Shown piece by piece: positions 1 through 64,000 of a DNA stretch of 64,000 nt; the stretch's first letter is position 1; every line of letters begins with the position of its first letter. The stretch comes from Isoetes taiwanensis (Eukaryota > Streptophyta > Lycopodiopsida > Isoetales > Isoetaceae). The stretch is from the NCBI GenBank assembly GCA_021234155.1, contig JAJEKV010000097.1, positions 248,001 through 312,000 on the forward strand. The letters run 5' to 3'. The notes under the pieces are model-generated. The model did no database searches. It saw only the letters and a list, made by a program, of their open reading frames with translations, and had not been told where the DNA came from. Both the position numbers and the translations under genes were made by a program.

Positions 1-2190
1 AAGCAAGCGCCCGTGTATTCCCCGCAAGCCGTCATGGTCGGCCCTCAGGTCCACCGCACGCATTTGTGCTCCCTCGCGACGTTCCATCTGGCGAACCATC
101 GATCTCCTTATCCCTCCAACAGCTCTCGAGCCTGCCGGACCCATTGCCAGGGCCAGAAGCCGTGTCGCGGAAGCCGAAAGCATCACCCATATTAACCACT
201 TTCTCAAAGTAGACGATGTGTCTATCAAGGGCTGCTCGCCGGGGCGTAAGAACCCGGTTCGCAGCCGAGACCGATAGGGGACTCAAGGTTTCACCCCAAG
301 TGCCCGTGCCAAAAATGCCTTTGCACTGCTCCAAGTCATTCCAGTCGCCAAAGAGACGACCGGGCCCCAAACCTCGACCCCTCGCATGGAAGGGACGGGC
401 TCGACCGGGCCCCCAAACAGATGTGATCGATGGCCCCAATCATAGAGCTATGCCCGCGGATCGTTGTTCGCATGGCATAAAGCACTTTCAGCCTCATTGT
501 CACCGCAAGCGGATGGACGCCTTCCAACGAGGCGAGGAGGGAAACTCCACCCCTAGGTACTTGTAGATGGGCGTGACCTCCACAGCCGCCCTCGATATGT
601 GAGTGCGAGGAGTGGGGTGGCGGAAGAGGATATGAGAACCACCCCGGTCTTGGGCTGCATTCATGCGCATGTTCAGGCAGCGGCGAATGTGTCTAGGGCA
701 TCCGGATGAGACCGCGATAGCTTCGGGGTGTGGGCGTCAAGGTCAACATCGCCCGCATAAATGAGCTAGCGGATGACCCGGGTGCAAAAGCCGTATGCCA
801 TCCCCATGCTCGATAAGCCGGGGTTCTAACCGGGTCAATGTAGAGGCCAAAAGTGTTGGTGAGAGGGGCAGCCCCGCCGACCCGATACTACCGGGTGAAT
901 GCTTATCCAAAGAGCCCCAGCTGACGCAATTTAGCCTACGGCTTTTCCGGGGGACCGTATCGAAAGCCTTCGCTAAGTCCACAAAGCAAGCAATACAAGT
1001 CCCCGCCGATGGTTTCTGGCCGTCTTCAATCGATTGCCCGCCGTAAAGACATGGTCAATCGTTGAGTGGCGGGGGTCTAAAGCACCGCTTGTGTGAGGGC
1101 TCGCGACATTCGCCGCCTCGCCCCGGCGGGTCAATGGCCTTTCGAGAATGCGCCAACCAGTTTGGCAAAATACCGAACCGACCATGATCGTCCCCGTAAT
1201 TGGTCGGACAAAGGTGGGTGGTCGCCTTTGTGAATGGGGACAACCTTGTTTGTGGTCCATTGTCGGGGAAACCTTTCCCGCAATGCTCGTTGAAGAGGGG
1301 TAGTGAGGATCGGCACCGACCGCCGCCGCCCATTTGAGTAACTTCGGCTCGCATATCGGCCGAGGTGCCTTCCCATTAGCCAGCCGTTGCAGGCCCTCCA
1401 CAACATCCTCCTCCGCGAGAACCAATGGGGGCCATCCTGTGGGGGGTATGGGCGTCGCTGGCCCCACGGTGGGTCATAGAGCTACCGCAGTATCTTGCTC
1501 CAACCGCGGGGTGTGATGTCCCCAGCAAGGGGCCGGGCCTTGAAGCACTCTGCACAAAAGGTTTGAGGATGAGTGTCCAGCAGGCGAACATCTCCCCGGT
1601 GTGCGGCAAAGGTACCGCGCCTTTGTCTCCCCGGATGGGCGCTGATATCGTGGTGGTGGCTTTGCAAGCGGGTACCTGGATCCAGAATGTGACGGAGCTG
1701 GCGCTTGCGTTCTTTACACTCCGCATCAAACCACCGGTTACGCGGACAGGTTGTTGTCCCTGAGCGGCTACGTGGGGGGTGGTCTCCCAAAACACCCCGC
1801 CCGGCCGCATCCCGTAATAGCTCGGGCCAACGGTCTGCTCGCCGCTCTAGTGTGGGGGTCCGCAGAATTGCTGGCAGGGCGTCCATGAGCATCTCGGCGT
1901 AGTCCCTCGCACGCTCATAATCCGGTCATGGCCCGAGGATGGCGAGGGGTGGCATAGTGGGGTTACGCGCTTGCCAAGCCATGTCCAAATAAAGTGGGAG
2001 GTGATCTGAGTCGACCTCCTCATCCCGACTGTCGGTGCCCACCCGGAAACGACTGATGAGATGCATATCTTGTGCAACTACGAGCATATAGTCCACCACA
2101 CTAGACCCTCCCCCCTGATTGTCCTGTCTGCAGGTGCACTTGTGAGAAGCGGGCCACTGTGACAGGCCATTGCAAGGAAAGGCCGCCACG
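1..2190 (-). mobile_element. GC-rich non-LTR retrotransposon (LINE) remnant, endonuclease plus reverse transcriptase, truncated
   Basis: Read on the minus strand, the segment gives LINE pieces in the expected order but in shifting frames. An endonuclease end lies near 2110-1960 (SSVVDYMLV followed by DSDHLPL). An RT entry region lies near 1410-1330 (GLQRLANGKAP), a GFRPxHST-like piece (RHSTIDHVF) near 1060, and RT motif A (DLAKAFDTVPR) near 980-950. No single frame is open, so as written it cannot make protein. The segment is clearly richer in G+C than its flank, and composition changes abruptly near 2190. That looks like the 5'-truncation point of the insertion. The 3' end lies outside the window. 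The clade is uncertain; it is not the plant L1 type seen at 13 kb. Confidence 0.75.
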
Positions 2191-4318
2191 ATAAATTTTT
2201 TGTAGGATTAAAGCGGTGAAATTGGATGATTAAAGGGAGTATATATGGTAAATAGAAATGGGCTAGTAAAAAAGTTCCAAAAGTGAGTTTATGGCAAAAT
2301 AAGTATAATGGAGTAAAAATGAAAATTCGGTGTGGGAATTAGAAAAATGACTAAGAACTTGAAACAAAATACTATGGGGTCTTCCAAACCTCGCGTGTTG
2401 ACTTCTAAACTTCAAATAATTGACTTCCGGTCTTCAATACCCAGAGTCTTCTAGAACATGCTTTGACCAATGTTTGACCTCAAATTTAACACTTCTTATC
2501 AAGCTTGACCTTCCAAACTTCAAACCTAGAACTAAGGCAAGGACCAATGATTAGTGGGGCAACATGATTCCAGTTGATAAGAAGGACAACCAGATAGTGT
2601 GCAAATCAATCATAAAAGGTAAGGAGGACAACCAAATATTGTGCTAATCAATTACAAAAAAAAGTGCTCTTGACTCTTAATGTAATGGAGAAGACAAGTC
2701 TGGACTATTTTTTAGTTTTGGTAGGAGTTAGAAGATGCTCCCACACTGGAGCTACAAGATGCTTAGCATCATTGCAATCTACATCCTGCCCTTTTCAACT
2801 GGTTTCATAGCCTTAAACCCCAAATTTGACAAACCTACAACTTTAGAAGGGTGGAGGCTTGAATCGCCTTTACAAACACTACCTACAAGCTAATGGCAAA
2901 GCTTGCCTAATACTCAACAAAGTAAAAAGACAGGAACGATCAGCCTTTTTTGCTAGTAGAAGCATCCTATCTAACTACCTTGATGCGCATGAAGGATTGC
3001 ATTAGGGCACACAAAGTAAACATCAATGCATCCTATCTAACTACCTTGATGCGCATGAAGGATTGCATTAGGGCACACAAAGTAAACATCAATGCATAAT
3101 GCTTAAGCTCGATTTCAAATGAGCATTTGACACGTAACATGGGATTTAAAATCATGACTTGCTTGGTGTTTAATCGATCAGAAGTTCATCGAAGTTGTAA
3201 TGGTTGTAACAAAGCTGCTTAGACTCCATTCTCATTAATGACGCCACACAACTTTTCCCCTTTAGAGAGTGGCGCCCATGCATTTTCATACTGCTGGGCT
3301 GGCCAATGTGCTTACCCTTGTAATCCTTAAACAAAGTGCAGTTTGGTGATATTAATAAAACTGAGCTTTCTGCTACATCACAGAATCATCTATATATCCA
3401 ACAAATTATTGAGAACACCCTTATATTCCTTAAACCTGTGGGTAAACGGCTTTATCAAATGCAAATTGAGGTTTCTTACACATCTCCATTGTTGGATCTC
3501 CCAAGTGAATTGCAACAATCTAACAGGCCAGATGCACAAACACAACACTAGATGTTTTGTATGCTAAAGTGTATCCTCTAATATCAACGGTAATAAAAAA
3601 TCAGCATTTGGAAGACTTGCAGTTCAGCCAGAACTTTTGTGCTTTGTCAGGAGCTATGCACGACTGCCACTGCAGAGGTGGGCAGCATACCTGTAGATAT
3701 TACTGCCATGAAGTTTGACAGGATTTGGGCAAGTATCCAGTCGTGAGGTTGTGTCTGGGTACTCAAATTTGTTCCAGAATTCTAATAATATTGATCGCTA
3801 TTGTTGCTTGAGTGATTCGTTTTTAGTACCCTCACAAGAGTAGCTACATTATCATTTACTCTTCATCGTTGTTCTCCATTCAAGCCATCTATATAAGATC
3901 TAAGCCATTATGCTGAACTCCATCTTGTTATTCACATCAACTATCTCATCAACTTGTTATCTTGATCCATGTCTAAAATCATAGATAATCAATCAAACAA
4001 CTTCCACATCAAACCAAGGAACCAGCTCACAAAAAATATAGTGACACTATGGTTCTTGGACAATTAAAATGCCACCATCATAACATGGATTTGAGCATCA
4101 AAATCATGATTGAGCGATTTTCCTCAAATACTATTCTTAACTCTCTGGTATGTCCGATATCATGCCTCATGTATTTAGGAATTGGAATAAAATGTCAATC
4201 CCGTTAAAGCCTTATCCTTTGGTGTAAAGACTAAATGAACTACTCCAGCCTTTTATTCATAAACAGAATATTTAGGCAATGCCCCACTTCGTGCCACCCC
4301 AAACTATGTTGTCCACAG
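2191..4318. other. AT-rich intergenic stretch with a 66-bp tandem duplication
   Basis: I see no convincing gene between the LINE edge and the end of the PPR gene. The only clear structure is an exact-looking 66-bp tandem duplication at 2962-3093. The short open frames near 3340-3560 have no recognisable domain. Confidence 0.5.
2962..3093. repeat. 66-bp tandem duplication (2 copies)
   Basis: The block 2962-3027, starting gcatcctatctaactacc, is repeated at 3028-3093. I found no difference by eye, so the duplication is recent, or an assembly stutter. Confidence 0.9.
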
Positions 4319-5651
4319 TTAATTGACTGCATATAGGTTTGCTAGTGATATATAAGCTGCAGCATTTTCTGGGTCCAAGTCAAATGCACGTCCTGCAGCA
4401 TGTTTGCCCCATTCCAAATCTGAGACAATTTTGCATGAACCAAGCAAAGTTCTCCAAGATGTAGCATCAGGTGCAAATTGCCATATTGTTGATCAGAGAA
4501 TTTGCTTCAGGAAACCACCCTATCCTGCCAAGAAGGCCAATCATGCAGCCATAATGCTTCATAGAAGGTGCATTGAAGTTGTAATTTGCAACGAATGCAA
4601 ACCAATGACAACCAACATCCACTAAACCACTGTGGCTACAGGCAAACAGAATGCTACTAAAGGTTAACGCATTGGGAGCAAAACCTTTTGTCTGCATTTG
4701 CTTGAGCATTTGGAGTGCATTTTTGCTCCGGCCGTGTTGTGCATATGCCGCAATCATGACGTTCCAAGACACCACATTTTGCTGTGGCATTTGATTAAAG
4801 AGTCGAAGTGCATGATCGAGCTGTCCCCACTTTGCATAACCACCAATCATAGTATTCCATGAGACCACATCTTGACAATGCATGTTTTCAAAGAGCTGCC
4901 AGGCCTCCTTGATGCAGCCATTCTCCATGTAACCCATTCTCATGGCATTCCATGAGACAACATTCTCTTTCGGCATTTTTACATATAAGAGACATGCATC
5001 TGAAAGCTGTCCCATTGTGGCATAAGCAGCAACCAGGGCAGTCCAAGAAATCACATCCCTCTCAAGTATTTGCTTGAAAAATTCCAAAGCTTTTTGCAAA
5101 TTTCCCTGCTGAATACAACCTGAGATCATTGTATTCCAAGTGACATTATCCCTTGCAGGCATTAGGTCAAAAAATTTGATAGCCTCTTCCAGGCATCCTT
5201 GCTTGCAATAACCAGCAATCATGGCATTCCAGGAAACTATATCATGCTTAGGCATTTGCTTGACCTTGAGGTGCCCTGTTTGTACATAAACATCAATCAT
5301 GATATTCCAAGTATACAAATTCTTCTTAACCATATTAGAAAATACATCGAGTGCATCTTTAACTGCTCCACACTTGCCATACATGTTGATAAGAAAATTC
5401 TGAATAAATATATCTTGCTCAAACCCTTTCATTATTATCTCCTGATGAATTTGCCTTCCGTTTCTTACAACCTTACAGCTTTGCAAACGGGAAGCGAGCT
5501 CAACTCTGTCTTTGCTTAATGGGCTGTGTTGGTTTGGAGGCGAAGCTCGGCACATTTTAGAAACTCTGGCTGTTCTGGTTGCAGGAAAATTGCAATGACT
5601 ATGATCGTTGCTCAGATAGGAAGTAAAGAATATGTTGCTTGCTGCCGCCAT
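4319..5651 (-). pseudogene. PLS-class pentatricopeptide repeat (PPR) gene with a frameshift before its E motif
   Basis: The minus-strand frame starts at the ATG at 5651 and runs 394 codons to a stop at 4467. After a short N-terminus it carries tandem ~31-36-residue PPR units with the usual signatures: GRQIHQEIIMKGF, FLINMYGKCG, and repeated VSWNAMIAGY, VSWNTMIGGY and WNVMIAAYAQHG. It ends in the ACSHSGLVD block. Such proteins are organelle-targeted RNA-binding factors acting in RNA editing, splicing or stability. The frame stops at MAICT, but a one-base shift recovers a typical E-motif continuation (DATSWRTLLGSC, then DPENAAAYISLANLY) ending at a stop at 4319-4321. The unit near residues 105-125 looks internally shortened: TGHLKVKQMPKHD joins two repeats. 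No DYW domain follows. Either a recent pseudogene, or an intact gene with a sequence error at the shift. Confidence 0.85.
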
Positions 5652-5986
5652 GTTGACCGTTGCATCTTTCTTTCAAAACACATCCAACATCAGAAGTTCA
5701 GTCACGGATCCTGGAGGAAGCCTTCCAACAAATCCTCTTTGTTCCATAAGGATACTTTCTCTGCGTCAAAAAAAACTTAGTTTAGTACGAGACTTGGGTA
5801 AATGCCATTAATTGAACTTCCCTGATCTCTGTTGATAAGATGACACCCTAATCTGACCGTGGAAGAAGAGTAGAAAACTGGGTTTTTTCTTCTTTATTGC
5901 TGCATTTGTTTTTGTGGCCGCATGATACATGCACAAGACATATATAATACAAGACCTGTGGCTTTGCACCCAATGTTAATGGGACA

Positions 5987-6748
5987 TTGCTCCAAATCTT
6001 ACCAAATGAAACAGACAGTTGATCCATGCAACAACACATAGATGCATCGAAATTGAATAAAAAAGGATATTAAGATTCTTCTGCACACATCAGATAATCA
6101 AGTATTTTGCAGAATGACTCCCAAATTCCATAATTGAAAGTTAACTGGAGTGTAAAAAAGAGATGTTCGCTGTCCACTGATCCCAAGATATCATACTAAA
6201 TACCTCAATATTCAAAATAAAAAAAGGGCAGAATGGACAACATGACCAGCTTGACAACGAGTTTTTATGTGACGAGGACAAAGTAGAAGTATAACATTAA
6301 ACTCCATCTGGGAATCCAGAAATTGACCATGTGTTTGCAGACGTAAAAAAGGTGGCAGATGGCAATCCAATCCTAAAAGTCAGAAGACAAACTCAATGCC
6401 ATGCTGAATGCGAATGCATATAACAAATACAAATTTGAAGACTAATATCTTTCCGTCAATACTGCTATATCCAAAATATGAGGTGGCCTTGATTATAGTC
6501 ATTTTACGTGACCATCTTATACGTCTGTTTGCCTATTGCTCCAAATCTTACCAAATGAAACAGACAGTTGATCCATGCAACAACACATAGATGCATCGAA
6601 ATTGAATAAAAAAGGATATTAAGATTCTTCTGCACACATCAGATAATCAAGTATTTTGCAGAATAACTCCCAAATGCCATAATTGAAAGTTAACTAGAGT
6701 GTAAAAAAGAGATGTTCGCTGTCCACTGATCCCAAGATATCATACTAA
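5987..6748. repeat. Direct duplication of ~213 bp (5987-6199 and 6536-6748)
   Basis: Both blocks begin ttgctccaaatcttaccaaa and run to gatatcatactaa. They differ at only a few positions (for example actcccaaattcc versus actcccaaatgcc). About 336 bp separate them. The second copy abuts the stop codon of the four-exon gene at 6761-7656, so the block probably includes its 3' untranslated region, and the first copy is a local duplication of that end. Confidence 0.85.
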
Positions 6749-6760
6749 GCTCATCAACTT

Positions 6761-7656
6761 TCAATATATAAGAAAAGGAGCTGCGGTTGATATCTGCCAC
6801 ATAACCAACCCAGGAATAATATTGTTCATGTAGCCTATAAAATGGAGTGCTCGATCACGTCCCTCCTGAGTCTGCGGAAAAGCCCAACACCACGTCACAT
6901 TATTAATGGGATTCAATGCAATTCCCGCGAAACGATTACTAGGATCATATGCTGCTACAACAGCAGCAAAATCTGTTAAGAACAAGAATAGAAAGGGTTA
7001 TATACTTACACAGTAACATCAAAATCCGTTCAAACAAAATATCAAATGAGCATGCTTAATCATTAAACTAAATCAAATTATCAAAGGTACTCAATCAAAT
7101 TATCAAAGGTACTCACTGGCAGGTAATGGATGCAGGTAATGGATGCGTGCCACACATGACATAATGAGGATCCACCCGATCCTTAATATCCGGGTGGTTC
7201 TCCAGAAAAGATTCCCACCTCTTACAAAAAACAGTATACAAGCTCGCGGCGTAGCTATTTTCTCCACTACCCAAAATATAAGCTCTGTTATCTGTAAGCC
7301 TGATCATTTCCTCAATCAATGATCTAGGAGCATCCTAAATAAACAAAACAATATAATGTGTTAAAATAAAATAAAAGTTATGCAATTGAAATTTAAATTA
7401 CCTCAAGATCGGGATACGCATCCAATTGTTGAAGAATAGGTTCAAGTACCTTTGCAGGTAACGGTTCGGGATTTTTGGGACGATAAGGCATATTCGGCCC
7501 TAAATTATGAACATAACAATTTTAAAAGCATTTATATATTACTAAAGACGTTACTACACGAGCAAAAACATTACCTGATGTAGTAGGTGTAGTGCTGGTA
7601 CTACTGCTGCTGCTGGCAGTAGTTGTACAATGCTGCAATTGCCAGCTTTGGCTCAT
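6761..7656 (-). pseudogene. Unrecognised four-exon gene, frame broken by a 13-bp tandem duplication
   Basis: Minus-strand exons can be placed from splice signals: 7656-7575 (ATG, Ser/Thr-rich start MSQSWQLQ), 7499-7402 (NMPYRPKNPEPLPAKVLEP), 7334-7117 (LIEEMIRLTDNRAYILG, then CKRWESFLENHPDIKD) and 6972-6761 (AAYDPSNRFAG, PINNVTWCWAF, stop after APFLIY). Introns start gtaatg, gtaatt and gtgagt and end in ag. As written, exon 3 leaves a phase that does not join exon 4. Its last part holds a perfect 13-bp tandem duplication (7121-7146). Without one copy the exons total 597 nt, 199 codons including the stop, and all phases agree. The open, phase-matched exon structure says this was a real gene. 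I do not recognise the protein family and see no catalytic signature, membrane segment or clear signal peptide. Confidence 0.65.
7121..7146. repeat. 13-bp tandem duplication inside exon 3 of the unrecognised gene
   Basis: The unit aggtaatggatgc occurs at 7121-7133 and 7134-7146. It adds one nucleotide modulo three to the exon and puts the join to exon 4 out of frame. Confidence 0.9.
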
Positions 7657-7659
7657 TCT

Positions 7660-8260
7660 AAGCTAAATAAACACATAAAGAATTAAACACCTCTATTAAG
7701 ATAAATGAATCGAAGCAAAAATATTAATAGGCGCGAGTAGTTATGAGTCGCTATGACTAGTCAACGATGCTAAGGAGTTAAATGTAACTATCTAATATTT
7801 TATAACTTGCAAAAGGCTTTTCGGAAATCAGCAAAACAGCAATAAACTTTTTACTATTTCTTGCCTTCGCTTCCTCAATGGTTGCCCTTCCTCGATTGCA
7901 GTTCGCTTCCTCAATGGTTGCCCTTCCTCGATTGCAGGTTGCTACAGGCTCAATATCTGCAAAAAGAAATATGCATTGTGTTAAGCTTAAAGTTTTCAGA
8001 ACCCACCGATCTGTCTTGGATCTGATTTAATATGCAGGTACTGATTATGATTTGGTACTGATTTCAGAGCCCACCGATCTGTCTTGGATTACTTCCGAAA
8101 TATGCATTGTCTTAAAAGAAATATGCATTGTGTTAAAGCTTAAAGTTTTCAGAACCCACCCGTCTACCACTGTTGAAATCGAAAATTTCAGAGCCCACCG
8201 ATCTGTCTTGGATCACTTCCGACAGCCCAAGCGACCTTCTGCTATTCTGCCTCTTGTTTT
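7660..8260. repeat. Short-unit duplications upstream of the unrecognised gene
   Basis: A ~40-bp block (cttcctcaatggttgccctt) is tandemly doubled near 7868-7940. A ~30-bp motif (cccaccgatctgtcttggat) occurs at about 8002, 8070 and 8196, and a block starting aaatatgcattgtgttaa occurs at about 7966 and 8122. The region lies 5' of the minus-strand gene. The alternation of two motifs looks like a degraded tandem array. No coding frame is supported. Confidence 0.7.
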
Positions 8261-8699
8261 CTTCTTCTGACCTTCTTACCAATCTCGCTCTCTGGTCTTC
8301 TTATCTGCTTACTGCCGCTCCCAGAGATCCTTACAGCTTCCAGGCGCTTCTCTGCCGCTTTGGGTCCCTCTGGTGTTCGCTGCCCCAAAAGCTCTGTCTT
8401 CTTTTTTCGTCTGCTCAGGGTGAGATTCGACTATAGCCACTACAAAACTTACAAGTCATACATTCGTCCGGCAACAATATGTTCCAAGAACCCTGGCACT
8501 TAAAATTTTTATGCCAACGTGGCGGTGCCTTTGGCATTTTTAAGTATCTGCAAAAAGAAATATGCATTGTCAACTTGAAATGAGACAAGCACAGATACTG
8601 GAGTTTTTGTTGTGAGACAAAAATAATTAAGATAAGTTACGGCAATCATTCCGCTTGAAAAATACCTTGATCTACAATAGTAAAACAAACATTTTTATT

Positions 8700-8795
8700 A
8701 ACAAACATTTTTTTTTACCTCTATGCTTAGAAGCGTGGAGCAAGAATGAAGCGCCGGTGTATTCTTAGAAGCGTGGAGCAAGAATGAAGCGTCGG
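8700..8795. repeat. ~36-bp tandem duplication
   Basis: The stretch ttagaagcgtggagcaagaa is followed by an almost identical copy around 8765, differing mainly at gcgccgg versus gcgtcgg. Confidence 0.75.
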
Positions 8796-8799
8796 TGTC

Positions 8800-9789
8800 A
8801 GAAAATGCAAATGGTTCTGAGTGACTGACGCGCACTCTTTTCTCATTATTTTTTAGGTCAGGGTTTAGTTTTTGGGTTTGCAATGGCCAACGAAAAAGCT
8901 AATTTCGGAGCCCTGCATTTTCATATACATTGAAATTTTTGTTGGAGTTCTTCTAAATTCGTGTCTTTTTTTTTGGCAAACCCGCTTATGTCGCTTATGT
9001 GAATATTCTAGACATGTGCTATATACCAAGAATATTTCAAAAACTGGTTTAAACTCGATATGGCTAATAAAATTTCGGTCGCCTCTGTTGCTGGGCGAGC
9101 CCCCTCACCTTTGTTCAAACCGTGCATGCTTAATCGAGCAGGCCCTCAAGAAAGCTCTCTTGCAAGTAACCTCTTCATCTTTAAAACTTGCCTACTTGAT
9201 ATTAACATCTACGCAAATCAGACCATGTCAAGATGTAGCTGCGCTTGATCCTTTACAGCACCTTCCTTCCTTAAACATCCTCAGCGCTAGAGATAGTCTT
9301 TGTTTTTTGTCATATTTTAGTTCTAGACTAGCACTTATTGTTTTGATTAAATACATCTTTCTTCCTTGGGTGAAGAAATTGTTGAACCTGACGATCGAAG
9401 AGGCATCATTCCACTCCCCATTCCATTATCACGAGATCCTTCATCTGGTAATTGGACTACATAATGTGTATTGTCTAAGTGGTACCTTATCGTGTTTTTT
9501 AATGTTTGACCATTGGATTATCAATCAGAGAAATCGGACGCCTTCATAGCTCTGTAAAAACTGCCTCTCGTTTTCTAACCCCTCTCACCGGCTTAAGACC
9601 TTCTAATCGTTCCTTCCCACCCGGCCAATATCAAACGCTCATCCAGAATCCGACTGGCTCCTGATCGTTCCTTAAGAGGCTCTACATCCAACCCACACTT
9701 CCAGCATCGCTTATCCTAGAACATCAAACAACAAGCACGACATCCTTATAGGCAGATCTACGGCCATATGAGTTATAGAAATCGAAATG

Positions 9790-9821
<32 letters not shown>

Positions 9822-10650
9822 GAAAAAAACATAAATTTGAAAAATATTGACAAATCATGAATATATAGCACAATAACATGGGGTTATTTTTGTACTTTTG
9901 TACATTTTTCCCTATGGTTTCTATATGATTTGGCGACTGTATTTAGTGAGACATGCTAATGCGTACATCTAGAGTGCGTATACGCTCAATTTAATTTTCA
10001 TGACAGTTTTCATTGGTTGCACCCCATGACTTTTCGGAATTAAATTTACTTCACATGCAATGCTCGAGGGCCTTCAATTTAGGGTTCCAATTCCTATGCG
10101 CTGCCAACAGGAAAATCTTGAAGATTTTGAAGAAAATAGGAGGCGGCTTAGGATGGAGACATCTTCTTGAGAAAGAATATACAAGGGCCTTATTTTGGTT
10201 GTGTTGAATCTGGACCATCTTTTGCTGAATGCAGTTTCGATTGGTGATGATCTCGGCAATCCATTATTTATTTGTTGTTTTAGGGCACTGTAAAGAAGGT
10301 AAAAGATGGCTTTTTAAGTACCTGCACAGGTTCTGCAGTCTCGGCCTGGGATATTACTAGCTTATAAGGTGACAATCCTTCTGGAATTCTATAGTCACAT
10401 AGTATGTGGTCTAGCTTAGTCTGCTATATTTTATAAAGTATCGTCCGTTTAGAAAATGTGCTGGGAACAATAAACCGTGTTACATGCGACGACACCACCC
10501 TAAAATACTGTTGTTTTGGCATTTGGCAAGTAAGCTCTTCTCCCCTTCCTTTTTCTTTCCTCACTTCTTTGTTGTAACCTAATTCATGATCGCCATGCTT
10601 CTACAGCTTCAAGAATAGAACCAAAAAAGGATTTTTTTTTTTCTGGCTTG
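8800..10650. other. Intergenic stretch; 30-T run and a dispersed repeat
   Basis: A pure run of 30 T lies at 9791-9820, possibly the reverse-oriented tail of a retroposed sequence. The ~150 bp after it (9831-9985) is homologous, in inverted orientation, to about 22030-22170; both include gcgtacatctagagtgc or its complement, so this is a dispersed repeat. An open frame of about 225 codons at 8872-9549 lacks any recognisable domain, and I do not call it a gene. Confidence 0.5.
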
Positions 10651-10659
10651 TAGAATATA

Positions 10660-11110
10660 ATGGCCGATCAGACTCCCAACGAATTTAAGCTCAACACTGG
10701 AGCTTATATTCCTGATGTTGCCTTGGGTATCTGGAAGGCCAAGAAAGGAGTTGTGAGGCTTTGAAGAATGCTGTCAAGGTGTTTTTTATTACCACTGCTA
10801 AACTTCTTCTTTAAATTTCTGGTGGAATTTTGTGTTTCAATGTGCATTTGAGTCTGCAAGCGAATTTTGCAGGTTGTTGTTTAGAACTTCTTCAACCAAT
10901 AAACTTTCATATCTTCCCTTGGACTATTGGTTACCGACATATTGATTGTGCATACATTTATGGGAATCAGAAAGAGATATTCATTATGATTGTGCTGCCA
11001 TGTTCGTCTCAAGGTTTGATTTTTTGTGGCATGTTGTACAGATTAGGAAAGCCTTCCACGATTTGTTTGAGACTAATGTAGTGCAACGAAAAGATTTGTG
11101 GATTACATCT
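10660..11110 (+). pseudogene. Aldo-keto reductase 5' gene fragment
   Basis: The ATG at 10660 opens exon 1, with the aldo-keto reductase start FKLNTGAYIPDVALGIW. The frame meets a stop after GVVRL. One missing base there would restore the expected EALKNAVK, which is followed by a donor-like gtgttt at 10779. A second exon near 10915-10975 holds the NADPH-barrel hallmark GYRHIDCAYIYGNQKEI; its Asp is the family catalytic Asp. A third near 11040-11095 holds ALHDLFET-like and RKDLWITSKL residues after an acag acceptor. Catalytic Tyr, Lys and His exons do not follow. The family reduces aldehydes and ketones in the cytosol, but this piece covers only the first third of the barrel and carries a frameshift, so I call it a broken gene fragment. 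Confidence 0.75.
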
Positions 11111-12994
11111 AAACTATAGTTCGTATGATCGGTGTGAGTAATTTTTCTATAAACAAATTAGAAGACGAACACAAAAATCAGTAGAGAATGCTACTGCTAG
11201 TGGTGTCTCTCGCCATGTCAGTATGCATATTCACTGGGATTTCAGAAGTATTGGCTGGAAGTAGTGTAAATGCTCTGGATTTTTTTTTTGCATTTATGCT
11301 ATTGCAGGTACACAAATTTCTTTACTAAAATGGTTACAAGGACAGGATGGGTTCAAGTCCCACTGGTTGGTATAATATTTACTTGGCAAACTTGTTATGG
11401 TCGTGCATATATTTGATGCTACAACATATATTTAATACTATAAGACGCTCTGTTTTATTTTTTCTCATCAGGACAATGCTGCACACAATGCTGCCATTTC
11501 TATTCACAAGAGTATTCTCTTATGGATATTTATATTATCTTTGGTGGATAATTTCATTCATAGGCTTGGGAACTTATAATCCAGCGTATGTGATTTGTGT
11601 TTGCTCGTAGCAGCATCCCATCATGCAACTAATGCACATCATTGTATTTATTTTAAAACAAGGTAGTTTTATCGTTCTAGGCTTGTCTCATGTAATTGGA
11701 TTACATGCACAAATATTTCTAAAATTTCTACATGCAAAAGTGAATTAAAAATTGTTACATGCATTTATGCCATTCTTAATGCCCGAAGTGACCGAAGGGC
11801 CCGAAATTTTTTTTAATATAACAATTGTTACTTGTAAAATGGACAAAGGTGGCAGCGATTAGACATAATATGATGATATGACAAGAAAATATGATAGTAA
11901 GGCCCAAAATCCACTATGTCGGCAGAAGCCAATATGAGAACTGCACATAAGAAAAAGACACCGCAGTTAGGTGGAAGTCCTTCATGTGGAGTCAAATATC
12001 AGAGTTGTGACGGGGCAACTGGCCTAGAGGATGCATCGAGATCCTGCCACTTAAGTTGGGAAAAGCTTCAATGCACTAACTTCTAGGATTGTAAGGAATG
12101 GCGATTATGGTGCTAACTTCGATTTCTTGCCAGGAATCTGGTACTTGTTGCCATGAGCTCTCACTTGTCGCCATAGTATGGGCCTAAGCAAATAGAAATG
12201 ATGATGTGGTAAGGATGATATCACATGAAAGGGTGATGTGGCATGATGACACAGTATTCCACATGAGTTGGACATCTTTTGAACATTTGAATGTAAAGGT
12301 GATGAGGCAAGTGACTCGATATAGTGTGGTGACCAAGCAAAGAAAGAGTGTAACAAGGACATGATTTGGGAAGCATGGTGGAAAGTGGAAGACATGAAGG
12401 CACATGATGGATAGCATGGAAGCACAGGAAGAATACAAAGAAGACGATGGTAATGAGATGGCATCATAGAACATGGCGTATCATGAAGTAGCTACAACAA
12501 ATGGATGAGTTTCATGTTGCCAAAACCTGGTTCTCAAAATCAGCAAAATATCAATGAATTTGCTAGCATGTAATAACAACTTTTATGTACTATTTGAATT
12601 ACTTAATGGCATATAATGACTACTATATTCTGATTGAATTAGTGTATGGATGACCAATGATTCCATAATTTGCAATTAATAGTTTCTGCATATGTAATTA
12701 TCACAATATATGCTTGACGAGATGTATGAAAGATTAAATATTTTTAGCAACACATCGGTAAAATCTTAGTAAATCTAAGGCTCATGGTATCTCGGGTATT
12801 GTTGGAAATGAATAGGTCCAATGGCACACTCAGTAAAAGTTTATGATATATGTTTTGGTTGTACACAATGTGTAAGAGCTTGCCTCATGGATGTATCAGA
12901 AACGGTATCTTGGGATGGATGTAAGGCTAACAAGATTGCCTTTGGCTTCCCCAGATAAACCATAAAACCAAGAAAACCCATAAGCCAAGATAGA
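11111..12994. other. Intergenic stretch with no supported gene
   Basis: AT-rich sequence with several short open frames and no recognisable protein motif. 12105-12474 is open in overlapping minus frames, but composition is low-complexity and no family is evident. Confidence 0.5.
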
Positions 12995-15150
12995 AGAACT
13001 TGTTCCATAATATAGTGGCAGCATATGAAGGAGTGCATTGGGCCCAATGTTCAGGTCAAAATCTTCTATATTTAAAATTGGATTTTGCTAAAGCTTATGA
13101 TAGTGTGAAGTGGACTTTCTTGGATGCCATGCTTTTGAATTTGGGATTTGGGTCTGGTTTCCGACCTATGATGCATAAAATGTTGATTTCTGCTAAGGGG
13201 GTAGTACTGTATCATGGAGAACCATTGGTGCTTTTTCCAATTGAACGTGGAATAAGGCAAGGTTGCCCTTTAGCTCCTTTTTTGTTTACTATATTGGCAG
13301 AAGGACTTTCGCAACTATTGCATGAGGCTGAAAAGGATGGTTTGGTAAAGGGATTATTATTGGTGGAAGGTGAACAGGTTTTGTTTAATCAGTTTGCAGA
13401 CGATACCTTCTTGTTAGTGGATGGTATAATGTGCAGATAATCAAAAAGATTTTGGATATATTTTCAATTGCGTCTGGTTGTCTCCTTAATTGGGCTAAGT
13501 GTAGTGCTTTATGGGTGGGGAAGGAAGCAGTTCCCGCATTTTTTATATGAGTATGCCTGGAAGGTTGTTGTACCATCTGCAAAGACAAAGCTTCTAGGAG
13601 TCCCCTTTGGTCTAGCATGGGATGAAATTATCTTAAATTTACAAAGACAACTGATTTGGTGGAGAGGTTCAAAGTTATCCTTGGCAGGTAGAATTCAAGT
13701 AGCTAAGTCAGTATTGAACAATACTCATATTTACTTGGTTTCAGTTCTATTGGCTCCAGCTTCTAAGTTTGCAGAGATAAAAAAGATTGTAAGAGATTTT
13801 GTCTGGTGTACCGATCAAGGAGGCACTGTGAAGGTGGCGTGGAAGAAATGTATGTTGTTTAAACAACAAGGAGGACTTGGTATGTTGGATCTTTCTTTTC
13901 TGAGGGGGTAAGGTCTTAGCTTCTAAGCTATTGTTGATTTGTTGAAAGATGATTGTGCATCACCGGTATGAAGTTACTTAAACAATCAATAAAAAGAAGT
14001 GTATGGTTTTTCATAAGCGAGGTGTGAGAATTGAGCTCCCTTGGGCATTGTTATATCCATTGAAAGCTTATTCACATGCCTCTCGATCTTGAAAGGTTTG
14101 CCGAGGCACGGAAGGTAGTCAGCCAGGTGATTACATTTGATTGGGAAGCTTGTCTCGGGCATCTTTCCCCTTTACGTGGTTGCCTTTGTATACTCATGGA
14201 CAACTACACCCGGTTGTAGAATTTATCGTCGCGCATTCCCAAGCGAGGTGGAGGAGAGCATGTATTATTTCTATTGAGCGAGTGGTATTTTGGTATTGAC
14301 ATTGCTCCTTGGCAATGGTTTGAGGAGAGACATATGGGTTGTTGGATAAAGATATCGGTATATGGGCTTATATAGCGGTGCTCTTCCTCTAATTGAGAAG
14401 GTGGATAACAAGAGATCTTTGGAACTTTGTTCAAGGTATTAAAGAAGGCAAGAAACTAGTAAGCTCATACTTTCTGATTGCTTATCTCCTCAAGTACTTT
14501 ATCACCTTCTCGAAAATGGCACTTCTGGACTTTGCCTTCTCAATGGCAATCCATCACGGACCCTTGTTTGGTCTAAATATAATCCTCAAAGGTAAATGTT
14601 CTACTTTGGGGGGTGATTCATCGCTCTTCGAGAGTTAATGAGATGGTTCATCGCTTTAAAATTTGGGAATAAGCCCACTTTGCCCAATGTGTGGTGGTGC
14701 ATTGAAACATTAGACCTTGTTTATATTTGTGTCTGAATTTGAGTAGTCTTAGGTCCTGGCTGCATTCTCTTTGTGGAGTATCTTTGGATAGTCAACACTT
14801 TCTTTTGGGTATTTATCCAAATCAGTGGACTGCTTCTAAACGGATAGCATTTCACATGGCGAAGTCTTGGCTAATATGGAGTGTATGGAAGCGAAGGCGA
14901 AGAAAGGTCTTTTATGATAAGCGTATTTCTTCTCAGGTGGTGCTTCAAGAAATTCGTAAGAAGTTGTATAATTGCTTTCAGATCTCCAATTGGCCTGATC
15001 GTATTAAAATTCCAATATGGAGTGATCATCTAAAAGTGATTGATGCTTCAGGGACATTTCTTACTTCTGGAAGTACTTTGTAATATTTTGAGTGTATAAT
15101 ATGAAGTAAAACACGTTCTTCAAAAAAAAAAAAAAGAGAACTTGTTCCAT
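12995..15150 (+). mobile_element. 5'-truncated plant L1 LINE with 14-bp target-site duplications
   Basis: The insert 13009-15136 is bounded by the 14-bp direct repeat agaacttgttccat (12995-13008 and 15137-15150) and ends in a poly(A) tract just before the right copy: the signature of target-primed reverse transcription. It begins inside the RT: motif A (LDFAKAYDSVKW, from 13078), motif B (GIRQGCPLAPFLF, from about 13246) and motif C (FADD, at 13393). RT thumb and linker pieces follow (SLAGRIQVAKSVLN, at 13676), then a C-terminal zf-RVT-like segment at 14727-15040. Stops and frameshifts from 13440 onwards make it inactive. Endonuclease and ORF1 are absent through 5' truncation. Confidence 0.93.
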
Positions 15151-18119
15151 CCATAGATAAGTATTCCATAGTTACTTCATTAGATCTCGCATCTCGCTTA
15201 GAGGTAAAAACCTCATCTTTCTCTCTGCTTAAAAATGATTTAGTGTATATGAAATTCGTTATAGCGTGCCTTACCAGCATTATGCAATAGTCCCCTATGT
15301 TTGCCTCATTTATTGTGACTTGCAATTTGTGTTGTAGATGGTTATGATTATGGTGGTTTGATTTGGCATTGGAAACCATTATAAAAATAAATTGCACTGC
15401 ATTGACAAATCCATTTTTAAGAATTTGGCTCCAGAAGGGATCCATTTTTCATTTCCTATTTTGTCTATTTTGTTCTAATATTTAATTGCCTTGGATGAAT
15501 GTATTGGAGCTCAGATAATAGCTATAACTCTACGACTCTGTCTTAAATAGCACCAGTTCTTTTATGCAGAGAATGGACAAACATGACAATTGGGGTGCAT
15601 GGTACTGTTGGATTTGCACAATGAGATCCAGAAAGTACTATGTTCTGCTTTTCAGATAAAAAATACTAAAACCAAAACAAGGAATTAATTTTATTTTTCA
15701 TTTTAATAGTGGCAGTAGTGTTCTAGATATTGTTATGGCTTGATTGCCACTTTTTTCACTGAAGCAAATGATCTAATTCGGCATTGGAATACTTCTTTCC
15801 TACTTCTATCTGATTTGTTTTGCTTCTGTGGGTTTTTTTTTTCATGTCCATAACAATGTTGCAGATGGATGGAGCATTCGTTGGAGATTCATGATATGAA
15901 ATATGCATTTGAGCTACTTGTTGCAACTTCTTTTGCCCATATGCATAAGTATAGAAAAACGTGTGCACATGCAATTTTTTTCTTGGATGAAGCAATGTTT
16001 AGAAGAAGAGAGTTTACATAATGAGGTTTCATGCTTTAAACACAAGTTGGTGATATGATGTATGTAAATAGACTTCGGGCATCATGTGAGATTTTGTTTC
16101 AATGGTAAATTTTTTCTTTTAAGCTCCTAAGAATTTATTGTTTGATCACTAGAATTTACTTTAGAGAATGCGATTCCATAAGTGAAGCAAAAAATACATT
16201 CGTCATGGATATCTGATCAAATTTCTTAGCAAATGTCGGGGCACACATTATCGATTGCAATCTAGCTATTGTAGTCTTATGTATATCTTTTCAAAACCGT
16301 TTACTTTTAGCTCTTAAATAGTGAAATTAAGAGAAATGAACTCTTTCTAAATGCTTAGCTAGGATTGGTTTATTTACAATTATAAAAAGCAAAGTGGTTG
16401 CCACATACATTACTATGCACTATAGCACTTTATCCTCAATGTGCATCATAGCACTTTGACCTCCACACTCAATTTGTGAATATCAATATACACAATCAAA
16501 GCCGCATAAATTATCTTGGAGACATTAACTTGCAATTATCAATTCATACTATTCAAAGCTCCATGAGCTATGCCTTGGATACATACACGTTTTTGAGTTG
16601 TAATATTAAAGAAAATTTATGCTATGCTTAGCAATGACCACATGCATGGGCAGATCATCTAAGGAATCCATTTTGAAGCAATGCAAAAAGTTCCACATTA
16701 TTTGTTGTATAAAATTACTCCAAACAACACTTTCAGACCAAATGACATGGAGAGATGCAAACACTATTAACACTTAAAGCACAAGTATATGAACATGTAG
16801 TGAATAGGTAGGTATATATGTGGTATAAAATTATGGAAACACGAGACGTGGCATTTGACATTTCATGAAACATTATGTATAAACATATTCCTCTTTCTTG
16901 ATGGATTCGATTACGAAAACAAACATTAATGGAGAATATCAACTCTCATAAATATCAACATTTGTCACATTCAATGAAGCATTTCACATTTTCATATGGG
17001 TGATGATTGCACTGCACAAATCTCTACCTTCTCTTAAGATGGATTTGACCACAAAAAGAAACATTAGTGGAGAACATCAACTCCCACAAACATCAACATT
17101 TGTCACTATAAAATTGTTGAGGCCCATCCACATCAATACAAACAACTTTATAAACAATTTGCATAAAAGTTTACATCCAATTTCTACTTATTTTCTCCCA
17201 ATGATGCATCTATGATGCAAAAGCATGTTTTGAGGATGTGGAGATGGACTATACATATAGCTACTAAGGCCCAATCAACCAATCACAACCACTATTCCAG
17301 GGTTTAGCGTTTTGGATTTAGGCTAAGATTTAGGGTTTATAGATTTATGTTTTCGAAAATGCTAAAAAGTGAGAGGAGTATGTAGCTCATGAATGGGGCA
17401 TGTAATAATACATGTGAAACATATCATCAAAAACAAATATCTCTTCTGCTTATATTTTGTTATTAAAATTGGACCCTATATGTTGTGTGCAAAATATACA
17501 GATACAAATGTGCTTAGACATGGGAATGAACAAAACATGGATGGCATGATTATGCAACAAGTAAATCTAGAGCTTCACAAAAGGAGACAATTGAGTAGCC
17601 AAAGTTCTATATTTATCAGGTACAATTTCTTCAAGTATGGATAAAACTAGAAACGTTCATGTATAAACTCCATTACATTTATTCATTCTCCAATATTAAT
17701 GCCTGACATTGTCGGGCGCGTGTTTCTAGTTTAGATAATGAATAGAAGCATAAACTTGAACGAAATGGTTAGCACCATAGAAAAACATTCCTCCTAAAGT
17801 AATTTTTACATTATGGCAAATTTTGTTACTCCATAGATAAAGGAACACATAATGCTGAACATAATGGAATCAGAGATTGAAACATCTCGTTAAAGGTGTC
17901 TGTTTGAAAATTACCCAAAAAGCTAACAATAGATTCTTCTTTCCAATGGGAAAATCCATCAAAATGCAAAGGAGATGATATATAACACGATGAATCTTTT
18001 TTAAAAATTAAATCAATATTTAAAAGAATGATTAAACTAGAAATTAAGGTACATTTTTGTGAAATAATAGTACGATCACACATTTATACTTGTTCAGACA
18101 AACACTTGCGGCGCCACCA
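15151..18119. other. AT-rich intergenic stretch
   Basis: No gene supported. A degenerate plant-telomere-like patch occurs near 17300-17345 (ggtttagcg, then gatttagggtttatag). It is too short and impure to be an interstitial telomere array. Confidence 0.5.
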
Positions 18120-19560
18120 AATAGCTACATGGCCTGGAAGAAGTGCAAACCACTACTGCCATCATTTTTCAAGAACAGGAAGGTGTCAACTGCATACTAC
18201 ATTAAAGACAAAGGACTGTCATCTTCTAGCATTTGCAGACAGCTTATCTTGCCAGATTGATGGAGTCTTGCAGTGATTTTAGTGACCATTTCATCCATAT
18301 TAAAAATGGATGGGGGCCAAGGGGGATCCTTGTTTAACCCCACTTTTACATGAAAAAATTTGAGAGGGAGAACCATTAATTAACACTGCTGACCTAGCTT
18401 CGTAATTGAAAGAGTGCACGAGTTTGATGATTTATTGAGAGAATGCAAGATACTCCATTGCTTTATAAAGAATAGAATAGAATAGGTTTTTAGCGTCCAC
18501 GGAGCGAGGGAAAAACCTCAGCAGTAATAAGCATGCTGGCACACTGTACAATTGCATAGGACAGTTCAATGCTGTCCCGTAGGACACAAACGAGCCCGTG
18601 CATCCATAACCTCCTGGAGGTACGACCCCAACAAACCCACTGACGCCGTAGTCAATAACTGATGCAACGGCTGGCCAGGCACTAGTAATCGAACATATCG
18701 CTCTCGGATATGGGCAGATCTGGAGGTCCCAAAGAATTGTGTCAAATGCCCTTTTGAATTTGAATTTGAGCAGCACACAGTTTTGATCACTGACTTTGCT
18801 CCAATGCAAATAAAGTTATCAAGAATGCTCCTAGAAGGAAGGAAAGCAGTTTTAATTGGATTTATCACCTTATTTAACATTGGTTTCAACCTGTTTGCTA
18901 ATAATTTGGCTAGAATTTTGTAACTGGTGTTGGCAAGCAAGATTGGCCCTCAGTTTAAGAAACCAACTAGAGAATCCGGCACTTTTGGTACCAGAGCTAT
19001 CATGCCAGCATTAATTGCAGGGTGCAAATGCTCGGCCATCCATGCACCCTGAATAAAGGTAGTACATTCTCTTGCAAGATGTCCCAAAATTCCTTGTAGA
19101 ATTTTGGGAGAAAACCACCAGGCCCGGGACTTTTTCCAGGAACTATTGAATGTAAGTGGCAAATATTTCCTCCTATTTTGGAATGAACGTAAGCTAGTCA
19201 TTATCAAAGATGTTATTGCAGGGTCAATGCTAATAAGGACTTCAACTCCAGTTTAAAGTAAGCTTGCTGTCCAAAAAGCTCGATATTTTTGAGCAAAGAA
19301 AGCTTGTATATTCTATTAATCTTGGATTGTGTTATCCATATCATCCGTAATAGAGATTATGCCATTGTTTATGTGCCTATTCTTGGATGATCTGACGAAG
19401 AAAGAGGAGCTACTCTTATCCATATGATTTATATATTGATATTTAATTCTGATGGCCAAACATTGAGCTTCAGATTCCTCAATATACATTACATCAATTT
19501 CCAATCTTTTTGCTATCGCCTGCAACCTTGTATTATCCTTATCCAAAAAAAGACTCTTTT
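18120..19560 (-). mobile_element. Plant L1 LINE fragment interrupted by a small insertion
   Basis: Minus-strand pieces run in L1 order. The linker before RT is at about 19540-19320 (SSSFFVRSSKNRHINNGIIS). RT entry follows at 19200-18950 (HLHPAINAGMIALVPKV), then YKILAKLLANRLKPMLNKV at 18920-18870, PSRSILDNFI near 18820, motif A (FKRAFDTILWD) at 18770-18730, and motif B (SGVKQGSPLAP) near 18350-18305. About 250 bp of foreign sequence separates motif A from the following helix (KAMEYLAFSQ, 18470-18435), so the RT is interrupted. Frameshifts and stops are present throughout. No poly(A) or target duplication was found, and both ends are cut into other repeats. Confidence 0.85.
18470..18722 (-). 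mobile_element. Possible SINE or other small insertion inside the L1 RT
   Basis: This block splits RT motif A (…ILWD) from the expected continuation (…KAMEYL). On the minus strand it has a B-box-like gttcgattactag about 40 bp from its start and ends in a pentanucleotide run (tattc repeats), a layout seen in tRNA-derived plant SINEs. I could not define target duplications or a clean A box. The insertion is clear; the SINE identity is tentative. Confidence 0.4.
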
Positions 19561-19564
19561 ATCT

Positions 19565-20438
<874 letters not shown>

Positions 20439-20810
20439 TCTTTTTCTTTTTCTTTTTTTTTCTCATTCCATTCTTTACTCTACTTTTTTATCCAATCCAT
20501 TACCTGCTTCATTTTTTGGACAAAACATTGATTTACTTCTACAGATCATACAGAACATCTTAGTGCATCAGCTCCATGTTAAATTTAAATGAGGTACTTC
20601 ACATCTTTGCACCTAGAAGGAATGGAATGTGACTCTAAAGTTTGAGAAATGTGATCATATATGAAGTTGTTGCAGTCTGATCTGATGATGGCCTGGTCCC
20701 ATATGTCTAGGGCTCTTGGTATGCATGACTATAGAACTGTCCAATAGCAATATATCCTCTCGAGCCTTTTGTTTTGTTCTTTGAGTGTTGGGGGAGTGAT
20801 AAACAAATGT

Positions 20811-21201
20811 ATTGACACAACCATTGGGTCCAACACATTTAAATTAAAATCCCCCTTAAACCCCCTTTGGTTTGGGTGCATATTCACACAGGGGGTGACT
20901 CCGAGCAACGAGAGCTGTTGGATAGGCATATTCACCCCTTATTCCTTAATCTACACCGTACGTAAAGTTCCTCGTTTGTGGGGTATGCAAGTACAAAATT
21001 TGCTATACTGTATAACAAGATTCGCAAAATACTATGAGATTTCAAGCGGAATACTATATGGTGTTGATTTCGTACGTGCAAAATACAATTATGAGGGCTC
21101 TCGCTGCCCTACGTCACCCCCCGTGTGAATATACACCCAAACCAAAGGGGGTTTAAGGGGGGTTTTAATTTAAATGTGTTGGACCCAATGGTTGTGTTAA
21201 T
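20811..21201. mobile_element. Fold-back (inverted-repeat) element with ~89-bp arms
   Basis: The left arm 20811-20899 and right arm 21113-21201 are near-perfect reverse complements. Both contain the run attgggtccaacacattt, or its complement, and ccccctttggtttggg. About 213 bp lie between them. It looks like a non-autonomous DNA transposon or MITE. Simple TG-rich repeats follow on the right, and I could not fix a target duplication. Confidence 0.8.
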
Positions 21202-21881
21202 TAATGTCAATGGTAGTTATGTGTTGGTTGTTAATGTCAATGGTTGTTATGTGTTGGTTGTTATGTGTTGAGGGATTTAATTTTTATATGTTGGATGTTA
21301 ATGGTTTGTGTTGTCCCCCCTCCCCCCCCCCCGTGTGACAGAAATTTTAGAATTCAAACTAGAAAAAAACTAGAATTCATTTGAGGCTTTCTATCACCTG
21401 TAGCTTTTGAATTTCATCACAATAAAACAAATAGAACATAAGTACAAGTTACCATAAAGATAGAGCAGATTGATCCCATTATTCTGAAAGTCATAAAGTT
21501 TGCAACACCAATACACAAACATTTTTCAACTGGAATTTAACAGCAGCCTTTAGCCTCCATGGATTCTTGTGGTGAGAAACCAAAGTGGGAAACTTTTCTG
21601 CTTGTTAGCACAAGGATCTAGAAGCCTTGGAATTTGCTTAATAACTGCCTCAAAATCTAAAAATGCATGGTAATTTTTTGCAACCTTCATTCGGAATGAG
21701 CCATAAAACAATATCCAATAGTGCAATCCTGTATTAATCATACACTATCAAAAAGATCTCGGAGAGAGCTTTCCAACGCAATAAAAATCATCTCAAACAG
21801 AGCTCTGGATCAAAAGTTATGATAAGAAATGTGTTGCCGGCGGGAAACTGCACTACGTGCGCCCTTCAAGCCCTTCATGTG

Positions 21882-22003
21882 CCCATTGTGCACCACACAC
21901 ACAAAAAGAGGGCTTTTGTTGTGAGCCATTGGTTGTTGACCATTATGCACCACACGCACAAAAAGAGGGCTTTTGTTGTGAGCCATTGGTTGTTGACCGT
22001 TGG
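21882..22003. repeat. ~58-bp tandem duplication
   Basis: The unit containing gcaccacacacacaaaaaga and ttgtgagccattggttgttg is repeated immediately, with very few differences. Confidence 0.9.
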
Positions 22004-22129
22004 AAAAAAAAAAAAGCTAAAATCAATGGCTCAGAAATGGTGCACTCTAGATGTACGCATTAGTACATCCATTTGAATACATCACGAAATCATAGGAAAA
22101 CCTTAGTGAAAAACGTACAAAAACACAAA

Positions 22130-25100
22130 GAAAACCCCCTGTTATTATGCTACATATTGATCAACAAATCTGTAACGAACCCAGTGGCTTAGATCTGCTC
22201 CAATCACGCCAATAGCTAGATATTATGTCGTAGGTATAGTAGCAAGGTAGGCATGATGTTGGTAATTTTAAGTTAAAATAAATATTTACGATAAGCTAAT
22301 GGTCCTAGTGGCCCTTTGAGAATGTGTAAGCACCCTTAAAATCGGGGCTACTTAATCATGGCATATCAGGCAGCAGAATCTGCTTGATTCAAGAATAACC
22401 ATGCAAAATCCGGGCTTCTAACAGGATGGATGGGCATCTGGAAGTATGCCCTGGCAGGAAGTGGAAGCAAACACAGGGGGTTGATTGCTTGAGTTCTGGC
22501 TATTGCCATAATTGAAATACAAAGAAGTAAGAACCGTAACACCTAGAGCCATCTTCCAATTCGACCTCAGTATACCTGCCATATAAATCGATTTCGGTTC
22601 TCCAAAATCTGGCATCCTGCCTATGAAATTTGGCCACCAAGCTTTGTAAATCCAAACCTTGCTTTCAGTTCTTCAATAAAAGTTTGTTTTTATTCTGCCA
22701 AATCGACCTCTTCTATGGAATAATTCCTGTCCTTGGGTTCTGAAACCGGATCATGCTATGGAATTCGCTTTTGTTATCCAAGTTCGGGTCCCTTGGGGTA
22801 AAGCTTGGCCTTACTAGCAGATTCCAGAACTGAGGTCTGTGCATCGTCTGCGCAATCTTCCTCGAATCGGGCTGTCCACTATCTGGTCCGCCGTGACCTT
22901 CTGCATCTTTTGTTTTTTCAGGGATACTAGTGTCCAGAATCCCCATACAAGCCTTGATATATAAAAAAAAAATACAAGAAATTTATCGCGGCCGCCAAGG
23001 CCGGCGCGAGCATTTCTCTTCACTTCACTTGGATTTCGACTCAGATAACGAGGGTTTTGCAGGGTATTCGAGTAGGCAAAAGAAGCCAATAGTGAGAAAC
23101 CCAGGCCACTAGGAACTGCATTATGTAAATCTAAAGTACAATTCTATTCACAATGATTCTCTCTTCAATAACTAGGGTTTTCTCTAGCTAAATATGTAAT
23201 TCACACCGTAAAATTTTTTTAAGTTCTCACCACCTTGTGCATTTATCTATCCACAAATTCTTATCACCTTGTGCATTCAAAGTTTTTGTTGTTCCACAAT
23301 ATCTTATGACCTTGTGCTTATGGGAAGGCGCCACATGCTAAACTAAAATAATGTATTCTTCTAACTTTCCATTTAGTTTTAACAAATTCACACTTTTATA
23401 GTGGATGTGAACCAAAATTCATGGCCAACCAAATGTCCGTCTAGCTACGCGTTTGCATTAGTGTAGCTATTCGTCATTCAACCTGTGAATATAGACGCCC
23501 GCCAGCAATAAAATCTGACCCTGCAAGAGTTGTTTAAGGAAAAATTGGCCACTTACAGGTAGGTTTTAACATGGTTTAAAGTCTTTTTTCTGCCTTTTTA
23601 TCCCTTCCCATTTCATCTGTTCAATTGAGCAGTTTGAATTCAGCTCCAACTTCACCAATTCCGGCTCTGGGCAACAAGGGCTTTTCAGCTAAATTGCATA
23701 GATTACTAAAATGCTTGAATTCGGGCTACTTCAATTTGCCCAAAACCAAAGACTATTCAAGCATAAAAAACTAAAAACCTAGAGTGAATGGCCAATATCT
23801 TCAAATTGTGAGCTGAAATTTTTCTCAGATATTCAAACAAATTTAGATTAAGCATGGAAATCAATCGAATAATGAGCAGAGGTCCTAAACTAGGAATTTG
23901 AAAAAACAATTAAAATTTTGGGAAATCTAAACTATTTTACCCAAATGAAAAGGCTAGAACTAGGACCACAGGAATAAAGATAACAATGGTTGGCTATGGA
24001 GGATGACATATTCAGGCCTGCTTGCAGGCAGAAACATGCCATTTGCTCAGGGTTATGAATGGGTTTTGTTGAAAGGGACTAGAAGGCTTGAATTACTGTG
24101 TTGATCATTTCTATCTTACGTTTTTCCTTGTCTCTTGCAGCCTGTAGCCAGAGTTATTCTGCAAAAGGGTCTCGGATGTAGCATAGATTCGGGCGGCCAT
24201 GGATTCAATAAATCCGATTCCAGAGATAGTTTGCCTGCACAGTTCAGGAATATAGGATATGGCCTCTCTTCCTGTGCTTTAGATCATGAAAAGCTCAGAT
24301 ACAATTGCATCAAAAAACAAAATAGAAGAACCTGGCTTTCTTTTGCTTTCGGATTTATCATTGTGGATATGTAACTACCTGCAAATACATGAAAAAATAG
24401 AGAAATGTTTTAAGAAGAAAACTCAGATGGAAATACCAAGATGAAGCCGTGCTTTTTCTATTTTCATTATTTAGATGCATTTATTATTTTTCTGCCAGAT
24501 TGCCACAAACGGCTTTATCTGCAGGTTTGTTGGGCTGCAGACCCATTGGGGCTTTATGAGAGCATGTGCGCAAACAGGATTATGGCAAAGAAATCTGGGA
24601 GGATGATCCGCTGTTACTTGCACTATGTGAAACTGGGTTGCCATATCCGATAACATATGCATTTTCTCTGGACCAAAATCCCCATTGTTCTATCCGGAAT
24701 GAATCACCCAACTTCTACAGACTGATCATGGTTTTCTTAAACATCCTACTGCTCTAACTTCTTCAAAATGCTTCCTAATTTCAGGTCACTCCAAAATCAG
24801 GTCTTGTATGAAATCGACTAAAAATACCCTGAATGGTGAACCAAACATTAAAGGGGGCGACCTCGCATAAACGCCATTGTCGGAGCACAACGCAGCAAAA
24901 TCTGGAGAGCAAGCAAGCAGACAGATAAGATTACCTCTAAAATCTAAAGAACTTGAGTTCAATCACTTCCAAAAACACCTCCACCCAATTTTCTTTGCAG
25001 ATCCAATCTATAAGAGCTATGCAGCCACAAAATAGGACAAAGAGAAGATTTGCAACTCGATTTGAAGCTAAAATTCGTCCCTTTGTTGATCACATCCGTC

Positions 25101-25398
25101 ATGAATTGGTCAAATCTGTGCCCAATGCTCACGAGGCATAACGAAGGCCTGAAATTGGGCTAATCAAGATGCCCCCTAAGTAAGCGATGCAGAGTATAAA
25201 GAGATTGCTTGTAGGGAATGGGAAGATTCACCGGAGGAATCCCCCATATCAGAAGGCTTAATTTTGACTATAGTCTTCTTATATGTGTCGCCTCTAAAAT
25301 CATTCTCAGCACAGAAAAAATACCCTCAAAAAAATATTCTATATCAAACAAAAAAGGAGATTGCATTATACATAAACTATTCTATTCTATTCTATTAT
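22130..25398. other. Intergenic stretch with minor repeats
   Basis: No gene supported. A phrase containing ttatcaccttgtgcatt recurs two to three times between 23225 and 23320. A GC-rich patch with a NotI-type site lies at 22988. An acceptor-like site (ctcttgcag) at about 24140 is followed by 80 open codons without a recognisable domain. Confidence 0.45.
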
Positions 25399-26540
25399 AC
25401 ATGTTGGGATAATCCTATACCTTTGCAAGCCTTAATATATTAAATTATAGTCCCATACATTTAACAAGTTTGGACATTTTAAGTTATAGAATCCTGCCTT
25501 AGCAAGCTGGATATATCAAACCATAGAACCATGTCTGGGGATATTAAATTATAGAACTGACAGATAATATTATTATAAGTTAGGAGCATGGAAGATAGAA
25601 TTTTCTTGCTTTAGATTTATATTTGGCTAGACTGTTAACCGTGTTTCGCAATACTTATCTCATGTCAATAGAAAGATATTGACATTGCTTGTTATGGGGT
25701 TGCATACTACATGGATGTGATATCGTATTTAGGAATACTGTTGGTCCATATTTTGAGATTATAATAGGTAAAGTTATTCATGGTAATCTTTGGCATATTG
25801 CATTATTTAGGTGCCTATCTTCGGAGGGGTGGGGTGGCCATATGACTCCACATTCGTGGCCGGATGGCTAGACGGATGGGCCAAGGGGAAAGCCCCCTTA
25901 TGATAAGCATATACATACGCAGAGGACGCTATCTCATTGGGGTCGAGATCCAAGGAGTACGTGTGAATATATTAATACATGTAGGCATGTAAAAATATTT
26001 GAGACTGCTTGTGACCTAGTCTAACTTACGCAGAGGGGCGCAACAAAGCAGATAATCTAGGGTCTTTTTCTAGATTGCTTTATAACCTAATAATTTAGGT
26101 TATAAGATGCTTCCCTCCCCACTTAATCCTTGTGGACTAATCCCTTGTGTGTGTTTGTTTGTTACAAGATGGCATGTCCTAAGGCCACTACCATTTTGCA
26201 TCTAGACTCCTTTATAACCTAGTGGTTCCAAGAGACAGACGACGAAGCAAACTGATCTCGAAAAAGCGAGTTTATGAGATGCTGGTATCTTTATTTCGTC
26301 AGCTCTACTATGAACAATTATAACCCCTAATCCAGGCTCCAGACGAAGAGTCTGGAGATGAAGTTTCACGAAGGAGATCAGCTCCTCCAATTCCTCTGCG
26401 TTCACCTTGGACGAGGAGTATTGTGTTGTGCGGATTGTAAATATTTAGTAATAAAAGAGTCTTGTATATGAGTACTTTATGTAAACACCTCTTATATACT
26501 TTATGTACTTTATATATATGAGTATTTTATGCAAAACGTT
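25399..26540 (+). mobile_element. LTR fragment of a dispersed LTR-retrotransposon family (copy A)
   Basis: This stretch is homologous, in inverted orientation, to 32505-33655 and to the flanks of the copia element. Shared landmarks are gcctaatatatt-type runs near the start, the ctagacggatggg region (25870), cccacttaatccttgtgg (26120), agacagacgacgaag (26235), gaagagtctggagatgaa (26347) and ttgtaaatattta (26438). It begins near tgttgggataat (25399). The LTR appears to resume at about 28245, so 26560-28240 is probably a later insertion. Boundaries are approximate. Confidence 0.6.
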
Positions 26541-26619
26541 GTAGACAAGGTCCTACGTTGGAAGAAATGTCCAAGGAGTTCCACAAGTAAGTTTGACTTT
26601 AACTTCAATATATAGGCAA

Positions 26620-27738
26620 CTTGTTATTCCGGAATACACGTTAGTTTTTTTGAAAAATAAAAGTGTATTCTGGTATACGCTTTTGCTTTAAAGAAAAGCA
26701 ATTCTAGAATGGGACTCGCATGAAACCAACAAACCGCCCGACTTAGACTTGCTTCTCATTCATCTCAGCAGATTTTCTACAATGGTGGATAGTGGGTAGC
26801 CGCACACATGCGAACTACCCATAAAAAATAAAGGGAAAATCCAATTATATCATTTGGACCCCAACAAAATACAATGCTAATAGAGTCTGGGCTAGTGTAC
26901 CTGCCGAAAGCTTATCACCGGGATTAAAAAACCCCGCCCTTTCGGGTTTTCGAGGAAAAACCCTAGTGATAAGCCTTCGGCAAGGGGCTTGGACAAACGT
27001 AAGGCATAAAAATCGCTCCCAAAACCCACGAATGGAAAAGTCGAAGCGGATCGCTTCGCTAACTTTGTGCACGCACATCACCAACAAAACAACAAGACAA
27101 AACAAACCTCCTCGAGTGGAGGGGCTGATTCTGTAGCGTGCCACGCGATAAAAATACAATAACAAAGAAGGGGGAGGGTGGGTTCAAAGAGAATAAGGAT
27201 CTCTTGAGAGAGAAAGAGGAAGCGCCCGATGAGAAGTCAAGCGTAAAACGCACCTAAAATAGCGAACTCCCAACCAGAACGGGCATGCGCCGCCCGCATG
27301 CATGCAAAACATGCATGCTCATCCCATTCTAGAATGGCGATCCGATGTCTCGGATCGATGGGATTCTAGAATGGGACTCGCATGAAACCAACAAACCGCC
27401 CGAATACCAAAGGACTTCCTTAACAAACTAGGATCGAGGACGAAGGTCACGGGATGAAGGCTAAAGGCCGAGAAAGGACAGCATGAAAGAAACGCCAAAT
27501 TGGCCAAACCAGGCAGGAAGAAGCCCCTCCCCTGCCTGGAAACAATTCAAAGAGAATAAGGTACTGCTGAGAGAGAAGAGGAAGCGTCGATGAGAAGTCG
27601 AAGCAGAAACGCACCTAAAATAGCGAACTCCCAACCAGAACGGGCATGCGCCGCCCGCATGCATGCAAAACATGCATGCTCATCCCATTCTAGAATGGCG
27701 ATCCGATGTCTCGGATCGATGGGAAAGTGTATTCCGGA
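26620..27738. mobile_element. Probable non-autonomous DNA transposon with short TIRs
   Basis: The ends carry tccggaatacac (26620-26632) and its complement gtgtattccgga (27726-27737). The inside holds several perfect palindromes (cattctagaatg, gcatgcatgc, gatccga…tcggatc) and the 180-bp direct repeat described separately. No transposase frame is present. It sits between two parts of the LTR copy A, consistent with insertion into it. A target duplication is not clear. Confidence 0.45.
27183..27723. repeat. ~180-bp direct repeat (27183-27362 and 27546-27723)
   Basis: The last ~112 bp of each copy (27250-27361 and 27611-27722) look identical. The first ~65 bp differ mainly at CTG/CAG positions: tactgctgag versus gatctcttgag, and aagcagaaacg versus aagcgtaaaacg. 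A third, shorter match to gggactcgcatgaaaccaac lies at 26710. Confidence 0.85.
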
Positions 27739-28244
27739 CTAGTTTTGCAATTTTTTGTCTTGCTTGTTTCAGGATTTTTGTAGTTTTCTTATTATTGTCT
27801 TGATTGTATTTTAGACAAAAGAACGTCATAACATGTTTCAAGTACTGCTATGCTTGAACATTTTTTATATGGATGCTGATATCCAATCATATGCTCAAGA
27901 AATGATATACTTGCAGCACTTTAGACCAGGTTCTGATATGCCTGTGTCAACTTCAAGTACTATTAAGCTTGAGGGCAGCTGGGACACTGATATACCTCAG
28001 CTTGCATTCTGTTATCCTTTGCTTACAAGTCTAAAACTAGTTGCAAAAAGTTTTTTAGAAAAGTATTTGTTATCTGTTAATTGTACTTTCTCATCAGATG
28101 CTGATGTAAGAAATCTTTTTGAGCGTATTATGTATCGGGTCAGCAGGGCTTCACTGTGCTTATTCTTTCTATCTGATCTTTAGAGATCACTATTGTAACA
28201 TTTTCTATATTAATAGAAAACCACCTTGCCTTCAAGAAAAAAAA

Positions 28245-28373
28245 ATAAAAAAATATTGGATATGCAATTGTCATTGTCTCATGATTACTAATCAACGTAT
28301 AACTTAGTTGTAGATGGGTCAGGTGCGACGGTCTAGGCCAAGGGGCTAGGTCGGTCTTAGTTGGTATCAGAGC
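28245..28373 (+). mobile_element. 3' end of an LTR followed by a tRNA-Met primer-binding site
   Basis: The segment ends ctaggccaaggggctaggtc, then ggtctta at 28359. After two bases comes tggtatcagagc (28362-28373), the plant initiator Met-tRNA primer-binding site. It is the same LTR end found at 28650, 34383, 45744 and 46568, so it fixes the family's LTR 3' boundary and orientation here. Poly(A)-like runs at 28235-28250 precede it and may belong to a separate retroposed sequence. Confidence 0.7.
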
Positions 28374-28439
28374 ATATGTTCTAACACCCTTCGGGCCGTG
28401 GGAATTATGTATCAGAACTTAATGAATTCTACTAGAAAG

Positions 28440-28735
28440 TAGAATGAGCGAGGAGAAGTACGCTTGATTGTGTTGTGTGGGTTGTAAATATTCAGTGCAT
28501 TATGCAATAAAGAATTTTATAGGTTGTATATGCCTACCTTATGTTGTGAAGTATTGGGCATACAATTGTCATTGTCTCGTGATTACTGGTCTAGGTATAA
28601 CTTAGTTGTAGACGGGTCGGTGCGACAGTCTAGGCCAAGGGGCTAGGTCCGTCTCAGTTGGTACAGACCTGTCTATAACTAAGTTATACCTTGACTAGTA
28701 ATCATGACATAATGACAACTAGTAACAGGTGCCCG
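28440..28735. repeat. Second LTR 3' fragment with an inverted partial copy
   Basis: 28440-28665 repeats the LTR 3' part (ttgtaaatattcag, ctaggccaaggggctaggtc, gtctcagttggtac). Immediately after it, 28672-28730 is the reverse complement of the stretch at about 28568-28622 (ggtataacttagttgtagac type), giving a local palindrome. This suggests two LTR ends joined tail to tail or a fold-back rearrangement. Confidence 0.65.
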
Positions 28736-28739
28736 GCAT

Positions 28740-31240
28740 TGCCAGGCATAAATACATTCTATAATACCTTGCTAATTTGGAAGGTGGGTAAGAGAGAAAG
28801 AAATGCTCTTGATTTTAGTGGTTTTAAATTTGAATGTTGAAAATATAAAAACTATATAGAATACGAATTATACTTGTATAGTGGTGGCATATATGTGCTA
28901 GGCATGGATGTCCATTGTAATATGCGTCCATCATCACTGACGTGGAGGGAATGTTATTTGAAGGAGTTCCAAATGGTACACCAACATTAGGACAAAGAAC
29001 ATATTGATGCAATTGTCCAACTATTGTTGCAAAAGAAAGCATTTTATAGTTACATCATACCAAATGACATATATACCACAACATCACTTATTAGATTGCA
29101 CTTGGTTGTAAGACCGAGTTTTTTGCTTGCCCATTAGAATAAATACTTTGCATCACATGGTGCACACAATCTTAATGCATAATTTTATTATTACAAAAAA
29201 GGAACAATATATTATGTCGATTGGTAGGGTTGTTGAACATGGCCGTCCAACAACACCAAGCCTGTTGTTCTAGAAAACAAAGATGCGTGATGCCATTGCA
29301 ACCAGATCGAACTCAAGAAACAACATGGAATGTCGTCGTTATGTTAGCCAACCAAATTGTGAAATTTCAAGTATTTGTAGTTGTTACAATTCGTTTAATC
29401 CACATAATCATGACATTTTCTAACATTTGCATGTGCATAGATATGTTCCGTTGCATTTTAATATATTGAGACCTTATGTGAAGAAAATTAAACAAACTAT
29501 ATATGGAAACCAAACTTGGAATCCACCCAAACCCTTATCACTAATTCCTTCCTCATAGCACTAAGACAACTCCATTTGTAATGCAGTAGCTCCAACTGTA
29601 AAGAGATACAATCTGTCCTCTTAATGCACTGTGAAGTTAAGATATGATGGGATTCTTCTGAGATTATGGCCTTGAAGCCAAAAGATTGGAACCGCCACAA
29701 AGCCAACATCCAAAAGAGATCGGATTTAAATTCTGTAAGTCCAGATATCATTTACTTTAGTTGAAATGATTTGCCTCTGTCTGACGTTATATGTCATGCA
29801 ACACATTGTAGACATTCAGCTCTATTTTGCCTAAACAACCAAGACTAAGCAGATAAAGCCTTAGAAGATAATGAGTGCACTCAATTGGAACAAATAATTA
29901 AATATGAAAGCACTCAATTGGAAGAGACTCCTAAAGAGACTCAGGCTGCAACCATGTGTGATTCACTGAAGAGACTCCTTAGCTGCAACCACACATGCAA
30001 CCACACATGTGAAAGATAAGAAGCTTGAAAGTATCTTTAAAATCTGGAAGGGACAGTCATCATGAATCTAAGCAAAATATCAGCCATTGGCGAGAGATTG
30101 CTAGACCTTGCTAGTTGCACATATATTTCTGGAAGCCACTATAGGTATTAAATCCATCTACAAAATGAGAAGCCATGTGCATGAGCAATATCATAAATCA
30201 TACTGCCCCAATGAATCAAACTTCAACAATGCAATCTGCTATGTAACTTTCAAAGCTTGAATTTTGTCTCAGAGTCTTTAGGAGGCAGCACTTTGAAAAG
30301 AAGAAAGGGACTTGGACAAATTGGAAAGAACACCATGTAACAATCTGGCCGATTTGAGATATTATGCTTTCTCCTCTAGCTCTGCCACTGCTATTTCTAC
30401 AATCACGTGCACCTACAACCATATATGGTTTATGCCTCAGTGCTTATAAATACCTCAAAGCTATATTGTCATATAGGATTGAACATAAGTATTTCACAAT
30501 GCTAGAGCAACTGTTGCAATCATAACACTTGAGCAGAGAAATCATGCAGTAGGTTTGTGCATAAGCAGCTGCTTATACATAAAAGAAAAAATTATATGGA
30601 GCAATTGATGCATGTTATATGCAACACAAACTTGTCTTTTGTAGCTGCAGAGTCTCGTATGTTCCAAAGTGTCTAAGAGAGCTACATGGCCTAACCTACC
30701 AAAGAAATCTTTACTAACCTCCCCACTTTTCAGAATTCCGTATCCAATCACAATACTCCTGGTTATGTTTGCCAAGGAATGCTTCAGAATATGTCTTCTC
30801 ATCACCCATAGCAGTCGCTGCAATAACTTGTAGAGGATAGCAGTTCCAAATATATTAAAACGTGATTTTTATAGGACATAACAGAAATGGACTGGAAGTG
30901 AAAAATGCCTAAACACAGATGCATAAAATCATTTATATCGCTGTTCAGAAATGCACAAATCCTTTCCACAAAAATCGCAGTATGATCTCTCCTTCATTCG
31001 TATTCGAGTTACAGTAGCCTGCTTATGCCCAGGGCAAAACCCATCTCCATTCACAACACAAAGTTATTTATAAGGCAATTCACAGATGCACAAAATTATT
31101 ACAGTGTAGTCTCTACTTACATCAAATGCTGTGTAGTCTCTACTTACATCAAATGCTTGCTAATGGCCATGGCAAAACAACTCTCCATCCACAAAATTTA
31201 GTGGAGCTTGATCAAGAAGAATATACAGCTGCTATAGAGC
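28740..31240. other. Intergenic stretch with minor duplications
   Basis: No gene supported. Small repeats occur at 29890-30010 (gcactcaattgga twice; gcaaccacacatg twice) and 31105-31155 (tgtagtctctacttacatca in tandem). Confidence 0.5.
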
Positions 31241-31260
31241 TGTCAAAATCTCCATGCAAC

Positions 31261-31761
31261 CCTTAAAAAGGGGGCGCCCGTATATCGAGTCCGGGATGTG
31301 GTATTTCCGGACATTTTTTGTGGTGTTTCCGGCCATCCGATATCAGCCAAGTGGTATTTCCGGCCAAAAAAGTGGTGTTTCTGGCCAAAAAAAGTGGTGT
31401 TTCTGGCCAAAAATAAGGTGTTTCTGGCCAAAAAGTGGTATTTCTGGCCAAAAACCAAGCGCGAAACTGCGCGGCGGAGTCAAAATCTTTGGTTGGATCC
31501 TTCTTGCAGCTCCCTGGACGGCTTGAAATGCTTCAAAAGCCCTTCCAATCGCTTTGTCTTCCTCTTTAACACTAGTTTGATGAAGAGAGGAAGTGATTTG
31601 AGCTGAGATAGAGCCGGATCAAGCAAAAAATGACCTAAAACAGCTGATTCTGGGCTTAAAACTGTGAAGTGCACAGTGGCTGATAACGGGTGGCCGGAAA
31701 CACCACAAAAAAGTCCGAAAATACCACATCCCGGACTCGATTTACGGCGGTCCTTAAAAAG
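31261..31761. mobile_element. Mutator-like MITE with ~75-bp TIRs and 10-bp target duplication
   Basis: The direct repeat ccttaaaaag flanks the element (31261-31270 and 31752-31761). Inside, the ends are inverted repeats of about 75 bp: ccgtatatcgagtccgggat on the left matches the complement of gactcgatttacgg on the right, and both continue through ggtgtttccggcca. Long TIRs plus a 9-11-bp target duplication are the mark of Mutator-like elements. At 480 bp with no transposase it must be mobilised in trans. Five ~20-bp subterminal repeats lie next to the left arm. Confidence 0.82.
31351..31458. repeat. Five ~20-bp tandem repeats inside the MITE
   Basis: Units of the form gtggtgtttctggccaaaaa repeat about five times with small differences (tattt/tgttt, ccggcc/ctggcc). 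In Mutator-like elements such subterminal arrays may be transposase-binding sites; that role is inference here. Confidence 0.85.
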
Positions 31762-31764
31762 GAA

Positions 31765-32504
31765 GAACCTAAATCTGTTGTAAAGCTTTGTCAGGAATGA
31801 TTTCACAGTGATCTGATACGAGTTCAAAATACAAATATGAGTTCAAAACACAAATAATGCATCAATGATGGCATGGTACCTGAGATCCAATCACTGGGCA
31901 TAAAATTTGAAGATGGGGCCTCCCTAAAAACTTCCTTCCAACGACACACACCTCCTGCAGATCTGATGCAAACAATAGAAAATATATGGGCGGTGCAAAG
32001 ATCATTCCGAGAGCTTAGAACGCCCTTTTGATCTGTACAACGATTTATGATAAATCGTTCGTATCGGGCAAGAAAATGGTAAATAGAAGAAATGCGAATT
32101 TCCAAATCACAATAAAAGGCACAGACCCGATTTTTGAAAGCACCTGAAGTAAAATCCTCTAGCATCACGACAAACTTCAAAAATGTAAGCCGGTTCAGGA
32201 TAATCGGGCCTAAAAAACTCCATTGAAGCAATTGAAGAATCGTGGCATCCATGCCGTTCCCATGCATCCTCACATAGCCGAAAGTAGAATTTTACGTCGC
32301 TCAGAATATTAGAGAGGTGTCGAAATACAGAGAAAGGCATGTCGACATGTCCCCGTTCAAAACCATAGAGAAAAGCTCTTGCGATTTTTGGAAATCTGCA
32401 AAACTTTCTTATCTCGGAAAACCCCGAAACCTTAGAAAATAAACATAGGGGAAAAAAAAAAGAGTTTTCCACTTGCCGGAAAAACCAAATTTAAACAATA
32501 GGCT
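31765..32504. other. Unassigned stretch between the MITE and an LTR copy
   Basis: Minus-strand open frames of about 120-150 codons exist but lack recognisable domains. The junction with the LTR copy near 32505 is abrupt and cuts the LTR before its usual 3' end. Confidence 0.4.
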
Positions 32505-33655
32505 AGGATTGTATATCCAAAGTACATAAGATACTCATATATAAAGTTCTTTACTGCATAATGCACTCAATATTTATAACCCACACCACACAATCAAACA
32601 GACTTCTCCTCGCCCACAGTGACCGCAGAGGAATCGGAGGAGCTCTTGTTCGTAGAAACTTTATCTCCAGACTCTTCGTCCGGAACCTGGATTTAGGGCT
32701 GTAATTGATCCTAATAGAGCAGAAGAAATAAAGATATTAGCATCTCGTAGACTCGCTCTTCATCGTCTGTCTCTTGGAACTACCATGTTACAAAAGAGTC
32801 TAGATGCAAAATGATAGTGGCCTCAGGACATGCCATCCTATAACAAACAAACACACACAAGGGGTTTCTTTACAAGGACTAAATGGGGTGGGAAGCATTA
32901 TAGGACCATCTAAATCATCAATATTATAATGTAATCTAGAAAAAATTCCCTAGATTACCTGCTCCATTGCATGCCCCTGCGTAAGTTAGACTAGGTCATA
33001 AGCAGTCATAAACATTTGCACATACCTAAATGTGTTAATATATTCACACATAGCCTTGGGTCGTCCCAAGGAGACATTATCCTCTCGGTACATATATGCT
33101 TATCGCAAGGGTGCTCTCCCCTGCTCGTCCGTCTAGCCATTCGGCCATGGACACGAAGTCACATGGCCAACCCATCCCTCCGAAGATGGGCCGCTTAAAT
33201 AATGCAATATATCTAAGAATACCATAAGAAACCTTTACCTATTATCGCATCCATACAGTATGCAACCCCATAACAAGCACTGACCATATCTTTCTATTGG
33301 CATGAGACAAGTATTGCAAAACATGGTTAACAGTCTAGCTAAATGTAAATCTAAAGCAACAAAATTCTACGTCCCATGGTCCCAACTTATAATATCTAGC
33401 TAAATGTAAATCTAAATCAACAAAATTCTACGTCCCATGGTCCCAACTTATAATAACAGTATATGTTAAAGCATGCTTCTATAATCTAATATCCCCAGGC
33501 ATGGTTTCTATAGTTTAATATATTCGAGCTTCCTAAGGAAGGGTTCTATAACTTAAAATGTCCAAACTTGCTAAAGGTATGAGACTATAATTTAATATAT
33601 CAAGGCTTGGAAAGGTATGTGACTATAATTCTTGCAAAGATATGGGGATAACTGG
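32505..33655 (-). mobile_element. LTR of the dispersed family (copy D), inverted relative to copy A
   Basis: The reverse complement of this stretch matches 25399-26540 along most of its length, with shared landmarks (agactcttcgtccgg, tagactcgctcttcatcgtc, caaggactaaatggggtggg, ccgtctagccattcggcca). The 3' end of the LTR, the ctaggcc…gtcgc block, is missing, so it is truncated near 32505. A ~60-bp tandem duplication (33335-33455, agctaaatgtaaatctaaa) lies within it. Confidence 0.6.
33335..33455. repeat. ~60-bp tandem duplication inside the LTR
   Basis: The unit containing tctagctaaatgtaaatcta and ttctacgtcccatggtccca occurs twice in a row; the copies differ at about one base. Confidence 0.88.
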
Positions 33656-34379
33656 ACCTAGTATTCCCCTGAGAAAACAAAAGAAGCAGCAGGTCATGGT
33701 GGACTAGATAACGGACAGCCCGACTAGGCATAGATTTCGAAGACTATGCACAGACCTCAGTTTTGGAATTTACAGAGTTATCCCAAAAGACCTTTTTACT
33801 AGACATCTGCTGCTCACAACCAGTTGACCTCTGCAAGTCCAATTGTTATTGCTTTCCCTATAAATCCCCCTTCAGATGTTCTAAATTGGTATCAGAGGGG
33901 AGCTCACATGGTGCTAGAGCCGCTTGTGTTAAGAGTGTGTCACCTGTATGCACATGTGGCGATCCTACTAATGTAGGCGGATCGATGATGTGGCGATCTG
34001 TAGAGTCGTGTCTGTTGTCTGAGTCAAGTCTCTTAGTATTAGCTGTGTCTTTTAGGTAACTATATATTCATGTAACTGCGGTGGGCAGAATTCCCAACCA
34101 ATTGTATGTTTTTGTCAGTTTGTTGTTGCCCAAACAAATGCCTTCTGAAGGCCCTGATAGCCCTTGTTGTTGCTCCAAAGCCAGCTCCTCAAATACGACA
34201 GGTTCACAAAGTACTTCATTCATAATCTACTCTTGCACTTGAGGAAAGAGGACCTGCATTAGAAGTGAGGGGGAGCTTTGCACTACCTGAGGTTGAGATT
34301 GAAAATATGACACACTATTCCGACCTACAACAGGCTCAGAAAGTGTCATAGTCCCCCTGGTGAGAACTTTAACTTCCCT
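33656..34379. other. Possible internal leader of an LTR element
   Basis: At 33882 the string aaattggtatcagaggggag resembles a tRNA-Met primer-binding site followed by the usual leader. An open frame (33763-34059) crosses it but is probably fortuitous. No gag or pol domain is recognisable. Confidence 0.35.
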
Positions 34380-34683
34380 TTGGCGGACCTAGGCCCTTAG
34401 CCTAGGCCGTCGCCCCGACACATTTAACATCTAAGTCATACATTCATGAGACTTATATTGTTTCTCAATATATATACTCCCATTGATTGAATATTTACAT
34501 ATAAGACCAAGCTCATCACGTCAACCACTTCTAACTAGCACAGCAGGTCAACTCTGACATCTCCTCCTCCAAGGTCATCGAGGATGACTCACGAAAACGT
34601 TCCTTCGTGGCAACCCCATCCCCAGACTCTCCATTTGAGTACTAGCTTCTCGGCTCAGAATATGCCCACTTGAAACAGACACA

Positions 34684-35331
34684 TGATGGTTATTAGTCAT
34701 GTAATATTATGGCTAAGATCTACAGAGAAGAAAGTTCTGTGAGTCTGCAGGGAAAAACTACAGTCACAAGTCAGACAATGGTCGTTTAACATTGGGATCA
34801 AATGAGAAACATTGAGATCAAGTGAGAATATGAAATGCAATGGTTATTGCCAAGTTAGTCGAAGGGCCTAGGTAAATTCTAACCTAGGTCGTAAATTTGT
34901 GGTTAAAGGTTAAAGGTGAAAGTTGAAGATTAGTATGCCTTAACCATTATAGAAATGGAGAATAACGGTCGAATGGCAGCATGCCATGGTCGACCCAAAG
35001 TGCGGCTAAGAGGTCGGTTAGGCCGATCGGCCAGACTGATCCGGATTTAAACCAAGTTGTAATGTATTCGGATTTGATCTTTGTGAGCTTAGAAGGTGGA
35101 TTAATGAATTAAAAGATCGTGCTTGGGCTCTCGAAATATGAGTCAACTCTGCTACAGTAAACTAGTCAATACAAAATGAACAGTAAAACTTCAATGGTTT
35201 GTTGAATAATTATTGAATAGTGAAATGTGAAGTATTCGAATGTCTTGATTCATAATTGAAGAGCATTTTGCATCATTGCTATCTAAGGTTGTCTAGCCAT
35301 AATTTTGTAAATATCTAGGCATAATCCTTCT
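34684..35331 (+). repeat. 5' LTR of the copia element
   Basis: 648 bp. It differs from the 3' LTR by an extra g in ccagactgat, an extra c in gagtcaact, and single changes near 35165, 35307 and the last base. Confidence 0.95.
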
Positions 35332-35332
35332 T

Positions 35333-35344
35333 TGGTATCAGAGC
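35333..35344 (+). other. Primer-binding site (initiator Met-tRNA)
   Basis: tggtatcagagc lies one base after the 5' LTR. It is the classic plant initiator Met-tRNA complement used to start minus-strand synthesis. Confidence 0.93.
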
Positions 35345-35357
35345 CAGCATTCTCATA

Positions 35358-38300
35358 ATGTCTACAAGATTTGGTGCAAATTTACTGACTTCTATTGAGG
35401 TGTTTAAAGGGGATAGTGGTTTTCAGATTTGGAAGCAAGGCATCAGGCAAGTGCTTGAATTTGAAAACTTGTGGTATCTCATTGATGGAGGACAAACCAG
35501 AAGAACTTCTATAATTGCAAGATCAAGAAATTCTGTTGCAGGGGAGACCAGTGAAGCTTCAGTTGAAGGTGGAGACAATGATGCTCCTGTCAGATCAAGA
35601 ATGACTGTAAGTGCAGAACCAGATGATGAACTGAAGGTAATGGAAGCTCAAGCTATTATAACAAGTAAGGTTGGCACTGCCATTAAGTTAAAGTTAAGAG
35701 GGATGAGTCCAAAAGAGATGTGGGATTACATGGTAAATCAATATGAGATAAAAACGTCATCACAAATTGACATGCTTGAAAAACAGCTTAGGAAGTTAAA
35801 GTTGTTTGAAAAGGACAATATGACTGATTATTTGGAAAAGTTTGACTCCATAATTGCAGATTTGGAGGGAGCTGGGATAATTTTAAATGATCAGTATCAA
35901 ATCTTGTCTTTGGCAAGATCTGTGTCTCACAATAGTCAGCTGGCTACACTGATCAGAAATGTTGCTAGGTCCAAAGAGCATGCCATTCAAATGATCAGGA
36001 CAGAATTTGAACAGAAAAATGTGACTTATGAAGACGATACATCTGAAGTTTTGTATGCAGGGAAAGCAAAGAGAGGTGGAGGTGCAAACAAGGACAAGCT
36101 CGGGCCTTGTTACAACTGTAATCAGTATGGTCACCTCAAGTATGACTGCCCTAATGAAAGTAAAGTTGTAAAATGCTTCAACTGTGATGGGAAAGGGCAT
36201 ATTGCTGCAAATTGCCCAAGTCCAAGAGGGACTGCAGGGAGAGGTCGAGGCAGAGGAAGGTCTGCTAATCAGAGAGGAAGCTTTGCAAGAGGGAGAGGTG
36301 CAGGCAGAGGCAATCCATCCTTGAATGTAGTAAAAGAGTCAACAACTAATGAAGAAGAGGACGAGGATGATACTGCTGAGGTAAGCCATTCTGCTTTGAA
36401 TATTTCAAATGGTCTGCAAAAGAAGGTTAACAAATTGTTAATCATAGATTCAGGAGCTGAGAAAACCGTGACATGTGATCAAACCTTGTTGAGAGAATGC
36501 AAAAAGAGAGAAGCTGGTCATGTGCAGTTAGGAGATGGAGGCTTGCAAAAGATTGAAGACACTGGAATATTAGAAATATTTGACTTAGAAGGAAAAGTTG
36601 TGGAATTTAGAGATGTTTTGTGTGTTCCTGGCCTTGTCAGAAATTTGATATCAGTTTGTCAACTTGTTGACTTGGGTTATAAAGTTCTTTTTGAACAACT
36701 AGAATGTAAAGTGTATCTTGGAAATAAAATCAAGTTTATTGGCAAAAGAGTGGGAAATTTATTTGGTCTTGATTGCAAGCACATTCCTAGTTTGAATATA
36801 ATTGAAACTCCATCTCTTAAGACTTGGCATAATCGAATGTGCCATACCAACTTGGCAAATATTGATATTTTGATTAAAAGAGGTCTGATATCAGCAAACA
36901 GAGATGAAAATGGAAACTTGACATGTGCAGGATGCATTCTTGGAAAGCAAACCAGGCTGCCATTTAGAAGATCTTTGAAAAGGGCAAAAGGAATATTGGA
37001 TTTGGTGCACACTGACCTTTGTGGTCCCATAAATGTTACTAGTATGTCAGGACATAGATATTTCATGACATTCATAGATGACTTTAGCAGGAAGACAAAA
37101 AGCTATTGTTTGAAGACAAAATATGAAGCTTATGATGCACTAAAATTGTTTGTTGCTGAGGTGGAGCTTGAGACTGGAAGAAAAGTCAGATGTATAAGAT
37201 CTGACAGGGGAGGTGAGTATCTATCCCATGAATTTAAAAGATTTTGTGCAAAAAGAGGGATTAAAAGACAATTAACATGTAGATACTCTCCCCAACAAAA
37301 TGGGGTAGCTGAGAGAAAAAACAGAACATTGCTAAATGCAGTCAGATCCATGTTAAAATATTCTGGATTACCAAACTATATTTGGAATGAAGCCTTGAAT
37401 ACTGCTGTTTATGTGCAAAATATCTTGCCATCTGTTAGTACAAGGGGAACAGTCCCTAAAATGTTATGGTCAGGCAAAATGCCAAGCTACAATGATCTTA
37501 AAGCATATGGATGCTTAACATTTGCACATGTACCTGAACAATTGAGGAAAAAGTTGGATGATAGAGCATACATTACCTATTTGGTGGGATATGACACAAA
37601 CTCCAAGGCATACAGGCTATATGATCCAGCCCATAGAAAAATAATAGTGAGTAGAGATGTAATATTCTATGAGTCTCAATTTTACAGAAAAATCCAAAAG
37701 GTAAATGTGGCTGACCTAAATGAAAGTGTGCAAGAAAGCAAGGTCGAGCAGAAACTTATTGAAAAAGAAGAATCTAGCATCACTGCTGGAGACTTAGTTG
37801 ATGATGGGGATTTGTCTGATGATCAAGGCAGTGAAAACTATGAGGGAAATGAACAGTCAATGCACGCTGCTGCAGGGATAGAAGAAGAACATTTCAGTCA
37901 TGAAAAGGAGGACACTATGATGCAGAATAAAGATGATGAAGAACAACCTCAGATTTTGGAAAAACAGAAAATAAGGACTAGAAGATCTGAGGCACAAATC
38001 TTAAGGGATGAAAATAAAGCTAACATTGAATTGCATGGAAGAAATGAATCAGGGAGAAGTAAAAGACTTCAGCCTCATGAAGGTGAAGTCGAGAATATTT
38101 TTGATATTTTGGTTCTAGAAAACAGTGACATACCAAAAACTTATGATGAAGCTATAAATGGAAAAGATGCTGAACATTGGCTTAAAGCCATGGAGGAAGA
38201 AATGCAGGCTTTTAGAAGAACAGAGACATATGAATTAGTTGAGAGACCACAGAACAAAAATGTTGTAGGAAACAAGTGGATTTTTAGAATCAAAACAGGA

Positions 38301-39686
38301 GCAGATGGAAAAACAAAGAAATACAAGGCAAGATTGGTCGCTCAGGGATTTTCACAAAAACGAGGAAAGAACTATGATGAAACCTTTTCTCCTTTGGTCA
38401 AAATAAACAGTTTGAGGATATTGCTGGCAATAGCAAACTCTTGTGATTTAGACATCCACCATATGGATGTAAGCACGGCATTCTTGAATGCAAAATTGGA
38501 AGAGGAAGTATACCTGAGACAAGCTCCAGGTTTTGAGGAAGGGGAAGAGAAAGTATGGAGGTTAAATCGAGCAGTATATGGGTTGAAGCAGTCCCCAAGA
38601 GAATGGTATAAATGCATGAACAATTATTTGAAACAACAAGGTTTTGAAAAATTAAATAATGATGGGAATTTGTATAGATTTAGAAATGGAGAGGAATGGT
38701 GCATCATTGCATTATATGTTGATGACAACATTATGGTGGCAAAAGGAACAGAAACTTTGAATAAATGCAAAGAGATCTTGAATCAGAGATTCCAAATGAC
38801 TGATCTTGGCGAATTAAGAAGGTTTCTGGGCATTGAAGTATTCAGGGATAGAAACAGCAAAATTTTAGCCTTGAGTCAGCAAATACACATTGAAAACATG
38901 CTGGAGAAATTTGGAATGAAGAGTTGCAATGCAGCAAGTACTCCTATTGTGCCAGGGCACAAAATATCTAAGGCATTAAGCCCACAAACATTTGAAGAAC
39001 AAAAACAGATGGAGGAAGTACCATATAGATCACTAATAGGATGCTTGTCATATGTTGCTAACTGTACAAGACCTGATATTGCTTTTGCAGTTAATCTTCT
39101 CAGTAGGTACAATCATAATCCTGGACGGGCACACTGGATTGCAGCCAAGAGAATCCTGAGATACTTAAAAGGTACAAGGTATGTTGGCATTATGTATAAC
39201 TCCAGTGATTTGAATCTGAAAGCTTATTGTGATGCTGATTGGGGAGGGGATCTTGATCAAAGGAGGTCCACATCTGGTTATGTAACAATTTTGGGAGGTG
39301 CTCCAGTAGCATGGAAATCCAAAAAACAAGGAAGCATAGCACTCTCAAGTGCTGAAGCAGAGTACAACTCTGCATCACTAGCAGCAAAGGAAATAATATG
39401 GGAAAGGAGACTCATAAGTGAACTTGGATTTGTACAGAAAAATGCTACTGTTATGTACTGTGACAGTACTAGTTGCATAGCTATGTCAAAGAACCCTGTT
39501 TTGCATGAAAGATCAAAACATATTGAAATGCAAGTTCATTTTATTAGGGATGTGGTGGAAAAGAATTTGCTGCACCTAACTTATGTCAGTACAAAAGATC
39601 AAGTGGCAGATCTATTTACTAAAGCACTGACAGCTAGTAGATTTGAAGAACTGAAATGCCTGCTTAATTGCTGTGATCAGGAGTAG
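35358..39686 (+). CDS. Copia gag-pol polyprotein, 1,442 aa, intact
   Basis: One uninterrupted frame, starting at the ATG 14 bp after the primer-binding site, encodes the retroelement's capsid and enzymes in copia order. Gag has two CCHC zinc knuckles (residues 251-264 and 273-286) followed by an RGG-like basic stretch (292-318). The aspartic protease has DSG at 364-366. Integrase has its HHCC finger (H491, H496, C523, C526) and DD35E triad (D553, D616, E652). Reverse transcriptase has YVDD at 1120-1123. RNase H has the CDADWGG and SSAEAEY motifs (about 1291-1335) and the HIEMQVHFIRD and DLFTKAL segments near the end. Length and order are normal for copia. No stop, frameshift or missing catalytic residue was seen. 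The products act in cytoplasmic virus-like particles and in nuclear integration. Confidence 0.97.
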   Translation: MSTRFGANLLTSIEVFKGDSGFQIWKQGIRQVLEFENLWYLIDGGQTRRTSIIARSRNSVAGETSEASVEGGDNDAPVRSRMTVSAEPDDELKVMEAQAIITSKVGTAIKLKLRGMSPKEMWDYMVNQYEIKTSSQIDMLEKQLRKLKLFEKDNMTDYLEKFDSIIADLEGAGIILNDQYQILSLARSVSHNSQLATLIRNVARSKEHAIQMIRTEFEQKNVTYEDDTSEVLYAGKAKRGGGANKDKLGPCYNCNQYGHLKYDCPNESKVVKCFNCDGKGHIAANCPSPRGTAGRGRGRGRSANQRGSFARGRGAGRGNPSLNVVKESTTNEEEDEDDTAEVSHSALNISNGLQKKVNKLLIIDSGAEKTVTCDQTLLRECKKREAGHVQLGDGGLQKIEDTGILEIFDLEGKVVEFRDVLCVPGLVRNLISVCQLVDLGYKVLFEQLECKVYLGNKIKFIGKRVGNLFGLDCKHIPSLNIIETPSLKTWHNRMCHTNLANIDILIKRGLISANRDENGNLTCAGCILGKQTRLPFRRSLKRAKGILDLVHTDLCGPINVTSMSGHRYFMTFIDDFSRKTKSYCLKTKYEAYDALKLFVAEVELETGRKVRCIRSDRGGEYLSHEFKRFCAKRGIKRQLTCRYSPQQNGVAERKNRTLLNAVRSMLKYSGLPNYIWNEALNTAVYVQNILPSVSTRGTVPKMLWSGKMPSYNDLKAYGCLTFAHVPEQLRKKLDDRAYITYLVGYDTNSKAYRLYDPAHRKIIVSRDVIFYESQFYRKIQKVNVADLNESVQESKVEQKLIEKEESSITAGDLVDDGDLSDDQGSENYEGNEQSMHAAAGIEEEHFSHEKEDTMMQNKDDEEQPQILEKQKIRTRRSEAQILRDENKANIELHGRNESGRSKRLQPHEGEVENIFDILVLENSDIPKTYDEAINGKDAEHWLKAMEEEMQAFRRTETYELVERPQNKNVVGNKWIFRIKTGADGKTKKYKARLVAQGFSQKRGKNYDETFSPLVKINSLRILLAIANSCDLDIHHMDVSTAFLNAKLEEEVYLRQAPGFEEGEEKVWRLNRAVYGLKQSPREWYKCMNNYLKQQGFEKLNNDGNLYRFRNGEEWCIIALYVDDNIMVAKGTETLNKCKEILNQRFQMTDLGELRRFLGIEVFRDRNSKILALSQQIHIENMLEKFGMKSCNAASTPIVPGHKISKALSPQTFEEQKQMEEVPYRSLIGCLSYVANCTRPDIAFAVNLLSRYNHNPGRAHWIAAKRILRYLKGTRYVGIMYNSSDLNLKAYCDADWGGDLDQRRSTSGYVTILGGAPVAWKSKKQGSIALSSAEAEYNSASLAAKEIIWERRLISELGFVQKNATVMYCDSTSCIAMSKNPVLHERSKHIEMQVHFIRDVVEKNLLHLTYVSTKDQVADLFTKALTASRFEELKCLLNCCDQE

Positions 39687-39728
39687 TTTTGAAGAACTGA
39701 AATGCTTGCTGAATTACTGAGATCAGGG
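39642..39728 (+). repeat. ~40-bp tandem duplication across the polyprotein stop
   Basis: 39642-39681, encoding the last codons (FEELKCLLN), is repeated with a few changes at 39688-39728, beyond the stop at 39684-39686. The copy would encode a similar FEELKCLLN. The 3' end was extended by duplication without affecting the frame. Confidence 0.85.
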
Positions 39729-39738
39729 AATATTACAT

Positions 39739-39749
39739 GAAGGGGAGAA
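39739..39749 (+). other. Polypurine tract
   Basis: gaaggggagaa directly abuts the 3' LTR; it primes plus-strand synthesis in LTR retroelements. Confidence 0.9.
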
Positions 39750-40395
39750 TGATGGTTATTAGTCATGTAATATTATGGCTAAGATCTACAGAGAAGAAAG
39801 TTCTGTGAGTCTGCAGGGAAAAACTACAGTCACAAGTCAGACAATGGTCGTTTAACATTGGGATCAAATGAGAAACATTGAGATCAAGTGAGAATATGAA
39901 ATGCAATGGTTATTGCCAAGTTAGTCGAAGGGCCTAGGTAAATTCTAACCTAGGTCGTAAATTTGTGGTTAAAGGTTAAAGGTGAAAGTTGAAGATTAGT
40001 ATGCCTTAACCATTATAGAAATGGAGAATAACGGTCGAATGGCAGCATGCCATGGTCGACCCAAAGTGCGGCTAAGAGGTCGGTTAGGCCGATCGGCCAA
40101 CTGATCCGGATTTAAACCAAGTTGTAATGTATTCGGATTTGATCTTTGTGAGCTTAGAAGGTGGATTAATGAATTAAAAGATCGTGCTTGGGCTCTCGAA
40201 ATATGAGTAACTCTGCTACAGTAAATTAGTCAATACAAAATGAACAGTAAAACTTCAATGGTTTGTTGAATAATTATTGAATAGTGAAATGTGAAGTATT
40301 CGAATGTCTTGATTCATAATTGAAGAGCATTTTGCATCATTGCTATCTAAGGTTGTCTAGCCATAATTTTGAAAATATCTAGGCATAATCCTTCA
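39750..40395 (+). repeat. 3' LTR of the copia element
   Basis: 646 bp, ending ca, and followed by the right target duplication acaca. Over 99% identical to the 5' LTR by eye. Confidence 0.95.
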
Positions 40396-41869
40396 ACACA
40401 AACATGAAAGAGGGCTAGTCCACAAGGACTAAGTGGGGAGGAAGCATTACGGGAGCATTCAAAGCACCAAATCACAATGCATTAATAACAAGAATAATAT
40501 TTTGCCTACTCCATCGTGGCCCCTTGCATGTACTAATACATTTCTATATGCCTTGGAATTGCAACCCCAGAGAGGTAGCTCTCCTTTCTCTATATCGGGT
40601 TTTTCACAACTCCCCTTGCCTCATCCATCTAGCTATCCGGCCATCGATGCGGAGTTAGACGACCACCCCACCCCTCTGAAGATGTGTTGTTTAATGCAAT
40701 GCAAGATGCCACAACATCCATCAAGAATCTTCACAAGATGGAATACCACCAAGGACCTTTACAAGATAGGCCATACCATATCCATCGCAACATATAATAC
40801 AACACTCATGCTCCATACATTATAGCATCATAGAATCCACAAACAAAATAGTAGTACAACCATCCCCTTCTATGGTAACGGTTAACAAGCTAGCCCCCAT
40901 TTCATAAAGGTTCTTGGAATAGCCTACATACAAGGATATAACTCTAGGGCAAGGAAACTCTATGGTTCCAACTAATAATATAGAACAATCAATGTCAAGT
41001 ACTAGCAGTTCACACGAATTCTCTTGTAATGATTCTTGCAAGAACAACTACCACTCGCAATTACTACGTAACCCTGTCATCTAGACATTTTAACATGTCT
41101 GGCTATATCTTACAAGAATACACAGAAAATCTAGCATTTCCTCCATAAGGAAAGCTTATCCTAAGATGCCACAATGTCCAAGGTACTAGCTATTATCTTA
41201 CATGGATAAATCATTCCGTACAACATCCAAAATGCATTTTGTCCATAGGGACGTCTCATTTAAGTATGACAACTATACCCACTAGCTAACTCAACTTGTT
41301 TATCTTGCTAGACATACTTATGCATTAATACTAAGCCCATAAGGTTCCCATGGCCGAACTATGTCCAAAAGCTCCCATATCTCTCAAGACCTTCTCTTCC
41401 CTCGGAGAAGCATCACACATTTAGTTACTTATCATTTACTCCCTTAGTTATATTAATATTCCATTCAATTTCCTAATTCTCTTTCTTAGCTTTTATTTGT
41501 CATACCCAAATCTACATAGACACCTCCTCTCCATGTAAAGACCACAAACTCAACATTAAGTAGCACAAACCATGTTATCTTAAATTGCCATGTAATCAAT
41601 ATGTTCCTTTTGTTAACTAGAGAGTTTAGTACGTTAAAAATATCCATGACATTGCCAACTTGAAGGAGCTACTATAAGCATCACCTTGGCATAACTTCTC
41701 CGGACTCCCAAGGGTTTCCAACATAATTACTGTCACTCACCTACTAGGCCACTCCTCATCCGTGCAATGTCTCTAAGCTCCTTCTGCATACCGGCTTCCT
41801 CCAATCTTCAAGCTTCTTCCGGAATCAACCCCTTGGTGGTCATGCCACAAGGGCAGGAAAGCAGAGCAT

Positions 41870-42150
41870 TGTTGGGGGGGGGGCGACAAAGGCGATAGCC
41901 CTAGAAGTGATTCAGCACAGAGGAGCAAAAAGAAGCGGAAACGGGGTCAGCGAAGACCGAACGCCCCAAGCCAGAATCATGGGCCCAACCTCGATCACAA
42001 AGACCAGAGGACGACCGAGAAGAGTAGGCAACGGGGCAGAACACACAGAAACCCCGAAGGAGCAGCCTCGAGGGAAGAGACGCTGATGATATGGTACTGG
42101 AATTGTACCGGATACCCTTGGGATGACGTAGAGAGGCTCGAGGGAGCTGT
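41870..42150 (+). mobile_element. LINE 5' segment: basic linker and endonuclease N-terminus, inverted relative to its neighbour
   Basis: After a run of about 11 G, the plus strand is open for about 90 codons. A basic linker (KKKRKRGQRR) leads into an apurinic-endonuclease-like N-terminus (MIWYWNCTGYPWDDVERLEG). At about 42146-42152 the sequence switches to a minus-strand LINE cut inside its RT, with a few bases of overlap (gctgtggttgag) at the joint. The first segment of an ORF2-type frame thus lies head to head with the RT of a LINE. Confidence 0.65.
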
Positions 42151-43876
42151 GGTTGAGTGTTCCGGCCTGAAGCCTGCCTGTCCTTGTGCCCTCAGGTTTC
42201 CTGTTTCTACCCACCATTTCAATTTACTGTCCAGAACTTTTCCAAACCACTTTGTGAAGATAGAGCTCACCATTATTGTCTTGTAGTTTCCAGGTTCCTG
42301 TCTGCTCCCCCCTTTGTGTAGAGGTATGACCCTGTTGTATGCCCACCTGTCTGGGAGCCCCGTATGTATTATGCCATTAAAAATGTCGGTAACCTGTCTT
42401 CCTATTGCTGTATCCGCACACTTTAGTAATTCCACAGTCAGTCCATATAGGTCTGGGGCTTTGTTATTAGCCATCCTGTTTAGTGCTATCATTACTTCCT
42501 GTATGCTGAAACAGGTCTATCCATCTCTTGTAATGCGGGTATTGGCACTGGGGATGCCCTCGTCCTATATAGTTTCTCAAGGTATTTCTCCCATCCAGTT
42601 GCTCCAATGTTGTCCTGTGTGTTCTCAATTTTCCTATTCCCCTCTCCCTTCCCTTTAAATCCCTTCCAGAAATTTCGAGGTTGTCTTTTTAGCATTTTAG
42701 CCAGACCCCATTGATGTTGTACCAAATTTTTGTTTCGCTTTGACTTTAGCATTCTTAGGTATACCACTCTTTCTGTTTGATATGTCTCTCTGCCTACATG
42801 CGCTCCTCATCATACCATACAGAGGCCTTAAACGCATTGTTCCTCCTGGGTCTTTTTCGTTTTCTGAAGACTTCTGTTGCCACCTTCACCGTTATGTCAT
42901 TAAGCATGTTCCCATTCTCGTCTGCCCTATGCTCTCCCCATTCCCATTTTCCCATTTTTGCTCTGATAGATTGCACGAATGTATCTGCATATTTATCCTG
43001 AAATTGTATTTTCATTTTCGCCTTATCTTTCTCTTTTCCCTGTGTGTTATCAACTTGAGTCTGCTCGTGCCCTTTGAGTGTTAACTGTATTGGTCTGTGA
43101 CTTTCCCTTTTCCCAGTCGGCCATTCTAATAGCACGAATCCCGAGACGATTTCCACTGCTTGGCCATTCATAATCACATAATCTACTATGCTTCTCCCGT
43201 GTGCATTCTGGCTCGTGAAATTCCCTGATCCTCCCCATTTTTGTACCCTATTAGCTATAATGACCCCTGTCGCCGTGCACACTTCGAGCAGTAATTCACC
43301 TTTGGCATTGATCTCTGTCTTGTCTTCTGTACTTCTTTTCCAATCCTGTGATCTTGCAATATGTGTCCACTGTCCATTCGTTTCATCTATGCTTGTGTTT
43401 TGTGCTTGTTCTTGACCTGTTCTGGCGTCTAGGTCCCCTATTAGAATCATTGGTCTCTGTTCCTTCCACTTCATCATACTCTCCCCCAAGTCTAGCAATT
43501 CTAGTTTGTCACTGTTTGGCGGGTAGTATGCTATAATCAAAATTAGATCTTTTTTATTTTGCAATTGAATACTTAGTATCATGTATCTTTTATTGATATC
43601 TGAATGTAAAATGCATGCACTATTTGCTACATTCTCTTTTACATAACAGGCTAGGCCTGCGCTTCCTCTTCCTATCTTAAAATCCTTATCTTTCCAGCAT
43701 GTGAATAGCTGGTACCCTTCTTCCTCTGGCAACCGCTTGATATTGTGTTCCCATGTCTCTACCAGACATATTATGTTGCAACTGCTGGATTTGGCATCTC
43801 CAATCCGGCAGCTTTTGCTGCCTGATGTTGGGCAGCACAGGCCGCGATTAAGCTTCCCCTCTTTTATGGTGCTCAT
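42146..43876 (-). mobile_element. LINE remnant: endonuclease plus N-terminal reverse transcriptase
   Basis: The minus-strand frame 43876-42794 (360 codons) is an endonuclease/exonuclease-family domain: LVETWEHN (metal-binding Glu), LIIAYYPPN, GDLDARTG (GDxNAR), SIVDYVIMNG and ESHRPIQL (usually SDH). Here the catalytic Asp of SDHxP appears as Ser-His. A short overlapping frame (42767-42492, WEKYLEKLYRT) and another (42492-41995) continue into RT: NNKAPDLYGLTVELLK, WAYNRVIPLHKGG, and QAGFRPEHSTT at 42150. Sequence stops matching RT there, so motifs A-C are absent. At least two frame changes are needed. It resembles animal-type LINEs more than plant L1 and may be the same lineage as the 19.6-kb fragment. 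Confidence 0.82.
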
Positions 43877-43899
43877 TAATTATTTCAATGCTAATAAGA

Positions 43900-45740
43900 C
43901 CATTAATTTTTGAGAAATCATTATTTCTAGCATAATAACTTAATACCATTCCCCCACGGCCACTAGGTTCGTTGCATTCTCACCTTGTAGAATTTAACTC
44001 ATGTTCTCTTGAGTTACTTGAAATATCCATGTTTCTCCATTTTGATACCCTTCTCCATTATAAAGAAGCTTCCTCATCAACCAATGTATGGCTTGACCTC
44101 TACCATTCCAGTCTAATTTGATGCATTTCCAACTTAACTTGTCAAGCTATATCTATTACATAGCTCAAGATATAACTAAGTGCATTAACCTTGCCATTGA
44201 TTAGTTTATAAAGTTTGGAACTAAACTCAACATCACTATCTATAATGAAACCGGAAGCAACAAATATGAATTTTTTACATCTACATCAAAGGGTTAATCT
44301 ACCTATTCTTACCAAGGATAAAATACCGCACTATGGAATACTAAGCCCACCATGGGAAGAGAGGTACTCAACTCGGACTAAATATGTATTCATATTGACA
44401 TGTCTTGGGTGGCCAAATCCAAAAGCGACAAATAAAATACATAATCACATCCCCCACTCTGTGTATCTTATGGCTATACGACCCGTATACAAACATAGTC
44501 TACCGTGACTTTTCACAAAAAACCTACCCAACATAGCTAGCAAACTTCCTAAACCCTTGAATTTATCTTCTTAGGCATTGTTCGTATGCTCTCACAAACC
44601 TAGCGCAATCACACTGGCCCATCCATTTAACCAAACTCTTTTGCCTAGCACTGACTTTGCTTAAGCAACCAATTGCAATTCCAATCAGGTATAAAAGCAC
44701 TTATTTTTACCTTACCAGGGACTGTGTTTCTCTACTTTTGCCTCTTCTTTTCTACCTGACATCTTATAAATTTATATCTTGATTCATGCATCATTCCAAT
44801 TAGCTCCTTCAGCCAAGGTAACCAGGATTACTCCAAGCCATTTCAAACATCAATCACTGGGAAAATTTCGATGGTGCAATCCCTGCCAAACACTTACCTT
44901 TCTTTTATGGATTGCCATCAACTAGCATCCTTTCAATGTCAAACAACTCGTCAAGAGAGCACAATTAAATGGACAACAGTCTCAAGATTTTTCTTCTATT
45001 AGTAAATAGAAATGAAATGTAACACCTCACATCGTTGTAACATTCTCTTCCACCTTAGCTCAAGATCTGTACCATATTCCACCACGCAGTTATATATCTA
45101 GCTTACTGCAATGGCTGCTCCCTACCACCGAGTGTATTCTTATTGCTGTGACTTTTTAAATACAAGTATAGCCTATCTGAGATCATCTCAACAGATATAA
45201 TTGACCCAACATAAGGAAACTGTATCTCAATATCATAATTCGCTTCCATTATCCACATAAAACCCTCTACTTGGCAACTTGTGCAACACCCTGCACACGG
45301 TCTACTTTAAAGTAATTCACCAATGTGGTCTACCGCTAGACAATCTACCAACCTTAGGAAATTGTAGCAAATGTAAAATAACACACCTTCACAATTATCA
45401 TGGCCCGCTGTTCATGCCTCGCATGAAAACATCGTTCTTACCATTTCATCATGCTTTATGTAACTTTCAACTAAGCTTAGTTCCTTGATGAACTGCATCC
45501 CGTTAGCTTTTCTACCTTGCATAATACAAAATAACAATTAAAACTAAGATACTATCACTTCACTAGATCGATGCTGGTTCCTCTTGACTCTCTGGGTTGG
45601 TGCAACTTCCTGCCCTGCAAGTTTAGGACGACAACGGTTATTCCCTCATCAAAATGTTCGATTTTATAGTAGAATTCCTTAAGTTATTATATTCCTAATT
45701 CCCATGGCCCGAAGATGTCAGAACTTTATGCTCTTGTACC
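43900..45740. other. Probable internal sequence of a degraded LTR element; no recognisable gene
   Basis: 45731-45742 is a minus-strand primer-binding-like sequence adjoining an LTR 3' end at 45744, so lower coordinates should be internal element sequence (leader, gag). I recognise no gag or pol motif. Frames are short and broken. Confidence 0.4.
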
Positions 45741-45743
45741 AAC

Positions 45744-46568
45744 TAAGACGGACCTAGCCCCTTGGCCTAGGTCGTCGCACTTTGGTCGCACTGGATAACC
45801 GAGACGAAACTAACGATCACGAAATAATGATACTTTTATATCCAATACTTAGCTATGCAAAAGCACTCATATATAACATAAAACCCACAATAGTTTATTT
45901 ATTTCAAAACAATCTTAATTATTTACAAGCCACACCCATGATCAATTGGACTTGGCGTCATCTGAGGTCATGGAGGAGGAGTCAGATGAGTTCTCCGCCG
46001 TGGAATACTCATCTCCAGATTCTCCGTCTTGGATTCGGGGAATCAACTGTTCGTAGTAGAGTTGCCGGAACAATGATATCGGCATTTTGTATACCCTCCC
46101 ATTTGAGATCATCTACGGCTCATCGTTTGTCTCCCGGAACCACTATGTCACGAAGGAATTGAGATCTGAAACTACCATAGTTCTGCATCTCAATTCCTTC
46201 ATGATGTGGTAGTTTCGGGAGACAGACGATGAGCCGGAGATGATCTCAAAGGCGAGGGTATACGGCAACTCTACTACGAACAGCTGGTTCCACGAATCCA
46301 GGCTCTAGAGGAGAATCTGGAGATGAGTAGGAGAACTCATATGACTCCTCCTCCGTGACCTCGGACGATGCCAAGTCCGATTGATCATGGGTGTGGCTTG
46401 TAAATATTAAGAGTGTTTTGAAATGCATAAACTATTGTGGGGTTTAAATTATATGTGTGTTTTTGTATAGCTAAGTATTTGATGTAAAAATATCATTATT
46501 TCATGATCGTCAGTTCCCTCTCGGTTATCCAGTGTGACGGCCTCGCCTAAGGGGCTAGGTCTGTCTCA
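45744..46568. mobile_element. Head-to-head pair of LTRs forming a ~820-bp imperfect palindrome
   Basis: 45744-46170 on the minus strand and 46180-46568 on the plus strand are the same LTR sequence. Shared landmarks in order are gagacagacgatgagccg, gagggtata, caactctactacgaacag, gaatctggagatgag, ccaagtc, gatcatgggtgtggcttgta, gctaagtatt and ggggctaggt. Left and right ends are gtctta and gtctca. The centre near 46176 has an inner repeat (gaaggaattgagat at 46152, its complement at 46187). Arms are roughly 85-90% identical, so the arrangement is old. The left LTR contains ~25 bp absent from the right. Confidence 0.85.
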
Positions 46569-46569
46569 G

Positions 46570-47890
46570 TAATCCAAGATTCCTTTTTCCTTCCGTTGGA
46601 CTGACAAGATTTGTTCATTTTTTTCCGTTTCTTCTATGTTCTTTTCCTTTTTGGCCTTTCTATGAGGACTACTGTTCATATTTTTCCTTCTAGATTGAGG
46701 GGTATTCTTTTTACCCGGGGTGATTTAAGGATTGGATTGCTCCATAGGAGGCTTCTTTGATTCCATGAACCCCTGCGCACGTGCACGCGCACGCCCGCAC
46801 GCAACAGGCACGCCCCTCTTTCCTCCCCAACCCCAAAACCATCATAAAGCCATATTCCACAGACTCTACATGGAGTTGGAATTCCCTTCTACTATAAAGA
46901 TAGACTTTTTTTAAGCCCAAAGTACTCACAATAATCAATATAGGAAGAGATGGGCTTTAGCAAATCCAATTGAACCCAGACTCTGGAAGGCTGTTTCGGC
47001 ATAATCTCCGTCCTTATAACGTCTCCTAGCTCATGGAAGAAACTTTTGAGGATTTCCTTGCTCCAATAAATTGGGCTAAGCCCCTGAACAGAAGCCCAAG
47101 TAAGATGAAGTGTTGCTTGATATCATGCAGAACAAATGCAGGATGCCATTCTTGCAAAAATATATGAGTATTAGCCTTGGTAATGGATCCTTGTTTGATT
47201 TCCACATTAGACAGTAGAAAGGGAAATCAAAGACAATAAATTTTAGAAATGGACACATTCTCTATCATTTTTTCGAGCTTGACGTTTATCATTGGGTGTT
47301 TTACTCTCTCGTGTCTAACACAGCCTGTCACTGCTCGTGCAACCTTTGTTCCAATCGAGCTTCCACAAAGGAGTTTTTTATAATTTCACCATGGAAAACA
47401 TACTTTATTCTCTTCTCGACCTCTCCTCCAACTTCATCCTGCAACTTGTTCATATGATTCAAAACTGGTTTACTGATTCCCTGCTACCTCTGTGCGATTC
47501 CAACTCCCGATTGTTCTCTAGTAACCACCATCTCTACAGGGCCGTTTGTCTTTTGCTTCTCTGTTTTTGACTCCGACAGATACGTGGAAAAATCCTCAAA
47601 CCACTAAATTATAGTCATATTCTTTTTCCCTTTTATTTCTATCATTCTCTGTATTGACCGCACTATACGGACCCATTTTCCTCATAAAACCTGCCAACCT
47701 AATTTTATAAACGACAGTTTTTTTGCAATGGTTTCTATTTCATCAACCCCGGATTCCAATGTAACGGAATCATTGTCCTTATCTGTCCCTACCATGAACG
47801 ATTTTCCCTTATACTTGGATCTCATTTTCTTAATCTAAATAACTTGCAACACCAATAGCATCCAAAGAAATTGTATCTCCACTGCCCAAC
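46570..47890. other. Intergenic stretch with a CA/CG-rich patch
   Basis: No gene supported. A run of alternating purine-pyrimidine (gcacgtgcacgcgcacgccc) at 46775 is a short Z-DNA-type tract. Confidence 0.45.
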
Positions 47891-47904
47891 GTCCCACTGG
47901 GGAC

Positions 47905-48014
47905 GACTGCATTATACAGCCCCCCCTCCGACGTGGCACAATTCCAGCCCTCCAATCCAAGCCTGGAGGGCCAGATATCAGCGACACAAGGGGAGGGGGC
48001 TGTATAATGCAGTC
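47905..48014. mobile_element. Small fold-back MITE (~110 bp)
   Basis: Arms gactgcattatacagccccc (47905-47928) and the complement at 47991-48014 enclose ~60 bp. The centre holds a second, small inverted repeat (ccctcca…tggaggg), so the whole block can fold as one hairpin. Confidence 0.8.
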
Positions 48015-48728
48015 TACCCTCCCACTGTAATTTCATGTATGATACTCTAAATAAAGTAGATTGTTAAGTTCATCCATATCGTTTTCAATTCTCACGAAAA
48101 TAGATCATATCATAACAGTATAATAAAAAAAAAATTTATTCAAATATATGTTAAAATTGTATCTATCTTATCTATTAACATTATGGTTTTTTTTTTTTTT
48201 TTTTTTTTTTTAAACTATGTAGAGATCTAGTCATGCACTAAGTGGTAAAATGTAGTATAAATACCTTTTAAAAGCCAAGGGGAACATTTCTTATCCCTGT
48301 AGCAATATCTGAAACATACTGGCTCTATAAGAAATAGGAAGGAAAGAATAATTGGCCCATTTAGAATACCCAAAATTTAGGAAGTGACCCTATTTGTTCA
48401 ACATTTCTTCAAGACATGGCACATTGCTTCACATCTATACTCCATTATATCCAATAGGCATGGATATGCACGCAATGGGAATCCTTTGACCCTGTTTTAT
48501 GCATGCATGTTGCATGTACTCCAGCAACTATTGTACCTACTTTTTCACTAATCTAGCATATTCGCATGTACCATAGCAACCTTTAGTGGTGCTTAGAATT
48601 ACAAACACATCTAATGCAGAATACCAAGACCAAAAGGGCAAAAAAAGAGCTATGGTATTGTAAAAGGCATATCATATTGTCTACATGGTATAGCCTAGGA
48701 AATATACATGGGATAATACAAGTATGTA
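48015..48728. other. Intergenic stretch with a 25-T run
   Basis: No gene supported. A pure T run lies at 48187-48211, possibly the reverse-oriented tail of an old retroposon. Confidence 0.45.
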
Positions 48729-48842
48729 TAGGGGAATGGAGGTTGGGACTCCATTCCGGTTTTTCAGTGGGGTCCGCGACCGGGCGCGTTAATGAGCTGG
48801 TCACCTGCAAAACCGAATGGAGGACCAACCTCCATTCCCCTA
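48729..48842. mobile_element. Small fold-back element (~114 bp)
   Basis: The left arm 48729-48763 (taggggaatggaggttggga) is the complement of 48808-48842 (gaccaacctccattccccta), with one or two mismatches, around a ~44-bp GC-rich loop. Confidence 0.8.
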
Positions 48843-48843
48843 C

Positions 48844-49489
48844 AAAATGGAAATAGGGGAGGCGTTTGAGAGGTTTCAGATCTGGCAGCAAAAACAGAGG
48901 TTAAGAAGAAGAATGAGGTTTAATGAACAACACAAACAGTCGTTTAGGATCTGGCAGAACAGAGGTTTTGCAAACAAGGAAGACATTTGAGGGCAGCAAA
49001 AACAGAGACCTCGGATCTGGCAGCAAATACAGAGATTCAGCAAAGAGGTCTGCGCTCAAATCCGGGAGACATTATCTATACTCAGAGCTTAGAGCAGCTG
49101 CGAAGAAATAACTCAGAGGTCCGATCTGAGCTGCAAAGAAAAGTCACATGCAAAGGAAAACCGAAGAGCTCCGGCACCTGCGAAGAACAATACCTGCGAA
49201 GAACAAAAATGAGAGCTCAGAGCTGTGAAGAACAAAAAAATTAGAGTTCAGAGCTGCGAAGAACAAAAATGAGAGAATATCTTACCTGCGAAGGGAAAAA
49301 AAGAGAGCTCAGAGGTGCGAAGAGGTCGGCGGCAACAACCTAAAACATGATAGAAACCTAAACCTAAAACTGGCGCAGCCAGTCACGCGGAATGGATTAG
49401 CCCAACTTCCATTCCGCAATGGAGGGGACTGCCACGTGGCAGCACAGAAATGCACGCCAGTGACAAACGCCGACCCTATTTCCATTTTG
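48844..49489. mobile_element. Probable MITE with ~24-bp TIRs
   Basis: aaaatggaaatagggg and then ggcgttt (48844-48867) is inverted at 49465-49489 (aaacgccgaccctatttcca). The 600-bp interior is a degenerate array of gcgaagaacaaaaatgagag-type phrases with no transposase. The left TIR directly abuts the preceding fold-back element, so the two may be parts of one larger element. Confidence 0.55.
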
Positions 49490-49845
49490 CATGTATGGAA
49501 TAAGCCCTTACCTAACTCGGCATCTATACTATGCAAAATCAAAGAGCAGTTAAGGGAAATCCGGCGCCACCAGATTCGTGCTATGGATTGGGACGTCTGG
49601 CAACTTTCCTGGCAACCACATGCTGGAAACCTCTGGGTATAAAAGATCTGGCACGCATGACAGTCCGGAGGCAAAACAAAAGGTAAGCAAAATCGTCCTT
49701 ATGGATACTGCTTTAGGAAATCATAGGTCAAAACCTAAGGCAGAGCATGAATAGTTGGCTTTAGAATATGATATTCGTCACATGAAAAAGCAGATATATG
49801 ATTTACTGAAGAAATACTATTAAAGCCATAAAATCCCTAATTCGT

Positions 49846-50175
49846 ATGGAGGGAGAATTTGATTCAGACAGCTGCCCTTGTGACTCCAATTCAGAGGAGG
49901 AATCCCTGGAAGAAAAGTGGCTGGAGGAGGAGTTCCAAGCCTGTTTATCTTTGCCTGATTACAATCTTTTATCCAAAAGAATGGGGGACCACAGAAAAGA
50001 TCCAAACTTTAAAAGGGAAGCAGATCATTCTAAAGGATCTTTGGCAAATAAGAAAGGAAGTTATGGAGGTAGAACTGCATACAGCAACCATTCTGGTGGT
50101 ATTGATAAAGGGGAAGCCAGCATACCTGAAACACAGCAAGCTGAAGGATACACTTCAGATCAAGACGAAATTCAG
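49846..50175 (+). CDS. First coding exon of a diverged relative of the tandem-unit gene
   Basis: 110 codons from the ATG at 49846 end at a donor-like ttcag|gtacaa in phase 0. The product is strongly acidic at the start (SNSEEESLEEKWLEEEF) and then Lys/Gly/Ser-rich (NKKGSYGGRTAYSNHSGG). The first exon of the tandem units has the same layout: acidic start, a Cys-containing helix, a basic Arg/Gly/Asn segment, a xPETQ motif and a SDxDxxQ end exactly at a phase-0 donor. Overall residue identity is low. The ~100-bp block at 50355-50456 also matches the tandem units. I find no counterpart of their second large exon or of the RT before 52018, so this is a 5' remnant or a gene with very different downstream exons. 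Function unknown. Confidence 0.5.
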
Positions 50176-50354
50176 GTACAATTGATCTCAAATGGACAAA
50201 AAAAACAGTGATAGGCTGATTTAATATGCACAAAATGACCTTGAGGCCATTTACAACAGGTTTGAGAACATTATATGCAATCAATATTTACAATGTATTA
50301 TAAACTACAGATCTATTATCTTGTACTAACAGGGCAGAAGGATACAAGCAGAAG

Positions 50355-50456
50355 GATACAAGGGCTGATCGGTTATAAACCGAGAGGCTCCATTGTACCT
50401 TTTGGCCCTTCAATCTTTACCATTATTATGCTAAAGTTTTGTTGATTGGCTGCAGG
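50355..50456 (+). other. Block conserved with the tandem units (possible exon or structured RNA)
   Basis: It matches about 53360-53460 and 60605-60705. All share a small inverted repeat (cggtt, 3 nt, aaccg) with a different loop (ata here, gac in the units), the run taccttttggccctt and a final ggctgcag|gtac. One frame gives PFGPSIFT here and PFGPCIFT in the unit, but this copy has an in-frame TGA. Confidence 0.55.
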
Positions 50457-50479
50457 TACCGGACCTCTCCTGCCCTTGT

Positions 50480-52017
50480 GTCTTTTTTCTCGCTTTATGT
50501 TGGATGAGTATAGTAGATCTGGACATGGACATGTGCAAAGTACCCAAAGATAAACAAGCTGAAGGAGTCTCTGAGTTAAAAACAGAGTCAAACACCTCAC
50601 GGATAAGAACAGGTTGTATAAGATTAGAATTTTTGTGAAAAACATTTGTGAAGGAAACTCTATACAAAATAGAGGTAAATATCTACCCATCAGTTTACTA
50701 GTTTCTTTTTCAAGCTCATCCAAGGGTAAAACACTTTATACAAGGCATGAGATAAATCTGAACACGTTTCTTTAATTTGAAGGCAGTTTATTATTGTCGG
50801 TCTGATAGCCATATTTCATGCTAAGTTTTTATGGAAGCATTATGCTGCATCTTACATTTGACAAAACCAGACAAAGAAAGGCTGGTCGGATTGCCATGTT
50901 TCATGCTTAGGTAAAAATTTGATGCAAGATCTGATGTATGTTTGAAAACGGATTTATAATGAGAAAATGAGTCTATTTTGGGATATATTCTGTCTGATAG
51001 CCATGCTTAAACAAAAAAATGTTGCATAAGGTGCTGGTTGTATAGATCTCATCATGCTGCATCTTATAGGGTATGCAACACAAAAAATGGAAAATGACAA
51101 AGTCTGGTAGAGAATGTGCAATGGCACATACAATAGACTGGATATTTAGCATTGTTTTTCTAGTTTGGTTAAAAAAAGTGTACAGGAAAGGATGAATTCC
51201 CAGAAAAAGAATAGAAACAGGGAGATATCTAAGGTGAGGGCCAGAAGTAAAATCCCTTTACCTAGCCGGTAAAATTAAAAGCCTTTAATAAAACAAAAGG
51301 AATAAAAAGACAAGAGCATATGGATAAACGGAAAAAGAAACAACACAGTTTGTTTGTGCTGTAAAAGGAGAAATGGAGCGCAGTAATGAATGTTTCAGGG
51401 ACGGTTTATGAACTGGCTATAGTAATCATGAACCTTGGATAACCAAGTATAACCAAAAGCATGATAAAAAGCTATAAACTAAAAGAACAAAATTACACAA
51501 GCATATAAAAAGTTAAAAGATAAAGGAAGGCAGAAAAGTCATCATGCAGTAACTTGCAGTTCATCATACAGTAACTGGCACTTCTAGTAACTGGCACTTC
51601 TGCATGCAAAACCTTTTAAAAGACATGTTAACCCGATCTAGAGAATAGATTATTGTAAAGCCTTAGATATTGGGATTATGTTTAAACGTTTAAAGACATT
51701 TTTGTCCGCACTAACACATATATGCAAGGACAGGGGTTTTTTTACAGTGAGGTAAAAGTCAAATGCTGCCACAGAGGTTTGTATACACATAGATTTGGAA
51801 ATTTGGTTTAAAAAGCATAAAGACATAAATGTCTAGACAGACACATATATACAAAAGTATCTGGGTCTTGTATTTTAAAGCAGGGCAAGTATGCAAAGAT
51901 CAAAAGCTAAGGGACTTTAAGTACCAATGATTCTCATAAAAATGGAATCAGGATTGATAATACAGCCCATGGGATTGACCATGGGTTGATGTCAGACCTA
52001 GGATCCTAGGTTTGGCT
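50480..52017. other. Spacer between the diverged relative and the tandem units
   Basis: AT-rich. Phrases such as tctgatagccatgcttaaac and ccatatttcatgctaag recur at 50800-51010, and cagtaactggcacttct recurs near 51555-51600. No coding exon is evident. Confidence 0.4.
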
Positions 52018-52032
52018 GGGTTTTTTTTTTTT

Positions 52033-52040
52033 TATAAATA
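52033..52040 (+). promoter_or_regulatory. TATA box at the start of unit 1
   Basis: tataaata follows a T run at the left edge of the unit and recurs at 59272-59279 in unit 2. It lies about 670 bp before the first ATG. Core-promoter function is inferred. Confidence 0.45.
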
Positions 52041-52499
52041 TGCATAGCTTGCAAGACTAATTTAATTATGCTCCTTTAGGGAATTTCAGTGGCCTACGTT
52101 CAACAATGGCTTGGATTTGATGGTTATTATACTGATAATATACTGGTTTAATATCATTTCCTTGTCCTACATTCCTTAAATAATACCCTATGTTCATTTT
52201 CCATTATCTTATGGAGAGTTTTTAACTAAGAATATAAACTTTGCATCCGTGTCAATATTAAACCAGTGGTGAATTCCCTCTGCCTATATTTAATAGGGGC
52301 TAGGGATTTGATGTGGATTATATGGAAAATATACTTTAATATCTTTTCCAGATCTTGCTTTCCTTTAAGAATTACCCTAGGTTTATTTTCCGTCCCCTTA
52401 TGGGGGTGTAGCTAAGTATGTTAACTTGGCGACCTTGTAAATATATAACCAATGGTGTAGTTAGGTTATCTAAAAATGAAATTTATTAAGCGTACATTG

Positions 52500-52550
52500 G
52501 CGACCAAAGATGTACATTGGCGACCAGCAATGAGTGCAAACTAGGGCTAC
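52500..52550 (+). repeat. Short tandem repeat (~19 bp x2) in the 5' leader
   Basis: tgtacattggcgaccagca occurs twice in a row, clearest in unit 2 (59730-59770). In unit 1 the copies are altered at the CAG/CTG positions. Confidence 0.7.
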
Positions 52551-52709
52551 CTAGGGCGGCGAAATCGATTTTTTCCATTGATCTTTATGAGGTGGTTGCC
52601 GATGCGGTTTGACCGCTTTTGGAGATCTTTTTGCTCGCCATAGATATCCTTGGACGGATCGGCCGTAATATCGTGTGGCGGCATTAATTGACTTTCAGGG
52701 CTTTCCACT

Positions 52710-53005
52710 ATGGAGTCGTGGGACTTACTCTTAGAGGATGATCTTCCACAATTTCGATCTGACTAGACAGCCTAAATAAATGAGGCTGGCTTTAGATAGA
52801 GAGATTGCATTTTGCATGCAAAGTTGTTTCTTGGAAGATCATAAGATAGATATGGAGGGATATAACAAGCGGGGCGGTATAACAATACCGCGACCACGTA
52901 ACCGTAGATTTCGGGGAGCCAATAGGCAAAGTTTCGAGACTCTTCCCATTATGTTCACGAAACTCAATTCATGGATGAGCATGAATCGGACATAGACGAT
53001 AACCG
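52710..53005 (+). CDS. Unit 1 first exon, frame broken as written
   Basis: Counterpart of the intact exon at 59957-60253 but one base shorter and carrying several changes. Nearly all fall where unit 2 has CTG or CAG: atactggccag versus ataccgcgacc, gttctgg versus gtttcg, cctgaa versus cacgaa. The ATG, the acidic start (ESWDLLLEDD) and the donor (gtatgt at 53006) are retained. I suspect base-calling error, not mutation. See the unit 2 exon for the protein description. Confidence 0.6.
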
Positions 53006-53359
53006 GTATGTTCTGAGTATCATTTGCTTACAAGAATGATCTGGAAATATAAGATGGTGTTTGGTAAAGTTCTGCTAATTGCCCCTTGTACTACTGTGCA
53101 CATAGCATCTGGATTTGTATGGCCAGACGATGTCTTAATACATGGCTGATCAGCATGCTAAAGAATAAGCTTAATACATCTTACCCAGTTACTCTTTCAT
53201 TCTAATTCAAATCGGCTTTAACTAATAGCAAACATGGACTGGTAACTGAAAGTTTCTCTCATTGTTTATTCCCTTGTTCTACTTATGAATCTATTCTCTC
53301 ATTTAGCATAATTTATTTCCATTCTTTCTTTAATGTTCTTCTGAATCTCTGGGCAAAAG

Positions 53360-53460
53360 GATTACATTAGGTGATCGGTTGACAACCGTGAAGCCTAAGG
53401 TACCTTTTGGCCCTTGCATCTTTACCCTTATCAGGCTAATGATGTATTGGTTGGCTGCAG
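53360..53460 (+). other. Conserved block within the long intron of unit 1
   Basis: Shares a cggtt-gac-aaccg hairpin, taccttttggccctt and a terminal ggctgcag|gtac with the diverged copy at 50355. One frame is open (KVPFGPCIFTLIRLMMYWLAA without its last residue), suggesting a small exon. Its length and phase do not fit a simple join between the phase-0 end of exon 1 and the phase-0 start at 55145. Confidence 0.5.
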
Positions 53461-54659
53461 GTACGGGCTTCTACTCCTAATGTTTTGCTTTTGTCCAGAG
53501 TGTCATAGAAGTTTTTGGGAGTCTGGCTGACGAAAGTGAAAGGACGTTGTCTTGGCTGGATGCATGCTTTTGGGATTGAGTACAAGAAAATTTTGAGTAA
53601 ATGTTCATTGGAGATGGCAGAGGCCTGAACCCTGAATTTTGGTGATGTCTTTCTTTATCTCACTGCTGTGTACTGTATCAGGTTTTTGAATGGGTATGGG
53701 AATAACTAGTTTATTTTATGACTGCCACTTTTGCCTGAATGGCTTTGACCTGACCTGGTATATTGGAAATCTAATACTTCTGAAGCATTGTTCGCATTAA
53801 TGTACAAGGCTGTTGCCTCTATAGTGCTAGTATCTTGTTTTGAGTATCTGTGATGCTATTTTGCCCTTACAATAGACATTGGGAACGCCTTGACTAGCTT
53901 TTTACCCTATCCGACTCTACTACAGCTTGCCAAATGTGTATTTATGAGACTGAAAACTTGTTATTGGCAGTATTTCCTAATTTTTCAAACAGGCTTATTA
54001 TATGAGAAGTTGCTGGTTTAATACTCAGTAATGAGATATTGTCTTTTTAACTTTTGTTCTGCTGTGTTCTTTGGAAATAATTCTGCTGTGTTCATTGGAA
54101 ATAAACGAGTGTTTGCTAAACTGAAAGAGTTGGTCAGAATAGCAGAATCATGCTGTTGTGGTAAAATGAAATGTAGTGGTGTATAAGTAGACCATGCATG
54201 AAAAATGAAATTAAATTAGCTATGATAGCATGTTCTTATCTGCAATATGGTGAACAGTGATTAAAATGATCTCATGAACCTAGGTGAGGAATATATGACC
54301 ATTATTAATCTGGTTGTGAAATCAAAATATTATTCTCATGACTACATCATGTTTTAAAGTGGATACTATAGTGGTAAATAACATAGCGGCCTCTACAAGA
54401 CGGATCCGATGGATCTACATAGATTTTAAAACTTCTAAGGTAGTAAAAATCTGAGCCACGTCCTTTAAGACAGATTGTAATTGCTTATCTCAAATACGTG
54501 AAAATTGTTCGTGCTCATATTGGAAACGTTTTGATGGAAAAAAAAGCTTTTTTCCTAAGATTAATAATGGTTATAGTCCCGGGTTCTTTATGAACGTAAC
54601 ATATAGTTCCTATTACTTTCTTGTAACTACGAATCCAAACTTATCTTTGTGACTCATAT

Positions 54660-54780
54660 TACTTTATAATCCTTGTTCACTTTAGAATCAAAGGAAGTAG
54701 TTGTCTATTGTGACTCATGTAACTTTATAATCCTTATCCACTTTGGAATCAAAGGAAGTAGTGGTCTATTTGAACATGGT
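54660..54780 (+). repeat. ~60-bp tandem duplication in the intron
   Basis: The unit tgactcatattactttataa through aatcaaaggaagtagt is repeated with small differences. The same pair is present in unit 2 (61905-62030), so it predates the unit duplication. Confidence 0.85.
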
Positions 54781-55144
54781 GATAAACAGACCGAGTTCTT
54801 AGTTAATTTATTTATGCTTCTTGGTAAAATGGAGCATGAGCATGGTTCAAATATGGTGCATGTATTTAAGGTATACTGATTTCCCTGGTTTTATGGTACC
54901 ACCTTGGACTGAAAAGTCTTAGACAGCGGCGGGATTGACCAATGCTGATGTTTGCGCTAGGTTTAACTAGTTCAAGCCGGTTTTTTTCATGACACTTCTG
55001 TGCATTGGTCATATCAGTGCTGCCATAATTCCTTGGTTAAAGTCTCTTTTCCTTCTAAGTTTATTCTGGCTTGGATATCTCTCTATTGATCTTTGCATTT
55101 GCTTTTAATCCTTATGGTCTCATATCTCTGATATATGATTGCAG

Positions 55145-56707
55145 GCTGAGTATGATAATCATGATGTACCTGAGCTTAAAATTGAGATTCCTACTTGGAA
55201 CTCGGAGCTCGTTGGTTGGGGTTATGACAAGAACAATATTGAATGCCCGAATAATGCTGTGCAGACCCTACTGTGCTGCATAAAGAATGACAAAGTCCAC
55301 CAAAGAATTTTGGAGAAAGAAGCCACCAAAGGGCCTAATGGTTATTCGTTAGTAAGCCACTTGGGCTTTAGCAATTGGCTGAAACTGATCCCTCAGCTTA
55401 ATGGCATCAAGAATGATTGGGATGAAAACACTTTAGTGGATGCTCTATATGAAGAACTTCATACCCTAATTGGAGACTGGACTGTTGAGGATGATATTGC
55501 CAGATCAGACTTTATGAAAGGTGTCACGGCCCTCAATAATGCAAATAGCATCAAGGTACATCCTAAGGAAAGGGACAGCATTGTGCAAACTGAAAGCATG
55601 GACAGTTGCAAAATGCTAAATGCGGATGAGGATCCCTTTGGTGAAATGCTCCTGTCTGAGCAAGATAAGACAGCAATTAAAGCCAAGAGTGGAGCTGTCA
55701 GCCCGGATGGTAATGAGTTTGCCTTTACTTTGGCCAATTGTATTAAATTTCCTATTATTCCAGCCAGGCATGTTGAGAACAATGGTGTGCTGTACAATCA
55801 AGGCATTTGGAGGTCTAAGAACTTTGGAGCATTGGCCCCAATATCACTGAATGCTTGGATGATTCTTGGAAACATCTCACAAGAACAAGTGGAGGAAGCC
55901 AAGGTAGCAGCATACAGAATGGACAAGTATGTAAACCGCCTCAAGGTTAAGTTATGCATTGATAATAGGTTTTTTGATAAACGCTGCCTTGTCAGTGACT
56001 GCATATTTATAAGCCAAAAAGGCCACATGGCATATCCGTCAATTAGACGTGACGAGTTCTATGTTAAGCGCCTGTGGCGTACACTTTGCCCTTATTTCAA
56101 GTGCCCGTGTGATCCAAAAGGCAAAAACCCTGATAACTCAACATGTAATGATAATATGACTTGGGTTGACCATGCAGTTTGGTACATGTTGAACAACCTC
56201 CAGACTTTATACCCTGATATGTCGGTGGCTGGACAAATGGTGTCTATTAGAAATTGCCTCAAAACCACACTCAGAACCAGTGTACTAGCTTATATCTCCT
56301 ATTTGGAGGTAAGGAAAGTCTTGACTGAAATGACCATGAAACTAGCTGCTGATCCATTGGCAGACCTTAAACTTGACTTTCCCAGATGCAAGCTAGTGGA
56401 TATCTGCGAAAAGACTCTCAAACCTGTGTCCTTCCTTAAAAGGATGGATGGTCCTAAAGGCAAAGATACCTATCGCAAAAAACAGCAATATTCTTCGCCT
56501 TCAGCTAGTGTGCAAAGTAGAATCAGTGCACCACCTAGAATGATGCAGTCTCCTGTCTTGGAACCTATTACTAATTCTGAAAGTGACTCAGTGGAACTCC
56601 TTAGATCATCAAGAGGTTTGGAACATTCTGTCACAAAGTTACATGCTGCTCGAGATCTAACCAAAGAGGACTCAGCTGTTCAAAACCTGAATTTCAATAA
56701 CAAATGA
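55145..56707 (+). CDS. Unit 1 large exon: ~520-aa protein of unknown family
   Basis: After the acceptor attgcag at 55144, the frame (AEYDNHDVPELK…) is open to TGA at 56705-56707. It joins in phase 0 to the first exon (…DIDDNQ), giving a predicted ~620-residue protein. Features: an N-terminal region with VGWGYDKNNIECPN and TLLCCIKND; acidic middle; NEFAFTLANCIKFPIIPARH; a CPYFKCPCDP…STCNDNMTW cysteine patch near residues 320-345; a C-terminal Lys-rich then Ser/Pro-rich tail (DGPKGKDTYRKKQQ). No transmembrane segment, GIY-YIG, RT or protease motif. I do not recognise the family. In a retroelement it could be a gag-like nucleic-acid-binding protein, but that is inference. A donor-like gag|gtatgt directly follows the stop. 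Confidence 0.75.
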   Translation, partial: AEYDNHDVPELKIEIPTWNSELVGWGYDKNNIECPNNAVQTLLCCIKNDKVHQRILEKEATKGPNGYSLVSHLGFSNWLKLIPQLNGIKNDWDENTLVDALYEELHTLIGDWTVEDDIARSDFMKGVTALNNANSIKVHPKERDSIVQTESMDSCKMLNADEDPFGEMLLSEQDKTAIKAKSGAVSPDGNEFAFTLANCIKFPIIPARHVENNGVLYNQGIWRSKNFGALAPISLNAWMILGNISQEQVEEAKVAAYRMDKYVNRLKVKLCIDNRFFDKRCLVSDCIFISQKGHMAYPSIRRDEFYVKRLWRTLCPYFKCPCDPKGKNPDNSTCNDNMTWVDHAVWYMLNNLQTLYPDMSVAGQMVSIRNCLKTTLRTSVLAYISYLEVRKVLTEMTMKLAADPLADLKLDFPRCKLVDICEKTLKPVSFLKRMDGPKGKDTYRKKQQYSSPSASVQSRISAPPRMMQSPVLEPITNSESDSVELLRSSRGLEHSVTKLHAARDLTKEDSAVQNLNFNNK

Positions 56708-57025
56708 GGTATGTCTTCATTATCTTGGAGCTTTTATAAAGTTTAAATGAATCTTCCATTGTATTTGTCTGGATATGATCATTGTGTATGAACATGTAGT
56801 CCTACGACTTTAAATTACTTTAAATTACTGTGATATGCTGGAGGTATCTCCTGGACATATCGGATCTTGGCTAGAATGCCACCAATGCCACTCGGCACCT
56901 CAATAAAATTATTTCGATGAATTTTAAGTTGGCCATCTTACTCTACCCATATTATGAACTTCGTTCATAGTTTGTTAGCAACCCGTATTACTTTTTAATT
57001 ATTGTTAGATCTGATTTTTGTGCAG

Positions 57026-57250
57026 ACCTCCGTAAGAGGCGCATATGGAATGCATCTAGGCGAACGCACCTGAATGATATAGGCCCTAAAAATAAGAAGA
57101 AAATCGTGCATAGTATGTTCTCTTCTAAAATCCTAGACAAGTTATACTTGCCCAAAATCTTCCAGCAGGCTTTGACCGAAACTCTGGGGGAACTCGGACA
57201 ACTCATCATGGATGAAACCATGTTTTCTTGGGAGTATATCTTGAAAATTT
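57026..57250 (+). CDS. Possible exon upstream of the reverse transcriptase
   Basis: After the acceptor ttttgtgcag at 57025 one frame is open for about 75 codons (LRKRRIWNASRRTHLND, then SKILDKLYLPKIFQQALTE and LGQLIMDETMFSW), followed by a stop. It is basic then amphipathic, unlike random intron. The donor that would join it in frame to 57291 is not obvious. Confidence 0.45.
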
Positions 57251-57290
57251 GAGTGATATCTCATTTACAAGCTATCATCTATCTTTGCAG

Positions 57291-59101
57291 TTGATAAGGA
57301 TTCAAAATGTCCCTGCAGTAATCCTAACCTTAGGAACTTCATAGACATTGGCATAGGGCATATCCGTACTACAAGTCTAAGCATTATCAAGAACAGGGAA
57401 CTTAGAAACCTTTTCATGAAAGGTTTAAATCATATCGAGACAAGGTTTTGGACATTCACGATCTTAAGAAGGATATTTGGAGATCATGTGACAGATTGTT
57501 TGAACCGCATTTTTACATATGCATCTGAGGTTTCCTCTCAAGATAAGGAATATGTCAAGGAAAGGGTTTGGGAACTCACTAGCAACAAACTTCAACAAAG
57601 CTATTAAATTGGATAACACGAGGAAGTTTTCTCGATGATATAAATGTTTCTAATAACCTTCGATGGTTAGTGGATAACTTATACATTTCGGAGTGGATAA
57701 GGCGACCAATAATCCTTGCTTTATCTGCCCTAAATATATTAAAGAAGAGGCCTTGAAAAGAATTAATAGTGCTGACTTCTTGGCTAGTAATCTTTCAGCT
57801 GTACAGGTTAAGGAGAAAATAAAATCAGAAATCAGTAATCTTGTAAGTGATGTTGGTCTTGTCACTGAAAAACTGCCTTACTTGTTGGGAATATTCAAAG
57901 CCCATAGACTTGATTACAGATGGATTACCAATGCGCATAATACAGTGTACACCGAAATATCCCTTGTAATAACTTCTGTTCTAAATGAAATTGTATCTCT
58001 ATGGCCAGAGATAGCTAAATTCCTATGTGGAAATATTTGCATGCAAATGCCTGGACCTATTAATCTTTGCTGGATAGTAGGGTCAGTTTATGATGTCACC
58101 CTTAACCTCCCCAGCTTTATACAAGAGGTGTTTGTAGCAGATATTACTAAGTGCTACGAAACTATCCCCTTGTCAGGAGAGTCCGGCATATGCAATACTA
58201 TAAAAAAAGTAATTGAAGCAGCTTGGCAGTACAAAAAGATGTTACATAAAAGACATGAGTTGTGGATCAAGAAAATTGGTGATGCAAGTTACAAAACTAA
58301 ATGGTTCAAATTTAGTCCAAGTAGCAAATGCTGGCAGCATATCAGTCAACAAAAGTTCATTGATATCAATATATGGCTTCGCCTAATTGCTATATTCTTT
58401 GTAGGGAATAGTACATGGAGACAGGCTAGTGGCATCCCAATGGGGTTCCCCGCAGCCGGGATGGTGTAATCTATACCTCTTTGGTTTGAGCTATCATTCA
58501 TCAAGGAACTAGCAAAATGCAAGGCAAGTTTGACATCATTAAATCGTTCAGGTTTGTATTTCGATACATGGATGACTTGGCTATCAATTGCCCCAAAATT
58601 AGGGAATACCTAAGTAAGGAGAGAAGTCCTTGAATGTGCAAAGCTTTACAGATCTATGATTTAGAACGACTTGGTATCAAGGAGGAAACACTTTTTGCCA
58701 AAAGTAGCCATATGAGTCATACATATGGACAAGCGGCGCATTTCCTCAATTTAACTATTGAAATCATGAATAGAACACATGGTATTTATAGGACTGTCAA
58801 ATATGATAAAAGGGACAGTCTCCCTTTCAAAACTCTTAAGTTCATTCATGCTGATGGGTGTAGACCGTACCATCAAGCAAGGAATGTGATCTTGTCCCAA
58901 GTGCTACCATGCCTTTACATCAACTCATGCCCTGCTGGAGCAGCAAGAGATATCATAGATCTCATTCACACCTTCATATGCAAAGGTTTTGACTGTGGCA
59001 GCCTCAAAAGAAGAGTCATAAAGTACATTAATGATAATAAGTTTCCTGGAATGAAGTTTGACTCCAGCGAAGTGGTCCATGACATTGACAACTACTTCTA
59101 A
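57291..59101 (+). CDS. Penelope-like (Naiad/Chlamys-type) reverse transcriptase, with frame breaks
   Basis: After the acceptor ctttgcag at 57290 the first frame gives KCPCSNPNL, then GHIRTTSLSIIKNRELRNLF and MKG, the CxC plus GHxxT plus LxxKG block upstream of RT in Naiad/Chlamys-type elements. The frame at 57693 gives VDKATNNPCFICPKYI, the DKA variant of the Penelope DKG motif. RT motif A-like FVADITKCYETIPL follows (58128), then motif B SGIPMGFPAAG (58429) and motif C FRYMDDLAIN (58555). A thumb region at 58634-59101 has HFLNLTIEI, TVKYDKRDSLPF and VILSQVLPC. Breaks occur near 57605, 57690, 58468, 58515 and 58632. Two of them (ttctcgatg, tttcgga) would be explained by one damaged CTG each. 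No C-terminal GIY-YIG follows the stop at 59099. The enzyme would copy RNA into DNA. Confidence 0.82.
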
Positions 59102-59271
59102 GTTTGAGGTATGAATGTTCTACAACATATTTTCTTTTCTATATGGCTAAAAGGCATGCATAGGGTGTGGCGTGGCTCCTGCTGGGAGTAGGGGCCAGCC
59201 ACCCCTATTTCAGTAAGATAAGCAGGATTCTTTATATTGCCCCACTCTACGGATGGAGGTAGGGTTTTTTT

Positions 59272-59279
59272 TATAAATA
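59272..59279 (+). promoter_or_regulatory. TATA box at the start of unit 2
   Basis: tataaata, same position in the unit as 52033-52040. Confidence 0.45.
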
Positions 59280-59956
59280 TGCATAGCTTGCAAGACTAAT
59301 TTAATTATGCTCCTTTAGGGAATTTCAGTGGCCTACGTTCAACAATGGCTTGGATTTGATGGTTATTATACTGATAATATACTGGTTTAATATCATTTCC
59401 TTGTCCTACATTCCTTAAATAATACCCTATGTTCATTTTCCATTATCTTATGGAGAGTTTTTAACTAAGAATATAAACTTTGCATCCGTGTCAATATTAA
59501 ACCAGTGGTGAATTCCCTCTGCCTATATTTAATAGGGGCTAGGGATTTGATGTGGATTATATGGAAAATATACTTTAATATCTTTTCCAGATCTTGCTTT
59601 CCTTTAAGAATTACCCTAGGTTTATTTTCCGTCCCCTTATGGGGGTGTAGCTAAGTATGTTAACTTGGCAGCCTTGTAAATATATAACCAATGGTGTAGT
59701 TAGGTTATCTAAAAAATGAAATTTATTAACTGTACATTGGCGACCAGCATGTACATTGGCGACCAGCAGTAGTGCAAACTAGGGCTACCTAGGGGGACGA
59801 AATCGATTTTTTTTTCCCATTGATCTTTATGAGCGGTGGTTGCCGATGCCGGTTTGATCGCTTTTGGAGATCTTTTGCTCGCCATAGATATCCTTGGACG
59901 GATCGAAAATTTGTAATCGTGTGGCAGCATTAATTGACTTTCCCGGGCTTTCCACT

Positions 59957-60253
59957 ATGGAGTCGTGGGACTTACTCTTAGAGGATGATCTTCCAATTTC
60001 TGATACAGCTAGACAGCGCCTAAATGAGGCGGCTTTAGATAGAGAGATTGCATTTTGCATGCAAAGTTGTTTACTGGAAGATCATAAGATAGATATGGAG
60101 GGATATAACAAGCGGGGCAGGTATAACAATACTGGCCAGCCACAGAACCGTAGATTTCAGGGAGGCAATAGGCAAAGTTCTGGAGACTCTTCCCATTATG
60201 TTCCTGAAACTCAATTCATGGATGAGCATGAATCAGACATAGACGATAACCAG
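59957..60253 (+). CDS. Unit 2 first exon: 99-aa acidic/basic N-terminus, intact
   Basis: The ATG at 59957 (a frame-compatible ATG at 59894 is less likely, being in the leader) opens 99 codons ending at a clean phase-0 donor cag|gtatgt. The product begins ESWDLLLEDDLP (acidic), continues with REIAFCMQSCLLEDHKIDM, then a basic Asn/Arg/Gly/Gln segment (NKRGRYNN, NRRFQGGNRQ) typical of RNA-binding tails, and ends acidic (DEHESDIDDNQ). It joins in frame to the large exon at 62422. Read-through would add 48 residues to a stop at 60397, so a retained-intron form is possible. Function unknown. Confidence 0.65.
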
Positions 60254-60604
60254 GTATGTTCTGAGTATCATTTGCTTACAAGAATGATCTGGAAATATAA
60301 GATGGTGTTTGGTAAAGTTCTGCTAATTGCCCCTTGTACTACTGTGCACATAGCATCTGGATTTGTATGGCCAGACGATGTCTTAATACATGGCTGATCA
60401 GCATGCTAAAGAATAAGCTTAATACATCTTACCCAGTTACTCTTTCATTCTAATTCAAATCGGCTTTAACTAATAGCAAACATGGACTGGTAACTGAAAG
60501 TTTCTCTCATTGTTTATTCCCTTGTTCTACTTATGAATCTATTCTCTCATTTAGCATAATTTATTTCCATTCTTTCTTTAATGTTCTTCTGAATCTCTGG
60601 GCAA

Positions 60605-60705
60605 AAGGATTACATTAGGTGATCGGTTGACAACCGTGAAGCCTAAGGTACCTTTTGGCCCTTGCATCTTTACCCTTATCGGGCTAATGATGTATTGGTT
60701 GGTCT
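60605..60705 (+). other. Conserved intron block of unit 2
   Basis: Same block as 53360-53460. The hairpin is intact, but its 3' end is altered exactly at the CAG and CTGCAG positions (ttatcgggc, ggtctgcgtgtaatgc). Confidence 0.55.
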
Positions 60706-62421
60706 GCGTGTAATGCGGGCTTCTACTCCTAATGTTTTGCTTTTGTCCGGAGTGTCATAGAAGTTTTGGGAGTCCGGCCGACGAAAAGTGAAAGGACGTT
60801 GTATTTGGATGCATGCTTTTGGGATTGAGTACAAGAAAATTTTGAGTAAATGTTCATTGGAGATGGCGAGGCCCTGAACCACGAATTTTGGTGATGTCTT
60901 TCTTTATCTCTTCTGTAATAATGCTTGTCGTTTTTGAATGGGTATGGGAATAACTAGTTTATTTTATGATCGCCACTTTTGCCCCGAATGGCTTTGACGA
61001 CTCGGTATATTGGAAATCTAATACCGGAAGCATTGTTCGCATTAATGTACAAGGTCATTTGCCTCTATAGTGCTAGTATCTTGTTTTGAGTATCCGTGAT
61101 GCTAGTTTGCCCTTACAATAGACATTGGGCTGCCTTGACTAGCTTTTTACCCTATCCGACTCTACTACTGACTTGCCAAATGTGTATTTATGAGACCGAA
61201 AACTTGTTATTGGCGGTATTTCCTAATTTTTCAAACAGGCTTATTATATGAGAAGTTCTTTGGTTTAATACTCGAGAATGAGATATTGTCTTTTTAACTT
61301 TTGTTTCATGTGTTGTTCTTTGGAAATAATTCTCAACGTGTTCATTGGAAATAAACGAAAGTGTTTGCTAAAGCGAAAAGAGTTGGTCGAGAATAAGCGA
61401 GAATCATCTTTGTTGTGGTAAAATGAAATGTAGTGGTGTATAAGTAGACCATGCATGAAAAATGAAATTAAATTAGCTATGATAGCATGTTCTTATCTGC
61501 AATATGGTGAACAGTGATTAAAATGATCTCATGAACCTAGGTGAGGAATATATGACCATTATTAATCTGGTTGTGAAATCAAAATATTATTCTCATGACT
61601 ACATCATGTTTTAAAGTGGATACTATAGTGGTAAATAACATAGCGGCCTCTACAAGACGGATCCGATGGATCTACATAGATTTTAAAACTTCTAAGGTAG
61701 TAAAAATATGAGCCACGTCCTTTAAGACAGATTGTAATTGCTTATCTCAAATACGTGAAAATTGTTCGTGCTCATATTGGAAACGTTTTGATGGAAAAAA
61801 AAGCTTTTTTCCTAAGATTAATAATGGTTATAGTCCCGGGTTCTTTATGAACGTAACATATAGTTCCTATTACTTTCTTGTAACTACGAATCCAAACTTA
61901 TCTTTGTGACTCATATTACTTTATAATCCTTGTTCACTTTAGAATCAAAGGAAGTAGTTGTCTATTGTGACTCATGTAACTTTATAATCCTTATCCACTT
62001 TGGAATCAAAGGAAGTAGTGGTCTATTTGAACATGGTGATAAAAGCAGATCGAAGTTCTTAGTTAATTTATTTATGCTTCTTGGTAAAATGGAGCATGAG
62101 CATGGTTCAAATATGGTGCATGTATTTAAGGTATACCGATTTCCACGGTTTTATGGTACCACCTTGGGTGAAAAGTCTTAGTGTGGCCGGATAAGACAAA
62201 TGGGCGGGATTGACCAATCTTTGATGTTTGCGCTTAGGTTTAACTAGTTCAAGCCGGTTTTTTTCATGACACTTCTGTGCATTGGTCATATCAGTGCTGC
62301 CATAATTCCTTGGTTAAAGTCTCTTTTCCTTCTAAGTTTATTCTGGCTTGGATATCTCTCTATTGATCTTTGCATTTGCTTTTAATCCTTATGGTCTCAT
62401 ATCTCTGATATATGATTGCAG

Positions 62422-64000
62422 GCTGAGTATGATAATCATGATGTACCTGAGCTTAAAATTGAGATTCCTACTTGGAACTCGGAGCTCGTTGGTTGGGGTT
62501 ATGACAAGAACAATATTGAATGCCCGAATAATCTTTGTCGCACCCTACCTTGTCTTTGCATAAAAGAATGACAAAGTCCACCAAAGAATTTTGGAGAAAG
62601 AAGCCACCAAAGGGCCTAATGGTTATTCGTTAGTAAGCCACTTGGGCTTTAGCAATTGGCTGAAACTGATCCCTCAGCTTAATGGCATCAAGAATGATTG
62701 GGATGAAAACACTTTAGTGGATGCTCTATATGAAGAACTTCATACCCTAATTGGAGACTGGATTGTTGAGGATGATATTGCCGATCGGACTTTATGAAAG
62801 GTGTCACGACCCCTCAATAATGCAAATAGCATCAAGGTACATCCTAAGGAAAGGGATGACATTGTGCAAACCGAAAGCATGGACAGTTGCAAAATGCTAA
62901 AATGGATGAGGATCCCTTTGGTGAAATGCTCCTGCCCTCGAGCAAGATAAGACGACAATTAAAGCCAAGAGTGGAGCCGGCCGGATGGTAATGAGTTTGC
63001 CTTTACTTTGGCCAATTGTATTAAATTTCCTATTATTCCAGCCGGGCATGTTGAGAACAATGGGTGTCTTTGTACAATCAAGGCATTTGGAGGTCTAAGA
63101 ACTTTGGAGCATTGGCCCCAATATCCATTGAATGCTTGGATGATTCTTGGAAACATCTCACAAGAACAAGTGGAGGAAGCCAAGGTAGCAAACATCTGAG
63201 AATGGACAAGTATGTAAACCGCCTCAAGGTTAAGTTATGCATTGATAATAGGTTTTTGATAAACGCCGCCTTGTCGGTGGATTTGCATATTTATAAGCCA
63301 AAAGGCCACATGGCATATCCGTCAATTAGACGCGACGAAGTTCTATGTTAAAGTTACTGCGGGCGCATACACTTTGCCCTTATTTCAAGTGCCCGTGTGA
63401 TCCAAAAAGGCAAAACCCCGATAACTCAACATGTAATGATAATATGACTTGGGTTGACCATGCAGTTTGGTACATGTTGAACAACCTCCAGACTTTATAC
63501 CCTGATATGTCGGTGGCTGGACAAATGGTGTCTATTAGAAATTGCCTCAAAACCACACTCAGAACCAGTGTACTAGCTTATATCTCCTATTTGGAGGTAA
63601 GGAAAGTCTTGACTGAAATGACCATGAAACTAGCTGCTGATCCATTGGCAGACCTTAAACTTGACTTTCCCAGATGCAAGCTAGTGGATATCTGCGAAAA
63701 GACTCTCAAACCTGTGTCCTTCCTTAAAAGGATGGATGGTCCTAAAGGCAAAGATACCTATCGCAAAAAACAGCAATATTCTTCGCCTTCAGCTAGTGTG
63801 CAAAGTAGAATCAGTGCACCACCTAGAATGATGCAGTCTCCTGTCTTGGAACCTATTACTAATTCTGAAAGTGACTCGGTGGAACTCCTTAGATCATCAA
63901 GAGGTTTGGAACATTCGTCACACAAAGTTACATCTTTTCGCTTTCGAGATCTAACCAAAGAGGACTCAGCTGTTCAAAACCTGAATTTCAATAACAAATG
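62422..64000 (+). CDS. Unit 2 large exon, frame broken as written
   Basis: Counterpart of 55145-56707 after the same acceptor (attgcag, 62415-62421). Frameshifts near 62530-62570, 62785, 62895, 62935, 62980, 63065, 63190, 63255 and 63340 sit where unit 1 has CTG, CAG or adjacent trinucleotides. From about 63420 to 63910 the two units agree again base for base, including many CTG/CAG. The window ends within the stop codon region. Confidence 0.6.

Follow-up and report, generated by a model that had tools for sequence, protein, structure and literature searches.

Introduction

Among eukaryotic retroelements, Penelope-like elements (PLEs) are the nearest to telomerase. The Naiad/Chlamys clade of PLEs is defined by an N-terminal GIY-YIG endonuclease, and its reverse transcriptases (RTs) have a CxC motif upstream of the RT domain, a DKG-type motif in the variant form DKA, and an insertion in fingers (IFD) between RT motifs A and B. 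Naiad elements occur in invertebrates and show a tandem/pLTR arrangement. Chlamys elements occur in green algae, and Craig and co-workers are said to have reported them in 2021 from spike mosses. To our knowledge, no canonical hammerhead ribozyme occurs in this clade. The endonuclease-less PLEs of the Coprina/Athena side are characteristically confined to telomeric repeats or chromosome ends.

PMC9033089 lists endonuclease-less, EN(-), PLEs for Selaginella, Pinus and Picea, and describes the Dryads as conifer PLEs that are EN(+) and belong to the Penelope/Poseidon group. The Selaginella PLEs are called telomere-associated in PMC12477314. Genomic copies of some PLEs retain introns, according to PMC3846280. 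The tandem/pLTR arrangement of PLEs is described with 5'-truncated second copies in a guide (PMC8969392), and PMC11167929 describes internal initiation in a PLE, Poseidon PAc.

The present study concerns a 64,000-nucleotide stretch of DNA from the lycophyte Isoetes taiwanensis (here called the window), in which a first-pass annotation had proposed a Naiad/Chlamys-type RT. Judged from sequence comparisons, the locus belongs to what is probably an autonomous, intron-containing and endonuclease-less PLE family of I. taiwanensis with a Naiad/Chlamys-like RT and an ORF1 of its own; we put the probability of this reading at roughly 0.72.

Materials and methods

The contigs scanned comprised 1,658,258,908 bases in 1110 contigs of the I. 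taiwanensis genome. The published assembly (PMC8566536) totals 1658.30 Mb, divided into 204 scaffolds and 909 contigs; it is based on nanopore reads, and racon and pilon were used for correction. RT copies were searched for in six frames with the window RT piece at 57678-58466 as the query; the 145 matches scored, which include the window's own two, were the best of 3124 first-look candidates. For ORF1 the best 83 matches were scored out of 3854 candidates, and the genome search for GIY-YIG, in which 150 of 263 candidates were scored, gave 121 matches.

Alignment A1 contains 20 RTs, namely those of 29 loci (L013-L041) that have a frame of at least 470 aa. Profile A2 was made from 12 of these 20, all intact, with the window copy excluded. 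Alignment A4 covers 3' ends. Besides the window it takes in 14 loci of the 19 that show the strict 3' motif described below, with L016, L018, L034 and the two loci of the window itself (L012 and L027) left out. In the splice-site survey 13 copies were examined, of which L051 gave no row, and the 12 rows represent 10 distinct loci. The splice sites are predictions, i.e. consensus sites picked among several candidates in genomic copies.

Results and discussion

A PLE-type reverse transcriptase in a plant genome

Each of the motifs on which the first-pass annotation was based (CPCSN...GHIRT, KG, DKATNNP, SGIPMG, FRYMDD and YDKRDSLPF) is present on the + strand within 57291-59101. Profile A2 matched the single-frame pieces of the window copy with 481, 279, 124, 93 and 51 bits, and chance is therefore excluded as the origin of these motifs. 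C102-P-C104, which is the CxC upstream of the RT, D232-K233-A234, which is the DKA variant of the DKG-type motif, GIPMG and FRYMDD are invariant in all 12 RTs of A2. From the Asp of motif A (D380) to G477 of GIPMG there are 97 residues in the aligned sequences, with a conserved HELWIKK..KCW segment between them. The HMM search detected Pfam RVT_1 in all six intact RTs scanned, at E values of 4e-6 to 1.1e-4 that fall below the curated cut-off, and general RT models match motifs B-C weakly. The RT is under purifying selection, with dN/dS of the intact RTs at 0.06-0.23 in six of nine pairs and the other three pairs saturated at synonymous sites.

The RT had been thought to be spread over several exons. 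It lies instead in one exon, which starts at 57026 after the acceptor GTGCAG/ACC and has its stop at 59101, and in 69 of the 145 scored matches the reading frame continues without a break for at least 680 aa. A multi-exon RT was rejected, as relatives have open single frames and the interruptions in the window are frame breaks inside one exon. The annotated start at 57291 lies 265 bp downstream of the start of the exon; the N-terminal block lies in the pieces 56971-57249 and 57257-57604 (profile A2). The RT is in a plant genome, as had been assumed. A PPR gene and a copia frame share the window and many contigs carry RT matches, which led us to reject contamination by animal or protist DNA.

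An unreferenced animal RT sequence, which we take to be of Naiad type, matched A2 with 129.5 bits over positions 112-663, and about 550 profile positions were aligned, including the GHVRT and YDKRD blocks. When this sequence was shuffled 20 times, the scores did not exceed 1.2 bits. The RT-bearing loci L001-L008, of unassigned class, and the copia frame and LINE frames of the window gave at most 0.2 bits. The same query also hit five loci (L069-L073) in the GTDB, in assemblies of Bathymodiolus symbionts and related ones. These appear to be animal PLE fragments present as host contamination, and they were taken for sequence of the host mussel. L069 gave 50.4 bits with A2 (tblastn down to 6e-14), L070 11.7 bits and L071-L073 1 bit or less. 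Of the five, L069 is the one clear match; a window frame that lies outside the element reached 10.8 bits by chance, and therefore L070 alone proves nothing. The frame of L069 ends about 20 residues after the RT, and thus no C-terminal endonuclease is present there. Scans of IMG/VR (with two window proteins, A2 and the Naiad-type sequence), a scan of GTDB with A2, PDB sequence searches and a phage search yielded nothing informative.

With these scores for the putative Naiad-type RT and L069 on one side and for the copia and LINE frames on the other, the RT is of PLE type and not of LINE or copia type, in agreement with the original proposal. The more specific assignment to the Naiad/Chlamys branch stands in part: the likeness of the RT is supported by the 129.5-bit match to the putative Naiad-type sequence, the CxC and the DKA, whereas full membership is unsupported because the clade-defining N-terminal GIY-YIG was not found.

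Tandem units and their 3' ends

The RT exon is part of a repeat unit of 7.24 kb (Table 1). The array consists of two full head-to-tail units and a third unit (66564-69528) that is cut at 69528 and has only the first 2950 of 7239 bp, its 3' part being missing; the array runs past the end of the window and is internal on a 3.9-Mb contig. A full unit begins with a short exon 1, continues with an ORF1 exon of about 520 aa and the RT exon, and closes with a 3' end that is conserved; a predicted intron of about 2.2 kb separates exon 1 from the ORF1 exon. This common unit is arranged head-to-tail with T-run junctions, and further tandem arrays of the family are found at other loci of the genome. RT and ORF1 occur within 5 kb of each other for at least 38 of the 145 RT rows and at least 38 of the 83 ORF1 rows; these are lower bounds because the two tables hold the best matches only.

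Table 1. Features of the Isoetes element in the window (window numbering)
Feature	Position	Strand	Basis
Repeat unit 1, full, 7239 bp	52026..59264	+	95.4% to 59265-66563, 97.0% to 66564-69528
Repeat unit 2	59265..64000 in the window, on to 66563 beyond	+	Repeat comparison with unit 1
T13 run, left array end	52021..52033	+	Sequence
Exon 1 of unit 1 (interrupted frames; approximate end)	52710..53006	+	ATG 52710; exon-1 profile matches pieces 52780-52992 and 52926-53036
ORF1 exon, ~520 aa, stop TGA 56705-56707	55145..56708	+	Acceptor, frame, alignment A3, genome relatives
Predicted intron, ORF1 exon to RT exon	56709..57025	+	Donor-like GT after ORF1 stop; acceptor
RT exon, frame broken in window copy	57026..59101	+	Profile matches; intact relatives
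Conserved RNA hairpin, 3' terminal region	59161..59207	+	Alignment A4, pair counts
3' terminal hairpin and end motif TACGG(T/A)TGGAGGTAGG	59246..59264	+	Alignment A4, pair counts, genome-wide exact copies
T8 run, internal unit junction	59265..59272	+	Sequence
Exon 1 of unit 2, 99 codons	59957..60253	+	Donor CAG/GTATGT, phase 0; exon-1 profile
ORF1 exon of unit 2, frames broken, leaves window	62422..64000	+	Profile and acceptor

Upstream of the array there is a second, divergent element, with an exon-1-like ORF at 49810..50208 (+; exon-1 profile E 3.6e-9). No match to the ORF1 or RT profile was found between this ORF and the array.

The strict 3' motif (.ACGG..GGAGG.AGG) was present in 19 of 30 loci, including the window's two units, and absent in 11, and in all 19 it was directly followed by T6-T9. 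The pattern TACGGWTGGAGGTAGGNTTTTTT, i.e. the end motif followed by N and T6, has 295 copies in the genome, and its reversed control none. When three helices were laid on the 15 aligned 3' ends (14 distinct), 87.5% of the cells paired, compared with 37-55% when the partners were slid by 1-3 columns. The covariation score was reached by none of 500 shuffles, the count of pairs changed on both sides by 36 of 500 and the number of pair types by 95 of 500; the versions slid by +2 and +3 exceed the structure in pairs changed on both sides. The covariation support is moderate, because shuffles and slid versions match some of the pair counts. Rfam gave no match at gathering score in the window, and thus no canonical hammerhead ribozyme, and with the threshold relaxed to E 5 just two families, both unrelated, in 58950-59500. 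A hammerhead or other Rfam RNA was rejected on the basis of these scans.

The T-runs at internal junctions were 8 and 8 in the window array, 8 at L044 and 6 at L045, and those at left ends were 13, 25 and 36, respectively; the left ends of L042 and L043 had no long poly(T) run. At the right end of the window array there is a T16 at 69531-69546, in continued window numbering, and T-runs of at least 13 occur three times in the window. In the sampled arrays (window, L044 and L045), long poly(T) thus borders three left ends and one right end, and the family likely inserts at poly(T), although this sampling is thin. The right end of the array falls inside the next unit, which would fit internal initiation and the pLTR arrangement of PLEs. 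In the guide, the second copies are 5'-truncated (PMC8969392), whereas in the window array the last unit is without its 3' part.

Among the first 100 places of TACGGWTGGAGGTAGGNTTTTTT some same-strand spacings are 2.3-4.1 kb, and at G000 C907:11246354-11254751 the 3' end motif occurs four times with a spacing of about 2.8 kb. Since 2.3-4.1 kb is too tight for a full unit, this suggests short non-autonomous tandem derivatives of the element.

Predicted splicing and the ORF1 protein

Splice-site candidates recur across the genomic copies of the family. Exon 1, of about 100 aa, ends with CAG/GT in phase 0 in four of six copies (unit 2, L042, L043 and L045) and has no clear end in L044 and L046. 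Phase-0 acceptor candidates were found for the ORF1 exon in five of six copies, the exception being L045, and for the RT exon in all five loci, alongside candidates in other phases. In 11 of 12 rows a donor-like GT follows the ORF1 stop at a distance of 1-7 bases; in the remaining one, L048, it is 34 bases past an early stop. As the exon-1 donor and both acceptors are in phase 0, exon 1 can join either the ORF1 exon or the RT exon in frame. The first junction would give the ORF1 protein, while alternatively exon 1 would skip the ORF1 exon and join the RT exon to give the RT protein. We infer the latter splicing because, of the 16 RTs in A1 extending into the N-terminal block, 10 lack a Met in the stretch from the likely acceptor to this block. 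An RT start codon in exon 1 is favoured by these sequences, not proven, and in the six RTs with a Met after the acceptor a separate RT start is possible.

ORF1 has a conserved Cys cluster, CPYFKCxC..C.DNMTW (alignment A3). Nothing above cut-off was found in Pfam with nine ORF1 sequences (best E 0.021), nor a family above cut-off in PADLOC, NCBIfam and PHROGs with two sequences each, and no match to a solved structure among the PDB sequences went below E 0.27. It is possible that ORF1 is an unrecognised nuclease.

Search for an endonuclease

The first-pass annotation had seen no GIY-YIG domain, and this held in Pfam scans of the window pieces, including exon 1 of unit 2, of six intact RTs and of nine ORF1 sequences. 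None of the 121 listed GIY-YIG matches of the genome is within 15 kb of the 145 listed RT or 83 listed ORF1 rows, and 10 GIY-YIG loci, cut out at about 3.2 kb each, contained no RT or ORF1 match. Given this distance and these 10 loci, the GIY-YIG matches of the genome were rejected as a part of the PLE family. No endonuclease domain was thus recognised in the scanned proteins of the unit, nor a GIY-YIG within 15 kb of the listed copies, and the lack of such a domain is characteristic of EN(-) PLEs.

At L059-L068 the GIY-YIG ORFs are mostly about 115-156 aa, and frames that look PIF1-helicase-like by eye adjoin them in several cases. These loci may represent a different repeated element or viral DNA inserted in the plant.

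Comparison with described elements

The Isoetes RT resembles the putative Naiad sequence in GHV.T, KG, DKA, the long spacing from motif A to motif B, GIPMG, FRY.DD and YDKRD, and the tandem/pLTR arrangement is common to the Isoetes element and Naiad. In contrast to Naiad, the Isoetes element has an ORF1 exon, predicted introns, poly(T) junctions and a plant host, and no N-terminal GIY-YIG was found in it. Chlamys, set beside it by description, likewise has a green-lineage host and would be expected to have a related RT, but differs in its GIY-YIG.

The EN(-) PLEs of Selaginella, Pinus and Picea, as listed in PMC9033089, share with the Isoetes element a land plant host and the lack of a recognised endonuclease. 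Dryads are likewise PLEs in plants but are EN(+) and of the Penelope/Poseidon group. Compared by description, the Selaginella PLEs are called telomere-associated (PMC12477314), whereas the Isoetes array is internal and lies at poly(T). Poseidon PAc of Anolis also has tandem units, and an array with its right end in the next unit would fit the internal initiation described for it, but PAc has a single ORF, a C-terminal GIY-YIG and a hammerhead motif (PMC11167929). It had been expected that an element of this kind would be unusual in a land plant. The two-protein anatomy and the lack of a recognised endonuclease are indeed unusual, but the surprise is lowered by the EN(-) PLEs already reported in Selaginella, Pinus and Picea (PMC9033089). 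Chlamys elements, which reportedly occur in spike mosses, lower it as well.

The template for insertion would be an unspliced RNA, perhaps spanning more than one unit, and the introns would therefore be kept. The RT would start at an internal point of this RNA, using a 3' end that lies within a poly(A)/poly(T) tract, and the tandem units could then arise by run-on or by template jumping. In place of a GIY-YIG, the ORF1 protein may open the target strand; a nick made by the host and a break are further candidates. The family bears on the question of how endonuclease-less PLEs insert away from chromosome ends. With its many intact and constrained copies, a conserved second protein and a defined junction, it offers a system for T-tract priming, ORF1 function and exon choice.

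Alternative explanations

The Isoetes family is a real, conserved PLE with a Naiad/Chlamys-like RT, its membership of that clade not being proven. It might form a distinct plant lineage sister to Naiad/Chlamys, in which ORF1 would have replaced the GIY-YIG, the ORF1 exon would be skipped as a cassette and insertion at poly(T) would proceed by internal initiation on the T-run of the element's own RNA; we advance this tentatively, with the odds somewhat against it. We find it doubtful that the family is a Chlamys/Naiad element that has lost its GIY-YIG or borrows one in trans. The similarity of the RT to the Naiad type and the presence of 121 GIY-YIG matches elsewhere in the genome would agree with such an origin, but none of those matches is within 15 kb of any listed RT or ORF1 copy and the 10 excised loci were without both. 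It could also be an ordinary EN(-) PLE of the Coprina/Athena side, the Naiad-like motifs then being shared ancestral features of PLEs. This would account for the lack of GIY-YIG matches around the listed rows and would be in line with the EN(-) elements reported in Selaginella, Pinus and Picea (PMC9033089), but it is quite unlikely in view of the approximately 550 profile positions aligned with the putative Naiad-type RT, GHVRT and YDKRD blocks included, and of the internal position of the array, which in this one array has poly(T) on both sides.

A host RT gene, either telomerase or an rvt gene, would explain RT motifs in a plant genome, but is disfavoured because of the copy number (145 scored matches out of 3124 candidates); the tandem units and T-run junctions likewise speak against it, and we regard it as highly improbable. 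Telomerase was rejected, as PF12009 (Telomerase_RBD) was not found in five RTs and both genomic matches to it fall at loci other than those of the family. An equally improbable origin is a tandem LTR retrotransposon or pararetrovirus, which would have long direct repeats and whose gag-like protein the leader could pass for. This is disfavoured because of the domain content: protease, RNase H and integrase are absent from the frames scanned with Pfam. An LTR element was rejected on this ground and because the copia RT of the window gave 0.2 bits with A2. Finally, the window copy could be a decayed pseudogene with true mutations as its frame breaks. Stops and frameshifts are present in both unit 1 and unit 2, the sequence of which was left unmended, and frames shorter than 680 aa are found in 76 of the 145 scored matches. 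However, the differences between the two units (229 substitutions and 89 indels, indels thus being 89 of 318 events) are patchy, with 29 of 73 windows of 100 bp free of differences where 0.94 were expected, and the assembly was made from nanopore reads corrected with racon and pilon (PMC8566536). For these two reasons the frame breaks are likely patches of unpolished nanopore consensus, and decay of the window copy is unlikely. Gene conversion could also explain the patchy differences.

Novelty and other features of the window

The word Penelope is absent from the main text of PMC8566536. A literature search combining Isoetes or lycophytes with Penelope-like elements gave no title on the subject among those listed, and the key PLE papers were outside the literature searched; the novelty in print of the Isoetes PLE family is uncertain.

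The PPR gene in the window was recognised with Pfam. At 34683-40394 there is a copia element with direct repeats that are 99.4% identical and a frame of 1453 aa, probably a recent insertion. A long imperfect palindrome (79.5%) is located at 45785-46538. The first 2000 bases of the window (1-2000) have a G+C content of 59.5%, compared with 33-44% in the other 2-kb windows, and the frames on their - strand are LINE-like by eye.
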